Shown: positions 1 through 46,515 of the stretch, one piece after another | How the letters are laid out: the number at the start of each line of letters is the position of its first letter | Numbering within the stretch: the first letter of the stretch is position 1 | Assembly (NCBI GenBank): GCA_017432615.1 | Contig: JAFRIV010000018.1 | Coordinates: 1 to 46,515, forward strand | Length of the DNA stretch: 46,515 nt | DNA from: Oscillospiraceae bacterium | GTDB lineage: Bacteria > Bacillota > Clostridia > Oscillospirales > Oscillospiraceae | Direction of reading: 5' to 3' | Notes under the pieces: model-generated | What the model was told of the DNA's origin: nothing | What the model saw: only the letters and a program-made list of their open reading frames with translations | Databases searched by the model: none | Made by a program: the position numbers and the translations under genes

Positions 1-26
1 GAGGAAAGAAAATCCTCGGGCTTTTT
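1..26 (+). terminator. 3' part of an intrinsic terminator of a gene left of the window
   Basis: GAGGA (1-5) pairs with TCCTC (13-17), followed by GGG and CTTTTT. The 3' arm continues as CGGGC, so the missing 5' arm presumably lies just outside the window. The gene it ends is not visible. Confidence 0.5.
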
Positions 27-43
27 ATGGTGGGAGGGGTACT

Positions 44-283
44 ATGCGAGAAAAGATTCCGTATTTCCGTTCGTACTACGAGCCGCCGGATCCGCCGGAG
101 ATCCCGGAGTGCCCGGTGTGCGGGAGTGACTGCTATGAAGAGATCTACCGGGACTGCAATGACGACGTCTGCGGCTGCAGTGACTGCGTGCGCGCGGTTT
201 CTCTGGAAGACTACCTTGCGGAACTGGAGGAAGAGCTGGAGGATGCGCGGTATGCGGTCGAAGAAGAACGGGGGCTGTGGTGA
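44..283 (+). CDS. Small cysteine-rich (zinc-ribbon-like) hypothetical protein, 79 aa
   Basis: The ATG at 44 has a GGAGGGG ribosome binding site four bases upstream. The protein is acidic and short. It has a CPVCGSDC knuckle near residues 24-31, then Cys residues in CNDDVCGCSDC near residues 39-49, enough for one or two zinc sites. The C-terminal half is a Glu-rich predicted helix (LEDYLAELEEELEDARYAVEEE). I do not recognise a named family; small proteins of this kind are common in Firmicutes and in phage-derived regions and may bind nucleic acid or another protein. The coding end overlaps the first copy of the hairpin repeat that fills the next 400 bases. No partner gene is visible, so it may be the last gene of a unit or a stand-alone gene. 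Function unknown. Confidence 0.6.
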   Translation: MREKIPYFRSYYEPPDPPEIPECPVCGSDCYEEIYRDCNDDVCGCSDCVRAVSLEDYLAELEEELEDARYAVEEERGLW

Positions 284-352
284 ACGTTCCGGGTGCGGCG
301 AAGCGGCACGGAAGGGGAGCGCGTCCTTTCGCTCGGAGTAGTGCTTCCGTGC
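261..352 (+). repeat. Direct repeat A, copy 1 (nested-hairpin element)
   Basis: About 92 bases nearly identical to 460-551. The 3' half folds as a nested hairpin: GCACGGAAG (306-314) pairs with CTTCCGTGC (344-352), and inside it GAGCG (317-321) pairs with CGCTC (330-334). The repeat starts within the end of the small Cys-rich gene. It may be a dispersed structured repeat or part of a non-coding RNA. Confidence 0.75.
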
Positions 353-366
353 TGATTAGGGTAGAA

Positions 367-418
367 CGGGGGAGTGGGTAGTTCATACGCAGTGCGGAGG
401 CGTTGCGCGAAAGGCGGG
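367..418 (+). repeat. Direct repeat B, copy 1
   Basis: About 52 bases repeated at 601-652 with a single visible mismatch. GC-rich, no start codon with a ribosome binding site. Lies just after copy 1 of repeat A, so the A-B order is duplicated. Confidence 0.75.
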
Positions 419-459
419 TTGGCCGCTCCGAACAAGTTTTCTTTTCGCGCTGATGAGGG

Positions 460-551
460 AAGAAGAACGGGGGCGGTGGTGAACGTTCCGGGTGCGGCGA
501 AGCGGCACGGAAGGGGAGTGCGTCCTTTCGCTCCGAGTAGTGCTTCCGTGC
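460..551 (+). repeat. Direct repeat A, copy 2 (nested-hairpin element)
   Basis: Second copy, offset 199 bases from copy 1. Outer stem GCACGGAAG (505-513) with CTTCCGTGC (543-551); inner stem GGAGTG (515-520) with CGCTCC (529-534). Differences from copy 1 keep the inner stem paired (C to U gives a G-U pair; G to C adds a pair). Confidence 0.75.
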
Positions 552-600
552 AATTAATGTTTCGTGTATTTGTGCTGATTCCTACGGTTTGCTGTTTTAG

Positions 601-652
601 CGGGGGAGTGGGTAGTTCATACGCAGTGCGGAGGCGCTGCGCGAAAGGCGGG
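601..652 (+). repeat. Direct repeat B, copy 2
   Basis: Second copy of the 52-base element at 367-418. The rest of the 284-833 interval (553-600 and 653-833) has no ORF with a believable start and ribosome binding site, and I see nothing else in it. Confidence 0.75.
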
Positions 653-833
653 ACGGCTGCAAAGCGAACGGACGCCCGCGGTGTTCCGCAGGCGCCCGAT
701 GCGCAAAAGGATCTTGCATTTTTACGATGATGCTGATCAATGAAAAACTGAATGAAGAATTGAAGCTGATCTGTCTGATCCGTCTCCTGATAGTCCTCGT
801 AATTTTGGCTCATGGAGGAAGATCGCTTGTCAC

Positions 834-2186
834 TCAGCTTTCCTGCGACGTTGTCCGCATAGAGGCGGGTGAACAGACGATCCAGTCGATTAGGTTTTTC
901 GACTTGATGCCCTCATAGCTGGTTTCCAATCCGGGATCGAGAGACAGCACAATTTTCTCATAGTTGTCTCGAACTCTCTGCAAGGGAGTCAGCTCACGCT
1001 TGCGGACGTCTTCACTTGTCATGGACTCTGTGACCTGGATATAGATTTTCTCATCCGCATTCGAGGCGATGAAATCAATTTCGGCATTATCTACCTTTCC
1101 AATGGCCACATCATAGCCGCGGCGCAGGAGCTCGAAATAAACAGTGTTCTCCAGCACATGCCCGGAATCGCGGTCCCGGAAGCCCAGCAGGCAATTTCGC
1201 AGTCCGATGTCGACAATATAATATTTTCCGAGTGTCCGCAGAAACTCCTTGCCCTTGATGTCAAAGCGCTTGACTTCATAAAAGATGTAGGATTCCAGTA
1301 GAGCACTTACATAAGTCTGGACCGTATGAGCGCTGGGGGCGTTCTTCCGCGACCCTCCATCCAAAAGGCCTTCGTTGACCAGCGTGTTTCCGATCGAGTT
1401 GGCCGATACCGTGCATCCGATGTTGTCGGCAAGGAACAGAATGATCTTGCGGAGCAGAACCGGATCCGTGATCTGACTTTGTCCGCGGCGTTTCTCCCGT
1501 TCCAGAATATCACGGACCACGACCGTGGAATAAATTCCGTCTAAAAGTGTCAACGCACGCTCTTGGTTTAAACCGACATCGGCAATTCCGGGCATGCCGC
1601 CAAAACGCAGATAGGCGTCAAAGATTTCCCGGAGCTCATAGCGTTCACCGCTCTGATCAAAGGCCTGCTTTCTTGTCCCGCCCAAAGAGCTTGTCGTTTC
1701 CCGCAATTCAAAGCCGTGGAAGTCTATGAACTCCCGAAAGGAGAGCGGCAGCATTTTGATCTCGACACAGCGGCCCGAAAGATAGGTAGCGTATTCCGAC
1801 GAGAGAAGGTAGGCATTAGAGCCTGTAATGTAAATATCGCAGTCAAGGTCAACACGGAACGAATTGACCGCTTCTTCCCATGCGGGAACGCACTGAAGCT
1901 CATCAAAGAACAAATACATGCGCTTTCCGGGGATGGCTATGGCCCTAACATGATTATACAGGCCATCCGAAGTCAGATCCTTGTATTCGTGAGATTCGAA
2001 ATTCATCTCCACGATCTGCTCTTCGGACACGCCGGTAGCAAGCAGGTGTTGGATCATCAGCTTCAGCAGACTGGACTTTCCGCAGCGTCTTATGCCTGTA
2101 ACAACCTTAATGGGTTCCGTGTCTTGAAAGGCGATCAGTTTATTCAAATAGAGATCTCTGTTCTTATAAACACGAGAAGAAGACAT
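834..2186 (-). CDS. AAA-type ATPase with C-terminal DUF4143 domain, 450 aa
   Basis: Predicted cytoplasmic ATPase of the AAA_14/DUF4143 group. The Walker A is GIRRCGKSS (residues 31-39), with Cys where many family members have Val. The Walker B is LFFDELQ (about 92-98). The C-terminal third contains the DUF4143-like segment (YYIVDIGLRN, then ENTVYFELLRRGYDV, then EIDFIAS), which looks like a PD-(D/E)XK-type fold. The start at 2186 is chosen because AAAGGAG lies eight bases upstream; the longer frame from 2219 has no such site. These ATPases are widespread as stand-alone genes in Clostridia and Bacteroidetes, and their role is unsettled, with stress, toxin-antitoxin-like or defence functions suggested. 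Here it is monocistronic, with a consensus promoter overlapped by a perfect inverted repeat. Confidence 0.85.
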   Translation of the reverse strand: MSSSRVYKNRDLYLNKLIAFQDTEPIKVVTGIRRCGKSSLLKLMIQHLLATGVSEEQIVEMNFESHEYKDLTSDGLYNHVRAIAIPGKRMYLFFDELQCVPAWEEAVNSFRVDLDCDIYITGSNAYLLSSEYATYLSGRCVEIKMLPLSFREFIDFHGFELRETTSSLGGTRKQAFDQSGERYELREIFDAYLRFGGMPGIADVGLNQERALTLLDGIYSTVVVRDILEREKRRGQSQITDPVLLRKIILFLADNIGCTVSANSIGNTLVNEGLLDGGSRKNAPSAHTVQTYVSALLESYIFYEVKRFDIKGKEFLRTLGKYYIVDIGLRNCLLGFRDRDSGHVLENTVYFELLRRGYDVAIGKVDNAEIDFIASNADEKIYIQVTESMTSEDVRKRELTPLQRVRDNYEKIVLSLDPGLETSYEGIKSKNLIDWIVCSPASMRTTSQES

Positions 2187-2209
2187 TGTGACCACTCCTT
2201 TGTGCTCAC

Positions 2210-2238
2210 AGTATAGCAAAAGAAGAACAAAATGTCAA
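2210..2238 (-). promoter_or_regulatory. Promoter of the DUF4143 ATPase gene
   Basis: On the minus strand, -35 TTGACA (2238-2233) and -10 TATACT (2215-2210) are separated by exactly 17 bases. The -35 is part of the inverted repeat at 2233-2268. Confidence 0.85.
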
Positions 2239-2288
2239 GTTTTTGCATTTGACTGCAAAAACTTGACATTACTCGACACTTTTTGCAG
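2233..2288. promoter_or_regulatory. Perfect 15-bp inverted repeat plus third half-site: candidate operator
   Basis: TGTCAAGTTTTTGCA (2233-2247) and TGCAAAAACTTGACA (2254-2268) are perfect complements across a 6-base gap. A third, degenerate half-site, TCGACACTTTTTGCA, is at 2274-2288. The left arm contains the -35 hexamer of the ATPase promoter, so a protein bound here would block transcription. Confidence 0.7.
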
Positions 2289-2400
2289 TGTGCCGCGCGA
2301 GAATCATGCGAAAACAATGAAAAACAGCCCGCATTTTAACAATGCAGCCCGTTTTCAGGTTGTTCCCGACCCTGTCAGACAGATGCCTGAAAATGGAAGG

Positions 2401-2425
2401 CATCGGGTCATACCGGTGTTTTTTT
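2401..2425 (+). terminator. Terminator-like hairpin with U tract, no obvious plus-strand gene
   Basis: CATCGG (2401-2406) pairs with CCGGTG (2413-2418, one G-U pair), followed by seven T. It lies in the gene-free stretch 2289-2492, between the ATPase promoter region and the aminopeptidase gene, where nothing on the plus strand needs terminating. Apart from this, the stretch holds no feature I can support. Confidence 0.35.
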
Positions 2426-2492
2426 GTGAAAGAAAGGCTGGGGATACACCGGAGACATGCCGATCCGTATCTGCCTGCGGTGCCCGGGAATA

Positions 2493-3728
2493 TCAGGCCC
2501 AGGTCCCGTTGCGGAAGACGGGGACGGCCGACCCGTCCGGGCGGATGCCGTCGATGGAAAGGTCGTCCGCGCCGATCATAAAATCGACATGGATGATGGA
2601 ATCGTTGATGCCGCGCTCCTGCGCCTGCTCCATCGTCAGGTCCTCTCCGCCGGGCAGGACTTCCTTGAAGCCCATGCCGAGCGCGCAGTGGCAGCAGGCG
2701 TTTTCGTCGAAGAGCGTCGAGTAAAACAGGAAGCCGCAGGCATTCACCGGGCTTTCCTTCGGCACAAGGGCCACCTCGCCCAGCATGCAGGCGCCTTCAT
2801 CCATCGCGATCATCTGCTCCAGGAGCGCCTGACCCTTTGCGGCGCGGCAGGAGACCGCTCTGCCGTTTTCAAAGGTGATGGAGAAATCTTCGATCAGCTG
2901 GCTGTTCCAGGAGAGCGGTTTCACGGCGACCAGGGTGCCGCCGCACTTTCCGGCGGCGGGAGAGGTGAAGATCTCTTCCGTAGGCATGTTGGGGATGTAG
3001 AAAACGCCGTTTGAGGAATTGACGCTCCCGGCGCCCTCCCATTTTGCCTCCGGGATCAGGTCAACGGTAAAATCCGTGCCGTTGGCGCTGCGGTAGCGCA
3101 GGGAGGAAAACCGCTGCGCGTTGAGCCAGGCGGCTTTCTCTTCCATAAAGTCCGTGTGCTTTTTCCAGGCTGCCACGGCATCGCCGCCCTCATGCACGCG
3201 GACGGTGCGCAGGATCGCGTCCCACAGTTTGTCGACGGCAGCGGCATCCTCATCCTCCGGAAAGCACTTTTTTGCCCAGCGGACGGAAGGGTGCGCCGCA
3301 ATGACCCACTGATGCCGCCCTTCGATGGCGTTGCGGTAGGGCTTGGCCACGGTGGCGCGGCTCTGCATGACGGAAGAGAGCTTGCGGGGGTTGATGCTCT
3401 TCATCGCATCCGGGTCTTCAGACTCGATGAAGATCCGTACCGGCAGGTCCTCCACCATCTGCTGCAGCTTCGCCTCTTCCCAGGGGAGGACGGCAGCGAG
3501 GACCTGCTCGTCGGCATACTGAAAGTTCAGGCGGCTCTGGTCGTCACTCGTCCAGTCCACATTGACTTTCTTTGCCCCGGCCCGGTAGCATTCCTCTGTC
3601 AGCAGCGCGGCAAATTCGTGCTGCTCCACGGCGACGGTCAGCTGCACCGTCTGCCCCGGCCGGACGTTGGCTCCGGTGCGTACGATCAGTTCGGCATATT
3701 TCTGAAGAAGAGATCCGTTGATGCTCAT
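2493..3728 (-). CDS. M29-family metallo-aminopeptidase, 411 aa
   Basis: Cytoplasmic aminopeptidase of the thermophilic metallopeptidase M29 family (AmpS/PepS type), which removes N-terminal residues from peptides using two divalent metals. Length is normal for the family. The expected C-terminal metal-ligand segments are present in order: PTEEIFT, LGEVALV, then CCHCALGMGF and HVDFMIGADDLSIDG. The N-terminal domain (residues 1-180) starts in the typical way with an LLQKYAELIVRTGANVRPGQ segment. AGGA-type ribosome binding sequence lies before the ATG at 3728. It starts 24 bases after the end of the NhaC-family antiporter gene and is almost certainly co-transcribed with it. No clear terminator follows. 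Peptide turnover is the likely role; the link with the antiporter is unexplained. Confidence 0.9.
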   Translation of the reverse strand: MSINGSLLQKYAELIVRTGANVRPGQTVQLTVAVEQHEFAALLTEECYRAGAKKVNVDWTSDDQSRLNFQYADEQVLAAVLPWEEAKLQQMVEDLPVRIFIESEDPDAMKSINPRKLSSVMQSRATVAKPYRNAIEGRHQWVIAAHPSVRWAKKCFPEDEDAAAVDKLWDAILRTVRVHEGGDAVAAWKKHTDFMEEKAAWLNAQRFSSLRYRSANGTDFTVDLIPEAKWEGAGSVNSSNGVFYIPNMPTEEIFTSPAAGKCGGTLVAVKPLSWNSQLIEDFSITFENGRAVSCRAAKGQALLEQMIAMDEGACMLGEVALVPKESPVNACGFLFYSTLFDENACCHCALGMGFKEVLPGGEDLTMEQAQERGINDSIIHVDFMIGADDLSIDGIRPDGSAVPVFRNGTWA

Positions 3729-3752
3729 GGGTTTCCTGTCCTTTGCATGTTT

Positions 3753-5285
3753 TTACGGTTCCGCGGAATTTTTGTTCACAAGGGAACGGATGACGACAAG
3801 CGTGCCGATGACGAGACCGGCGCCGATGATCAGGCAGATCGCCGCATTCTGGATGAAGCCGGCGATCAGATAGTTGACAAAGCAGATGCCGGCTACCGTC
3901 ATCGCATAGGGGAGCTGGGTGGACACGTGATTGACATGCTCGATCTGTGCCCCGGCGGAGGCCATGATGGTCGTGTCGGAGATCGGAGAGCAGTGGTCGC
4001 CGCAGACAGCGCCGGCCAGGCAGGCGGAAATGCCGATGATCAGCAGCTCGCTGTCGGCAGGGAAGATCGAGGTGACGATCGGGATGAGGATGCCGAACGT
4101 GCCCCAGCTGGTGCCGGAGGCGAAGGCCAGGATGCAGGCCACGATGAAGATCACGGCGGGCAGCATCCCGTACAGGTTCTGGGCGGCGCCCTCCATCACG
4201 TCGTGGACGAACACGCTGGAGCCCAGCAGGTCATTGGTCATGGTCTTGAGGGTGACGGCCAGCGTGAGGATGATGATCGGAGGCACCATCGCGTTGAAGC
4301 CCTTCGGGATGCATTCCATGGCATCCTTAAAGGTGATGACCCTGCGGATCCTCAGGTACAGCACCGTGACGATCAGGGAAATGATGCAGCCCCAGGGGAG
4401 ACCGATGAAAGCATCCGTGTTCCCGAAAGCGCCGATAAAATCCCCGGCGAAGTCCGTGCCGCCCCAGGCATCCGTGCCGAAAAATCCGCCGACGTAAAGC
4501 ATGCCGATCGTGCACGACAGGATCAGAAGGATGACCGGCAGCAGAAGGTCCAGAACTCTGCCGTCCGGATTGTCCGGGCCGCTGTCGGGATCAGCGAGCC
4601 CGCCCGGTTCGCCGGTTTCGATCGTCGTCTTCTCATAGCGCTTCATCGGGCCGTAGTCAAACTTCAGCATGACCAGCGTGAAAATGAAGACAAACGTCAG
4701 AAGGGAATAGAAGTTATAGGGGATGGCCTGGATGAAAAGCTGGATCCCGCTGACGCCGGTGTCCAGATCTCCCGCCACGCCGGATACGGCGGCTGCCCAG
4801 GAGGAGACCGGCGCGATCATGCAGATCGGGGCGGCCGTTGCATCGATGAGATAAGCCAGCTTTGCCCGGCTGATGCGGTGCCTGTCGGTGACGGGCATCA
4901 TGACGCTTCCCACCGTCAGGCAGTTGAAATAATCGTCGATGAAGATCAGGACCCCGAGGACAAACGTTGCAAGCTGGGCACCGACGCGGGTCCGGATGTT
5001 TTGGGACGCCCAGCGCCCGAAGGCGGCAGATCCGCCGGCCTTGTTGACCAGCGCCACGATAATGCCGAGCAGCACCAGAAAGATGAAGATGCCGGCGTTG
5101 TTCTCCACGGCGGCGATCAGGCCGTCCTTCACAATGGCATTCAGGGAGGCGACCGGTGAAAAGCCGCAGGCGAACAGCGCGCCGACGACCGCGCCGATGA
5201 ACAGCGAAGAGTAGGCTTCCTTTGTGATAAGGGCCAGTACGATCGCAATGACAGGCGGTACCAGAGACCAGAAAGTTCCGTACAT
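3753..5285 (-). CDS. Na+/H+ antiporter NhaC family membrane protein, 510 aa
   Basis: Polytopic membrane protein of the NhaC (ion transporter) superfamily. It has roughly twelve hydrophobic segments across the whole length and starts MYGTFWSLVPPVIAIVLALI, the typical N-terminus of this group. Conserved family stretches include FIDDYFNCLTVGSVMMPVTD, with its charged pair in a membrane segment, and ACLAGAVCGDHCSPISDTTIM near residue 430. The family includes Na+/H+, malate/lactate and arginine/ornithine-type exchangers, so the substrate cannot be fixed from sequence. AGGAGG lies before the ATG at 5285, and a promoter is visible at 5340-5368. It is the first gene of a two-gene unit with the M29 aminopeptidase, which would fit export or exchange of an amino acid or ion released during peptide breakdown (inference). 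Confidence 0.88.
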   Translation of the reverse strand: MYGTFWSLVPPVIAIVLALITKEAYSSLFIGAVVGALFACGFSPVASLNAIVKDGLIAAVENNAGIFIFLVLLGIIVALVNKAGGSAAFGRWASQNIRTRVGAQLATFVLGVLIFIDDYFNCLTVGSVMMPVTDRHRISRAKLAYLIDATAAPICMIAPVSSWAAAVSGVAGDLDTGVSGIQLFIQAIPYNFYSLLTFVFIFTLVMLKFDYGPMKRYEKTTIETGEPGGLADPDSGPDNPDGRVLDLLLPVILLILSCTIGMLYVGGFFGTDAWGGTDFAGDFIGAFGNTDAFIGLPWGCIISLIVTVLYLRIRRVITFKDAMECIPKGFNAMVPPIIILTLAVTLKTMTNDLLGSSVFVHDVMEGAAQNLYGMLPAVIFIVACILAFASGTSWGTFGILIPIVTSIFPADSELLIIGISACLAGAVCGDHCSPISDTTIMASAGAQIEHVNHVSTQLPYAMTVAGICFVNYLIAGFIQNAAICLIIGAGLVIGTLVVIRSLVNKNSAEP

Positions 5286-5309
5286 AGGGGCTTCCTCCTA
5301 ATAATCGTT

Positions 5310-5330
5310 CTGCGATGGAGATCATCGCAG
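5310..5330 (-). other. 5' UTR hairpin upstream of the antiporter gene
   Basis: CTGCGATG (5310-5317) and CATCGCAG (5323-5330) form a perfect 8-bp stem with a 5-base loop between the promoter and the ribosome binding site. It could stabilise the mRNA or be a protein or RNA control site; no U tract follows. Confidence 0.45.
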
Positions 5331-5339
5331 CTATCGCGC

Positions 5340-5368
5340 ATTTTATCACAGTTTTCCTCTGATCACAA
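5340..5368 (-). promoter_or_regulatory. Promoter of the antiporter-aminopeptidase unit
   Basis: On the minus strand TTGTGA (5368-5363), 17 bases, then TAAAAT (5345-5340). Reasonable sigma-70 type match. Confidence 0.6.
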
Positions 5369-5396
5369 CGGGAAAATACAGTTAAAAAAAACATTG

Positions 5397-5425
5397 TTGA
5401 CGTGCGCCCGTTTGCGTGATACATT
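5397..5425 (+). promoter_or_regulatory. Promoter of the secreted repeat protein gene
   Basis: TTGACG (5397-5402), 17 bases, TACATT (5420-5425). Divergent from the antiporter promoter. Confidence 0.5.
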
Positions 5426-5465
5426 TAACCTGCAGAAGTCTATAAAACTGTAAAGGAGTATGCGT

Positions 5466-7463
5466 ATGAAAAAAAACATAGCGCTGGTCCTGGTCCTGAT
5501 TATGGTGCTGGGGCTGATCGGAAGCGCCCAGGCTGAGCCCACAAAACTGACGGCCCAGCAGGCGGACATGCAGATCAACTACCTGTTCTCCAATTTCAAG
5601 ACCTTCCAGCAGGACGAAACAAACCGCACCTGGCAGTATGCCGTGACGGACCTGAACCATGACGGTCAGCTGGAACTGATCGCCGCTTCCCTGAACACGG
5701 CGGACCATACGACCGACGTGAAGCTCTGGGAAATGAACCTGAAGGACAGCACCTTCCGCGAGGGCAAGATCACCGTCCCGCAGAATGACACCTTCCCGGA
5801 CATCATTGCCGAGAATGCCGACACCTATTATGACAAGGATACCGATACCTGGTCCTACATGTTTTACGACAATGTGGTGCTCTCCCAGGATGATGTCTAT
5901 TCCGTCAAAACATCGGTGACCTATAAAGAGGAAAGGCTGAACTTCACCCGTCTTGCCATCCAGCACACGATGAATTTGAACGGATACATCAGCACCACGT
6001 ATACCGACTTCGACGGCAGAACGATCACGCCGGAGGCCTACAATTCCGCCGGCGCGAATGCGTACGCCACCTTGGAAAAGAGCAGCACAAACTTTGACTG
6101 GTTCCGCTTCGCCGATGTTTCCAATGTATCGCGCCTCGCCGACAGCTATTCGGTTTTTGACGGGGAAAAGCAGCCGGACAAGACGACCCCGGCCCCCACG
6201 CCGATCCCTTCCAGCGGGCCGCAGCCTCCCCGCCCCACGTATCTGACGATCACCAAAAACCCGACCAATGAGACCCATGTCGCCGGGGAAACGGCCTGGT
6301 TCGTTGCCGACGCCAACGCCTATGACTCCCTGACGTGGACGTTTATCTCTCCGAACGGCGGCCAGTATTCCTGGTCAAGCTTCAGCAACATCTTCCCGTA
6401 CGCCAGCGTAGGCGGCTCAGGCAGCACCACGCTGAGCATCAGCAATGTTGCGCAGGATATGAACAACTGGAGCGTGGCCTGCACGTTCTATTACAACGGG
6501 CAGACGGCACGTACCAATTCGGCATATCTCTATGTGCGCCAGTCCCCGAAGCCAACCCCGACGCCTGTGCCGTACGGCGGCATGATCACCGGTTCGGTGA
6601 CGGACTTCGCCATGAGCACGGTCTCCCTCTATCTGAACAACGGGACCAGTGTTTCCATCCCCCGGGAGATCTGTGACTGCCAGGGCGATTATTACATCGG
6701 CGCCTCGGCCGATGTGTATTATAACGGCAGCGCTCCCACAAGGCAGAGCATCTACCGCGTCGTTGTTTACGGAAAGCAGCCTCTCGGGCCGATCTACGGC
6801 TCCGCCAACGGCACGATCTATGCCTGCGCCATGCATACCTTCATGATCCACTTTACCGAAGGGGAGGATGTGCAGGTCAGCCGCGAAGTGGCCAACGTTG
6901 TCTACGGAGACATGACGGAAGGCTGCAGCTGCACGGCCTACTATCAGAATTATCCCTCCTCCGAGAATATCTACCGGGTGGATATTTACGGCACGGAACC
7001 GATCCCCGATCCCGAACCGGATCCCGGTCCTCCTCCCGAACCGACCGGCGGTACGATGGGCGGCTCGATCTACGCCTGCGCGATGAACACCTTCATGATC
7101 CACCTGGACAACGGGACGGATGTGCAGGCCGATCGGGAAGTGGCCAACGTGGTCTATGGGGATATGACGGAAGGCAGCCCCTGCACCGTCTATTATTCCG
7201 GTTCCTCCCCCACCAGAGATACCATCTATCAGGTGGACATCTACGGTTCGACCACACCTGTTGAACCGGAGGAAGAGACCCACGCCACGGGCTTTTTAGG
7301 TCTTCCGGATACAAACACACCGGAAGATGACTGGACCGATTATTCAGACTGGTCCGATTACTTTGATGCCAGCGACTTCTCCGATTTTACCGAGGATTCC
7401 CTTACGGACGAAGAATGGGCTGCTCTGCTGGAGCTTTTCAGCGACGACAGTTCAGACTACTGA
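5466..7463 (+). CDS. Secreted modular protein with Ig-like domain, three internal repeats and acidic tail, 665 aa
   Basis: Unrecognised exported protein. The ATG at 5466 is preferred over 5460 because AAGGAG ends one base before 5460 but seven before 5466. A signal peptide spans residues 1-23 and ends SAQA|EP. Residues 24-235 form a globular domain containing DLNHDGQLEL (about 62), an EF-hand or FG-GAP-like calcium loop. A Pro/Thr linker follows. Residues 257-358 look like a bacterial Ig-like domain. Three related units of about 65 residues then follow (372-436, 442-509, 530-594), the last two sharing IYACAM-TFMIH and REVANVVYGDMTEG, separated by Pro-rich linkers. The tail (619-665) is rich in Asp, Ser, Trp and Tyr. 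There is no LPXTG motif or C-terminal membrane anchor, so it is either released or held non-covalently. Single-gene unit with its own terminator. Confidence 0.85.
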   Translation: MKKNIALVLVLIMVLGLIGSAQAEPTKLTAQQADMQINYLFSNFKTFQQDETNRTWQYAVTDLNHDGQLELIAASLNTADHTTDVKLWEMNLKDSTFREGKITVPQNDTFPDIIAENADTYYDKDTDTWSYMFYDNVVLSQDDVYSVKTSVTYKEERLNFTRLAIQHTMNLNGYISTTYTDFDGRTITPEAYNSAGANAYATLEKSSTNFDWFRFADVSNVSRLADSYSVFDGEKQPDKTTPAPTPIPSSGPQPPRPTYLTITKNPTNETHVAGETAWFVADANAYDSLTWTFISPNGGQYSWSSFSNIFPYASVGGSGSTTLSISNVAQDMNNWSVACTFYYNGQTARTNSAYLYVRQSPKPTPTPVPYGGMITGSVTDFAMSTVSLYLNNGTSVSIPREICDCQGDYYIGASADVYYNGSAPTRQSIYRVVVYGKQPLGPIYGSANGTIYACAMHTFMIHFTEGEDVQVSREVANVVYGDMTEGCSCTAYYQNYPSSENIYRVDIYGTEPIPDPEPDPGPPPEPTGGTMGGSIYACAMNTFMIHLDNGTDVQADREVANVVYGDMTEGSPCTVYYSGSSPTRDTIYQVDIYGSTTPVEPEEETHATGFLGLPDTNTPEDDWTDYSDWSDYFDASDFSDFTEDSLTDEEWAALLELFSDDSSDY

Positions 7464-7504
7464 TCGGACAAATACCATATGCGTTCCTGTCTGCAGGAAT
7501 ACCG

Positions 7505-7538
7505 GAGAGCTTCCCGTTTTCGGGGAGCTCTCTTTTTT
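7505..7538 (+). terminator. Intrinsic terminator after the secreted repeat protein
   Basis: A 12-bp stem (7505-7516 with 7521-7532, one G-U pair) has a TTTT loop and is followed by a T tract (7533-7538). Confidence 0.9.
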
Positions 7539-7607
7539 CAGGGGTCCGGTCACCGTTTTGGTGAAACTGCACAAAAACAGGCGAAAAACTTTGTGCAGTA
7601 TTCCGTA

Positions 7608-7636
7608 TTGTATTATCGGAATGGTCAAGCTATAAT
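7608..7636 (+). promoter_or_regulatory. Promoter of the nucleoside-type catabolic operon
   Basis: TTGTAT (7608-7613), 17 bases, consensus TATAAT (7631-7636). Expected transcription start about 7643. Confidence 0.75.
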
Positions 7637-7638
7637 GA

Positions 7639-7666
7639 TATCACAACTGGTTATGACGACATGATA
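7639..7666. promoter_or_regulatory. Candidate operator of the GntR regulator
   Basis: TATCA (7639-7643) and TGATA (7662-7666) flank an 18-base centre that contains GGTTATGAC, loosely like the GT-N4-AC core of HutC-type GntR sites. It overlaps the expected transcription start, a typical repressor position. Assignment is tentative. Confidence 0.35.
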
Positions 7667-7691
7667 TTATAATGCATGGGATGTGAGGACG

Positions 7692-8417
7692 ATGGCTTAC
7701 ACTCCGCCAAAATATTATATCGTAAAACAGTCCGTCCTTGGAAAGATCCATTCCGGCGAGTGGAAGCCGGGCGCGGCCATTCCGAGCGAGCGGGAACTGA
7801 TGGCCTCGCAGGATGTCAGCAGGATCACCGTTCGGAAAGCGGTGGAGGAGCTGGAGCAGGAAGGCTATCTGTACAAGGTGCAGGGCAAAGGCACTTTTGT
7901 GCGGGGCGAGAAGAAAAAGCAGGATCTGTTTTCCCTGACAAGCTGCACGGAGGATGTGATCCGGCAGGGGATGACGCCTTCCCGCAGGCTGATCGACAGT
8001 GCGGTGGTCCCCGCAGACCCGGAAAGGCGGGATGCCCTGCGTCTGGCCGAAGGAGAAGCTGTTTTCCGCCTCTGCAGAGTCTACTGCGCCGACGGGGAGC
8101 CGATCAACTATACAAAGGCGTATCTCCCGTACAGGCTGTTCCCGGGCATCGAGCAGTATGATTTTTCCGTTCTCTCCCTGTATAAGATCCTGGAAGAAAA
8201 ATTCGGGGTCGTGATCAGGCGGGCACAGCGGACGATCGAGGCCGTGCTGGCGGACGGGGAGCTGGCGGCGCTTCTGCAGATCCATCCCGGCACGCCCATG
8301 ATCCATTTCCGGAGCGTCACGATCGGAGAAACGTCCGGGAAGGAACTGCCGATCGAGACCTTCTACAGTTATTACCGGACGGATATTTTCAAATTTTCCA
8401 TCGATCAGGTTCGCTGA
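7692..8417 (+). CDS. GntR-family transcriptional regulator with UTRA domain (HutC subfamily), 241 aa
   Basis: DNA-binding regulator. The N-terminal winged helix (residues 1-70) has the GntR pattern: GEWKPGAAIPSERELMA, then ISRITVRKAVEELEQEGYLYKVQGKGTFV. The C-terminal UTRA effector domain follows (about 90-235), with typical EGEAVFRLCRVYCADGEPINYTKAYLP and PGTPMIHFRSVTI stretches. UTRA domains bind small metabolites such as sugar phosphates, and binding usually lifts repression. The ATG at 7692 is preferred, with GAGG just upstream; an in-frame GTG at 7683 is also possible. It is the first gene of the operon, directly downstream of a consensus -10 and a candidate operator, so it very probably controls itself and the ten genes that follow in response to the imported compound or a derivative. 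Confidence 0.9.
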   Translation: MAYTPPKYYIVKQSVLGKIHSGEWKPGAAIPSERELMASQDVSRITVRKAVEELEQEGYLYKVQGKGTFVRGEKKKQDLFSLTSCTEDVIRQGMTPSRRLIDSAVVPADPERRDALRLAEGEAVFRLCRVYCADGEPINYTKAYLPYRLFPGIEQYDFSVLSLYKILEEKFGVVIRRAQRTIEAVLADGELAALLQIHPGTPMIHFRSVTIGETSGKELPIETFYSYYRTDIFKFSIDQVR

Positions 8418-8447
8418 AAAACCATTGAAAAGGAGATAGATATACTT

Positions 8448-9593
8448 ATGATGAGACCGATTAAGCTGGCGGGCAGCCAGCTGATGATGGGCGCGGGATG
8501 CCTCGCTTTCCTGAAGGATCTCGGCGCAAAAAGAGCGGCAGTCGTTGTGGGCGGCGGCAGCATGAAGCGCAGCGGGATCCTTGACCGGGTAATCGGTTAC
8601 CTGGAGGAGTCCGGCGCCGAGACGGCAGTTTTTGACGGGGTGGAAGCGGATCCGTCTTTCCGCACGGCGATGCGCGGCGCGCAGTTCATGCTTTCCTTCC
8701 AACCGGATCTGATCATCGGCCTCGGAGGAGGCAGCGCAATGGATGCTGCCAAGGCGATGTGGATCTACTATGAGCACCCGGAAATGACCACGCTGGAAGA
8801 ACTGCTGACGGCGAAGCCTTTCCCCAAACTCCGCGCCAAGGCGCGCTTCTGCTGCATTCCTTCCACAGCAGGCACGGCGTCAGAGGTCTCCCGTTCCATT
8901 GTGATCACCGGAGACGACGGGCTGAAGCACGGGCTCGGGAATATGGAGATGATGCCGGATATTGCCATCTGTGATCCGCTGGTAACGGTTTCCATGCCGC
9001 CGAAGATCACGGCGGAAACGGGCATGGATGCCATGACGCATGCGCTCGAAGCACTTGTGAGCACCAGGGCGCACTATGTTTCCGATGTGCTGGCAAAGCA
9101 GGCAGTGATCGATATTTATCACTATCTCCCGAAGGCCTACGCCGACGGGCAGGACCTGGAGGCAAGGGAAATGATGCTCAATGCCTCTACCATTGCGGGT
9201 ATGGCCTTTACCAACGTCTCTCTCGGCATCGTGCACAGCATTGCCCAGACGCTCGGCGGCGTTTATCACGTCTCCCACGGCCTGGCGGACGCCGTGATCC
9301 TTCCCTATATTATTGAATACAATTACGCGGATGCCCGTTCCAAGGAGCGGTACGACGCCATGGCGAAGGCCCTCGGAAAGGAAGACCTTGCGCAGGTGAT
9401 CTTTGAGCTGAACGACCGGCTGAATATCCCGAGAAACCTGAAGGGCGTCATCAAAGACAAAGAGGACTATTATGCCCGTCTGCCTGAACTTGCCGACATT
9501 GCCCTGAAAGACGGCTGCACCAAAACCGCCCCCATTATCCCGAGCTTGGAGGGCATGGAAGAGCTGTTCGTCCTGGTGTACGAAGGCAAGTGA
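8448..9593 (+). CDS. Iron-containing (group III) alcohol dehydrogenase, 381 aa
   Basis: NAD(P)-dependent dehydrogenase of the FucO/AdhB-like group III family, interconverting an aldehyde or ketone and an alcohol. The coenzyme loop is GLGGGSAMDAAK (about residues 92-103). The metal ligands appear as D194 and H198 in GMDAMTHALE, H263 in GIVH and H277 in VSHGLADAV. Position 267, which I recall as a conserved active-site His in FucO, is Gln here (SIAQTLGG), which may mark a different substrate. AAGGAG lies 12 bases before the ATG, a long spacing. Second gene of the operon, 30 bases after the regulator. The substrate may be an aldehyde released when a neighbouring aldolase-like enzyme cleaves its substrate; this is inference. 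Confidence 0.9.
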   Translation: MMRPIKLAGSQLMMGAGCLAFLKDLGAKRAAVVVGGGSMKRSGILDRVIGYLEESGAETAVFDGVEADPSFRTAMRGAQFMLSFQPDLIIGLGGGSAMDAAKAMWIYYEHPEMTTLEELLTAKPFPKLRAKARFCCIPSTAGTASEVSRSIVITGDDGLKHGLGNMEMMPDIAICDPLVTVSMPPKITAETGMDAMTHALEALVSTRAHYVSDVLAKQAVIDIYHYLPKAYADGQDLEAREMMLNASTIAGMAFTNVSLGIVHSIAQTLGGVYHVSHGLADAVILPYIIEYNYADARSKERYDAMAKALGKEDLAQVIFELNDRLNIPRNLKGVIKDKEDYYARLPELADIALKDGCTKTAPIIPSLEGMEELFVLVYEGK

Positions 9594-9614
9594 GCCGGCT
9601 GCTGAGGGACTGAT

Positions 9615-10409
9615 ATGACGGCGAAAGAACTTTTTCAGAAAAAATGCATTATCGGGATGGTCCATCTCCTCCCGCTGCCGGGAACGCTGAACTACACCGG
9701 GGAGATCGATGCCATCTATTCCCAGGCTATCGCGGATGCAAAGGCACTGGAAGAGGGCGGCGCCTCTGCCCTGATCGTGGAAAACATGAATGACGTGCCG
9801 GCTCCCCTCACGCTCAGCGCGGAGCAGTTCGCCTTCCTCGCGGCAGCGGCAGCGCGGGTAAAGGATGCGGTGAAGATCCCGGTGGGGATCGACGCGGCGT
9901 TTTGCGACTGGAAGGCCTCCCTTGCCATCGCAAAGGCCGTCAAAGCGGATTTTGTCCGTCTGGCTGTTTTCGTGGATCAGGTTGTCATCGCCTCCGGGCA
10001 GGTGGACCCCTGCTGCCGGGAAGCGGTAAAATACCGGAAAGAGCTCGGCGCGGAGGATATCCTCTTCCTGTGCGACGCACAGGTCAAGCACTCCTTTATG
10101 AAGGTGGACAGCATTTCCCTGATCGAGAGCGCCAAAATGGCGGAGGAGAACGGGGCGGACGCCGTCATTGTAACCGGGGCGTCCACCGGGCAGGCTACGC
10201 CGATAGAACTGATCCGGCAGGTGCGCGATGTCGTGAAAGTTCCTGTTCTGGCAGGAAGCGGCTTCTCGGCGGAAAACTGTGCCGGGCAGCTGCCGTATAT
10301 AGACGGCGCCATCGTCGGCTCTTCCTTTAAAGAAGGCGGCGTGCTGACAAAGCCGGTGGATGTGGAAAGGGTCAGAGCGCTCATGGAAAAAGTGAGAGAA
10401 AACAGCTGA
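9615..10409 (+). CDS. BtpA/SgcQ-family TIM-barrel protein, 264 aa
   Basis: The N-terminus has the family signature IIGMVHLLPLPGTLNY (residues 12-27), followed by DAKALEEGGASALIVENMNDVP, and near the C-terminus VPVLAGSGFSAENCAGQLPYIDGAIVGSSFKEGG. These are hallmarks of the BtpA/SgcQ family (PF03437), a beta/alpha barrel. BtpA was linked to photosystem I accumulation in cyanobacteria, and SgcQ belongs to an uncharacterised sugar operon in E. coli; no reaction is established that I know of. A phosphate-binding site in the C-terminal GSGF/IVGSS region is likely by analogy with other TIM barrels. It lies 21 bases after the dehydrogenase and 15 before the TrpA-like gene, so two different barrel enzymes are made together. 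Confidence 0.88.
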   Translation: MTAKELFQKKCIIGMVHLLPLPGTLNYTGEIDAIYSQAIADAKALEEGGASALIVENMNDVPAPLTLSAEQFAFLAAAAARVKDAVKIPVGIDAAFCDWKASLAIAKAVKADFVRLAVFVDQVVIASGQVDPCCREAVKYRKELGAEDILFLCDAQVKHSFMKVDSISLIESAKMAEENGADAVIVTGASTGQATPIELIRQVRDVVKVPVLAGSGFSAENCAGQLPYIDGAIVGSSFKEGGVLTKPVDVERVRALMEKVRENS

Positions 10410-10424
10410 GGAGGAGACACTGCA

Positions 10425-11147
10425 ATGAAAGTGATCTGTTATCTGTCTTATGGCTATCCGTCGATCGACTATAGCCTGAAAATGGCCAAATGCTATTATG
10501 AGGCCGGGGCGGACATGATGGAGTGCAGCCTCCCGGCGAGAGACCCGTATATCGATTCCGAGTTTATTGCGGGCCGCATGGCGGATGCCCTCGCCGCCTG
10601 TGACGACTATGACGTCTATCTGGAAAAGCTGGGTGAATTTCGAAAGGAGAACCCGGATTTTCCCGTCACCTTCCTGCTGTATGAGCACACCATGCTTGAA
10701 ATCGGCATCGACAAGCTGGTCGCATTTATGAAAAAATATGATATCCGCAATATCATTTATGCGGGCAACATCGATCATCCGGAAGTCAAAAAGCATCTGA
10801 TCGAGGAAGGCATCGGCATCTGCTGCCCGGTCAATCACCACATGGTCGAGAAGGATATTGAAGAGGCCGTTCATACCAACGGTTTTACCTACATGGAGGC
10901 AAGGCCGCTCACCGGGTCCAAAGAAGGGTATGAGGAGCTCGAGCCGTGTATCCGCACCCTGCGGGAAAGAGGCATCGACAGGCCGATCTACTGCGGCGTA
11001 GGGATCCACACGGTGGAGGATGTGATCTACGCCAAACGTGCCGGAGGAGACGGCGTCTTCATCGGCAGTACGCTGATCAAACTGTATGACCGGCCGGAAG
11101 AAATGAAAAAAACCATTGCGGAATTCAAAGCAGCCGCCAACGGCTGA
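10425..11147 (+). CDS. Stand-alone TrpA-like TIM-barrel lyase, 240 aa
   Basis: The sequence has tryptophan-synthase-alpha character: MKVICYLSYGYPSIDYSL at the start, then MMECSLPARDPYIDS (residues 31-45), aligning with the TrpA segment ELGVPFSDPLADG. Both catalytic acids of TrpA (Glu49 and Asp60 in the enteric enzyme) have counterparts here, E33 and D44, with the same 11-residue spacing. The C-terminal phosphate-binding part is YCGVGIHTVEDVIYAKRAGGDGVFIGSTLIK. There is no TrpB partner or other trp gene in the window, and length is slightly under the 260-270 of true TrpA. Together with a nucleoside-type transporter this suggests a retro-aldol type cleavage in a catabolic pathway. GGAGG lies upstream of the ATG. 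Product and substrate are unknown. Confidence 0.85.
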   Translation: MKVICYLSYGYPSIDYSLKMAKCYYEAGADMMECSLPARDPYIDSEFIAGRMADALAACDDYDVYLEKLGEFRKENPDFPVTFLLYEHTMLEIGIDKLVAFMKKYDIRNIIYAGNIDHPEVKKHLIEEGIGICCPVNHHMVEKDIEEAVHTNGFTYMEARPLTGSKEGYEELEPCIRTLRERGIDRPIYCGVGIHTVEDVIYAKRAGGDGVFIGSTLIKLYDRPEEMKKTIAEFKAAANG

Positions 11148-11215
11148 AAGATGGTCTGAATACCGGATAATACCATGCTTATGGTTTATCAATAATCAAA
11201 AAAGGAGAAAGAACA

Positions 11216-12379
11216 ATGAAAAAATTCCTGGCAATCGTCCTCGCTCTGTCCATGGTCTTTGCACTTTGTGCAGTTTCGGCTTCGGCAGACAGCAAACTGA
11301 AGATCGGCTTCGTAACAAGTGCAGCCGGCGCAAATGACAACGGCTATAACCGTTCCGCAGTCGAAGCCGTAAAAGCCTGTGCAGAAGAATTCGGCTTTGA
11401 CTACAAAATCGTAGAACCCTCCGCATCCCTTACGGTCGGCCAGGCAATTGAAGCTCTCGCAGAAGACGGCTTTGACATGGTCCTGAATCTCGAGTACGAC
11501 TTCGCAGCCCTGATCAACGGCACCGGCGCGACCGGCAACGTTCCCATTGCCGAGCAGTATCCGGATGTCACCTTCGTTATTTTCAACGACAACCCCAACG
11601 TCAATGAAGACGGCTCTGTAAAATTCAGCAATGTCTACTCCTGCATGTTCAACGTCAACGAGGCATCCTACCTCGCCGGCTACCTCTCCGTCTATGTCAA
11701 TGAAAATCTGGACAAGCTCTTCCCCGAAGGCTACAGCTTCACCCCGACTTCGGAAGCACGCGGGATCGGCTTTGTGGGCGGCACCGACTCTGCCGGTATC
11801 CGGGTATTCTCCTACGGCTTTATGGAAGGCATCCAGGCAGCTGCGGAAGAACTGGGCGGCGTTTCGTATGACTACTACCCCGTTTATGATGCAGGCTTTG
11901 TAGATTCTGCAGCAGGCAACACCACTGCGGGCAATATGTATCAGCGCGGTGCAAACGTTGTCTTTGCTGATTGTGGGAATGTAGGCGACGGGATCACAGA
12001 GCGCGCAGAAGCCGACGGCAAGCTGGCCATCCAGGTTGATGCAAACCTTGATGATACGCACCCCGGCCACATCCTGACGTCTGTTCTCAAGATCACCGGT
12101 GTTCCCACCCGTTCTCTGATTGAAGCGAAAGTCAACGGCACGATCGACCAGCTTGACAATCTCCTGAACTTCTCCCTCGGCTCCGGTGCATCCGGCATCA
12201 CCGACCTGGCAACCATTTCCGGCTTTGTTGCCGACAAGGACTGCTGGGATGAAATCGTTGCAAAAGTGAATGACAAGGCGGAGAAGATCGGCTCGGGCGA
12301 AATCGTTGTCACCAATGCCCAGAACGGCGATGAGTTTGATCCTGCCTCCTGCCCGCTGGTCGTTGTCAAGTCCAACTGA
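11216..12379 (+). CDS. BMP-family (PnrA-like) nucleoside-type substrate-binding protein, 387 aa
   Basis: Extracytoplasmic binding component of a BMP/PnrA-type ABC importer; characterised relatives bind purine or pyrimidine nucleosides. The signal peptide is residues 1-24, ending VSASA|DS. The mature part opens with LKIGFVTSAAGANDNGYNRSAVEAV, the typical BMP opening in which Asp and Asn contact the nucleoside, and continues with VGFVGGTDSAGIRVFSYGF. No lipobox is seen: the only Cys in the leader is in FALCAV, with Leu rather than a small residue before it. This is unexpected for a Gram-positive binding protein. AAAGGAG lies before the ATG. It is separated from the ATPase gene by a strong hairpin, which probably keeps this gene expressed above the membrane components. 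Confidence 0.9.
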   Translation: MKKFLAIVLALSMVFALCAVSASADSKLKIGFVTSAAGANDNGYNRSAVEAVKACAEEFGFDYKIVEPSASLTVGQAIEALAEDGFDMVLNLEYDFAALINGTGATGNVPIAEQYPDVTFVIFNDNPNVNEDGSVKFSNVYSCMFNVNEASYLAGYLSVYVNENLDKLFPEGYSFTPTSEARGIGFVGGTDSAGIRVFSYGFMEGIQAAAEELGGVSYDYYPVYDAGFVDSAAGNTTAGNMYQRGANVVFADCGNVGDGITERAEADGKLAIQVDANLDDTHPGHILTSVLKITGVPTRSLIEAKVNGTIDQLDNLLNFSLGSGASGITDLATISGFVADKDCWDEIVAKVNDKAEKIGSGEIVVTNAQNGDEFDPASCPLVVVKSN

Positions 12380-12430
12380 TTACCAGTTTTTGTAAGAGCA
12401 AAACCGGGCTTTACAAGGTCATAAACTGAG

Positions 12431-12473
12431 AGAACTTGCAATGCTCAATCGAAAGATCAGCATTGCAGGTTCT
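12431..12473 (+). terminator. Intercistronic hairpin (attenuator or mRNA 3' stabiliser)
   Basis: A 15-base arm (12431-12445) pairs with 12459-12473 with one G-U pair, loop of 13, followed by TTTCTAAAA. The U tract is short, so leaky termination or protection of the binding-protein mRNA are both possible. Confidence 0.65.
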
Positions 12474-12505
12474 TTTCTAAAATCCCCTCTGATCGGAGAT
12501 GCGAC

Positions 12506-14047
12506 ATGAATGTAATTGAGACTGTAGATCTGACAAAGCGTTTTGGCAATTTTACAGCCAATGACAAAATTAATCTGACCGTTGAAAAGAACGAGATCAA
12601 ATGTATATGTGGTGAAAATGGGGCAGGAAAATCCACCTTGATGAATATGCTGTATGGCGCACTGCAGCCGACGTCCGGCAAGATCCTGATCAACGGGAAA
12701 GAAGTGCATTTCAAAAGCCCTGTCGATGCGATCGCATGCGGGATCGGCATGGTCCATCAGCATTCCAAGCTGGTTCCCAGTCTGACGGTCTATGAGAACA
12801 TCATGCTGGGGATCGAGATATCCAAAAAAGCGGGAAAATTCAACTCCCCGTTTATTGACGAAAAGGAAGAGCGCCGCCAGGTGCAGGAGCTCATTGAAAA
12901 ATATCATTTTCAGCTCAACGCTGAGGACAAGGTTGCAGATCTTTCCGTCGGCCAGTGCCAGCAGCTGGAAATACTGAAAATGCTTTATCGGAATGTCGAC
13001 ATTCTCATTCTCGATGAACCGACTTCCGTCCTGACGCCGCAGGAGGTAGACTGGCTGATCGACAACCTGAAAAACCTGAGCCGTCAGGGGAAGACGATAC
13101 TGGTCATCACCCATAAGCTTCGGGAAGTGATGGCTGTCAGCGATTCTGTAACGGTGATCCGCCAGGGGAAAGTGATCGGCGTTGCCAGAACAAAAGATAC
13201 CAACGAGCGGGAACTGGCCCAGATGATGGTGGGGAGAGACGTGGTCCTTACTGTCAGCAACGAAAACGGCGGGGAACCCGGCTCTGATACGGTGTATGAA
13301 GTCAGCGGACTGTGCACCAATAACCATCTCGGACTTGATGTGCTGAAAAATGTCAGTTTTCAAATCCATAACCGGGAAATCTACGGCATAGCGGGCGTGG
13401 AAGGGAACGGCCAGAGTGAACTGATCAAGGTGCTGACGGGCATCATGCTCGCTACCAAAGGTTCTGTCCGTCTCTTTGGGGAGGACATTACGAATCTGTG
13501 GCCGGATGAACTGCGCCGTAAGAAGATCGGGATCATCCCGGAGGATCGATACAAACATGGTCTTTGCCGGGACATGACCCTGGCGGACAACTGCTCTGCC
13601 GGATATCTGGATGACGCGGAGATCACAAGGCGCGGGATCCTGAACCGGAAAAACATGCAGAAACGCTGCCACGATTATATTGAAAAATACGATATCCGTA
13701 TCGCGGATGAATATGGAAATGTCTCCCAGTGCTCCGGCGGCAATGCCCAGAAGCTGATCATCGCCAGAGAGTTTGAAAGCAGCCCCAGGCTGATCATTGC
13801 CTGCCAGCCGACACGCGGGGTAGACGTCGGATCCATTGAATATATTCACCAGTGCCTGCTGGATTTTCGGAATAAAGGCTATTCCGTGCTTCTGATTTCC
13901 AGCGAGCTTTCTGAGATTATGAGCCTTTCCGACCGGGTGGGCGTCATGTATAAGGGCGAGATCATCGGAGAAGCGGATCCCAAAACCGCTTCGGTGGCAG
14001 ATATCGGGCTGCTGATGGCCGGGACGATCCCGGAAGGAATGAGGTGA
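12506..14047 (+). CDS. Nucleoside-type ABC transporter ATPase with two ABC domains, 513 aa
   Basis: Double ATPase of the RbsA/YufO (NupO-like) type that energises BMP-family importers. Domain 1 has Walker A GENGAGKS (36-43), signature LSVGQCQQ and Walker [14 protein letters not shown], then H-loop VITHK. Domain 2 (from about residue 260) has the degenerate P-loop GVEGNGQSE (about 297-305), lacking the Lys as is usual in this family, a signature CSGGNAQK, and [12 protein letters not shown] in place of a standard Walker B. CGGAG lies before the ATG. It is separated by 7 bases from the first permease gene. With the BMP protein and two permeases it forms a complete importer. Length and architecture are normal. 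Confidence 0.92.
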
Positions 14048-14053
14048 GCCGTT

Positions 14054-15115
14054 ATGAGAAATCACATCGGGAAAAAAATCATCAACTCCATCCTCCCTGT
14101 CGCGCTTGCTTTTACTATCGGAGGTATCATCATTGCCCTGCTCGGCAGCAATCCATTTGAAGTCTACGGCGTGATGATCCGGAAATCTCTCATGGAGATG
14201 AAGGGCATTACCCGGACACTTCAGCTGGCGTCTCCGCTGCTGCTCACCGGCATCGCCATCTCCCTCTGCTTCAAAGCCAATATCTTCAACATGGGTATCG
14301 AGGGGCAGCTGGTTTTCGGCGGGTTCATGGCAGGCATTTTCGGCAGCTATGTCACGATTCCGAATCCTGTCCTGCATATTCTGCTGTGCTTTGCCGTCGG
14401 TATCGCCTGCGCTTTGGCGTTTGCACTGATCCCGGCTGTTCTGCGTGCTTATTATCACGTGGATGAAATGGTTGTTACGCTGGTTTTGAACTACGCAATG
14501 GCAAAAGTCCTGGAATATCTGTCTACTTCTGTGTTCCGCGATGCAGGGTCGGGATATGTTTGCACGCCCGCCGTACAGAAAACAGCAAAATTCTTCCTCC
14601 TGGGGAAGACGAAAATGACAGCGTTTGTCTTTGTCTCCTTTGCTGTTTTCCTGATCATTTCTTTCATCATGACCCGCACGAAGCTCGGTTATTCTATCGA
14701 AGCGCTTGGAAAGAACCCTGACTTTGCCGAGGCCACCGGCCTGCACTCCCGCAAAAAGGTCATGACGCTGATGCTCCTCTCCGGCGCGGTTTCCGGCATC
14801 GCCGGGACAGGGTGGATGCTGGCGGAAAAGACATTCTATACGTTGGACTTTTCCGGAAGTCCCGGCCTCGGATGGGACGGCATGCTCATTGCCCTGCTCG
14901 GACGGCATTCTCCCGCGGGGATCTTTGTCGCAGCGATCTTCTACAGCGCTCTGAAGACAGGCTCGGAAAAAATCGGCCTTTATACCGACGTTCCGAATGA
15001 GATCGTTTCGGTCATTCAGGGCTTGATGATCCTTTTCCTGTCCATTCAGTTTCTGGACGAACGGTTCGGCCTGTTTGAAAAACTCAAACAGAAGAAAGCA
15101 GATAAGGAGGGCTGA
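14054..15115 (+). CDS. Nucleoside-type ABC transporter permease 1 (NupP/YufP-like), 353 aa
   Basis: Polytopic inner membrane component of the BMP-type importer, BPD_transp_2 superfamily (COG4603-like). It has about nine to ten hydrophobic segments and the characteristic NIFNMGIEGQLVFGGFMAG stretch near residue 77, shared by this permease group. The centre (EALGKNPDFAEATGLHSRKKVMTLMLLSGAVSGIAG) is the conserved cytoplasmic loop that contacts the ATPase. The C-terminus is charged and short. It starts 7 bases after the ATPase gene and ends 2 bases before the second permease, so the pair is translationally linked. Substrate specificity cannot be read from the permease but the family is nucleoside-linked. 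Confidence 0.92.
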   Translation: MRNHIGKKIINSILPVALAFTIGGIIIALLGSNPFEVYGVMIRKSLMEMKGITRTLQLASPLLLTGIAISLCFKANIFNMGIEGQLVFGGFMAGIFGSYVTIPNPVLHILLCFAVGIACALAFALIPAVLRAYYHVDEMVVTLVLNYAMAKVLEYLSTSVFRDAGSGYVCTPAVQKTAKFFLLGKTKMTAFVFVSFAVFLIISFIMTRTKLGYSIEALGKNPDFAEATGLHSRKKVMTLMLLSGAVSGIAGTGWMLAEKTFYTLDFSGSPGLGWDGMLIALLGRHSPAGIFVAAIFYSALKTGSEKIGLYTDVPNEIVSVIQGLMILFLSIQFLDERFGLFEKLKQKKADKEG

Positions 15116-15117
15116 TC

Positions 15118-16035
15118 ATGAGAGGGTTGGACAGTATTCTTTACGAATCCATTGTGTATCTCACGCCGACGCTCCTTTGCGTTCTGGGCGGGATCTTTGC
15201 CTACAAGGCGAATGTGCTCAATATTGCACTGGAAGGCATGATGCTGGCAGGGGCATTCGTCTCAGTCCTGGTTGCACACAGCCATGAAAACAAATTGTTC
15301 CTTGCCTATCTTGCGGCTTTTGCCGTGTGTATCTTCCTGGGACTGGTTTTTTCCGTTCTCGGAGTCACACTGAAAGGCAACGTGATCATCATCGGGCTTG
15401 CTATCAATATGCTGGTACCTGCCGTGGCGGGGTTTGTCATGAAGCTGATGTCACTGGCAAGCATCCCGGTAAAATGGTTTTCTACCAACAGCATCATGAT
15501 CAGCATCCCGGTAATCAGGGATATTCCCATTCTCGGACCGCTCTTCAGCGGACACCCGCCGATCACGTATATCTCCTATCTCCTTATCCTTGTAATGTAT
15601 CTGCTGATGTATAAAACAAAATTCGGCGTGCATGTCCGTGTGGTGGGTGAAAACGAGGATGCGGCAATCAACCTCGGCCTGAATACCAAAAAATACAAGA
15701 TCCTTGCGGTCCTGATCGGCGCGGGCTGCTGCGGCCTGGCCGGTACAGATCTTGCCCTGGAAAGACTGTCCCTTTATACCAACAACATGACCGCCGGCAG
15801 AGGTTTTATTGCCATTGCGGCGATTTACTGCGGCCGGGGCGATCCGCTCAAGTGTACCCTCTATGCCATTCTGTTCAGCATCACCAATGCAGTTGCGGAA
15901 TACTTCTCCCTTCTCGTTTCCGCCTCTCTGCTGCTGAAGGTGGTCCCCTATGTGGTAATGGTCGTTGTGCTTTCAGCAGCCTCCGCCCTGAACCGCAGGA
16001 ATTCCCGTACGCGCGGGGCTTTTTCTGAAAACTGA
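15118..16035 (+). CDS. Nucleoside-type ABC transporter permease 2 (NupQ/YufQ-like), 305 aa
   Basis: Second membrane subunit of the importer (COG1079-like). The family stretch ANVLNIALEGMMLAGAFVSV is at about residues 38-57, and the coupling loop RVVGENEDAAINLGLNTKKYKILAVLIGAGCCGLAG at about 175-210. About eight hydrophobic segments cover the sequence. The ATG lies almost directly after the stop of permease 1, with AAGGAGG inside the end of that gene. The C-terminus is Arg/Asn-rich and cytoplasmic. It forms a heterodimer with permease 1 by analogy with the family. The next gene, the hydrolase, starts 17 bases later with its own GGAGG, indicating continued co-transcription. Confidence 0.92.
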   Translation: MRGLDSILYESIVYLTPTLLCVLGGIFAYKANVLNIALEGMMLAGAFVSVLVAHSHENKLFLAYLAAFAVCIFLGLVFSVLGVTLKGNVIIIGLAINMLVPAVAGFVMKLMSLASIPVKWFSTNSIMISIPVIRDIPILGPLFSGHPPITYISYLLILVMYLLMYKTKFGVHVRVVGENEDAAINLGLNTKKYKILAVLIGAGCCGLAGTDLALERLSLYTNNMTAGRGFIAIAAIYCGRGDPLKCTLYAILFSITNAVAEYFSLLVSASLLLKVVPYVVMVVVLSAASALNRRNSRTRGAFSEN

Positions 16036-16052
16036 TCCGGAGGACGGCTGTT

Positions 16053-16646
16053 ATGAAACTGGAAACAATCAAACCTTCCAAAACGGCACTTCTCGTGATC
16101 GATATGACGTATGATTTTACCGATCCGAACGGGAAGACCTTTTACCCGATGAACCGGGAGATCCTGCCCCGTATTGCCGAAGTGGTCAACCGGTGCCGGG
16201 AGATGGGAATGCTGATCATCTTTATGCAGCACTGTTACCGCAAGGATAAACCGGACCGGAATCTCGAGACCATGCGCCCGAACAGCATCGAGGGCAGCGG
16301 AGGAGAGGAGCTCGATCCCATCCTTCCGGTGGATCCCGTGAAGGATTATATCATCAAAAAACGCCGGTACAGCGCTTTCTTCGGAACGGATCTGGATCTT
16401 GTCCTGCGGGAACACCGTATTGAAACTACGGCAGTTGTCGGAACAAAGACGAATTGCTGCGTCCGCTCTACCGTACAGGATGCCTACTTTAACGATTATC
16501 GCGTCGTCGTCCTCAGTGACTGCGTCGGCACGAATTCCCCGGAGGTGAATGCGATCCACCTCTCGGAGATCGATAAATATTTCGGCACGGTCATGTCCTC
16601 CGAAGAATTCCTGAAGCTGGCGGAAAAGGAGATGCGGAAATCATGA
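16053..16646 (+). CDS. Isochorismatase/nicotinamidase-family cysteine hydrolase, 197 aa
   Basis: Cysteine hydrolase fold. The catalytic triad is visible: D17 in ALLVIDMTYDF, K103 in IIKKRRYSAF, and C136 in TKTNCCVRST, which carries the cis-peptide-type GxxTNxCV pattern with Cys135 in place of a more usual Val or Ile. Family members cleave amides such as nicotinamide, N-carbamoylsarcosine or ureidoacrylate, or vinyl ethers such as isochorismate. In a nucleoside-type operon, an amide bond in a base, a ring-opened base or an unusual aglycone is the most plausible target, but nothing here decides between them. The stop overlaps the start of the PfkB kinase (ATGA), implying translational coupling and related function. 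Confidence 0.88.
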   Translation: MKLETIKPSKTALLVIDMTYDFTDPNGKTFYPMNREILPRIAEVVNRCREMGMLIIFMQHCYRKDKPDRNLETMRPNSIEGSGGEELDPILPVDPVKDYIIKKRRYSAFFGTDLDLVLREHRIETTAVVGTKTNCCVRSTVQDAYFNDYRVVVLSDCVGTNSPEVNAIHLSEIDKYFGTVMSSEEFLKLAEKEMRKS

Positions 16647-17590
16647 GAGATGTGATCACCAGCGGATATGTCAGCATGGACCACATCGTAAAGCTGAACA
16701 GCCCGGTCAGAGTCGGCTTTACTTCGCTGATTGAAAACAAGACCTGCTCGGACATCTGCTATGGCGGATGCTCTGTCAATATTGCCTACAACCTGAGGAA
16801 ACTCGGGGTAGACTCTTTACCCGTCATGCGTGTCGGGGACGATTATGAACGGATCGGATTCAAGAAATTCCTGACCGATGCCTCTATTCCTCTTGATGCC
16901 ACCGAGATCATCCCGGACGAACGGACCTCTGTCTGTTATCTGCTGCAGGATAACGAAGGGCAGCATATCACGCTGTTTTATCCCGGTGCCATGGACGGAA
17001 AGTTTGCAAAGGATCTGCCGGATGATCTGTTTGAGGATGTAAGGCTCGCCATTATCTGTGTCGGTTCCGCACAGGATAATGAACTGTTTTTTATGAAATG
17101 CAAAAAGCACAATATTCCCATCGTTTTTTCCATGAAGGGGGATATGAACGCCTTCCCGAAACCTTTCCTCAAGGAACTTCTGGAATACAGCACGATTATT
17201 GCTACCAATGAAATTGAGCGGCAGACCATTGAAACGATTTTTCGGTCTTCCATGGAGGAACTGCTGCACAAAGGGAGGTGTACGCATCTCATCACGACCC
17301 TTGGCAGCGAGGGGAGCCGGTGCACCTGTCTGGAAGGCGGCGTGACAAAAACAGTATCTGCGCCGATCTGCACCTATGGCAAATGCGTCGACACCACCGG
17401 CTGCGGAGATGCTTATCTCACGGGCTTTGTCTATGGCTATCTTCACGGCTATTCCCCGAGAGAATGTGCATTGATGGGCAGCGTCCACGCGTCCTTTATC
17501 CTTGAAGAAGAGGGCTGCTGTACGGCAGCACCGGTGGAAGCAGCATTTCTGGAGAGATATGAACGGTTTCAAAGGGAGGTAAAATCATGA
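16643..17590 (+). CDS. PfkB/ribokinase-family carbohydrate or nucleoside kinase, 315 aa
   Basis: The sequence shows the PfkB fold: an N-terminal GYVSMDHIV and YGGCSVNIAYNLRKLGVDS (substrate-binding GG and N), and C-terminal VDTTGCGDAYLTGFVYGYL (residues 249-267) with the catalytic D256. The anion-hole motif is G-C-G-D instead of the usual G-A-G-D; I associate the Cys variant with several nucleoside kinases of the family, which agrees with the operon. The phosphate acceptor may be a nucleoside or the sugar released by the phosphorylase. Start and stop both overlap neighbours by four bases (ATGA with the hydrolase before and the phosphorylase after), so the three enzymes are made in step. Confidence 0.9.
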   Translation: MRDVITSGYVSMDHIVKLNSPVRVGFTSLIENKTCSDICYGGCSVNIAYNLRKLGVDSLPVMRVGDDYERIGFKKFLTDASIPLDATEIIPDERTSVCYLLQDNEGQHITLFYPGAMDGKFAKDLPDDLFEDVRLAIICVGSAQDNELFFMKCKKHNIPIVFSMKGDMNAFPKPFLKELLEYSTIIATNEIERQTIETIFRSSMEELLHKGRCTHLITTLGSEGSRCTCLEGGVTKTVSAPICTYGKCVDTTGCGDAYLTGFVYGYLHGYSPRECALMGSVHASFILEEEGCCTAAPVEAAFLERYERFQREVKS

Positions 17591-18336
17591 GCAGTCTTTA
17601 TATGCGTGCCACGCCGGATGCCGTTGGCAAATATGTAATTTTCTCCGGAGACCCCTGGAGAGTGAATGTCGTCAAGCAGTATCTGGAAAACCCTGTTGAG
17701 GTGGCCTTTTCCCGGGAGTTCAACACGTACACCGGAACCTACAAAGGCGTAAAAATTACAGTCACATCCACCGGGATGGGGGCGCCGACAGCGGCCATCG
17801 CCATGGAGGAGATGTACGAATGCGGTATGGAAGTTGCCCTGCGTATGGGCACTGTCATGTCCTTACAGGATGATATGCTCGGCCATTTCATCGTTCCCAT
17901 CGGGGCAATGCGCCGGGAGGCTACCAGCAAGACCTATGTAGAAGAGAGTTATCCAGCGGTCGCAGACGTCGGCCTGGTAAATATCCTCAACCGGACCATT
18001 ACCGATCACGGCAGGAAGTATTTAAACGGCATTTCCTGCACGATGGACGGTTTTTACACGCAGATGCATGACAGCCGCTTCAGCCTGGAGAGCGGACGGG
18101 ATATGAAGCCCGTTTTTGATCAGCTGAAGGCCCTTCATGTTTCGGGAATCGATATGGAGTCCTCCTGCATGCTGACCGTCGGCCGCCTGATGGGCGTAAA
18201 AACGGCAGTCCTTACAGTGGTCACCGTCCTGGAAAACTTGAAGAAAACGCTGGAAGGCCAGGAGCGGCTGGATGCGGAAGACCTGCTCTGCCGCATCGCG
18301 CTGGAGGCCATCTGGAGATATGCACAGGAGGCATAA
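17587..18336 (+). CDS. Uridine-phosphorylase-like nucleoside phosphorylase (PNP/UDP family), 249 aa
   Basis: Family: PNP_UDP_1. It would split a nucleoside with phosphate into base and sugar 1-phosphate. Visible phosphate-site elements are GDPWRV (21-26, as GDPxRV in Udp), R86 and T89 in LRMGTVMSLQ. The ribose-site Met-Glu pair is in IDMESSCML. Two departures stand out. The GTxG loop that normally continues with Gly is GTVM, and the uracil-specific Gln/Arg segment (FYPGQERY in E. coli Udp) is replaced by FYTQMHDSRF. The base recognised is therefore probably not plain uracil. The ATG overlaps the kinase stop by four bases. Last gene of the operon; a terminator follows after 40 bases. Confidence 0.88.
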   Translation: MSSLYMRATPDAVGKYVIFSGDPWRVNVVKQYLENPVEVAFSREFNTYTGTYKGVKITVTSTGMGAPTAAIAMEEMYECGMEVALRMGTVMSLQDDMLGHFIVPIGAMRREATSKTYVEESYPAVADVGLVNILNRTITDHGRKYLNGISCTMDGFYTQMHDSRFSLESGRDMKPVFDQLKALHVSGIDMESSCMLTVGRLMGVKTAVLTVVTVLENLKKTLEGQERLDAEDLLCRIALEAIWRYAQEA

Positions 18337-18375
18337 GAAAATCATATCTCCTTTTTGAAAACAGTCTATAAAAAG

Positions 18376-18420
18376 AAGAACGCAACCAGGGAAAATTGAA
18401 CCTGGAAGCGTTCTTTTTTT
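18376..18420 (+). terminator. Terminator of the nucleoside-type operon
   Basis: AAGAACGC (18376-18383) pairs with GCGTTCTT (18408-18415), extended by CCAGG/CCTGG across a small internal loop; T tract to 18420. Confidence 0.9.
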
Positions 18421-18448
18421 ATGCAATTATCAGATGCCGGTCTGAAAA

Positions 18449-18598
18449 CTATTCCAGATCGATCGGCTCAAGATCAAGCTGCTCGAGAATAGGAAGCAGT
18501 TTCGTGACACCGCAGGTGAAGAATCGGCAGACAGCAGATAAGGATATCAGGACAGGCAGGCTGACGCTGCTTAAACTGTTAAGCTGCGCTGCTGCCAT
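18449..18598 (-). pseudogene. Possible remnant of a minus-strand gene, 49 codons
   Basis: Between the operon terminator and the next promoter, the minus strand reads from an ATG at 18598 to a TAG at 18449. The last 20 residues (TKLLPILEQLDLEPIDLE and the residues before it) look like a genuine amphipathic protein C-terminus, while the upstream half is low-quality and no ribosome binding site is seen. It may be the tail of a degraded gene. The rest of 18421-18643 shows nothing I can support. Confidence 0.22.
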
Positions 18599-18643
18599 GC
18601 AGCGTCTGTGACAACTGTGAGAAAAAGTAATATGCAGAAGGAC

Positions 18644-18672
18644 TTGACAGACGACCCTTTGTTCCCTATAAT
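18644..18672 (+). promoter_or_regulatory. Promoter of the alpha/beta hydrolase gene
   Basis: Perfect consensus: TTGACA (18644-18649), 17 bases, TATAAT (18667-18672). Transcription should begin near 18679, which rules out the in-frame GTG at 18675 as start. Confidence 0.9.
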
Positions 18673-18758
18673 GAGTGAACGAAAGGTCACTTTATTTAAC
18701 GGAGATTGTTATGGCAAGGGAAATAGAAGAGGGACAATCGGGATCCGGAGGGGAAAAC

Positions 18759-19586
18759 ATGATTGAAAAAACATACGAAACGCCGTGCGGCAGCATTCAT
18801 TATTGGATAAATGACATTCCGGATCCTGGCTTACCGGAACTGGTTTTTCTCCCCGGTCTTACAGCGGACCACCGCCTGTTTGACAAGCAGATCAAATACT
18901 TTGAGGAGAAAACCCGCGTTCTGGTCTGGGATGCTCCGGAGCATGCTGCTTCCTGGCCGTTTGCCTCTTCTTTTCATCTGCGTGACAAGGCGTGCTGGCT
19001 TGACGGGATCCTGAAACAGGAAGGCATAGATGAGCCGATCATCGTCGGCCAGTCCATGGGCGGATATGTGGGACAAATGTATGCCCAGCTGTTCCCGGAA
19101 AAGCTGAAGGGCTTCATCTCTATTGATTCTGCACCGCTGCAAAGAGAATATGTTACCGCCGCGGAGATCTGGCTGTTGAAACGAATGGAGCCGATCTACC
19201 GGTATTACCCATGGAAGGCACTGCTGAAGCAAGGAACCAACGGCGTCGCAGCCTCAGAGTACGGCAGAAACCTGATGCGGGAGATCATGATGGTCTATGA
19301 TGGGGATCAGGCCCGGTATGCCAGGATCTCCGGCCATGGATTTCAAATGCTGGCGGAAGCCATGGAGGCGGATCTGCCGTATGAGATCAGGTGCCCGGCT
19401 CTTCTGATCTGCGGAGAGAAGGATCATGCGGGTTCCTGTATCCGATATAACAAAGCATGGCATAAGAAAACCGGCATCCCGATCCAATGGATCAAAGGAG
19501 CCGGTCATAATGCCAATACTGACGCGCCGGAGCTCGTTAACCGGCTGATCGAGGAGATGCTTACATCCGTATTAAGCAAGAAATAG
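18759..19586 (+). CDS. Alpha/beta hydrolase, 275 aa
   Basis: Cytoplasmic hydrolase of the alpha/beta fold. The oxyanion-side HG-like region is LPGLTADHRLFDKQI (about 31-45), the nucleophile elbow is VGQSMGGYVGQM with S99, the acid is probably D in ICGEKDHAG, and the catalytic His is in GAGHNANTDAPE. The start at 18759 has an excellent GGAGGGG five bases upstream; an ATG at 18711 with GGAG would add 16 residues and cannot be excluded. The substrate is unknown; family members include esterases, lactonases and C-C hydrolases. It has its own consensus promoter and terminator, so it need not belong to the preceding operon. Confidence 0.88.
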   Translation: MIEKTYETPCGSIHYWINDIPDPGLPELVFLPGLTADHRLFDKQIKYFEEKTRVLVWDAPEHAASWPFASSFHLRDKACWLDGILKQEGIDEPIIVGQSMGGYVGQMYAQLFPEKLKGFISIDSAPLQREYVTAAEIWLLKRMEPIYRYYPWKALLKQGTNGVAASEYGRNLMREIMMVYDGDQARYARISGHGFQMLAEAMEADLPYEIRCPALLICGEKDHAGSCIRYNKAWHKKTGIPIQWIKGAGHNANTDAPELVNRLIEEMLTSVLSKK

Positions 19587-19620
19587 CACTGGAGACCCAA
19601 AAGGGTTCCCAGTGCTTTTT
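19585..19620 (+). terminator. Terminator of the alpha/beta hydrolase gene
   Basis: AGCACTGG (19585-19592) pairs with CCAGTGCT (19608-19615), with an inner CCC/GGG stem, and is followed by TTTTT. It overlaps the stop codon. Confidence 0.88.
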
Positions 19621-19665
19621 AACGTTGGGCAAATCAGCCTTACCGGCTGAAGCGGACAGATGGAT

Positions 19666-21327
19666 TTATGCGGCAGGGGCTTCTTCCACAAAGACGATGC
19701 GACCCTGGGGTTCGAGATACTGTTCACCGATGGCGCCGCCAAGGCCTTCCGTGATATAGGTGATGAGGATCTGGTTGTCAAGCATGGTGCTTTCCTGCAG
19801 GTAATTGTTATCTTCGAACATAGTGTAGCCGTCACCCTTATCCTGCATCATATAGTTATGGCAGGCAACGGTATACGTCTTGTCCAGATCGAGCGGTTCA
19901 TCCCCGACCATGACGTTCTTTACACGGTATTCACCGTCTACGCCGACAAACATTTTGTTCTCATCCAGAACGACGCCGGAAGGAATGTAGGTGTGGATCT
20001 CAAAGGTAAGACCGGAGGGGATCAGCCATCCGCCGAATTCGCCGGGCCATGCATAGGCAGAATACTCGAGGCAATCGAGGATCTCCTGACCGGTTGCTTC
20101 GCAGACACAGAGCATATTGCCGAACGGGTGGACGCGCAGAATGTCTTCGCGGGTAATATCACCGGCCATGATGGGTACACGGATACCGCCGCCGTTGACG
20201 AAAGCAATATCAGCTCCGGAGACATAGTGGTAAGCATCCGCACAGAGATCTCCGATGCTTGTCTCCTGATTGCGGACGATGCGCACACCGGTAACAGGAT
20301 CTGCAATCAGCAGGTCGACGCCGGAGTAGGCAACGACTTCTGCCAGCGCTGCATTGAGCTCTGCGGTGGCTTCAACATAGGCGTCATTCATCTCAGATTC
20401 CAGACCGAGAACTTTCACGGCATTGTCTTTGGAGGCCCATTGATAAAGCCCGGTAGAGAGGGTGCCGTCCGTTGCGATGCGGAGATAGCCGACAGCTTCC
20501 AGCTTGGTGCCGCAGGCGGAGCGAAGCACTTCGTTGCCGTCCTTGTTGAGCATTTTGACCTGCTCTTTGTCGTGAGCGTGGCCGTCCAGCATGGCGTCAA
20601 TACCGGTGGTGTTGGAAATGATATCTGCATAGGTGTAAGGAATGCATTCCGTTTCATCGCCGAGATGGCACATGGCTACCACATAAGCTGCACCTTCTGC
20701 ACGGGCAGCATCGACAGCCTCCTGCACCTTGTCATAAAGCAGGGTGCCGTCATCCGACTGGAAGAAGCCGTAGACAAATTCACCGGTTTCATCCATAAAG
20801 TATTTGGGGGTGGAGCTGCGCAGAGTGTAGGGTGTGGTAATGCCGAGGAAAGCAATCTTTACACCGTCAAACTCTTTGATAATGTACGGATCGAACACCG
20901 GTTCACCCTTATAGTTGAAGTTGACACTGATGTAGGGGAACTCTGCCTGCTCCACCAGTTCAAAGAAACGGTCCATGCCGTAGTCAAATTCGTGGTTGCC
21001 CGGGATGGCAATTTCGTAGCCGAGCTTGTTCATGAGCGCGATATCCGCGCTGCCAGTCGTCATCGTACCGAGAGGCTCGCCCTGGATCGAGTCGCCGTCG
21101 TCGACGAGAATCACGTGATTGCCGTCAGCGACCAGTTTGTCACGGATTACATCAACGCCGGCATACGTCCAGCCCTGATCAACTCCGCAGTGCACGTCAC
21201 TGGTAAAGAGCACAACAACATCGCTCTGCAGTGCAGGCTCCTCCGGCGCGGCTTCTTCTGCAAAAGCAAAGAGACCCAGACCGAGGACCATAGAGAGCGC
21301 AAGGAGAATTGCGATGAGTTTCTTCAT
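19666..21327 (-). CDS. Secreted 5'-nucleotidase / 2',3'-cyclic phosphodiesterase family protein, 553 aa
   Basis: Exported dinuclear metallophosphatase of the UshA/YfkN type. A signal peptide (MKKLIAILLALSMVLGLGLF, ending FAFA|EE) precedes the N-terminal calcineurin-like domain, with metal motifs FTSDVHCG, DDGDSIQG, IPGNHEFDYG and a downstream GHAHD. The C-terminal 5'-nucleotidase domain contains GDLCADAYHYVSGADIAFVNGGGIR and the substrate-stacking region toward SAYAWPGEFGGWL. The start at 21327 is chosen because AGGAGG lies ten bases upstream and a signal peptide follows at once; an upstream in-frame extension is implausible. It has no LPXTG or lipobox. Likely role: dephosphorylating extracellular nucleotides, giving nucleosides that the BMP-type importer could take up. 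It is convergent with that region. A weak hairpin at 19632-19649 may end it. Confidence 0.92.
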   Translation of the reverse strand: MKKLIAILLALSMVLGLGLFAFAEEAAPEEPALQSDVVVLFTSDVHCGVDQGWTYAGVDVIRDKLVADGNHVILVDDGDSIQGEPLGTMTTGSADIALMNKLGYEIAIPGNHEFDYGMDRFFELVEQAEFPYISVNFNYKGEPVFDPYIIKEFDGVKIAFLGITTPYTLRSSTPKYFMDETGEFVYGFFQSDDGTLLYDKVQEAVDAARAEGAAYVVAMCHLGDETECIPYTYADIISNTTGIDAMLDGHAHDKEQVKMLNKDGNEVLRSACGTKLEAVGYLRIATDGTLSTGLYQWASKDNAVKVLGLESEMNDAYVEATAELNAALAEVVAYSGVDLLIADPVTGVRIVRNQETSIGDLCADAYHYVSGADIAFVNGGGIRVPIMAGDITREDILRVHPFGNMLCVCEATGQEILDCLEYSAYAWPGEFGGWLIPSGLTFEIHTYIPSGVVLDENKMFVGVDGEYRVKNVMVGDEPLDLDKTYTVACHNYMMQDKGDGYTMFEDNNYLQESTMLDNQILITYITEGLGGAIGEQYLEPQGRIVFVEEAPAA

Positions 21328-21428
21328 ACGGGAAAACCCTCCTGAATTGAATAATATTTTCTTGCCGCTCCTGCTAAGGTGAAAGCAGCAGCAAAAGCAG
21401 CAGGAATTACACTTCCGACACGCCATAA

Positions 21429-21457
21429 ATTTTATCATACCTGGCAATCACATTCAA
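21429..21457 (-). promoter_or_regulatory. Promoter of the 5'-nucleotidase gene
   Basis: Minus strand TTGAAT (21457-21452), 17 bases, TAAAAT (21434-21429). Leader about 95 bases. Confidence 0.6.
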
Positions 21458-21477
21458 GAGGAATGATGGGAAAAACC

Positions 21478-23391
21478 TCAAAATTCCTTCGGCAGGATCA
21501 GCGCCCGTACAGCATTGAGAACGGCAATCACCATCACGCCGACGTCCGCAAAAATAGCCAGCCACATGTTGGCAAACCCCAATGCACCGAGGATCAGGCA
21601 CAGCACCTTGATGCCGATGGCAAAGCAGATATTTTCATAGACAATGCGCATGCACTTCCGGGCGATACAGATCGCAAGAGAGATCTTTTTCGGGTCGTCA
21701 TCCATCAGGACGATGTCTGCCGCCTCAATTGCCGCGTCAGACCCCATCGCCCCCATGGCAATGCCGACGTCGGCACGGGAAAGGACAGGGGCGTCATTGA
21801 TCCCGTCTCCTACAAAGGCCAGGACAGAGGAAGAGTCTTTCTCCGACAGGAGTGCTTCTACAGCAGCTACCTTTTCCGAGGGAAGCAGTTCTGCATGGAC
21901 TTCGTCGATCCCAAGCTCTGCAGCAACAGTTTTTCCGACCTTTTCCCTATCACCGGTAAGCATCACGGTTTTCTGGACCCCGGCGTTGCGAAGGGAACGG
22001 ATTGCCTCTTTTGCATTGGGTTTGATCACGTCGGAAATCACAATGTGACCGGCATACTTCCCATCGATGGCCACATGCACGATAGAGCCGACGTGGTGGC
22101 AATCGATATACGGAATTTGAAGGCGGTCCATCAGTTTGCCGTTGCCGACGGCAACGGCCTTGCCGTCTACCGATGCCGTGATGCCGTTGCCGCCCAGTTC
22201 CACAACATCTGTGACCCTGTCGCGGCTGAGTATTCCCCCTGCTTTTTCACAGGCATCCCGGATGCTTTTGGCAATCGGATGGGTAGAGAACAGTTCTGCA
22301 TGGGCGGCGATTTCCAGCAGTTTCTGGTCGTCCAGAGGGCTGTGGTGGATCGCACTGACTTCAAAAACGCCCTTCGTCATCGTACCGGTCTTGTCAAAGG
22401 CAACGATTTTTGTTTTGGAAAGAGCTTCCAGATAATTGGAACCCTTGACGAGCACGCCTCCGCGGCTTGCTCCGCCGATCCCGGCAAAAAAGCTCAGAGG
22501 AATGCTTACGACCAGTGCGCAGGGGCAGCTGATTACCAGAAAAGTCAATGCGCGATAGATCCATTCACCCCAGGAAGGCGCCTGCCCCGTAAGGAGACAA
22601 AAAAGGGGAGGGAGAACAGCCAGTGCCAGCGCGGAATAGCAGACAGCCGGTGTATAGAACCGGGCAAAGCGGGAAATAAAAGCTTCTGACCGGGATTTTC
22701 TGGAGGTCGCATTTTCCACCATGTCAAGGATCTTTGACACCGTCGACTCCCCGAACTCCCTGGTTGTACGGATCTTCAGCACTCCGCTGAGGTTGATGCA
22801 GCCGCTGATGACGTCATCCTGCACGGCCACTTCACGCGGCACGCTCTCTCCGGTGAGGGCGCTGGTGTCAAGCATACTGCTGCCTTCGGTAACACAGCCG
22901 TCAATCGGGATCTTCTCCCCGGGCTGCACAACAATTACAGTACCGATCGCCACTTCGTCCGGATCGATCTGCACAAGTTCTCCATCCTGCTCGATATTGG
23001 CATAGTCCGGGCGGATATCCATCAGGGCACTGATATTCTGGCGGCTTTTGCCGACAGCATAACTCTGGAACAGCTCCCCGATCTGATAGAAAAGCATGAC
23101 GGCAATAGCCTCGGTATAATCACCGTTTTTCCGGATCAGCGCAATGGCAATGGCACCCAGGGTAGCTACCGCCATCAGGAAGTTTTCATCAAATACCTGC
23201 CGGTTCAGGATCCCCTTCCAGGCTTTTTGCAGGATATCATGGCCGATGATCAGATACGGGACCAGATACAGGAAAAACCAGACCGGTTCCTGTACGGTGT
23301 CACCGAACATTCTGACCGCAACAGTGAGAACGATCATCAGCACGGCGGACACAAGAATGCGAAGGAGCATTTTTTTCTGTTTCTTATTCAT
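21478..23391 (-). CDS. P1B-type heavy-metal ATPase (Zn/Cd/Pb class, CadA/ZntA-like), 637 aa
   Basis: Metal-exporting P-type ATPase in the cytoplasmic membrane. The metal motif CPCALVVSIP (C289 and C291) fits the CPC-x4-SxP pattern of the Zn/Cd/Pb subgroup. The phosphorylation site is D333 in DKTGTMTKG, with TGES (LTGESVP), MLTGDRE and VGDGINDAP also present. The N-terminus goes straight into membrane helices (MNKKQKKMLLRILVSAVLMI): the usual N-terminal heavy-metal-associated domain (GMTCxxC) is absent, although length otherwise fits. Upstream are a consensus promoter and a TGAA-N6-TTCA operator, the pattern recognised by ArsR/SmtB metal sensors; no such regulator is encoded in the window. Exports zinc, cadmium or lead by family rule. 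Confidence 0.93.
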   Translation of the reverse strand: MNKKQKKMLLRILVSAVLMIVLTVAVRMFGDTVQEPVWFFLYLVPYLIIGHDILQKAWKGILNRQVFDENFLMAVATLGAIAIALIRKNGDYTEAIAVMLFYQIGELFQSYAVGKSRQNISALMDIRPDYANIEQDGELVQIDPDEVAIGTVIVVQPGEKIPIDGCVTEGSSMLDTSALTGESVPREVAVQDDVISGCINLSGVLKIRTTREFGESTVSKILDMVENATSRKSRSEAFISRFARFYTPAVCYSALALAVLPPLFCLLTGQAPSWGEWIYRALTFLVISCPCALVVSIPLSFFAGIGGASRGGVLVKGSNYLEALSKTKIVAFDKTGTMTKGVFEVSAIHHSPLDDQKLLEIAAHAELFSTHPIAKSIRDACEKAGGILSRDRVTDVVELGGNGITASVDGKAVAVGNGKLMDRLQIPYIDCHHVGSIVHVAIDGKYAGHIVISDVIKPNAKEAIRSLRNAGVQKTVMLTGDREKVGKTVAAELGIDEVHAELLPSEKVAAVEALLSEKDSSSVLAFVGDGINDAPVLSRADVGIAMGAMGSDAAIEAADIVLMDDDPKKISLAICIARKCMRIVYENICFAIGIKVLCLILGALGFANMWLAIFADVGVMVIAVLNAVRALILPKEF

Positions 23392-23410
23392 CGTTTAATA
23401 TCTTCCTTTT

Positions 23411-23435
23411 TTGAACATTTGAACAATCGTTCAAA
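23411..23435. promoter_or_regulatory. ArsR/SmtB-type metal-sensor operator
   Basis: TTTGAAC (23418-23424) and GTTCAAA (23429-23435) form a perfect inverted repeat that contains TGAA-N6-TTCA, the consensus of ArsR/SmtB-family operators (as in CzrA, ZiaR and CadC-type sites). An extra TTGAAC half-site is at 23411-23416. It lies immediately downstream of the -10, where repressor would block initiation. Confidence 0.75.
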
Positions 23436-23446
23436 TTTATGGGTGA

Positions 23447-23475
23447 ATTATACTATAGCATGAAACACTTGTCAA
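23447..23475 (-). promoter_or_regulatory. Promoter of the P1B ATPase gene
   Basis: Minus strand TTGACA (23475-23470), 17 bases, TATAAT (23452-23447): perfect consensus. Confidence 0.9.
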
Positions 23476-23494
23476 GCGGATCCGTAAAAAAAGG

Positions 23495-23528
23495 CAAAAA
23501 AACGGAGAACGTGCCAGGGCGTTCTCCG
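23495..23528 (-). terminator. Terminator of the FecBCD-methyltransferase operon
   Basis: Minus strand: CGGAGAACG (23528-23520) pairs with CGTTCTCCG (23511-23503), then seven T. It follows the methyltransferase gene by 30 bases. Confidence 0.9.
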
Positions 23529-23557
23529 AATTTCATGATTTCTGTATTCTCCTGATA

Positions 23558-24337
23558 TCAGGTCTGCCACCAGATCCACGCCACGTGGGTAAACACGGCA
23601 TCCGTGAGAAATTCTTTTCCGGCGCCAATCTCTTTTGAGGCACGATACAAAGCCTGCCTCCAGTCAGAATAATCAGTCTCGCCGCGAAAATCATGCTGCA
23701 GCAGATATTCAGTCATTTCATCAGGTGTTCGTTTATCCTGCCAGGAATATTCCACTACTTTTATTTTCGGGGTAAAGCCTGCAGAAGAGATTATCCGGTA
23801 CATATTCTCGCAGTGGTTCCGAAGATCACCGTGGGGGCAGGAGGGGACTCTGCCTGCACGACGGATAATTTCATCACGCAGCGGCTGGTTCCAGGAGCAG
23901 AAGCATGCGAGGAAGCAGGTTCCTTTTGTTATTTCACTCATTTTTTTTACAGAATGAAGGTCGCTGATTGCAGGTGACATGGTGGAGAGTGTAAAATCAA
24001 AGGGCGTGGAAAAAGGCGCGTCTTTTCCTGTTACCTCATGAAAATCGCAGAGAAATGTTCGCCACGGAGAAGGGGTGTTTGCCAAATTTATCTCCGCGTA
24101 TCGGAGCATTTCGGGAGAAATGTCTGTCAGGGTTACATCACAGCCAAGACGGGAAAGCATAACGCCGTACTTTCCAACGCCGCATCCGATATCCAATACG
24201 CGGCAACCGGGAAAGATCATTTTCTCCTCCTGCCAGAAATGAAGGAGGCTTTCGTTATAGGAATTACTGCCAAGCCGGAAAACATTCTGATAGTCTTCTG
24301 CGACTTGATTCCAGACTGTCTGCGTATGGTCTCTCAT
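23558..24337 (-). CDS. Class I SAM-dependent methyltransferase, 259 aa
   Basis: Rossmann-type methyltransferase. Motif I is VLDIGCGVGKYG (about 47-58), with the acidic loop at the end of strand 2 in VTLTDISPEM. The middle part (DFTLSTMSPAISDL) is the region that normally sits over the acceptor. The start at 24337 is taken because GGAGG, lying in the end of the preceding ATPase gene, is five bases upstream; the longer frame from 24391 lacks this. It is the last gene after FecB-, FecD- and FecE-like genes, separated by one base, so its job is tied to that uptake system, for example modifying a metallophore, corrinoid or metal(loid). Methyl acceptor unknown. Confidence 0.87.
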   Translation of the reverse strand: MRDHTQTVWNQVAEDYQNVFRLGSNSYNESLLHFWQEEKMIFPGCRVLDIGCGVGKYGVMLSRLGCDVTLTDISPEMLRYAEINLANTPSPWRTFLCDFHEVTGKDAPFSTPFDFTLSTMSPAISDLHSVKKMSEITKGTCFLACFCSWNQPLRDEIIRRAGRVPSCPHGDLRNHCENMYRIISSAGFTPKIKVVEYSWQDKRTPDEMTEYLLQHDFRGETDYSDWRQALYRASKEIGAGKEFLTDAVFTHVAWIWWQT

Positions 24338-24338
24338 T

Positions 24339-25130
24339 TTAACCTCCTTCCTGTGCTCCTGTTGCCGGCACAACGTCCGGAAACGGGACAATTACCGGAA
24401 TACCCATGGTTTCGATCCGGTGAACATGCATACCGTAAACCTGCTCGATCGTTTCCGGTGTCATACAGTCAAGACCGCCGCTGGCATAAACCGTATGATC
24501 TTTCAGAAGCAGGAATCTGTCACAATAACGGATAGCAAGATTCAAATCATGCAGCACTGTGAGCACACAGATTTTTTCTTTCTGAGCAATTTCCCTGATC
24601 AGCTGCATCACTTCGTGCTGATTGCGCGGATCAAGATTGCTGGTCGGTTCGTCCAGCAAAAGAAGTTTTGGTTCCTGTGCCAAGGCGCGGGCAAGAAGAA
24701 CTTTCTGTGCTTCTCCTCCTGAAAGTTGAGAAAGACTGCGAAGAATCAGGTGTTTGAGACCGAGACGTTCCAACAGCTCAACTACGATCTTTTTGTCCCG
24801 ATCGGTAGCATCCCACCGAATATACGGACGGCGGCCAAGCAGGACGGTGTCAAAAACACTGAGATCGGAGGAATGTGCATTTTGTGCAACATAGGCTATT
24901 TTTTTTGCTGCCTCTTCAGTGGAAAGAGAAAATACATCCGTTCTGTCAATCAGGACATGACCGCTTTGCGGCTTCAGGATTCTGACAATGCATTTCAGCA
25001 GGGAGCTTTTCCCAACGCCGTTATTTCCAAGAATGGCTGCGCAGTGTCCGTTATCCATCGAAAAATTGACATGACGTAAAACCGGAACTGTCGGCCCATA
25101 AGAGAAGGAGAGATCCTGAAGTTCAATCAT
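24339..25130 (-). CDS. FecE/FepC-type ABC transporter ATPase, 263 aa
   Basis: ATPase of a metal-chelate type importer. Walker A GNNGVGKS (35-42), Q-loop AYVAQNAH, signature LSGGE (about 134-138), Walker B LLLLDEP and H-loop LHD are all present. The typical start MIELQDLSFSYGPTVPVLRHV matches the FecE/BtuD/FepC group, which serve ferric siderophores, heme, cobalamin and, in some bacteria, nickel. The ATG at 25130 overlaps the stop of the permease gene by eight bases. The remainder of the operon is FecB-like binding protein and FecD-like permease upstream and the methyltransferase downstream. The neighbouring LarC gene hints at nickel, but the sequence itself does not decide the substrate. Confidence 0.92.
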   Translation of the reverse strand: MIELQDLSFSYGPTVPVLRHVNFSMDNGHCAAILGNNGVGKSSLLKCIVRILKPQSGHVLIDRTDVFSLSTEEAAKKIAYVAQNAHSSDLSVFDTVLLGRRPYIRWDATDRDKKIVVELLERLGLKHLILRSLSQLSGGEAQKVLLARALAQEPKLLLLDEPTSNLDPRNQHEVMQLIREIAQKEKICVLTVLHDLNLAIRYCDRFLLLKDHTVYASGGLDCMTPETIEQVYGMHVHRIETMGIPVIVPFPDVVPATGAQEGG

Positions 25131-26199
25131 TTTCCTTCCTCCCGCGAAACAGTAGAATCAGGAAAACGGGACCTCCGACAAAGGACATAATGGCACCGAT
25201 CGGGAGGATAACCGGCGGGTCGATCAGTTTGGCGGCGGCATCCGCCAGGATCAATAGGAGAGAACCGCAAATAGCGGAGCCGGGAATCAGATATCGGTGA
25301 TCATTGCCGACAAAAAAACGCATCAAGTGGGGAGCAATCAGCCCGACAAAGCTGATAATACCGGCAAAAGAAACCGCGGCAGCGGCAGAGAGCGAACAGA
25401 CTGCCATACTGGCGAGCATCAAATGATGGGCATTTACGCCGAGACTTTTTGCTGTGTCAAAGCCCGCTTCCATAGCATTATAATTCCAACGATTGAAAAA
25501 ACAGAAGGAAAAACACAAGAGAAAAACAGCCGATAGAAAGCGTAGATCCTTCCACCCGACGTTTCCCAGATTGCCGAAAGTCCAGAAGACTACTGCGCCG
25601 AGGGAAGTGTCATCGGCAAAGTACTGCAGCAATGTGCTTCCGCCGGTAAACATGGCGCTGAGCGCTGTACCTGCCAGCACAAGGCCTCCTGGACCGATTC
25701 CGCGTCTCCAGCGGGAAATAGCAATCACAACCAGAGAAGAAACCGAGCCAAAAACAAATGCACAAACTGTCACAATGTAAGGATTGTTTACAGCAACGGT
25801 GGAGTTGGAATTAGAATTTGTGATCATTCCCCCGCCGAAAACAATTATGCCGATGGCGGCTCCGAATGCGGCTCCCTGCGATACACCAAGTGTGGAGGCC
25901 GATGCCAATGGATTACGCAGGACACACTGCATTACCGTGCCTGAGGATGCCAGTACGGCTCCAATCACAATGGCAGCGAGAACGCGCGGAAGACGGATAT
26001 TTTTAACTGCCGTGACATGTTTCTTTTCAGCCGTTCCGAGAAACACACGAAAAATATCGGCAGGCGTCAGACGCATGGAGCCGATGGTCATATAAAGGAT
26101 CGCAGCAAGTATGGTAATGAGCAGCGCCAGGGAAAGCGCTGCCCGTTTTCTTTGAAGGAAGCTTTGATACTGCTGCAGTTCCTGCGTGCCGTTATGCAC
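25123..26199 (-). CDS. FecCD-family ABC transporter permease, 358 aa
   Basis: Inner membrane permease of the FecCD/BtuC type. Typical stretches are ALLITILAAILYMTIGSMRL (first helix), RLPRVLAAIVIGAVLASSGTVMQ, NPLASASTLGVSQGAAFGAA and the coupling region FAGIISFVGLIAPHLMRFFVG near the C-terminus. About ten hydrophobic segments. The start is taken as GTG at 26199, which follows AAGAGGG and lies 13 bases after the binding-protein stop; the longer frame from ATG 26322 would overlap the binding-protein gene by over 100 bases and adds a non-typical stretch. It would act as a homodimer with the downstream ATPase, as BtuC does. Confidence 0.9.
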   Translation of the reverse strand: MHNGTQELQQYQSFLQRKRAALSLALLITILAAILYMTIGSMRLTPADIFRVFLGTAEKKHVTAVKNIRLPRVLAAIVIGAVLASSGTVMQCVLRNPLASASTLGVSQGAAFGAAIGIIVFGGGMITNSNSNSTVAVNNPYIVTVCAFVFGSVSSLVVIAISRWRRGIGPGGLVLAGTALSAMFTGGSTLLQYFADDTSLGAVVFWTFGNLGNVGWKDLRFLSAVFLLCFSFCFFNRWNYNAMEAGFDTAKSLGVNAHHLMLASMAVCSLSAAAAVSFAGIISFVGLIAPHLMRFFVGNDHRYLIPGSAICGSLLLILADAAAKLIDPPVILPIGAIMSFVGGPVFLILLFRGRKEND

Positions 26200-26212
26200 T
26201 GTGGATACCCTC

Positions 26213-27298
26213 TTACTCTTCCAGCGACACAAGCCCGTATCCGAGTCCCGCATCTGCAAGCAGATCCATATAACCCTCGTTCCCCAGGAAGAACTCGAAG
26301 ATCTCATTTGCTTTTGCTTCAAATTCTACATCTTCAAAAGCTTCCGGATAGAGAAGCTTTCCTGCAAAATAACCGCTTACCAACGGGATTTCTACATTGG
26401 TGTAGTTTGCAGTTGCGTTAGGCCACTGATAAAGCTGGTTATTCTTCACAGCCTGAAGTTCTTCAAAAAAGGCAGGGTCTTCCATAGCTTCTTCTTTGAC
26501 CAGCCCGATATTCCCTGCGTCCAGTATGATAAGATCCGGATCCCATGCAAGGATCTGCTCCCTGTCTACTTCAACACCCTTGGGCCCTTCTGAAAGACCC
26601 TCAGCAGCATCACGAGCATGAACAGCAGCAAGAATTGCACTGTTGGAATATACTCCGCTGATACCGTGACCACCGCGGAAGGTGGCTGCGGCAGTGAGGC
26701 AAAGGACTTTCTCTGAATCGGGAATGTCTTTTGTACGTGTGTCCAGGTCATCCAGTGTACCGTGGATCATGGCAATCACTTCTTCTGCACGGTCAGAAAC
26801 ACCGCAGGCCTCTCCGAAAACACGAAGAGCAAGATCATAATCCTCTCCGAAAAGCGTTCCCTGGGGAGCCGCAACGACCATTCTGCCAAGCTGGTCTTCA
26901 ATATTGGCAACAATATCTTCTTCATAGGTACAGAGAATCACATCCGGATCGGCATCCAGGATCGCCTCGGGATTTACTTCCCCGTATCCACCGGAGGAAA
27001 CAATTGGGAGATCTGCCCATTTGTCCTGATTGAAAACCCCATAAGCCATGAAGAGACTCTTATTCTGATCTCCGGAGGCTACGGAAACCATTTTGTCTGC
27101 CAGCTGCAGATAAGTAGCCATACGGGATGCATTTCCGAGTGTGACGATACTGTTCACTGTGACCGGGACTTCGACCTCACGGCCAAGACCGTCTACAATG
27201 ATCCGTGTTTCATTACTGTTTTCGGCAGCAGCCATCGGCAAAGAGCAGAAGAGCATGAGAAAAACAAGGAACAGAGCGGTAAATCTGATTTTTATCAT
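26213..27298 (-). CDS. FecB/BtuF-type periplasmic-binding-protein-like solute receptor, 361 aa
   Basis: Class III (cluster A) substrate-binding protein. Signal peptide residues 1-25 (MIKIRFTALFLVFLMLFCSL, ending MAAA|EN). The mature part has the family pattern: IIVDGLGREVEVPVTVNSIVTLG, then VNPEAILDADPDVILCT and the second-lobe REQILAWDPDLIILDAGN. As for the other receptors in this window, no lipobox is present; the Cys in the leader (LFCSL) is preceded by Phe. GGAGGG is before the ATG. Substrates of the family include ferric chelates, heme, cobalamin and nickel complexes. It leads the four-gene operon and has its own promoter beside a C6G7 palindrome. Confidence 0.9.
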   Translation of the reverse strand: MIKIRFTALFLVFLMLFCSLPMAAAENSNETRIIVDGLGREVEVPVTVNSIVTLGNASRMATYLQLADKMVSVASGDQNKSLFMAYGVFNQDKWADLPIVSSGGYGEVNPEAILDADPDVILCTYEEDIVANIEDQLGRMVVAAPQGTLFGEDYDLALRVFGEACGVSDRAEEVIAMIHGTLDDLDTRTKDIPDSEKVLCLTAAATFRGGHGISGVYSNSAILAAVHARDAAEGLSEGPKGVEVDREQILAWDPDLIILDAGNIGLVKEEAMEDPAFFEELQAVKNNQLYQWPNATANYTNVEIPLVSGYFAGKLLYPEAFEDVEFEAKANEIFEFFLGNEGYMDLLADAGLGYGLVSLEE

Positions 27299-27330
27299 TT
27301 TTCATCCCTCCATTTTTTTAATATGTGGAC

Positions 27331-27359
27331 AGTATATGCCTCTTTTTTTCCATCAGCAA
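27331..27359 (-). promoter_or_regulatory. Promoter of the FecBCD-type operon
   Basis: Minus strand TTGCTG (27359-27354), 17 bases, TATACT (27336-27331). Confidence 0.65.
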
Positions 27360-27372
27360 CCCCCCGGGGGGG
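27360..27372. promoter_or_regulatory. C6G7 palindrome abutting the -35: candidate metal-sensor operator
   Basis: Six C followed by seven G directly upstream of the -35. Runs of G and C flanked by A/T are the hallmark of operators of the CsoR/RcnR/FrmR family. A nickel- or copper-type sensor is the natural candidate; no such gene is in the window. Confidence 0.4.
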
Positions 27373-27385
27373 ATAAAAAAATGCA

Positions 27386-27426
27386 CAAAAAATACTCTCC
27401 CTCAGAAGTTCGCCTGCGGGAGAGTA
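27386..27426 (-). terminator. Terminator after larC
   Basis: Minus strand TACTCTCCC (27426-27418) pairs with GGGAGAGTA (27401-27393) with a loop of 16, followed by a T run. Separates the LarC unit from the FecBCD operon. Confidence 0.85.
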
Positions 27427-27450
27427 CAGTTTTGAAATGAGACAGAGGGA

Positions 27451-28731
27451 TCAGTTGAAAGAAAGATTTTTCTGACTGAGTTCCTGCTCTATCGTTTTGC
27501 GGATTTCGCTGACAGGAAGATGGTGCTGTTCGGCAAGAGATGCAAGGTCTTCGTATTCAATCTTTTTGCGTTCCATCCCAAGCCCGGAAGCATATTTAAG
27601 GCGCACTTCTCCAAGAGATGTTTGTTTTTGCTCTATGCGGCGATCAAGCACATAGCGGCTCATATCCTGCCGGCGGACGCCCAGCGTTGTAGTGTGCTGC
27701 ATCATGACGGATGCCAGACGGTCGGCGTCCTCCAAAGAACAGAGCACAGAGAGAAGAACACCGGGGCGGTTCTTCTTCATCCCGACAGGCTGTGTGAATA
27801 CGTCCAGTGCTCCTGATGAAAACAACCGCTGCACGGCGAAACCGATGTCTTCTCCTGTCATGTCATCCAGATTGCATTCAAGCCTGGTAATCTTGCCTCT
27901 TCGGGCCTCTGTAGTGCCCAGAAATGCCCGCAGGCAGTTTGCCTGTTCGAAATCCTTCTGTCCAAGGCCGTAACCGATAGTCTCCACGGTCATAATCGGT
28001 TTTTCCTCAAACCGGGAGACAAAATACCGAAGCAGCGCTGCACCGGTCGGCGTGCAGAGTTCACCTGAAACAGGGCCGCCACAGAACGGAATGCCCTGCA
28101 GCAGAAGGGCAGTAGCAGGTGTGGGAACGGGCAGGATACCGTGGGCGCAGTGTACAGAGCCGCTTCCGACATGCACCGGTGAGGCAAGCACCTCTTCCGG
28201 AGCGATCTCGTGGAACAGGAGGCAGACGGCAACAATGTCTCCCACTGCATCCATTGTTCCTACCTCATGAAAGTGAATCTCTTCCATTGGAGTGCCGTGA
28301 ACCCGGCTCTCTGCATCTCCAAGCAGGCGATAGACGGCTTTTGCATCCTCCCGCACTTTCTCAGGGAGAGAAAGACCGTCAAGCAGGGCGAGGATCTGGG
28401 GAAGAGAGTGATGTGTATGAGAATGGCTGTGATCGTGACCGTGAGAGAGAGGATCGTGAGCATGGTTATGATTATGGGAACATGCCTCCGAATCCGTCTC
28501 GTGGAGGGAAACATCCTGGGAAATCTCCTCTTCTCCGTGAATTCTAACAGAGAAATGTGTGCCGACAACGCCGCATTTTTCCGCGCGCTGTGTGGAGAAC
28601 TGTACACCGGGAAGGCCGAGACTGTTGAGTTTAGCCAGAAAAGAGCAACGATCCGGCAGCAGCTCCAACAGCGCGGAAGCGAGCATGTCACCCGCAGCTC
28701 CCATCGAGCATTCCAGATAGAGTGTTTTCAA
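27451..28731 (-). CDS. larC: LarC, nickel-pincer cofactor biosynthesis (nickel insertion, DUF111), 426 aa
   Basis: LarC inserts nickel into the pincer nucleotide cofactor of lactate racemase and other LarA-like enzymes. The N-terminus MKTLYLECSMGAAGDMLASALLELL and the stretches EEIHFHEVGTMDAVGDIVAV, ELCTPTGAALLRYF and CNLDDMTGEDIGFAVQRLF are diagnostic. Residues 86-108 hold eleven His, a likely nickel store. The frame is unbroken: the LarC1 and LarC2 parts, which in Lactiplantibacillus are joined by programmed frameshifting, are a single ORF here. The start codon is TTG at 28731, with AGGAGG nine bases upstream inside the end of the ECF gene. LarA, LarB and LarE are not in the window. It is last in its transcription unit. 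Confidence 0.93.
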   Translation of the reverse strand: MKTLYLECSMGAAGDMLASALLELLPDRCSFLAKLNSLGLPGVQFSTQRAEKCGVVGTHFSVRIHGEEEISQDVSLHETDSEACSHNHNHAHDPLSHGHDHSHSHTHHSLPQILALLDGLSLPEKVREDAKAVYRLLGDAESRVHGTPMEEIHFHEVGTMDAVGDIVAVCLLFHEIAPEEVLASPVHVGSGSVHCAHGILPVPTPATALLLQGIPFCGGPVSGELCTPTGAALLRYFVSRFEEKPIMTVETIGYGLGQKDFEQANCLRAFLGTTEARRGKITRLECNLDDMTGEDIGFAVQRLFSSGALDVFTQPVGMKKNRPGVLLSVLCSLEDADRLASVMMQHTTTLGVRRQDMSRYVLDRRIEQKQTSLGEVRLKYASGLGMERKKIEYEDLASLAEQHHLPVSEIRKTIEQELSQKNLSFN

Positions 28732-28734
28732 TCG

Positions 28735-29313
28735 TTAATTCCTCCTTGAAAGTGGCGTCAGCTTCGCCTTTTCCAGAGCAAGAACGATCTCCGGGATCAG
28801 AAGAAGATGGATGAGAGCTCCCGGTGCTGTTGTGACAAAATAACTGCTGAAAAAAGCGGCAAAGGTAAAAGGAGCATTTGTGCCGATCAGGCCAAAGGCG
28901 AGAAGAGCAGCTTTTGCCGCTCCTCCTACCAGACGTCCAAGGATCATTGCTGCCAGCAAGGAGATCAGGATCGCAGGGAGATGGCTTTGTTTTTTGAGCA
29001 GAGGGATCAGGCGGGGATAGAGAATCCCGGTTATCAATCCATAGGCAGCCAGTTCAAAGGACATGGGGAGAGCAACTGTCGGGAAGACTGGAATCCCGAA
29101 AAGCAGCCCTCGAAGCAGCGGCAAAACAACTCCCAGAGCAAGTCCCCACTGCCAACCGCAACATAGACCGCAGATCAGTGCGGGAATATGCAGCGGGCTG
29201 ATTACTCTTGCAATAGCCTGGATTTGCCCGGTCAGAAACGGCAGGATCAACCCGACTGCCAGCAGGATGGCAGTTACGGACAGTGTATAAATAGAATCGG
29301 TACGATGTTTCAA
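28735..29313 (-). CDS. ECF-transporter S-component-like membrane protein, 192 aa
   Basis: Small membrane protein with five to six helices typical of substrate-binding S components of energy-coupling-factor transporters. Segments such as VTAILLAVGLILPFLTGQIQ, PLHIPALICGLCCGWQWGLA and LPMSFELAAYGLITGILYP match that group (COG4720/ThiW-like), with conserved AAMILGRLVGGAAKA. S components bind vitamins or metals; position before larC suggests a nickel or cofactor-related substrate, but EcfA and EcfT are not encoded here, so it would share a general ECF module or act differently. The start is TTG at 29313, with AGGAGG six bases upstream; no ATG is suitably placed. Separated by three bases from larC and by 56 from the upstream ATPase gene. 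Confidence 0.8.
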   Translation of the reverse strand: MKHRTDSIYTLSVTAILLAVGLILPFLTGQIQAIARVISPLHIPALICGLCCGWQWGLALGVVLPLLRGLLFGIPVFPTVALPMSFELAAYGLITGILYPRLIPLLKKQSHLPAILISLLAAMILGRLVGGAAKAALLAFGLIGTNAPFTFAAFFSSYFVTTAPGALIHLLLIPEIVLALEKAKLTPLSRRN

Positions 29314-29369
29314 CGAAAGCCTCCTGTATGGGAATCATCTTACGCTCCAACTGACAGATCTCACGGATA

Positions 29370-30446
29370 TCAGGTCCGGATCTTCAGCTGCTCTGTGGTG
29401 GAGCCGTCGTCCGTGAAGACGATAAACTCCCTCACGTCCAATGTTACGGTGTCGCCCGTGGAAAACTCCCGATGAGAATACCCGTCATCGATCACGCGAA
29501 CGGTTGCCTTGCCGACTTTTACCCGGTAGTCAGTTTCGTCACCGAGATAATACATACGTTCGATTGTCCCGGTGAACATGCCTCCCTGATGGCTGATACG
29601 AATATTCTCCGGACGAACGGCGACTTCGACTGCGCCGGAAAGAGTGTTTTCAGGATAGGAAAGTTCGGCATCCCACTCCGAAAGACGGATCCGGCTGTCA
29701 GAAGCTGTTCCCTTGAAGAAATCGACCTTTCCCAGAAAATCTGCCACAAAGGGGTTTGCCGGATGATTGTAGATCTCATCCGGCGTGCCGGACTGCTGGA
29801 TCAAACCGTTGTTGATCAGAAAAATGCGGTCACTCATTGCCATGGCCTCTGTCTGATCGTGAGTCACATACACAACGGAAATGCCGAGCGATTGAGTAAT
29901 ATCCTTGATCTCAAAGCGCATGGACTCCCGCAGTTTGGCATCCAGGTTGCTGAGCGGCTCGTCCAGAAGGAGGACCTTCGGCTCTGCAACAAGGGCACGC
30001 GCCAGAGCAATACGCTGCTGCTGACCGCCGGAGAGCTGATTGGGCAAGCGGTCGGCGTATTGGGAAAGATGTACGATCTCAAGTATTCGGGATACTCTTG
30101 TTTTGATTTCACTTCTGCTGACATGTTTGATCTGCAGCGGATAGGCGACATTGTCAAACACATTCATATGCGGCCACACCGCATAGGACTGAAAGACCAT
30201 ACCGATATCGCGCTTCTCTGGAGGAAGAAATGTTTTCCCTCCGGAAACCAGCCTGTCGTCGATCCAGATCTCACCGGTAGTCGGAATCTCAAAACCGGCA
30301 ATCATGCGGAGCATGGTGGTCTTCCCGCAGCCTGATGGACCCAAAAGAGTTACAAATTCTCCATCGCGGAAGACTTCATTGAATTCTTTCAGAACCTGAA
30401 CATTGTCAAAACTTTTGGTCAGGTTTTTAATGGTAATGGTAGACAT
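29370..30446 (-). CDS. FbpC/PotA-type ABC transporter ATPase with TOBE domain, 358 aa
   Basis: ATPase of an iron(III)/polyamine/phosphonate-type importer. Walker A GPSGCGKT (36-43), Q-loop GMVFQSYAVWPHM, signature LSGGQQQR, Walker B LLLLDEPLSNLDA and H-loop VTHDQTEAMAMSD are all present. From about residue 240 a TOBE-like regulatory domain follows (VAVRPENIRIS, GTIERMYYLGDETDYRV, GDTVTLDVREFIVF). It is third in the order binding protein, permease, ATPase. The gap of 38 bases to the permease gene has no terminator. Substrate unknown; binding protein similarity is to AfuA/FbpA-like receptors. The gene downstream is the ECF-type protein after 56 bases, with no terminator between them. Confidence 0.92.
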   Translation of the reverse strand: MSTITIKNLTKSFDNVQVLKEFNEVFRDGEFVTLLGPSGCGKTTMLRMIAGFEIPTTGEIWIDDRLVSGGKTFLPPEKRDIGMVFQSYAVWPHMNVFDNVAYPLQIKHVSRSEIKTRVSRILEIVHLSQYADRLPNQLSGGQQQRIALARALVAEPKVLLLDEPLSNLDAKLRESMRFEIKDITQSLGISVVYVTHDQTEAMAMSDRIFLINNGLIQQSGTPDEIYNHPANPFVADFLGKVDFFKGTASDSRIRLSEWDAELSYPENTLSGAVEVAVRPENIRISHQGGMFTGTIERMYYLGDETDYRVKVGKATVRVIDDGYSHREFSTGDTVTLDVREFIVFTDDGSTTEQLKIRT

Positions 30447-30484
30447 TGCTGTTCACTCTTCCTTTCCCGTGATCTTTTCCAGAA

Positions 30485-32974
30485 TCAGATGGAGAATTCA
30501 CCCTTCGTGAGTTTGTTCAGTACAAAGTTCAAAATCACGACGATCATCAAAATGCCGAATGCCATTGCACAGGCCATGGGCTGGCTGGTAAACGTCCAGT
30601 ACTCATAGAGCTGGAAACCGATCGTCTTTGTCGTACTGGAGTAGAGGAGCGTCGTCATGGACAGCTCATAGAAGCTGGGAATAAAAATCAGAAACCAGCC
30701 GGCAGCAATGGACGGGAAAATCAGTCTGCCGGTGATGCGGAACATGGTACGAAGCCAGGAGGCACCGGAGATCTGAGAACACTCTTCCAGGGATACATGG
30801 ATCTGCGACATGGCGGAAACAACAGTGCGCATGCCCATCATCAGATATTTGATCAGGTAGGCGATGATCATAATGTAAGCGGTATTATAAATATTGATGC
30901 CGAAATTTCCCTTCATCGTCATGATCAGACCGAGCGCGATAACAACAGAAGGTGTCCCGCTGCCGAGCGTGATCAGGAAATCCGGAATCTTGCGGCCGCG
31001 GATCTTCGTGCGCTGCAGCAGATAGCTCATCGTACAGGCAATCACGATTCCCACGGTAGCCGCAACAGCGCCGAAAATGAGGGAATTCTTCAAACAGTTG
31101 ATCGTTTCGATCCTGCCGAAAACAGTTTTCCAGTTGGTGAGCGTAAAGTTGTCGCTTCGCAGCATGGATTTGCCGACGTCGATCTTAAAAGAGGTGGAAA
31201 AAATGGTGGTGAACGGGATCAGGATCACGATCACCGCAAAAAGGGACACCAGGATCGTGAGAGGAAGACGCCAGCGGCGCAGATCGACAATAGCCGGCTG
31301 CACAGACTTCCCCGAGACCGTGATGTACTGCCGTCTGGCAAGAACAACATCGGAAATAAACAGAATAATGATGGCCACCACCATCAGGAATACCGCCATA
31401 CCGGTAGCGTCATTCAACCCCTGCTGCCCGAGCGACACATATTCCACGATTCTTGTGGTCACAGTATGCACGCGCCCGGGGCTGCCGATGATGGAAGGAA
31501 TGCCGTAACAGCTTGCCGCACTGACAAATACAAGCAGAGCGCCGGAGATCAGGGAGGGCATCATCAAAGGCAGGGTGACGGTGATAACGGTCTTCATCGG
31601 GGAGGCACCGGAAATCCGGCTGGCTTCTTCCAGGGACGGATCCATTTTCTCCATAGCCCGGCTGATGGTAATGAAGGCATACGGATAGTAAAAGGTGCTC
31701 AGCACCCAGATGAGCCCTGGCAAAGAGTAGACGTTTAAAGGTCCCGGGGAGGCGCTCAGATGGAGAAGAGCACGAAGCCACTGGTTAATGGTACCGACAT
31801 TCGGGTTGAGCAGGCGAAGCCATGCCATAGCGCCGACATAGGGCGGGACCATATAGGTAACTACAAAGAGGGAACGGAAAAACTTCCTGCCGTAAAGATT
31901 CGTCCTGCCTACAAGCCATGCCAGCGGAAAGGCCAGAAGTGTTCCGACAATCATGGTAGAAAAAGCTGCAATCATGGTGTTGCGCAGTGCATCGAGGTTG
32001 AGAGAGTAGGTATAAAGCCTTTTGAAGGTTTCAAAGGAGAGCTGGCTTTCCGGATAGAATGCCTTGAAAACCATATATACCAGCGGCATCAGCTGGAACA
32101 GCAGCAGAAAGTCAACAATCGCAAGGATGATGATCCATTTCATGTCAAAATGCCAGCTTTTGTCTGCCGCCATGAGAAAGGCAAGCAAAAGCGCATCCAC
32201 GGCAATCAGAATGCCGACCAGGATCACTGTTCTGCTGCGGCTGATAACAGCCTGACGCAGGAATGTGATATCTCTGCGTGCGACCATTAAAAACGCCGAG
32301 AGCTGTGCCCCTTTATCGCGAACCCCTTTTTTAAAGGTGTTGATATCCTCCGTTCTCAGGGAACCGTCCTCAGCTATGCCGGTGTAGAAAAGCTGCAGAA
32401 TCATGGCACGGCGTTCCGCACCTTCCAGCCCCTCCACAGCAGAGACAACCGCTGCCGGTGCTTCCCGGCCTTCTTCCGTGACTGCATGGAGAAGATCGGT
32501 GCGGAAAGCGGCTTTATCCTGTGCCGGAACGGCTGAAATCGCCTTTTTTTGTGCGCTGGAGACTTTCGGTCCACTGATCTGATCGGTGATATAAAGAAGC
32601 TTATAAAGTAGCTCTGTGCGGTGAGTTCCCTCCTCCGAAAGTGCAGCGTCCAGTTCCTCACCGGAAGAGGTTTTCTGACTCTCCCAGGCGCTTTTCAGTG
32701 TGGTGTAGAGGATATCCTCCAGTGCAGAGGATTCCTCCTTCGGCAGAGAGGTAACGACGGGACGGATCGTTTTTTCCCAGTCGGTTTCTATTGCAGCACC
32801 CAATGCGTAAATAGCCTGAAAGGCGGATTCTGAACTGAAACCGGAACTCTCATATGTCCTCAGCCCGGAAGAACCGGCAAAAACGATGCCGATACCGAGC
32901 ACAAAAACCAGAAGCAGCGCAATCTTCGCGATCAGAGGGTTCCGGTCGCGCCCTTGGATTGCTCCGTTATTCAT
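30485..32974 (-). CDS. Fused two-domain ABC permease with extra N-terminal extracytoplasmic domain, 829 aa
   Basis: Fbp/Pot-type importer permease in which both permease halves are in one chain. Each half has an EAA coupling motif: EEASRISGASPMKTVITVTLPLMMPS in the first and EECSQISGASWLRTMFRITG in the second. Family members of this fused type are usually about 550 residues. Here a first helix (about residues 14-35) is followed by about 200 residues of helical, charged, soluble sequence (SSGLRTYESSGF to RSRTVILV, about 36-245) before further membrane helices. The segment should lie outside the cell and could contact the binding protein. The start at 32974 is used because AGGTG is seven bases upstream; the ATG at 32980 is too close. 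Confidence 0.88.
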   Translation of the reverse strand: MNNGAIQGRDRNPLIAKIALLLVFVLGIGIVFAGSSGLRTYESSGFSSESAFQAIYALGAAIETDWEKTIRPVVTSLPKEESSALEDILYTTLKSAWESQKTSSGEELDAALSEEGTHRTELLYKLLYITDQISGPKVSSAQKKAISAVPAQDKAAFRTDLLHAVTEEGREAPAAVVSAVEGLEGAERRAMILQLFYTGIAEDGSLRTEDINTFKKGVRDKGAQLSAFLMVARRDITFLRQAVISRSRTVILVGILIAVDALLLAFLMAADKSWHFDMKWIIILAIVDFLLLFQLMPLVYMVFKAFYPESQLSFETFKRLYTYSLNLDALRNTMIAAFSTMIVGTLLAFPLAWLVGRTNLYGRKFFRSLFVVTYMVPPYVGAMAWLRLLNPNVGTINQWLRALLHLSASPGPLNVYSLPGLIWVLSTFYYPYAFITISRAMEKMDPSLEEASRISGASPMKTVITVTLPLMMPSLISGALLVFVSAASCYGIPSIIGSPGRVHTVTTRIVEYVSLGQQGLNDATGMAVFLMVVAIIILFISDVVLARRQYITVSGKSVQPAIVDLRRWRLPLTILVSLFAVIVILIPFTTIFSTSFKIDVGKSMLRSDNFTLTNWKTVFGRIETINCLKNSLIFGAVAATVGIVIACTMSYLLQRTKIRGRKIPDFLITLGSGTPSVVIALGLIMTMKGNFGINIYNTAYIMIIAYLIKYLMMGMRTVVSAMSQIHVSLEECSQISGASWLRTMFRITGRLIFPSIAAGWFLIFIPSFYELSMTTLLYSSTTKTIGFQLYEYWTFTSQPMACAMAFGILMIVVILNFVLNKLTKGEFSI

Positions 32975-33023
32975 CTGCATTCACCTGCTTTGCTAACATA
33001 CATGTTTTCCTTGTAAGAGAGAA

Positions 33024-33048
33024 GGGGGAAGCCGGCTGGCGGCCCCCC
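33024..33048 (-). other. Intercistronic hairpin after the binding-protein gene
   Basis: GGGGG-AA-GCCG (33024-33034) pairs with CGGC-CCCCC (33040-33048). No U tract on the minus strand, so a 3'-protecting hairpin that raises binding-protein mRNA levels over permease is more likely than termination. Confidence 0.55.
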
Positions 33049-33074
33049 CTCAGGAAGCGTTTTATAAAGACTCC

Positions 33075-34157
33075 TTATTTGGTGGTAACTTTTTCCGTCC
33101 AGGCTGTGTTGATCGCTTCACGGTTCCGATAGGCATTCTCCCAGTCAACGCCGAAGTCTTTTGCGATGAGCTCATTCGTGTCAATGGAATTAAAGGGGAT
33201 CTCTTCCATTCCCTTGAAGACAGAATGCATATAGCCTTCAAGGATGAGCTTCTGGGCTTCTTCGCTGAGCAGCCATTTTTCCACGGCTTCGCAGGCTTCC
33301 ACATTCACATTGGCAGAGTGATCTTCGGCAACTGTCATCACAGTGGAGGGGATCAGGATAACGCCGTCTTCCGGATAGATGCAGGCGAGATTGGTGATCG
33401 GCGTACCGGCATCTTCCGCTTCTTTCAGAACCTTCAGAATGGATTCTTCTAGGATCATAATGGCAGCGCACTCACCGGTCTGCAGTTTTGTGATGGCAGT
33501 GGAGCCGGACTCGATCATCACTTCGTTGGCAGCAAGACCGTCAAGGAATGCTTGACCGTAGTGATTGTCCTGAATCAGTGAGGCGACAGCGGCAAAGGTG
33601 GTACCGGAAGTCATCGGGTTGCCCATGGAAATATATCCCTTCAGCGCCGGATCATTGGCAAAAGCCTCAAACGTCTGAGGAATGGTAACGCCCTTTGCCG
33701 CCCAGTCCTCTACCATTTCGGGGTTGTAGGCAAGTACCATGTTGCAGACACGCACCGGATACCAGTAACCTTCGGCATCAAAGGGGAAGCGCAGCAGATC
33801 TTCTGCGTTGTCAATTTCGATCGGCTCCAGATAGCCGGCTTCTTTCAGTTCCAGAGAGAAGGCTGGCTCTGCAACGAGCATCATATCGCAGCCCAGGGTG
33901 CCGGTCTCCATCTCCCCATAAACTTTGGTGATCAGGGAAGAGGTGCCGCCGTAGAAAAAGAAACTGCCGTCAAATGCGGGGGTGAGGTTCGGAAACTCGG
34001 CTTTGATAGCCTCATCCATCATGTCAATGACGAATTGATACATGGAAGAATAGATGCCGATAGTACCTTCCACATCTTCGTTGACAGCGGATGCGCTGAC
34101 GGTGAAAATGCCCATCAGCATAATCAGGGACAGAACAAGTGCCAGAATTTTTTTCAT
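33075..34157 (-). CDS. AfuA/FbpA-like ABC substrate-binding protein, 360 aa
   Basis: Extracytoplasmic receptor of the Fe(III)/phosphonate/polyamine-type group. The signal peptide is MKKILALVLSLIMLMGIFTV-SASA|VN (cleavage near residue 24); no lipobox. The mature part begins GTIGIYSSMYQFVIDMMDEAIKAEFPNLTPAF and has the typical hinge stretches LGCDMMLVAEPAFSLEL and GYWYPVRVCNMVLAYNPEM; near the end EKWLLSEEAQKLIL. Several Tyr residues are present but a clear Tyr-Tyr iron site is not evident, so the substrate is open. AGGAGG precedes the ATG. It is the first gene of the operon, with its own promoter and a leader hairpin, and is followed by a stable hairpin before the permease. Confidence 0.9.
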   Translation of the reverse strand: MKKILALVLSLIMLMGIFTVSASAVNEDVEGTIGIYSSMYQFVIDMMDEAIKAEFPNLTPAFDGSFFFYGGTSSLITKVYGEMETGTLGCDMMLVAEPAFSLELKEAGYLEPIEIDNAEDLLRFPFDAEGYWYPVRVCNMVLAYNPEMVEDWAAKGVTIPQTFEAFANDPALKGYISMGNPMTSGTTFAAVASLIQDNHYGQAFLDGLAANEVMIESGSTAITKLQTGECAAIMILEESILKVLKEAEDAGTPITNLACIYPEDGVILIPSTVMTVAEDHSANVNVEACEAVEKWLLSEEAQKLILEGYMHSVFKGMEEIPFNSIDTNELIAKDFGVDWENAYRNREAINTAWTEKVTTK

Positions 34158-34196
34158 GTGGTAGATCCTCCTGAAAAATAGATTTTTGATATTGAA

Positions 34197-34215
34197 ACAC
34201 CGTCCCTATCGGTGT
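34197..34215 (-). other. Leader hairpin of the Fbp-type operon
   Basis: ACACCG (34197-34202) and CGGTGT (34210-34215) are perfect complements around a 7-base loop, within the transcribed leader upstream of the ribosome binding site. It may be an operator or mRNA element. Confidence 0.4.
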
Positions 34216-34265
34216 AACATCCCTTTTGTCGCAGAGAGGAAAAACATAGCGTTTTCGTATGAAAA

Positions 34266-34294
34266 ATTATAACACAACCCTTCTGCGCATGCAA
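34266..34294 (-). promoter_or_regulatory. Promoter of the Fbp-type ABC operon
   Basis: Minus strand TTGCAT (34294-34289), 17 bases, TATAAT (34271-34266). No convincing terminator separates it from the ROK gene upstream, so read-through is possible. Confidence 0.7.
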
Positions 34295-34315
34295 CAGAGA
34301 AGAATGGATGAACGG

Positions 34316-35278
34316 TTATTTTGCTTCCTCTATAAGGGCAAGGGCACCGTAGATGACAGAGTCATCCCCCAGAGAGGCATTTTTGATGTCGACAGTGGGG
34401 CGAATGGACGTCATACAGTAGCGGTCTACTTCGGCAAGAATCTTGCTGAGGAACAGGTCGCCCATCGCCTCAATGATCCCGCCGCCGTAAATCACGAGAT
34501 CCGGCGATATGGTATTGATCATATTTCCTGTAGCGACGGCAAGATAATGACAGGCGCGATCTACCGCTTCCATTGCCACGGGATCCTTGGCAGCAAGCGC
34601 CTTTTTCAGGTGTTTGCTGCGGAAAACGCCTTCTGCCACAGCATCTGCCATCAGCGATTCCCGCCCGCGGGAGACCTGTTGACGGATATAGGCGCTCATA
34701 CCCTGTTTGCTGGAAAATGCTTCCAGGCAGCCGCGCTGCCCGCAGTTGCACAAAGGCCCCTCCGGATCCAGGATCATATGCCCGTACTCTGCAGCTTTGA
34801 ACTGGTTGCCGGTGAAGAGTTCTCCGTTCAGGATCAGCCCGCCGCCCATGCCGGTGCCGACAAAAAAGCCCACCACGTTCCGGTAACCCCGGGCGGCACC
34901 GTATTTATACTCGCCCAGAACACCGAGATTGACGTCGTTCCCGATATAGAACGGGATGCCGAACTTTTCCTCCATCGACTGCTTGATGTTGTAGTTGCGC
35001 CAGGGAAGATTCGGCGTGAAGAGGACAATCCCAGCATCCTGGTCGATGACTCCGGGAGCACTGGAGGAAATGGCATGAATATTCTTTTTGCTGATTCCGG
35101 ATTCCTCGATCATTTCCTCTACTACACTGACGATGACCTTTTCCACGTTTTGAGTGGAATTGCCTTCCCCCTTGGACTTTTTTTTCAGACGATACACAAT
35201 TTCACGGTTTTCGTTGAAAATTGCCCCGAGGACTTTCGTCCCGCCTACGTCCAGGCAGATATTATACGACTCTGACAT
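34316..35278 (-). CDS. ROK-family sugar kinase (glucokinase-like), 320 aa
   Basis: The N-terminus has the phosphate loop CLDVGGTKVLGAIF (residues 8-21). A catalytic Asp lies in IGNDVNLGVLGEYKYGA. The zinc motif is H167 with C177, C179 and C184 in GHMILDPEGPLCNCGQRGCLEAF, diagnostic of ROK kinases. FFVGTGMGGGLILNGEL contributes to nucleotide binding. No helix-turn-helix domain precedes it, so this is an enzyme rather than a NagC-type repressor. Family members phosphorylate glucose and related sugars; the ROK family also includes polyphosphate-dependent glucokinases. It starts 34 bases after the end of ppk1, with AGGAGG before the ATG, and is co-transcribed with it. The phosphate donor could be ATP or polyphosphate. 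Confidence 0.9.
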   Translation of the reverse strand: MSESYNICLDVGGTKVLGAIFNENREIVYRLKKKSKGEGNSTQNVEKVIVSVVEEMIEESGISKKNIHAISSSAPGVIDQDAGIVLFTPNLPWRNYNIKQSMEEKFGIPFYIGNDVNLGVLGEYKYGAARGYRNVVGFFVGTGMGGGLILNGELFTGNQFKAAEYGHMILDPEGPLCNCGQRGCLEAFSSKQGMSAYIRQQVSRGRESLMADAVAEGVFRSKHLKKALAAKDPVAMEAVDRACHYLAVATGNMINTISPDLVIYGGGIIEAMGDLFLSKILAEVDRYCMTSIRPTVDIKNASLGDDSVIYGALALIEEAK

Positions 35279-35312
35279 GGTTTTCCCTCCTGATAAGTAT
35301 ATTGTTGTGGAT

Positions 35313-37604
35313 TTATGAGAACAGCATTCTTTTCAGCTTCTGGAGAAGACCCTCCTGCCTGACCGGTTTTCCCGATACCTCACCGGATACCTCTTTCACT
35401 GGCTCTTTAACAACGGATTCTTTGACAGCAGGTTCTTCGGCAGATGCCGCCGCTTCTTCCGGGGTAACCGGCAGCAGCTGCTTATCTCCGGCTTCAGCTT
35501 TTTCGTCGGAAGTCGGCGTTTCCGCAGCTGCCGGCGTGATTTCCGGCTCTGCAAGAGAGACGGAGCTGAAATACCGGTAGAGTGCTTCCTGGGAGGAGGT
35601 GCCTTCCCCGCCTTCGTCACGAAGGTAAGAACCGTCCGGCTGCATTCTGCGGGATTTTTCCCTGTCGGCGCGAAGCGCATCCAGGATCCGGTTGATCTGG
35701 GCACGGGTCTCTTCTGTTTTTACCTCGATAAAGGCTTCCACCCGCCGCTCCAGATTGCGGTTTAGCAGATCGCCGGAGCCCAGGAATGTGCGTTCATCCT
35801 CTCCGCTCCCGAACTGATAGATGCGGGAGTGTTCCAGAAACCGCCCTACGATGCTTGTAACGGTGATGTTTTCCGTTTTCCCCGGGATGCCGGGGCGCAG
35901 GCAGCAGATACCGCGGATAAACAGTTCCACTTTGACCCCCGCCTGAGAACATTCGATCAGCTTTTCCATCACGTCTGGATTATTCATTCCGTTGACTTTG
36001 ATGCAGACACGCCCTTCACTGCCTTTGGCAATTTCACGGTCGAGAAATTCCATCAGGCGAGGCTTGAAACTCAGCGGCGCGATCCAGAGGGATTCGGCTT
36101 CCGGAGGCAGCTGACCTTCGGCAAGTGCGGCGAAGGCCGCTTCCGCGTCTGCCGCTGCCGCTTCATCGGCGGTGAAGAGAGAAAGATCGGTGTACTGCTC
36201 CGCGGTGTTTTCGTTGTAATTACCGGTCCCAACCTGGGTTATATACTTCAGGTTGCCGTTGTGCTGTCTGGTGATCAGGCAAAGTTTGCTGTGCACCTTG
36301 TACCCGGGAAGGCCGTAAATGACCCGGCATCCTGCATCTTCCAGAAGTTCGGAATAGTCAATGTTGTTCTGCTCATCAAATCGGGCACGCAACTCCAGCA
36401 GGCAGAGCACATCTTTCCCCTTATCGGCGGCATAGGCCAGTGCTGCCGCCACCTTACTGCTGGCGGACATGCGGTAAAGCGTTATTTTGATCGAGAGAAC
36501 TTCCGGATCATCTGCCGCTTCATAGATCAGATCGACAAAGGGGAGCATGCTCTGAAATGGGAAACTCATGAGAAGATCCTGCTGATCGATTGTACGGAAG
36601 TATTCCCCCTTGCTGATACCAAGGGAGCGAAGCGGCCTGCGCTCTTCATAGCGAAGGGTTTTCGGTCCACCGACGCAGGAGCGGAAGGAAAGATCAAACG
36701 GCACTGTGGACGGACAGACACACTGCTCTTCTACGCGCAGTTTTTTTACCAGCAGCAAGCGGGCAGAGTCTGTCAGCTTGCCGTAGATCTGAACACGTAC
36801 CGGTACCTCGCGCTTGCGTTTTGTAAGCATGGTGGAGACCTTCTGCCGAAGGTCCTCGTTGCCCCGGTCTTTTACATTGGAGAGGAATACGTCGGCATTG
36901 CGTGTCACTTTGACGATGGCTGATTGCAGCACCGTCTCCTTCTTGAGAAGAAGGGGAAGAAAATGGCGGATCAGCTGCGCTGTCAGGATGATTTTCTGAC
37001 GACCGTCTATATCAAAGGTGAGGGATGCAGGGACTTTGTCGAGCGGGATAATCGCAATCTTCTGTTCGGTATTTCTGCCAAGGAAGGCAATAATATACGC
37101 TTCTTCCCCCCACAGAAAAGGGAGCGGCTGTGTGAGATCGATGATCTGCGGTGAAAGCTTGCTTTTCATGTCGCCGAAGAGCTTTTTACTCATCAGTTCA
37201 TCCACTTTATTGATTTTCTTGAAATCCAGCACGTCGATGCTGTTGAGCTTGAGTTCCTCCCGGATCGACTTCCAGACGCTTTCCATCAGCGGCTGCTGAG
37301 CCGCTGTGACGCGGAATACCTCCCGGATTTGTTCTTCCGGCAGAAGGCCGGAAAAGGGATCGCGGCTGTCCGGCTCCAGAAGTTTGCGGTGCATCAGAAT
37401 ACCGATCCGCACACGGAAGAATTCCTCCAGATTGGATTGGTAAATGCTCAGAAATTTCAATCTCTCCAGAAGTGGAACCGATTTGTCCGCAGCTTCCAGC
37501 AAAACACGCTGATTAAAGCTGAGCCAGCTCAACTCACGGTTGAGAAAGGTGCCTGTCGGGTTGTCTCCCTTTTTGGAAGATGGTTTTCCTGTTTTTGAGG
37601 CCAT
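35313..37604 (-). CDS. ppk1: Polyphosphate kinase 1 with Pro/Glu/Lys-rich C-terminal tail, 763 aa
   Basis: PPK1 reversibly transfers the terminal phosphate of ATP to polyphosphate. The N domain opens NRELSWLSFNQRVLLEAAD, the head domain follows, and the catalytic core contains YKVHSKLCLITRQ, in which H438 corresponds to the phosphorylated His (435 in the E. coli enzyme), TQVGTGNYNENTA, and later LGSGDLLNRNLERRVEAFIEV. The core ends near residue 670. About 90 further residues are low complexity (AETPTSDEKAEAGDK and similar Ala/Glu/Pro/Lys-rich segments), ending in basic LLQKLKRMLFS; this tail is not part of normal PPK1. AGGAGG lies before the ATG, with a promoter at 37649-37678. The ROK kinase gene follows directly. 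Confidence 0.95.
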   Translation of the reverse strand: MASKTGKPSSKKGDNPTGTFLNRELSWLSFNQRVLLEAADKSVPLLERLKFLSIYQSNLEEFFRVRIGILMHRKLLEPDSRDPFSGLLPEEQIREVFRVTAAQQPLMESVWKSIREELKLNSIDVLDFKKINKVDELMSKKLFGDMKSKLSPQIIDLTQPLPFLWGEEAYIIAFLGRNTEQKIAIIPLDKVPASLTFDIDGRQKIILTAQLIRHFLPLLLKKETVLQSAIVKVTRNADVFLSNVKDRGNEDLRQKVSTMLTKRKREVPVRVQIYGKLTDSARLLLVKKLRVEEQCVCPSTVPFDLSFRSCVGGPKTLRYEERRPLRSLGISKGEYFRTIDQQDLLMSFPFQSMLPFVDLIYEAADDPEVLSIKITLYRMSASSKVAAALAYAADKGKDVLCLLELRARFDEQNNIDYSELLEDAGCRVIYGLPGYKVHSKLCLITRQHNGNLKYITQVGTGNYNENTAEQYTDLSLFTADEAAAADAEAAFAALAEGQLPPEAESLWIAPLSFKPRLMEFLDREIAKGSEGRVCIKVNGMNNPDVMEKLIECSQAGVKVELFIRGICCLRPGIPGKTENITVTSIVGRFLEHSRIYQFGSGEDERTFLGSGDLLNRNLERRVEAFIEVKTEETRAQINRILDALRADREKSRRMQPDGSYLRDEGGEGTSSQEALYRYFSSVSLAEPEITPAAAETPTSDEKAEAGDKQLLPVTPEEAAASAEEPAVKESVVKEPVKEVSGEVSGKPVRQEGLLQKLKRMLFS

Positions 37605-37648
37605 TTGTTTTCCTCCTCTGGCATGATTTAATCAGTCGTTTCAACCTG

Positions 37649-37678
37649 ATTTTAAGACATAATCCCTTCCCTTGTCAA
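37649..37678 (-). promoter_or_regulatory. Promoter of the ppk1-ROK kinase unit
   Basis: Minus strand TTGACA (37678-37673), 18 bases, TAAAAT (37654-37649). Confidence 0.65.
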
Positions 37679-37712
37679 GACACATTTCTTTGCAAAAAAG
37701 CGGTTTTACCGG

Positions 37713-37741
37713 ATGACAAAAAGAAAAAATAGGAGTATAAT
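37713..37741 (+). promoter_or_regulatory. Promoter of the SH3-RND-GLUG operon
   Basis: ATGACA (37713-37718), 17 bases, consensus TATAAT (37736-37741). Divergent from the ppk1 promoter 35 bases away. Confidence 0.7.
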
Positions 37742-37779
37742 ATAAGTTCACGTAAACTAAATGAAAAGGCATGATCCCA

Positions 37780-38388
37780 ATGATAAAGATGACAAAAAAG
37801 AGAAAGAAGATCCGGAGGCTTTTGGGCTTTCTGGTGCGTACAGCACTTTTGCTCCTGGCCAGCTGTTATGTTGTGCTTCTGGGGCTTTCCTTGTTTACGC
37901 AAAAGGCACAGGACAATATTCACTCCCTGAGTGATGATGCATCTCCGGAATCGGAGGAATTCCTTCCTGAACCTTCCCCTGTGCCTACGCCACTTCAGAC
38001 GATTCCTCCGATCTTGCCCACGCCGCCCCCTGAACCGTTATTTCAGGAGACGGACGGATATATCGGTGTCGAGGTTGCCTCTATCTATGATAATCCGCAG
38101 CTTACAGGGGATCCGATCCGACACGTGACCATCCGTTCTCAAGTGCATCTTACCGGCAGAGAAGGGGAGGCTTTTGCCGTCGAAGTGACGGAAAGTTCAG
38201 TGCCGGAATACGGTACGGTAGGATATGTGGCAATAAAGGATATTGTGACAGATCTGGATGATGTCCGGTACGGGCAGCAGGAAGAAGAGCGACGGGAAGA
38301 GCCTCCTGTCTCATCAAACAGAGAAGAACTCGGGTTCGGAGCAGACCCGATCCCCCTGCCGGAAGACTCAGCATTACCGCCGGCATAA
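37780..38388 (+). CDS. Membrane-anchored extracytoplasmic protein with SH3-like domain, 202 aa
   Basis: The N-terminus is strongly basic (MIKMTKKRKKIRR) followed by a single helix (about 14-38), so the chain is anchored with the rest outside. A Pro-rich stalk (EFLPEPSPVPTPLQTIPPILPTP segments) leads to a roughly 65-residue bacterial SH3-like domain (GYIGVEVASIYDNPQL to TVGYVAIKDIV), a type found in proteins that bind cell-wall peptides. The C-terminus is acidic and Pro-rich. The start at 37780 is ten bases from AAAAGG; the ATG at 37771 is only one base away and that at 37789 is also possible. First gene of a three-gene operon with an RND exporter and a GLUG-repeat protein. Function unknown; a cell-envelope role is inferred. 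Confidence 0.8.
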   Translation: MIKMTKKRKKIRRLLGFLVRTALLLLASCYVVLLGLSLFTQKAQDNIHSLSDDASPESEEFLPEPSPVPTPLQTIPPILPTPPPEPLFQETDGYIGVEVASIYDNPQLTGDPIRHVTIRSQVHLTGREGEAFAVEVTESSVPEYGTVGYVAIKDIVTDLDDVRYGQQEEERREEPPVSSNREELGFGADPIPLPEDSALPPA

Positions 38389-38415
38389 AAAAGAAAGACA
38401 GGCGAAGATACGATC

Positions 38416-40917
38416 ATGAATCTGAAAAAAGAAACAAAGGCCAGCCCTATGGAGCGGCTGGCTGCTTTCATTGTCGACAAAAGAAATCTTGTATTCCTTC
38501 TGATCGGCATTGCGATTATTTTTTCCGTGTTTTCCCAGAACTGGGTTGAAGTGGAAAACGATCTGACAGCTTACCTTCCGGCATCTTCTGCCACGAAAGA
38601 AGGCCTTAATGTGATGCGGGAACAGTTCATTACCTACGGTTCTGCCAAAATCATGGTGGCCAATATCAGTTATGAGGAAGCAGAGGCGCTTTCTGTACTG
38701 CTTAAAGAGATGGAAGGGATCCAGAGTATTGATTTTGATGACACCACCGAGCACTATAATAAAGCATCTGCCCTGTTTTCCGTGACATTTGACTATCCCG
38801 AGACGGATGAAGCTTGCCTGGATGCGCTTGCCTCGATAAAAGCGATGCTGCACCCGTACGATATTTTCGTTTCTACAACGCTTGGGGATGCAAGTGCCGA
38901 ACTGATCGAGCAGGAAGTGAATATGATCACTGTGTTTGTGTCTATCATTGTTGTAGCGGTGCTGACATTCACTTCTCAGACCTATGCAGAAGTTCCGATT
39001 GTTGTTATGACTTTCCTGGTCGCTGCAATCTTAAACAAGGGTACAAGTTTTCTGCTGGGGAAGATCTCATTTGTCTCCAACTCTGTGACGACAATCCTGC
39101 AACTGGCACTTTCTTTGGATTATGCCGTGATTTATGTAAACCGTTTCAAAGAGGAGAGGGAGCACCATGAGTTGAGGGATGCCGTTGTGATTTCCCTGAG
39201 TAAAGCCATCCCGGAAGTTGGCGCGAGCAGCCTCACAACGATCGGCGGCCTGATAGCAATGCTGTTTATGCAGTTCCGCCTGGGGCCGGATATGGCAATC
39301 AATTTGATCAAAGCGATTTTCTTTGCATTGCTCTCGGTGTTTCTCGTTATGCCCGGGCTTCTCATGCTGATGGGAAATTTAATGGCAAAGACCCGCCATA
39401 AAAACTTTGTGCCAAAGGTACCCTTTATCGGAAAATATGCTTACGCAACCCGGCTTTTTGTTCCTCCGATCTTCGTCCTGCTTCTCGTCTTCGCAATTCA
39501 TTATTCCAACCTCTGCCCTTATGTTTACGGATATGACACATTGACGACCCCACGGCAGAATGAAGTACAGATTGCGCAGAAAATGATCAGCGAGACCTTC
39601 TCTTCCCGTGCGATGCTGGCTGTTGTGGTTCCCGGACGAGATTACAGTGAGGAACAGAGCCTGATCCGGGATCTGGAGCGTTTTGAAGAGATCGATTCTG
39701 TAACGGCAATTGCCAATTCGGACGCGATCGGCGGGTATAAGCTTGCCGATAAACTCTCTCCCCGTGATTTTGCAGAACTGATCGGTCTTGACTTTGAGAC
39801 GGCGCAATTTCTGTATTCCGCCTACGCCGTACAAAATGAACACTATGACCGGCTTCTCAGCGGTATTTCAAAATATAATGTGCCGCTGATCGACATGCTC
39901 TTATTCGTCAGCGATATCGTGGATAACGGGTATATTACCCTGGAAGGGGATCAGGCAGAGACGCTCTCCGAAGCCAAAGCAAAAATGATTATGGGGAAAC
40001 AGCAACTGGAAGGACCGAATTATGACCGCATACTGGTTTATCTGACATTGCCGGAATCCGGAGATGAGACCTATCTCTTTACGGATACAATCCGGGAAGT
40101 TGCGCAGGAGCACTATCCCCGTGAAAAAGTCTATGTGGCAGGAAATTCCACCAATCAGTACGAGTTTGAAAAATCCTTTCAGGTGGATAATGTCGTGGTG
40201 AGCGTGGTCTCCATCCTGATCGTCCTGCTGGTGCTGCTGTTCACATTCCAGTCTGCCGGGATGCCGCTTCTTCTGATCCTGGTCATTCAGGGCAGTATCT
40301 GGATCAATTTCGGCTATCCGGCTATTGCACATCATGATGTGTTCTTCCTTACAGAGCTGATCGTCAGTTCCATCCAGATGGGTGCCAATATTGATTATGC
40401 CATTGTCATTGCCAACCGGTATACGGAAAATATCAAAGAAATGGATCGCAGGGAAGCCATTATTGAAGCTATGAATTTTGCATTCCCGACAATTATCACT
40501 TCCGGCACGATTCTGGCTACTTCCGGTATTCTGATCAATGTAGTCACGACCGAATGTACGATCAACGGCATTGGAGAGGCAATCGGACGGGGGACGATTC
40601 TCTCTATTTTCCTGGTTATGTTTGTCCTGCCCCAGATTTTGATCATTGGCGGTAAAGTTTTGGAGAAGACGTCCTTTTCTATGCCGAAAGTCAGCCTGGA
40701 ACAGCGATCCCGGGGCCTCGTAGCGGTAGACGGGTTGATTATCGGAGAGCTGCACGGCAGTGTCAACGGCATTTTTCGCGGCACCATCGACGGGGAAGTG
40801 GATGTTCGCCTGCTGTCCGGTAAAATAGTTCCTGCAGAGTCTTCTAGACGGCCGATTCTTCCGGAAAAACCAACTGCAGAGACGGAAAAGCAAGGGCAGG
40901 AGGGGGATAAAGCATGA
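38416..40917 (+). CDS. RND-superfamily MMPL-type transporter, 833 aa
   Basis: Two-fold repeat: helix 1 near residue 28, an extracytoplasmic loop, then five further helices, repeated in the second half after about residue 360. The charged Asp-Tyr pair in the central helix is present in both halves: LSLDYAVIYVNRFKEE and GANIDYAIVIANRYTEN, used for proton coupling in MMPL proteins. The family moves lipids or other envelope components. The cytoplasmic C-terminus (from about residue 765) is unusual: LVAVDGLIIGELHGSVNGIF-RGTIDGEVDVRLLSGKIVP, a series of short Gly-punctuated strands like a piece of a bactofilin-type or right-handed beta-helix fold, then a Glu/Lys tail. The ribosome binding sequence is weak. 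The next gene overlaps the stop (ATGA). Confidence 0.9.
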   Translation: MNLKKETKASPMERLAAFIVDKRNLVFLLIGIAIIFSVFSQNWVEVENDLTAYLPASSATKEGLNVMREQFITYGSAKIMVANISYEEAEALSVLLKEMEGIQSIDFDDTTEHYNKASALFSVTFDYPETDEACLDALASIKAMLHPYDIFVSTTLGDASAELIEQEVNMITVFVSIIVVAVLTFTSQTYAEVPIVVMTFLVAAILNKGTSFLLGKISFVSNSVTTILQLALSLDYAVIYVNRFKEEREHHELRDAVVISLSKAIPEVGASSLTTIGGLIAMLFMQFRLGPDMAINLIKAIFFALLSVFLVMPGLLMLMGNLMAKTRHKNFVPKVPFIGKYAYATRLFVPPIFVLLLVFAIHYSNLCPYVYGYDTLTTPRQNEVQIAQKMISETFSSRAMLAVVVPGRDYSEEQSLIRDLERFEEIDSVTAIANSDAIGGYKLADKLSPRDFAELIGLDFETAQFLYSAYAVQNEHYDRLLSGISKYNVPLIDMLLFVSDIVDNGYITLEGDQAETLSEAKAKMIMGKQQLEGPNYDRILVYLTLPESGDETYLFTDTIREVAQEHYPREKVYVAGNSTNQYEFEKSFQVDNVVVSVVSILIVLLVLLFTFQSAGMPLLLILVIQGSIWINFGYPAIAHHDVFFLTELIVSSIQMGANIDYAIVIANRYTENIKEMDRREAIIEAMNFAFPTIITSGTILATSGILINVVTTECTINGIGEAIGRGTILSIFLVMFVLPQILIIGGKVLEKTSFSMPKVSLEQRSRGLVAVDGLIIGELHGSVNGIFRGTIDGEVDVRLLSGKIVPAESSRRPILPEKPTAETEKQGQEGDKA

Positions 40918-43900
40918 ACAAGGTTGAAAAACGGTGTATCAGTGTTATTCTGCTGCTGGTGTTTCTGCTCTCTTTGCTTCCTGCGTCATTGGCACAGGAG
41001 GAAAACGTCCTGCATATTCGCACTACGGAGGATTTGATTGATTTTTCAAAAAAGTGTTCTCTCGATACCTGGTCGGATGGAATGCATGTATATCTTGACA
41101 GTGATCTGTCCCTTTCTGATTCAGATTTTGCGCCCATCCCCATTTTTAACGGAACGTTTGACGGGCAGAATCATTCTATTATGGACCTCTCCCTTTCTCT
41201 TCCCCAATCGCCCTGCGGACTTTTCCTTGTTACGGGTGAGAATGCGGTTATCCGGAACCTTGCTGTTTCCGGTTCCGTTCTCTCTGTCGGGGATGACAGC
41301 ATGGTGGGAGGAATCGTCGGACAGAATGGAGGGCAGATCGTTAACTGCACATTCACGGGGGAAGTAAGCGGGAAAGACCAGATCGGCGGGATCGTCGGGA
41401 AAAATGAGGCTTCCGGAATAATTACCGGATGCACTTCCAATGGCAGAGTGTTTGGCCTGAATGCGGCAGGAGGGATCGCAGGAAACAATGAAGGTGCGCT
41501 CTCTGCCTGCATCAGCAGGAGCCTGATCAATACCGAGAGCGTCGACCCTTCTCTTCGCCTGGATGCCATTGATACCAGCAGCATCATCAATTTCGTTCGG
41601 ACCTTAACGAGCGATAATGCAGGCATTACGTCGGACATCGGAGGAATTGCAGGTCTCTCTACCGGATTTGTGGAGCTTTGCCAGAATGAGGGGACGGTGG
41701 GCTATCTGCACCTTGGATACAACATAGGCGGAGTGACTGGGCGCAGCAGCGGCTATTTGAACGGCTGTCTCAACTACGGCACGGTATTCGGACGGCGGGA
41801 TGTAGGCGGTATAGCAGGACAGGCAGAACCGCTGGTCGAGATAACGGAAGCGCAAAATCTCCTTTCCAGCCTTAGCTACGCGTTCTACTCTCTCAATGAA
41901 TCGGTACAGGCTGCCATCGATGATGCCAGGGGAGTTTCGGATGAACTGGTCGGCCAGATGGCCGTACTACCGGGAACACTGCTGCCGGTGGCAGATGCCT
42001 TTCGCGGAATGGATCCTGCAGACCCGGAAGGCTCGTTGGAATCTCTCCGGGAAGCCATAGCCGGCTCTGTCGCCGATATGGCGGCACAGATGGGATATAT
42101 CACCTCCAGTATGGACGGCAGTTCCGATACAATGATCAAGGATTTTGAACAGATCCGCGATAACATGAATGCGCTTTCCTGGACAGCCATGCAGGCAATG
42201 ACGATCCTTTCCGGCGCAGAGGAAGAGGATGTGCTGGTGGACGAATCCGGTGACGATGTGGCGGATGCCGTCATTTTCGGCAAGATCAAAAACTGCGTCA
42301 ATTACGGTGAGATCAACGGCGACAGCAATGTTGGCGGAGTTGCAGGTTCTATTGCCCTGGAGGACGGAATCGATCCGGAGGAGGATCTTGGCGGGAACCC
42401 CAGCAGCCTGGTTAGAAATCGTTTCAGTTTTAAAGCGGTGATTCTGAAATGCACAAATCGTGGGACCGTCACAGCAAAGCGGGAATGTGCAGGCGGTATT
42501 GTCGGCCGAATGGATTTCGGTTATGTTTCCAACTGTGCTGTCTACGGAAGCATATCCTTGGAAGACGGGGATTATGCCGGCGGCGTGGCGGGGTTGACTT
42601 ATGCCACTGTCAGAAACTGCGTCTCTAAATGCAGCCTCTCCGGAAAAAAATATGTCGGCGGGATCGTAGGTAACGGATACACTGGCAGCGGTGCCGGGAA
42701 AGAGGAAGAAAACAGAGACCGTTCCAGCCTGGTATGTTCTTGTTATACGCTGGTGGAGATTCTCCATACCCCTCAGTTTGCCGGTGCGGTCTCTGGCGGG
42801 AGTGATGGGGAATACCAGGAAAACTACTTTGTGGATGCAGGCTTTGCCGGTATTGACAAACTCAGTATTCATGGCAAGGCAGAACCAATCCCGTTTGAAA
42901 ACTTCCGCCTTGTAAAGGGAATCCCGGAGGAAGCGACTACTTTCACACTTCGGTTCGTCTGTGATGGCGAAGTGATCCGGGAGATCCCATTTGAATACGG
43001 CGATTCTTTTGACAGAAGTGTGTTTCCCGAAATGCCGAAGAAAGAGGCAGCTTACGCTGTGTGGGACAGAACGGATCTGACGGATTTGCATTTTGACACG
43101 ACAGTCACAGCACAGTATCGCCTGGACGAATCGGTGCTGCGTTCTGCGGAAGTACGGGAAGATGGCCGGGCAGCCGTATATGTGGATGGACAGTTCCAGC
43201 ATGGAGATGCTATTCAGGTGACTGGGCTTCCCATCCGTGACGTTGACCGGGAGGCTTTTTCTCCCACCTGGCTGGAGACAGCCAGACGGCAGATCCGCAC
43301 ACTGCTGGAAGAACATACACTTGACACCTCTTTCCCTGTTTTTGTGCAGGAACGGCTGCGTATCACTTTGCCGGAGGATGGCTTGAAGGAACACACACTA
43401 CGCTATCTCGCTCCCGATGGAACCACCAGAAACCACACACTCTATCTTTGGACGGCAAATGGTTGGGAGGCTCTCCATCCGGAGACTTTCGGCAGTTATT
43501 ATCTGATCAAAGTTCCCGGGGCGGTAGCGGAACTTGCTTTGGTATCCACGATTCAGACATGGCAGGTCATTGGTGCGGTGCTTGCTCTGCTGATCCTGTT
43601 TTCTGTCCTGTTCTGGCTGCTCGGATTCCTGCTGCGAAAGCGGTCAGAAAAAAGAAAAAAACAGCAAGTCGTTGCGCCGGATGAGAAACCGGATCCCTCG
43701 GCACTTTCCGCCGGACAACGTTTCTGGAGAAGGATCCGTACCCCGTTGCTCTGTGTTTTGCTGGGGTCTCTTTGTGTTTCGCTGATTGCGATTGGAATCT
43801 TGCGCACCGAAAAAGTGCGGGAAGGCCTCAGCGCCTATAATTTGCTGGCAAATCTCCTCTCTGAAGAAACAGATATTGAGATCTCTACCGTCTATTCTGA

Positions 43901-45032
43901 GGAGAACAAGGAAGAAACGGCATTTTCCAGTGTCGTTCATCGGGTATCAACCGAGAAAGGAATGGTTACCGTCAGCAATGAATTCGGAATACCGTTATAT
44001 TTATCTGGCGGTACGCTTTACCTGGAAAACGGGAAGGGCATCCTTCTGACAGACCGGTCTCTCGACCAGGCCGCACTCCTGGAGATTGCCCTGGAAGTGT
44101 TTCGTCATGGAGACATTCAGGAGACGACCGAAGACGGACAGACTTTGTTTGAAGCCGTTGTAGAAGGGAAGAGTGCTTCTGCACTTCTGCAGCCGTTTAT
44201 CAGTCGAATTACAGGGGAGGCGTTCCAAATGGAGGCACTGGATGCACAGATCCTCTCTTCTTCCGGGATACTGCGTTCCCTCTGTTTTACCGGAACAGGG
44301 ACGACAGGGGAAGGGGCTTCGTTTGCACTTTCCATCACGCTGCAGCCTGTCCTTTCGGCAGAAAGCATTGCTGTACCTCATGCGGTTCTCACCGCAATGG
44401 ACTCCCAAGGAAAGGAAGAAGTGGATGCAGAGGATTTGCTTCGCCTTGTCAGCGCCTGGGTGCAGTATGAAAGACAGCCCCTCAGCAGTGCTGAGATCCG
44501 TATTCAGTCTGCCAGTGAGATCCTGAATCTGGATTCCACATACAGCTATCTTCGTCAGATTTGTGACGGAGTTGCAGTTCATCGTCTCGCGACCCCTCTT
44601 GTGACCCTTTATTTTACCGATTCCAATGCCTGCACAGCTACCGGCAACCAGCTCAGCACGGCCCAGGGCCAATTGCTCGACTCCGTCAAGCTGATCGATG
44701 CCGCAAAAACGGCTTTCCTGAAGAGCCGTTTTGCCTGTGACGGCTCCGGCACTCGATACACATATACGCTTTCCCTGGATGAGGAAGCCGCCAGAACGTT
44801 GGCTGAAGAACTTATTCCGGAACTGAAGATGCAGAAGATTACCTATCACGACTGCACAATGAAGCTCATATTGGAGGGAGAAAAGATAGCCCGTATCCAG
44901 GTATCCTGTAGTGGGAGAATAAAAATCGTTTCCCGTGAAGTGGAAACAGAAATCAACGTCACGGCGCGCTTCCTGGAGAATGCTTCGGCTGCGGCAATCC
45001 CCAAGGCTGTGCGTTCTGTGCTGCTGCCGTAA
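40914..45032 (+). CDS. Large membrane protein with extracellular GLUG repeats, 1372 aa
   Basis: The signal peptide spans residues 1-27 (ending ASLAQ). Residues 28-860 are outside the cell. Several GLUG-type units are seen (SMVGGIVGQNGGQIVNCTF, QIGGIVGKNEASGIITGCTS, NAAGGIAGNNEGALSACIS, and again NVGGVAGSI, ECAGGIVGR, YAGGVAGLT, YVGGIVGNG), interrupted by a helical stretch (about 305-440). A repeated YDG-like beta region (TFTLRFVCDGEVIREIPFEYG) follows. Two helices follow: about 884-906, then a basic linker (LRKRSEKRKK), then about 944-966. The C-terminal 400 residues are again extracellular and match no family I know. The ATG overlaps the RND stop by four bases. GLUG repeats occur in adhesins and wall-attached proteins. 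Probably works with the exporter. Confidence 0.88.
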   Translation: MNKVEKRCISVILLLVFLLSLLPASLAQEENVLHIRTTEDLIDFSKKCSLDTWSDGMHVYLDSDLSLSDSDFAPIPIFNGTFDGQNHSIMDLSLSLPQSPCGLFLVTGENAVIRNLAVSGSVLSVGDDSMVGGIVGQNGGQIVNCTFTGEVSGKDQIGGIVGKNEASGIITGCTSNGRVFGLNAAGGIAGNNEGALSACISRSLINTESVDPSLRLDAIDTSSIINFVRTLTSDNAGITSDIGGIAGLSTGFVELCQNEGTVGYLHLGYNIGGVTGRSSGYLNGCLNYGTVFGRRDVGGIAGQAEPLVEITEAQNLLSSLSYAFYSLNESVQAAIDDARGVSDELVGQMAVLPGTLLPVADAFRGMDPADPEGSLESLREAIAGSVADMAAQMGYITSSMDGSSDTMIKDFEQIRDNMNALSWTAMQAMTILSGAEEEDVLVDESGDDVADAVIFGKIKNCVNYGEINGDSNVGGVAGSIALEDGIDPEEDLGGNPSSLVRNRFSFKAVILKCTNRGTVTAKRECAGGIVGRMDFGYVSNCAVYGSISLEDGDYAGGVAGLTYATVRNCVSKCSLSGKKYVGGIVGNGYTGSGAGKEEENRDRSSLVCSCYTLVEILHTPQFAGAVSGGSDGEYQENYFVDAGFAGIDKLSIHGKAEPIPFENFRLVKGIPEEATTFTLRFVCDGEVIREIPFEYGDSFDRSVFPEMPKKEAAYAVWDRTDLTDLHFDTTVTAQYRLDESVLRSAEVREDGRAAVYVDGQFQHGDAIQVTGLPIRDVDREAFSPTWLETARRQIRTLLEEHTLDTSFPVFVQERLRITLPEDGLKEHTLRYLAPDGTTRNHTLYLWTANGWEALHPETFGSYYLIKVPGAVAELALVSTIQTWQVIGAVLALLILFSVLFWLLGFLLRKRSEKRKKQQVVAPDEKPDPSALSAGQRFWRRIRTPLLCVLLGSLCVSLIAIGILRTEKVREGLSAYNLLANLLSEETDIEISTVYSEENKEETAFSSVVHRVSTEKGMVTVSNEFGIPLYLSGGTLYLENGKGILLTDRSLDQAALLEIALEVFRHGDIQETTEDGQTLFEAVVEGKSASALLQPFISRITGEAFQMEALDAQILSSSGILRSLCFTGTGTTGEGASFALSITLQPVLSAESIAVPHAVLTAMDSQGKEEVDAEDLLRLVSAWVQYERQPLSSAEIRIQSASEILNLDSTYSYLRQICDGVAVHRLATPLVTLYFTDSNACTATGNQLSTAQGQLLDSVKLIDAAKTAFLKSRFACDGSGTRYTYTLSLDEEAARTLAEELIPELKMQKITYHDCTMKLILEGEKIARIQVSCSGRIKIVSREVETEINVTARFLENASAAAIPKAVRSVLLP

Positions 45033-45042
45033 CGTCCGGTAC

Positions 45043-45087
45043 GAAAAAAACTCCAGACGGATCTTTGTGGTCCGGACTGGAGCTTTT
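45043..45087. terminator. Bidirectional terminator between GLUG protein and aldo/keto reductase
   Basis: CTCCAG (45051-45056) pairs with CTGGAG (45077-45082), with an inner CGGA/TCCG stem; CTTTTT follows on the plus strand and a run of T (the A run at 45044-45050) on the minus strand. Confidence 0.85.
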
Positions 45088-45122
45088 TATATGATGATAT
45101 GAAGAAAGGGATCGGCGGACGG

Positions 45123-46313
45123 TTATTTTCCTGTTTTGCGCAGCATGAACATCCGCGCGATTTGAATGGCAGCCTTATACGGCAGAGGGCGCAGCGCCCT
45201 GTCTGCTTCCTGCAGTTTATCCCGGATGGGGATACTTTGCGGGCAGTGCTGCTCACATTTCCCGCAGCGAATACACTGGGAAGCAAAGGCGGGCACTTTG
45301 GTAAGACCTACTGTCTGGATAAACTGCGACCGGCCTTCCTTTTTTGACTCGGTAAACATGGTATTGTAACAGCGAAAGATGCCGGGAATATCGACACCCT
45401 TCGGGCAAGGCATGCAGTAACGGCAGCCGGTGCAGCCGACCTTTTCCTTTTCACAAATTGCCCGTTTGACCTTTTCCAGCGTCTCAAAATCAGCGGAAGT
45501 GAGAGAGCCGGCCTGCGCTTCCGATGCGGTCCGGCAGTTTGCCTCCACCATCTCCAGAGAATTCATGCCGGAAAGGACTACCGTTACCTCCGGCTGATTG
45601 TAAAGCCAGCGCAGGCCCCATTCCGCGGCACTCCAGCCGCGGCCGCTTTCCTGCATAGCTTTCTTCGCCTTTTCCGGGAGCATATTGACAAGCTTCCCTC
45701 CGCGCAGAGGCTCCATGATCATAACGGGAATGCCTTTGGCGGCTGCAGCATGCAGGCCTGCTTTTCCGGCCTGCGCGACCTCGTCGAGATAATTATACTG
45801 GATCTGACAGAAATCCCAATCGTAATCATTCAGGATCTTCAGAAAGTTTTCCGTATTGCCGTGATAGGAAAACCCGATATTCCGAATAGCGCCGGACTGT
45901 TTTTTCTCCCGGATCCAGTCCAGAATGCCGACGCTTTTAAGTTTCTCCCACATGGCTACATCCGTCAGATGGTGCATCAGGTAGTAATCCACATAATCTG
46001 TACGCAGACGGCTGAGCTCTTCTTTAAAGAACCGATCCAGCGCTGCCCGGTTTCCGATCAGATACTGCGGCAGTTTTGTGGCAAGATGGATCTTCTCGCG
46101 GATGTGATTGCGTTCAAAAATCTCCCCGACGGCCGCTTCACTTCCGGGATAGATATAAGCAGTGTCGAAATAATTGACACCTGCCCGGTATGCAGAGAGA
46201 AGTTCCTGTTCGGTCTTCTCCATGTCAATTCCGCTGCCCTTTCTGGTGAAGCGCATACAGCCGTAACCCAGGATGCTCAATGCATTTCCGTTTTTGTCTT
46301 TTCTGTACTGCAT
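45123..46313 (-). CDS. Aldo/keto reductase with C-terminal 4Fe-4S domain, 396 aa
   Basis: The N-terminal 290 residues form an aldo/keto-reductase TIM barrel: catalytic D50 and Y55 in YFDTAYIYPGSE, K80 in LATK, and His in YYLMHHL. The C-terminal 100 residues hold Cys clusters CTGCRYCMPCPKG (first cluster) and CIRCGKCEQHCPQ (second), a ferredoxin-like pattern. This domain order is common in anaerobic Clostridia, where such proteins are predicted oxidoreductases of unknown substrate. The RBS AAGGAGTG lies upstream of the ATG at 46313. A single-gene unit, facing the GLUG operon, with a shared terminator. The first Cys set, C-x2-C-x2-C-x2-C, is slightly shorter than the usual spacing before CP. 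Confidence 0.93.
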   Translation of the reverse strand: MQYRKDKNGNALSILGYGCMRFTRKGSGIDMEKTEQELLSAYRAGVNYFDTAYIYPGSEAAVGEIFERNHIREKIHLATKLPQYLIGNRAALDRFFKEELSRLRTDYVDYYLMHHLTDVAMWEKLKSVGILDWIREKKQSGAIRNIGFSYHGNTENFLKILNDYDWDFCQIQYNYLDEVAQAGKAGLHAAAAKGIPVMIMEPLRGGKLVNMLPEKAKKAMQESGRGWSAAEWGLRWLYNQPEVTVVLSGMNSLEMVEANCRTASEAQAGSLTSADFETLEKVKRAICEKEKVGCTGCRYCMPCPKGVDIPGIFRCYNTMFTESKKEGRSQFIQTVGLTKVPAFASQCIRCGKCEQHCPQSIPIRDKLQEADRALRPLPYKAAIQIARMFMLRKTGK

Positions 46314-46376
46314 TTTGTGTCACTCCTTATGAATCGTGGAATGGGATCACAGATAGATGCGGATTTTTGCAGCAAT

Positions 46377-46415
46377 GGAGCTGTAGCAAAATAAGAATTT
46401 TGCACAGCTCCTTTT
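46377..46415 (+). other. Strong hairpin with short U tract near the right edge
   Basis: GGAGCTGT (46377-46384) pairs with ACAGCTCC (46404-46411), and inside GCAAAAT (46386-46392) pairs with ATTTTGC (46397-46403) with one bulge and loop AAGA; TTTT follows. It looks like a plus-strand terminator, but there is no plus-strand gene before it. The rest of 46314-46515 shows no gene that I can support. Confidence 0.55.
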
Positions 46416-46515
46416 CTACGGCCAAAAACGTGAAAAAAGCGATAGAATTCGCGCTTTCAGCGAAAACTACCGCGACTTTACCCAGAGCACGCTAAAACCA
46501 GCCTGCCCCTGAACA

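Follow-up and report, generated by a model that had tools for sequence, protein, structure and literature searches.

The window, i.e., the whole 46,515-nucleotide stretch of DNA that was analyzed, carries a complete operon on the plus strand (positions 7608-18424) composed of a regulator, an importer, and six enzymes, all of which the earlier note had placed at this locus. From the 5' end, the genes encode a GntR/UTRA transcription regulator of 244 amino acids (7683..8417; PF07702, 3.9e-38; PF00392, 1.1e-17), an iron-containing alcohol dehydrogenase (FeADH; 381 amino acids, 8448..9593; PF25137 and PF00465), a BtpA/SgcQ-family (beta/alpha)8 protein (BtpA; 264 amino acids, 9615..10409; PF03437, 2.8e-63, and TIGR00259), and a stand-alone TrpA-like (beta/alpha)8 protein (TrpAL; 240 amino acids, 10425..11147), TrpB being absent from the operon. 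The importer genes follow: a BMP/PnrA-type substrate-binding protein (387 amino acids, 11216..12379; PF02608, 2.3e-26), an ABC transporter ATPase in which PF00005 is matched in two stretches (513 amino acids, 12506..14047), and ABC permeases 1 (353 amino acids, 14054..15115; PF02653, 5.7e-36) and 2 (305 amino acids, 15118..16035). The last genes encode an isochorismatase-type cysteine hydrolase (Isoch; 197 amino acids, 16053..16646; PF00857, 8.6e-42), a PfkB-family kinase (315 amino acids, 16643..17590; PF00294, 3.5e-31), and a uridine-phosphorylase-like nucleoside phosphorylase (NP; 249 amino acids, 17587..18336; PF01048, 8.4e-32). The 10 proteins other than permease 2 each matched a Pfam family above the cut-off; permease 2, which was scanned separately, gave solely below-cut-off NCBIfam matches, the best of which was a BMP-type (putative B6) permease model. 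The intergenic gaps are, in order, 30, 21, 15, 68, 126, 6, 2, 17, -4, and -4 bases, and a ribosome-binding-like stretch, read by eye, lies 5' of most of the genes. The gene order in the window is atypical compared with that of the other loci.

A putative promoter read from the sequence (7608..7636, plus strand) combines a perfect -10 element (TATAAT, 7631-7636) with a poor -35 element (TTGTAT, 7608-7613) across a 17-base spacer; because the -35 element is weak, this pair is not in the list of the promoter scan. Directly 3' of the -10 element lies the operator TGGTTATGACGACATGATATTA (7648..7669, plus strand), which is built of 8-base CATGACGA-like repeats. It occurs once in the window, where 0 sites are expected, and is the sole site with three or fewer mismatches in the source genome. 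The operator recurs 5' of the operon in other genomes and is common to part of the hosts, which adds support for the putative promoter. Overall, the promoter is weaker than the earlier note proposed. Internal promoters may be present in the 68-base gap 5' of the BMP gene and the 126-base gap 3' of it, and the scan lists a promoter-like site (9-of-12) at 11144-11171. At the operon end, the expected intrinsic terminator was observed (18372..18424, plus strand; fold of -23.1 kcal/mol, z of -6.3, T run), and the upstream gene ends in a terminator of its own at 7504-7533. In the 44 named loci that show a GntR/UTRA homologue, its gene is located 5' of the enzymes in 40 and 3' in 4. Together with the importer and the regulator, the six enzyme genes make up a catabolic operon, found in anaerobic bacteria, that is self-contained and has its own local regulation, in agreement with the single co-regulated unit that had been proposed.

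The gene set is conserved well beyond the source genome, and the objection foreseen in the earlier note, a set confined to this genome, is therefore false. Among the 55 named loci, which were collected through a search with the TrpA-like gene, 48 contain all six enzymes, and 46 of these 48 share a single enzyme order; five of the seven loci without the full set are truncated by contig ends. The hosts belong to Bacillota, Actinomycetota, Chloroflexota, Spirochaetota, and Izimaplasma, with one Anaerobiospirillum MAG. When TrpAL, Isoch, and NP were searched separately in 391 genomes of the class, each was found in the identical 10 genomes, with a wide gap between these and the next match. This conservation and co-occurrence indicate that the gene set is more than a chance assembly, and the operon very probably represents a real conserved nucleoside pathway.

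The BMP/PnrA importer is a predicted nucleoside importer by its PF02608 family membership. In the Anaerobiospirillum locus (L083), a PF03825 nucleoside:H+ symporter (2.4e-134) replaces the importer directly 5' of the enzymes, and this genome has no PF02608 match above the cut-off. Nucleoside-type importers of two unrelated kinds thus appear, by family assignment, to serve the operon, and the symporter in the place of the importer supports a nucleoside substrate, as had been suggested for the window.

The pairing of a phosphorylase with a kinase is likewise borne out by the PF01048 and PF00294 matches. NP is a PNP_UDP family nucleoside phosphorylase that matches the structure 3qpb (1.2e-35), but its score against the uridine phosphorylase model TIGR01718 is 155.5 bits, below the cut-off of 280.3. 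The residues G21-D22-P23-R25, R43, R86, and G88-T89, which we take to form the phosphate site, are kept in 26 of 26 aligned members. The PfkB kinase is a candidate ribose-1-phosphate kinase by family, and its closest solved relative is the MJ0406 kinase (2c49, 8.9e-32); its matches to NF053626 (8.4e-15) and to the nucleoside kinase model NF041164 (8.7e-17) are both far under the cut-off. FeADH is of the Fe-ADH family, consistent with the aldehyde reductase of the earlier note; its best NCBIfam match, the AdhE model, is far below the cut-off, and it scores 23.7 bits against the glycolaldehyde reductase model NF053832 (cut-off, 550). Isochorismatase-type cysteine hydrolases use an Asp-Lys-Cys catalytic triad, which is present in Isoch as D17, K103, and C136, invariant in the 27 aligned members. 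The Isoch sequence resembles N-carbamoylsarcosine amidase and the ureidoacrylate amidohydrolase RutB, although the score against the RutB model TIGR03614 is 81.6 bits (cut-off, 377.95). The basic residues R63, K66, R75, R104, R105, and R138 are also invariant in the alignment, and they suggest that the substrate is not a free base but an anion, which may be phosphorylated.

BtpA is a member of the BtpA/SgcQ family by PF03437 and TIGR00259 (213.1 bits; cut-off, 153.4), a widespread family for which we know of no assigned reaction, and its predicted structure has a pLDDT of 90.7. Its score against NF045918, the model for the photosystem I biogenesis BtpA, is 163.1 bits, below the cut-off of 400. 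Within the family, the operon type forms a subgroup of its own, in which D154-x-Q156-V-K158-H159 is invariant (31 of 31 aligned); six BtpAs of sugar operons were found, and the four of them included in the alignment lack the motif. Among the other BtpA genes, six were examined: five lie in the vicinity of sugar kinases (FGGY or PfkB) or of a PTS gene, and the sixth (L115) has genes for an MtnA-type isomerase and for a class II aldolase close by. Judged by this genomic context, BtpA is a predicted phosphosugar-type enzyme.

TrpAL differs from the tryptophan synthase alpha subunit (TrpA) in that its operon is without TrpB, it falls below the TIGR00262 cut-off (87.9 against 102.35 bits), and it has Y86 (invariant) and E87 (near-invariant), which we place in the region of the TrpA indole pocket. 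The catalytic acids of Salmonella TrpA are E49 and D60, with which E33 and D44 of TrpAL align; E33 and E44 are nearly invariant among 29 members, position 44 being Asp or Glu. The phosphate-binding G193, G214, and S215 are kept. Of 25 hosts, 9 have TrpAL as their sole above-cut-off match to PF00290 and 15 have a separate, higher-scoring match of 291-306 bits beside it, and a role as a tryptophan enzyme was ruled out on these grounds. In the trees, the window's BtpA and TrpAL fall together with those of L040 (support, 1.0 and 0.999, respectively), whereas Isoch, PfkB, NP, and FeADH, and likewise the transporter, group with L069 (support, 1.0). The two barrel genes have thus been exchanged together in the window, independently of the other genes, which makes BtpA and TrpAL probably a functional pair. 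The retro-aldol-type barrel of the earlier note agrees with these family assignments.

The reading that we prefer is that a nucleoside would be imported and its sugar dismantled without the usual phosphopentomutase step. NP and PfkB would free the base from the nucleoside and turn the sugar into a pentose (bis)phosphate, for which ribose-1,5-bisphosphate (R15P) is the most likely candidate. BtpA, whose phosphate-binding barrel belongs to the HisF/ThiE/KDPG-aldolase superfamily, may be an isomerase, and TrpAL an acid-base retro-aldolase; acting successively or as a complex, they would yield a triose phosphate together with a C2 aldehyde, and reduction of this aldehyde by FeADH would regenerate NAD+. 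Isoch is the least certain member; its substrate may be the base that is set free or an intermediate that contains nitrogen. We consider this whole chemical scheme, from import and phosphorolysis to aldehyde reduction, to have somewhat less than an even chance of being right, and more tentatively still we propose a reading in which BtpA and TrpAL, as a two-barrel unit, isomerize and split a nucleoside-derived pentose (bis)phosphate in an anaerobic pathway that bypasses phosphopentomutase and the pentose phosphate pathway. Phosphopentomutase is absent from the operon; TIGR01696 is matched above the cut-off, at full length, elsewhere in the genomes of 19 of 25 hosts and has no match in G000. There is no eIF2B-type R15P isomerase among the operon open reading frames, and PF01008 (MtnA/R15P isomerase) has no match in 10 of 25 hosts, including G000, the other 15 having one.

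In the available portion of PMC9700705, the haloarchaeal non-carboxylating pentose bisphosphate pathway splits nucleoside ribose into a triose phosphate and a C2 unit by means of a nucleoside phosphorylase, a PfkB-family kinase, and an aldehyde reductase, with an R15P isomerase, a HAD RuBP phosphatase, and a FucA-type aldolase in the middle steps. The scheme proposed here, which is partly inferred, would resemble this pathway with different enzymes: the phosphorylase, kinase, and aldehyde reductase families are alike, whereas the operon encodes BtpA, TrpAL, and Isoch in place of the middle-step enzymes. The eleven operon genes, all matching other families, include no HAD RuBP phosphatase or FucA-type class II aldolase. 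Unlike the haloarchaeal pathway as that portion describes it, the operon is bacterial and has a dedicated BMP importer and a GntR regulator.

The alternative raised in the earlier note, in which uridine or purine nucleosides are salvaged in the ordinary way and some of the genes are dispensable passengers, draws on the importer, phosphorylase, and kinase, which are salvage families, but fits poorly and is highly improbable. In 48 of 55 loci, the genes that would be passengers accompany the rest, the phyletic patterns of Isoch, NP, and TrpAL are identical, and the BtpA/TrpAL pair was replaced together, not lost; moreover, NP scores below the uridine phosphorylase cut-off, and phosphopentomutase is encoded elsewhere in most hosts instead of in the operon. 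It is also distinctly improbable that the BMP-type system imports another N-glycoside or a vitamin-like molecule. The best below-cut-off transporter matches are indeed NCBIfam putative B6 (BMP-type) models, but the binding protein reaches only 37 of 400 bits, and the L083 symporter and NP both belong to nucleoside families.

Two further explanations retain a nucleoside and make part of it unusual. In the model of the earlier note, the substrate is a modified or C-linked nucleoside, Isoch hydrolyzes its aglycone at an amide or ureido group, and the sugar is phosphorylated and then split. The retention of Isoch with the other five enzymes, its likeness to N-carbamoylsarcosine amidase and RutB, and the nearest equivalogs of NP, PfkB, and Isoch, all far under their cut-offs, are in line with this model, and, since most of the hosts examined already have phosphopentomutase and other phosphorylases, a special substrate would give them a reason to keep the operon. 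On the other hand, inspection of the flanks (25 largest similarity clusters and reading by eye) revealed no gene for base processing or base transport that recurs, the invariant basic residues of Isoch suggest an anionic substrate, and a special base alone leaves three sugar enzymes unexplained; we regard the model as possible but doubtful. If instead the sugar is modified, the barrels would cleave a modified pentose phosphate, and FeADH would reduce the unusual aldehyde that results. An example is 2'-O-methylribose, a sugar unlikely to be a substrate for the normal enzymes of ribose phosphate metabolism. This would account for three dedicated sugar enzymes in hosts with phosphopentomutase (19 of 25), and a VOC (glyoxalase-like) neighbor in 15 of 55 loci, located within the unit in L082 and L094, may point to a reactive aldehyde. 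The catabolism of 2'-O-methylated nucleosides is, moreover, largely unexplored according to the available portion of PMC12709175. However, direct evidence for a sugar modification is lacking and Isoch is given no role, which leaves this explanation improbable.

The operon resembles an undescribed route of nucleoside breakdown that is now directly testable. Because BtpA belongs here to a compact, conserved unit that has its own importer, its substrate and reaction can be identified with a small number of assays. If the two-barrel reading is true, it would provide the first metabolic reaction for the BtpA family and a catabolic role without TrpB for TrpA-like barrels; if the preferred scheme as a whole holds, gut and environmental anaerobes would ferment nucleosides by an undescribed route and release a C2 alcohol in doing so. 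The signature of six enzymes, with the operator in part of the hosts, makes the pathway recognizable in genomes at once. The DHAP shunt is a salvage pathway of 5'-deoxynucleosides with an MtnA isomerase and a class II aldolase. The pathway proposed here would share with it a phosphorylated pentose, isomerization, aldol cleavage, and an aldehyde, whereas the operon contains neither MtnA nor a class II aldolase. The set of these two enzymes is present in L115 instead.

The operon is a real and conserved nucleoside catabolic unit that, as far as the open-access literature searched shows, is undescribed. On the plus strand, 7683 to 18336 is occupied by eleven ORFs in the order GntR/UTRA regulator, iron alcohol dehydrogenase (FeADH), BtpA, TrpA-like protein (TrpAL), BMP binding protein, ABC ATPase, two permeases, isochorismatase-type hydrolase (Isoch), PfkB kinase and uridine phosphorylase-like enzyme (NP), with small intergenic gaps and overlaps of 4 bases in each of the final gene pairs. 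A terminator (7504 to 7533) lies between the upstream gene and the operon, a perfect -10 element (7631 to 7636) is accompanied by a weak -35 element, and a strong terminator (18372 to 18424) ends the unit. The tRNA scan and the Rfam scan at gathering thresholds gave no match in the window. Just past the operon, a sigma-70 promoter that matches the consensus at 12 of 12 positions (TTGACA-17-TATAAT; 18644 to 18672) precedes an α/β-hydrolase ORF (18675 to 19586).

A close TrpAL homologue was found in 1 of the 98 relatives searched, a genome from a different family of the same order (G084), and in none of the 60 genomes of the same genus; the remaining 20 matches among these relatives are distant (20 to 31% identity). 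At an E value of ≤1e-20, TrpAL occurs in 10 of 391 genomes of the class, own genome counted. The ten loci fetched (the nine other TrpAL-positive class genomes and G084) share the gene order BMP, ATPase, two permeases, Isoch, PfkB, NP, BtpA, FeADH and TrpAL, and their products are mostly 40 to 63% identical to those of the window; locus L039 is more divergent (binding protein 28%, first permease 39%, PfkB 36%). When Isoch and NP were searched in 391 class genomes drawn as for TrpAL, with agreement of the genomes listed, strong matches fell in exactly the 10 TrpAL genomes for both Isoch (E ≤ 7.9e-69; next best genome, 7.5e-35) and NP (E ≤ 5.9e-82; next best genome, 5.1e-41).

With a TrpAL alignment as the query, named genomes yielded 55 loci; the single window TrpAL protein yielded none. 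Genes were called with profiles from the window and the ten fetched loci at score thresholds that we set, and the counts are not independent, the loci having been selected via TrpAL and many being related. All six enzymes are present in 48 of the 55 loci, 46 of which share the common enzyme order, and 43 also have a complete ABC importer. A GntR homologue occurs in 44 of the 55, preceding the enzymes in 40 loci and following them in 4. Five incomplete loci (L041, L056, L060, L070 and L084) meet a contig end shortly upstream of TrpAL; in L092 the second permease and NP are shortened, and both Isoch and PfkB are missing. L091 (9571 to 10950), from Anaerotruncus colihominis DSM 17241, has the appearance of a decayed remnant; strain JM4-15 of this species (L069) carries the full operon. 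The hosts, by our assignment anaerobes from several phyla, include Coprococcus comes, Ruminiclostridium, Caproiciproducens and Anaerotruncus in the Bacillota; the others are Olsenella, Tractidigestivibacter, Leptolinea, Anaerolineaceae, two spirochaetes, Candidatus Izimaplasma and an Anaerobiospirillum MAG.

Comparison of upstream regions revealed a putative operator, TGGTYATGACGACATGAYATYA, at 7648 to 7669 and in C. comes (L072); it carries 8-base direct repeats of the CATGACGA type. With the L072 form as the pattern (≤4 mismatches), 12 sites were found in 63 sequences (the 55 loci, the window and L119 to L125, which are seven upstream stretches), whereas 20 block shuffles averaged 0.05 sites; the 12 include the window and L072, which defined the pattern, and many of the 55 loci stop at or within the regulator, which places their promoters outside the data. 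L119 to L125 contain no site at this threshold. All 12 sites precede the first gene of the operon, by 31 to 65 bases in eleven; in L082 the distance to the BMP gene is 537 bases, with a glyoxalase-like ORF in between. Because the window form (≤3 mismatches) occurs once in the 2.4-Mb genome of the window, the GntR regulator, which may bind this sequence, is probably dedicated to the operon.

The window operon is a mosaic. Its BtpA and TrpAL are 67 to 68% identical to those of L040 (48 loci compared) and at most 52% and 47% identical, respectively, to those of all other loci, and they group with L040 in trees (support, 1.0 and 0.999). For the other eight genes compared, L069 is the nearest to the window, and the two group together with support of 1.0 in the combined Isoch, PfkB, NP and FeADH tree and in the transporter tree; L040, whose contig has no BMP, is absent from the latter. 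FeADH alone places the window with L047, L069 and L077 (0.963), and NP alone gives weak support (0.706). FeADH sits between BtpA and TrpAL in 46 of the 48 complete loci, whereas the window has the order FeADH, BtpA, TrpAL. The joint exchange of two usually nonadjacent genes suggests that BtpA and TrpAL catalyze successive reactions or form a complex. Since the window's genome has a single TrpA-family and a single BtpA-family match, the old pair seems to have been replaced, not supplemented, with the caution that this genome is about 87% complete. L040 also has two copies each of TrpAL and PfkB (3897 to 6517 and 9261 to 10723), perhaps reflecting a widened substrate range.

A nucleoside substrate is best supported by the pairing of one enzyme set with two unrelated nucleoside-type carriers. 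The window importer belongs to the BMP/PnrA type, and characterized members of this type bind nucleosides (PMC7093131; PMC12628685). The Anaerobiospirillum locus (L083) has all six enzymes, with Isoch last, and a nucleoside:H+ symporter gene (PF03825, 2.4e-134) immediately upstream of PfkB; its contig starts 860 bases upstream of the symporter gene, and no PF02608 match over the cutoff was found in the whole genome (best, 20 bits), a MAG that may be incomplete. The signal peptide of the window BMP protein (11216 to 11300) has no obvious lipobox by eye, possibly indicating a diderm or otherwise unusual envelope; relatives, among them those in L037, L039 and L057, have one, also read by eye.

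The closest described logic is the haloarchaeal non-carboxylating pentose bisphosphate pathway, which proceeds through phosphorylase, PfkB R1P kinase, R15P isomerase, RuBP phosphatase, Ru1P aldolase and glycolaldehyde reductase to DHAP and ethylene glycol (PMC9700705). By family, NP would be the phosphorylase of the first step, PfkB the R1P kinase of the second and FeADH the aldehyde reductase of the last, with BtpA and TrpAL as candidates for the middle steps. The isomerase, phosphatase and aldolase of that pathway have no counterpart by family among the operon genes, and the operon is therefore said to work like this pathway, not to be an instance of it. PF01008 is matched in 15 of 25 hosts and has no match in the other 10, so that no R15P- or MtnA-type isomerase is available in these. 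The route is more than a simple stand-in for phosphopentomutase, since the full-length enzyme occurs in 19 of the 25 hosts and further PNP_UDP proteins occur in all 25; TIGR01696 has no match in the window's genome.

In 15 of the 55 loci the operon has a glyoxalase/VOC-family ORF as a neighbor (e.g., L049, 10809 to 11267; Pfam was run on two). This ORF may be an accessory member, since it is inside the unit in L082, between the operator and the BMP gene, and in L094 (1613 to 2089), between the BMP and ATPase genes. In L115 (7884 to 13117), where a further BtpA gene and a sugar importer lie close by, an MtnA-type isomerase and a class II aldolase resemble a DHAP-shunt set, and a small neighbor resembles a microcompartment shell protein by eye. 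In L122 (1 to 514 and 12065 to 14145), dihydroxyacetone kinase genes (DhaK by Pfam; DhaL and DhaM by eye) lie immediately upstream of the operon's regulator, and an ORF at the edge of the stretch resembles, by eye, an inosine-uridine nucleoside hydrolase.
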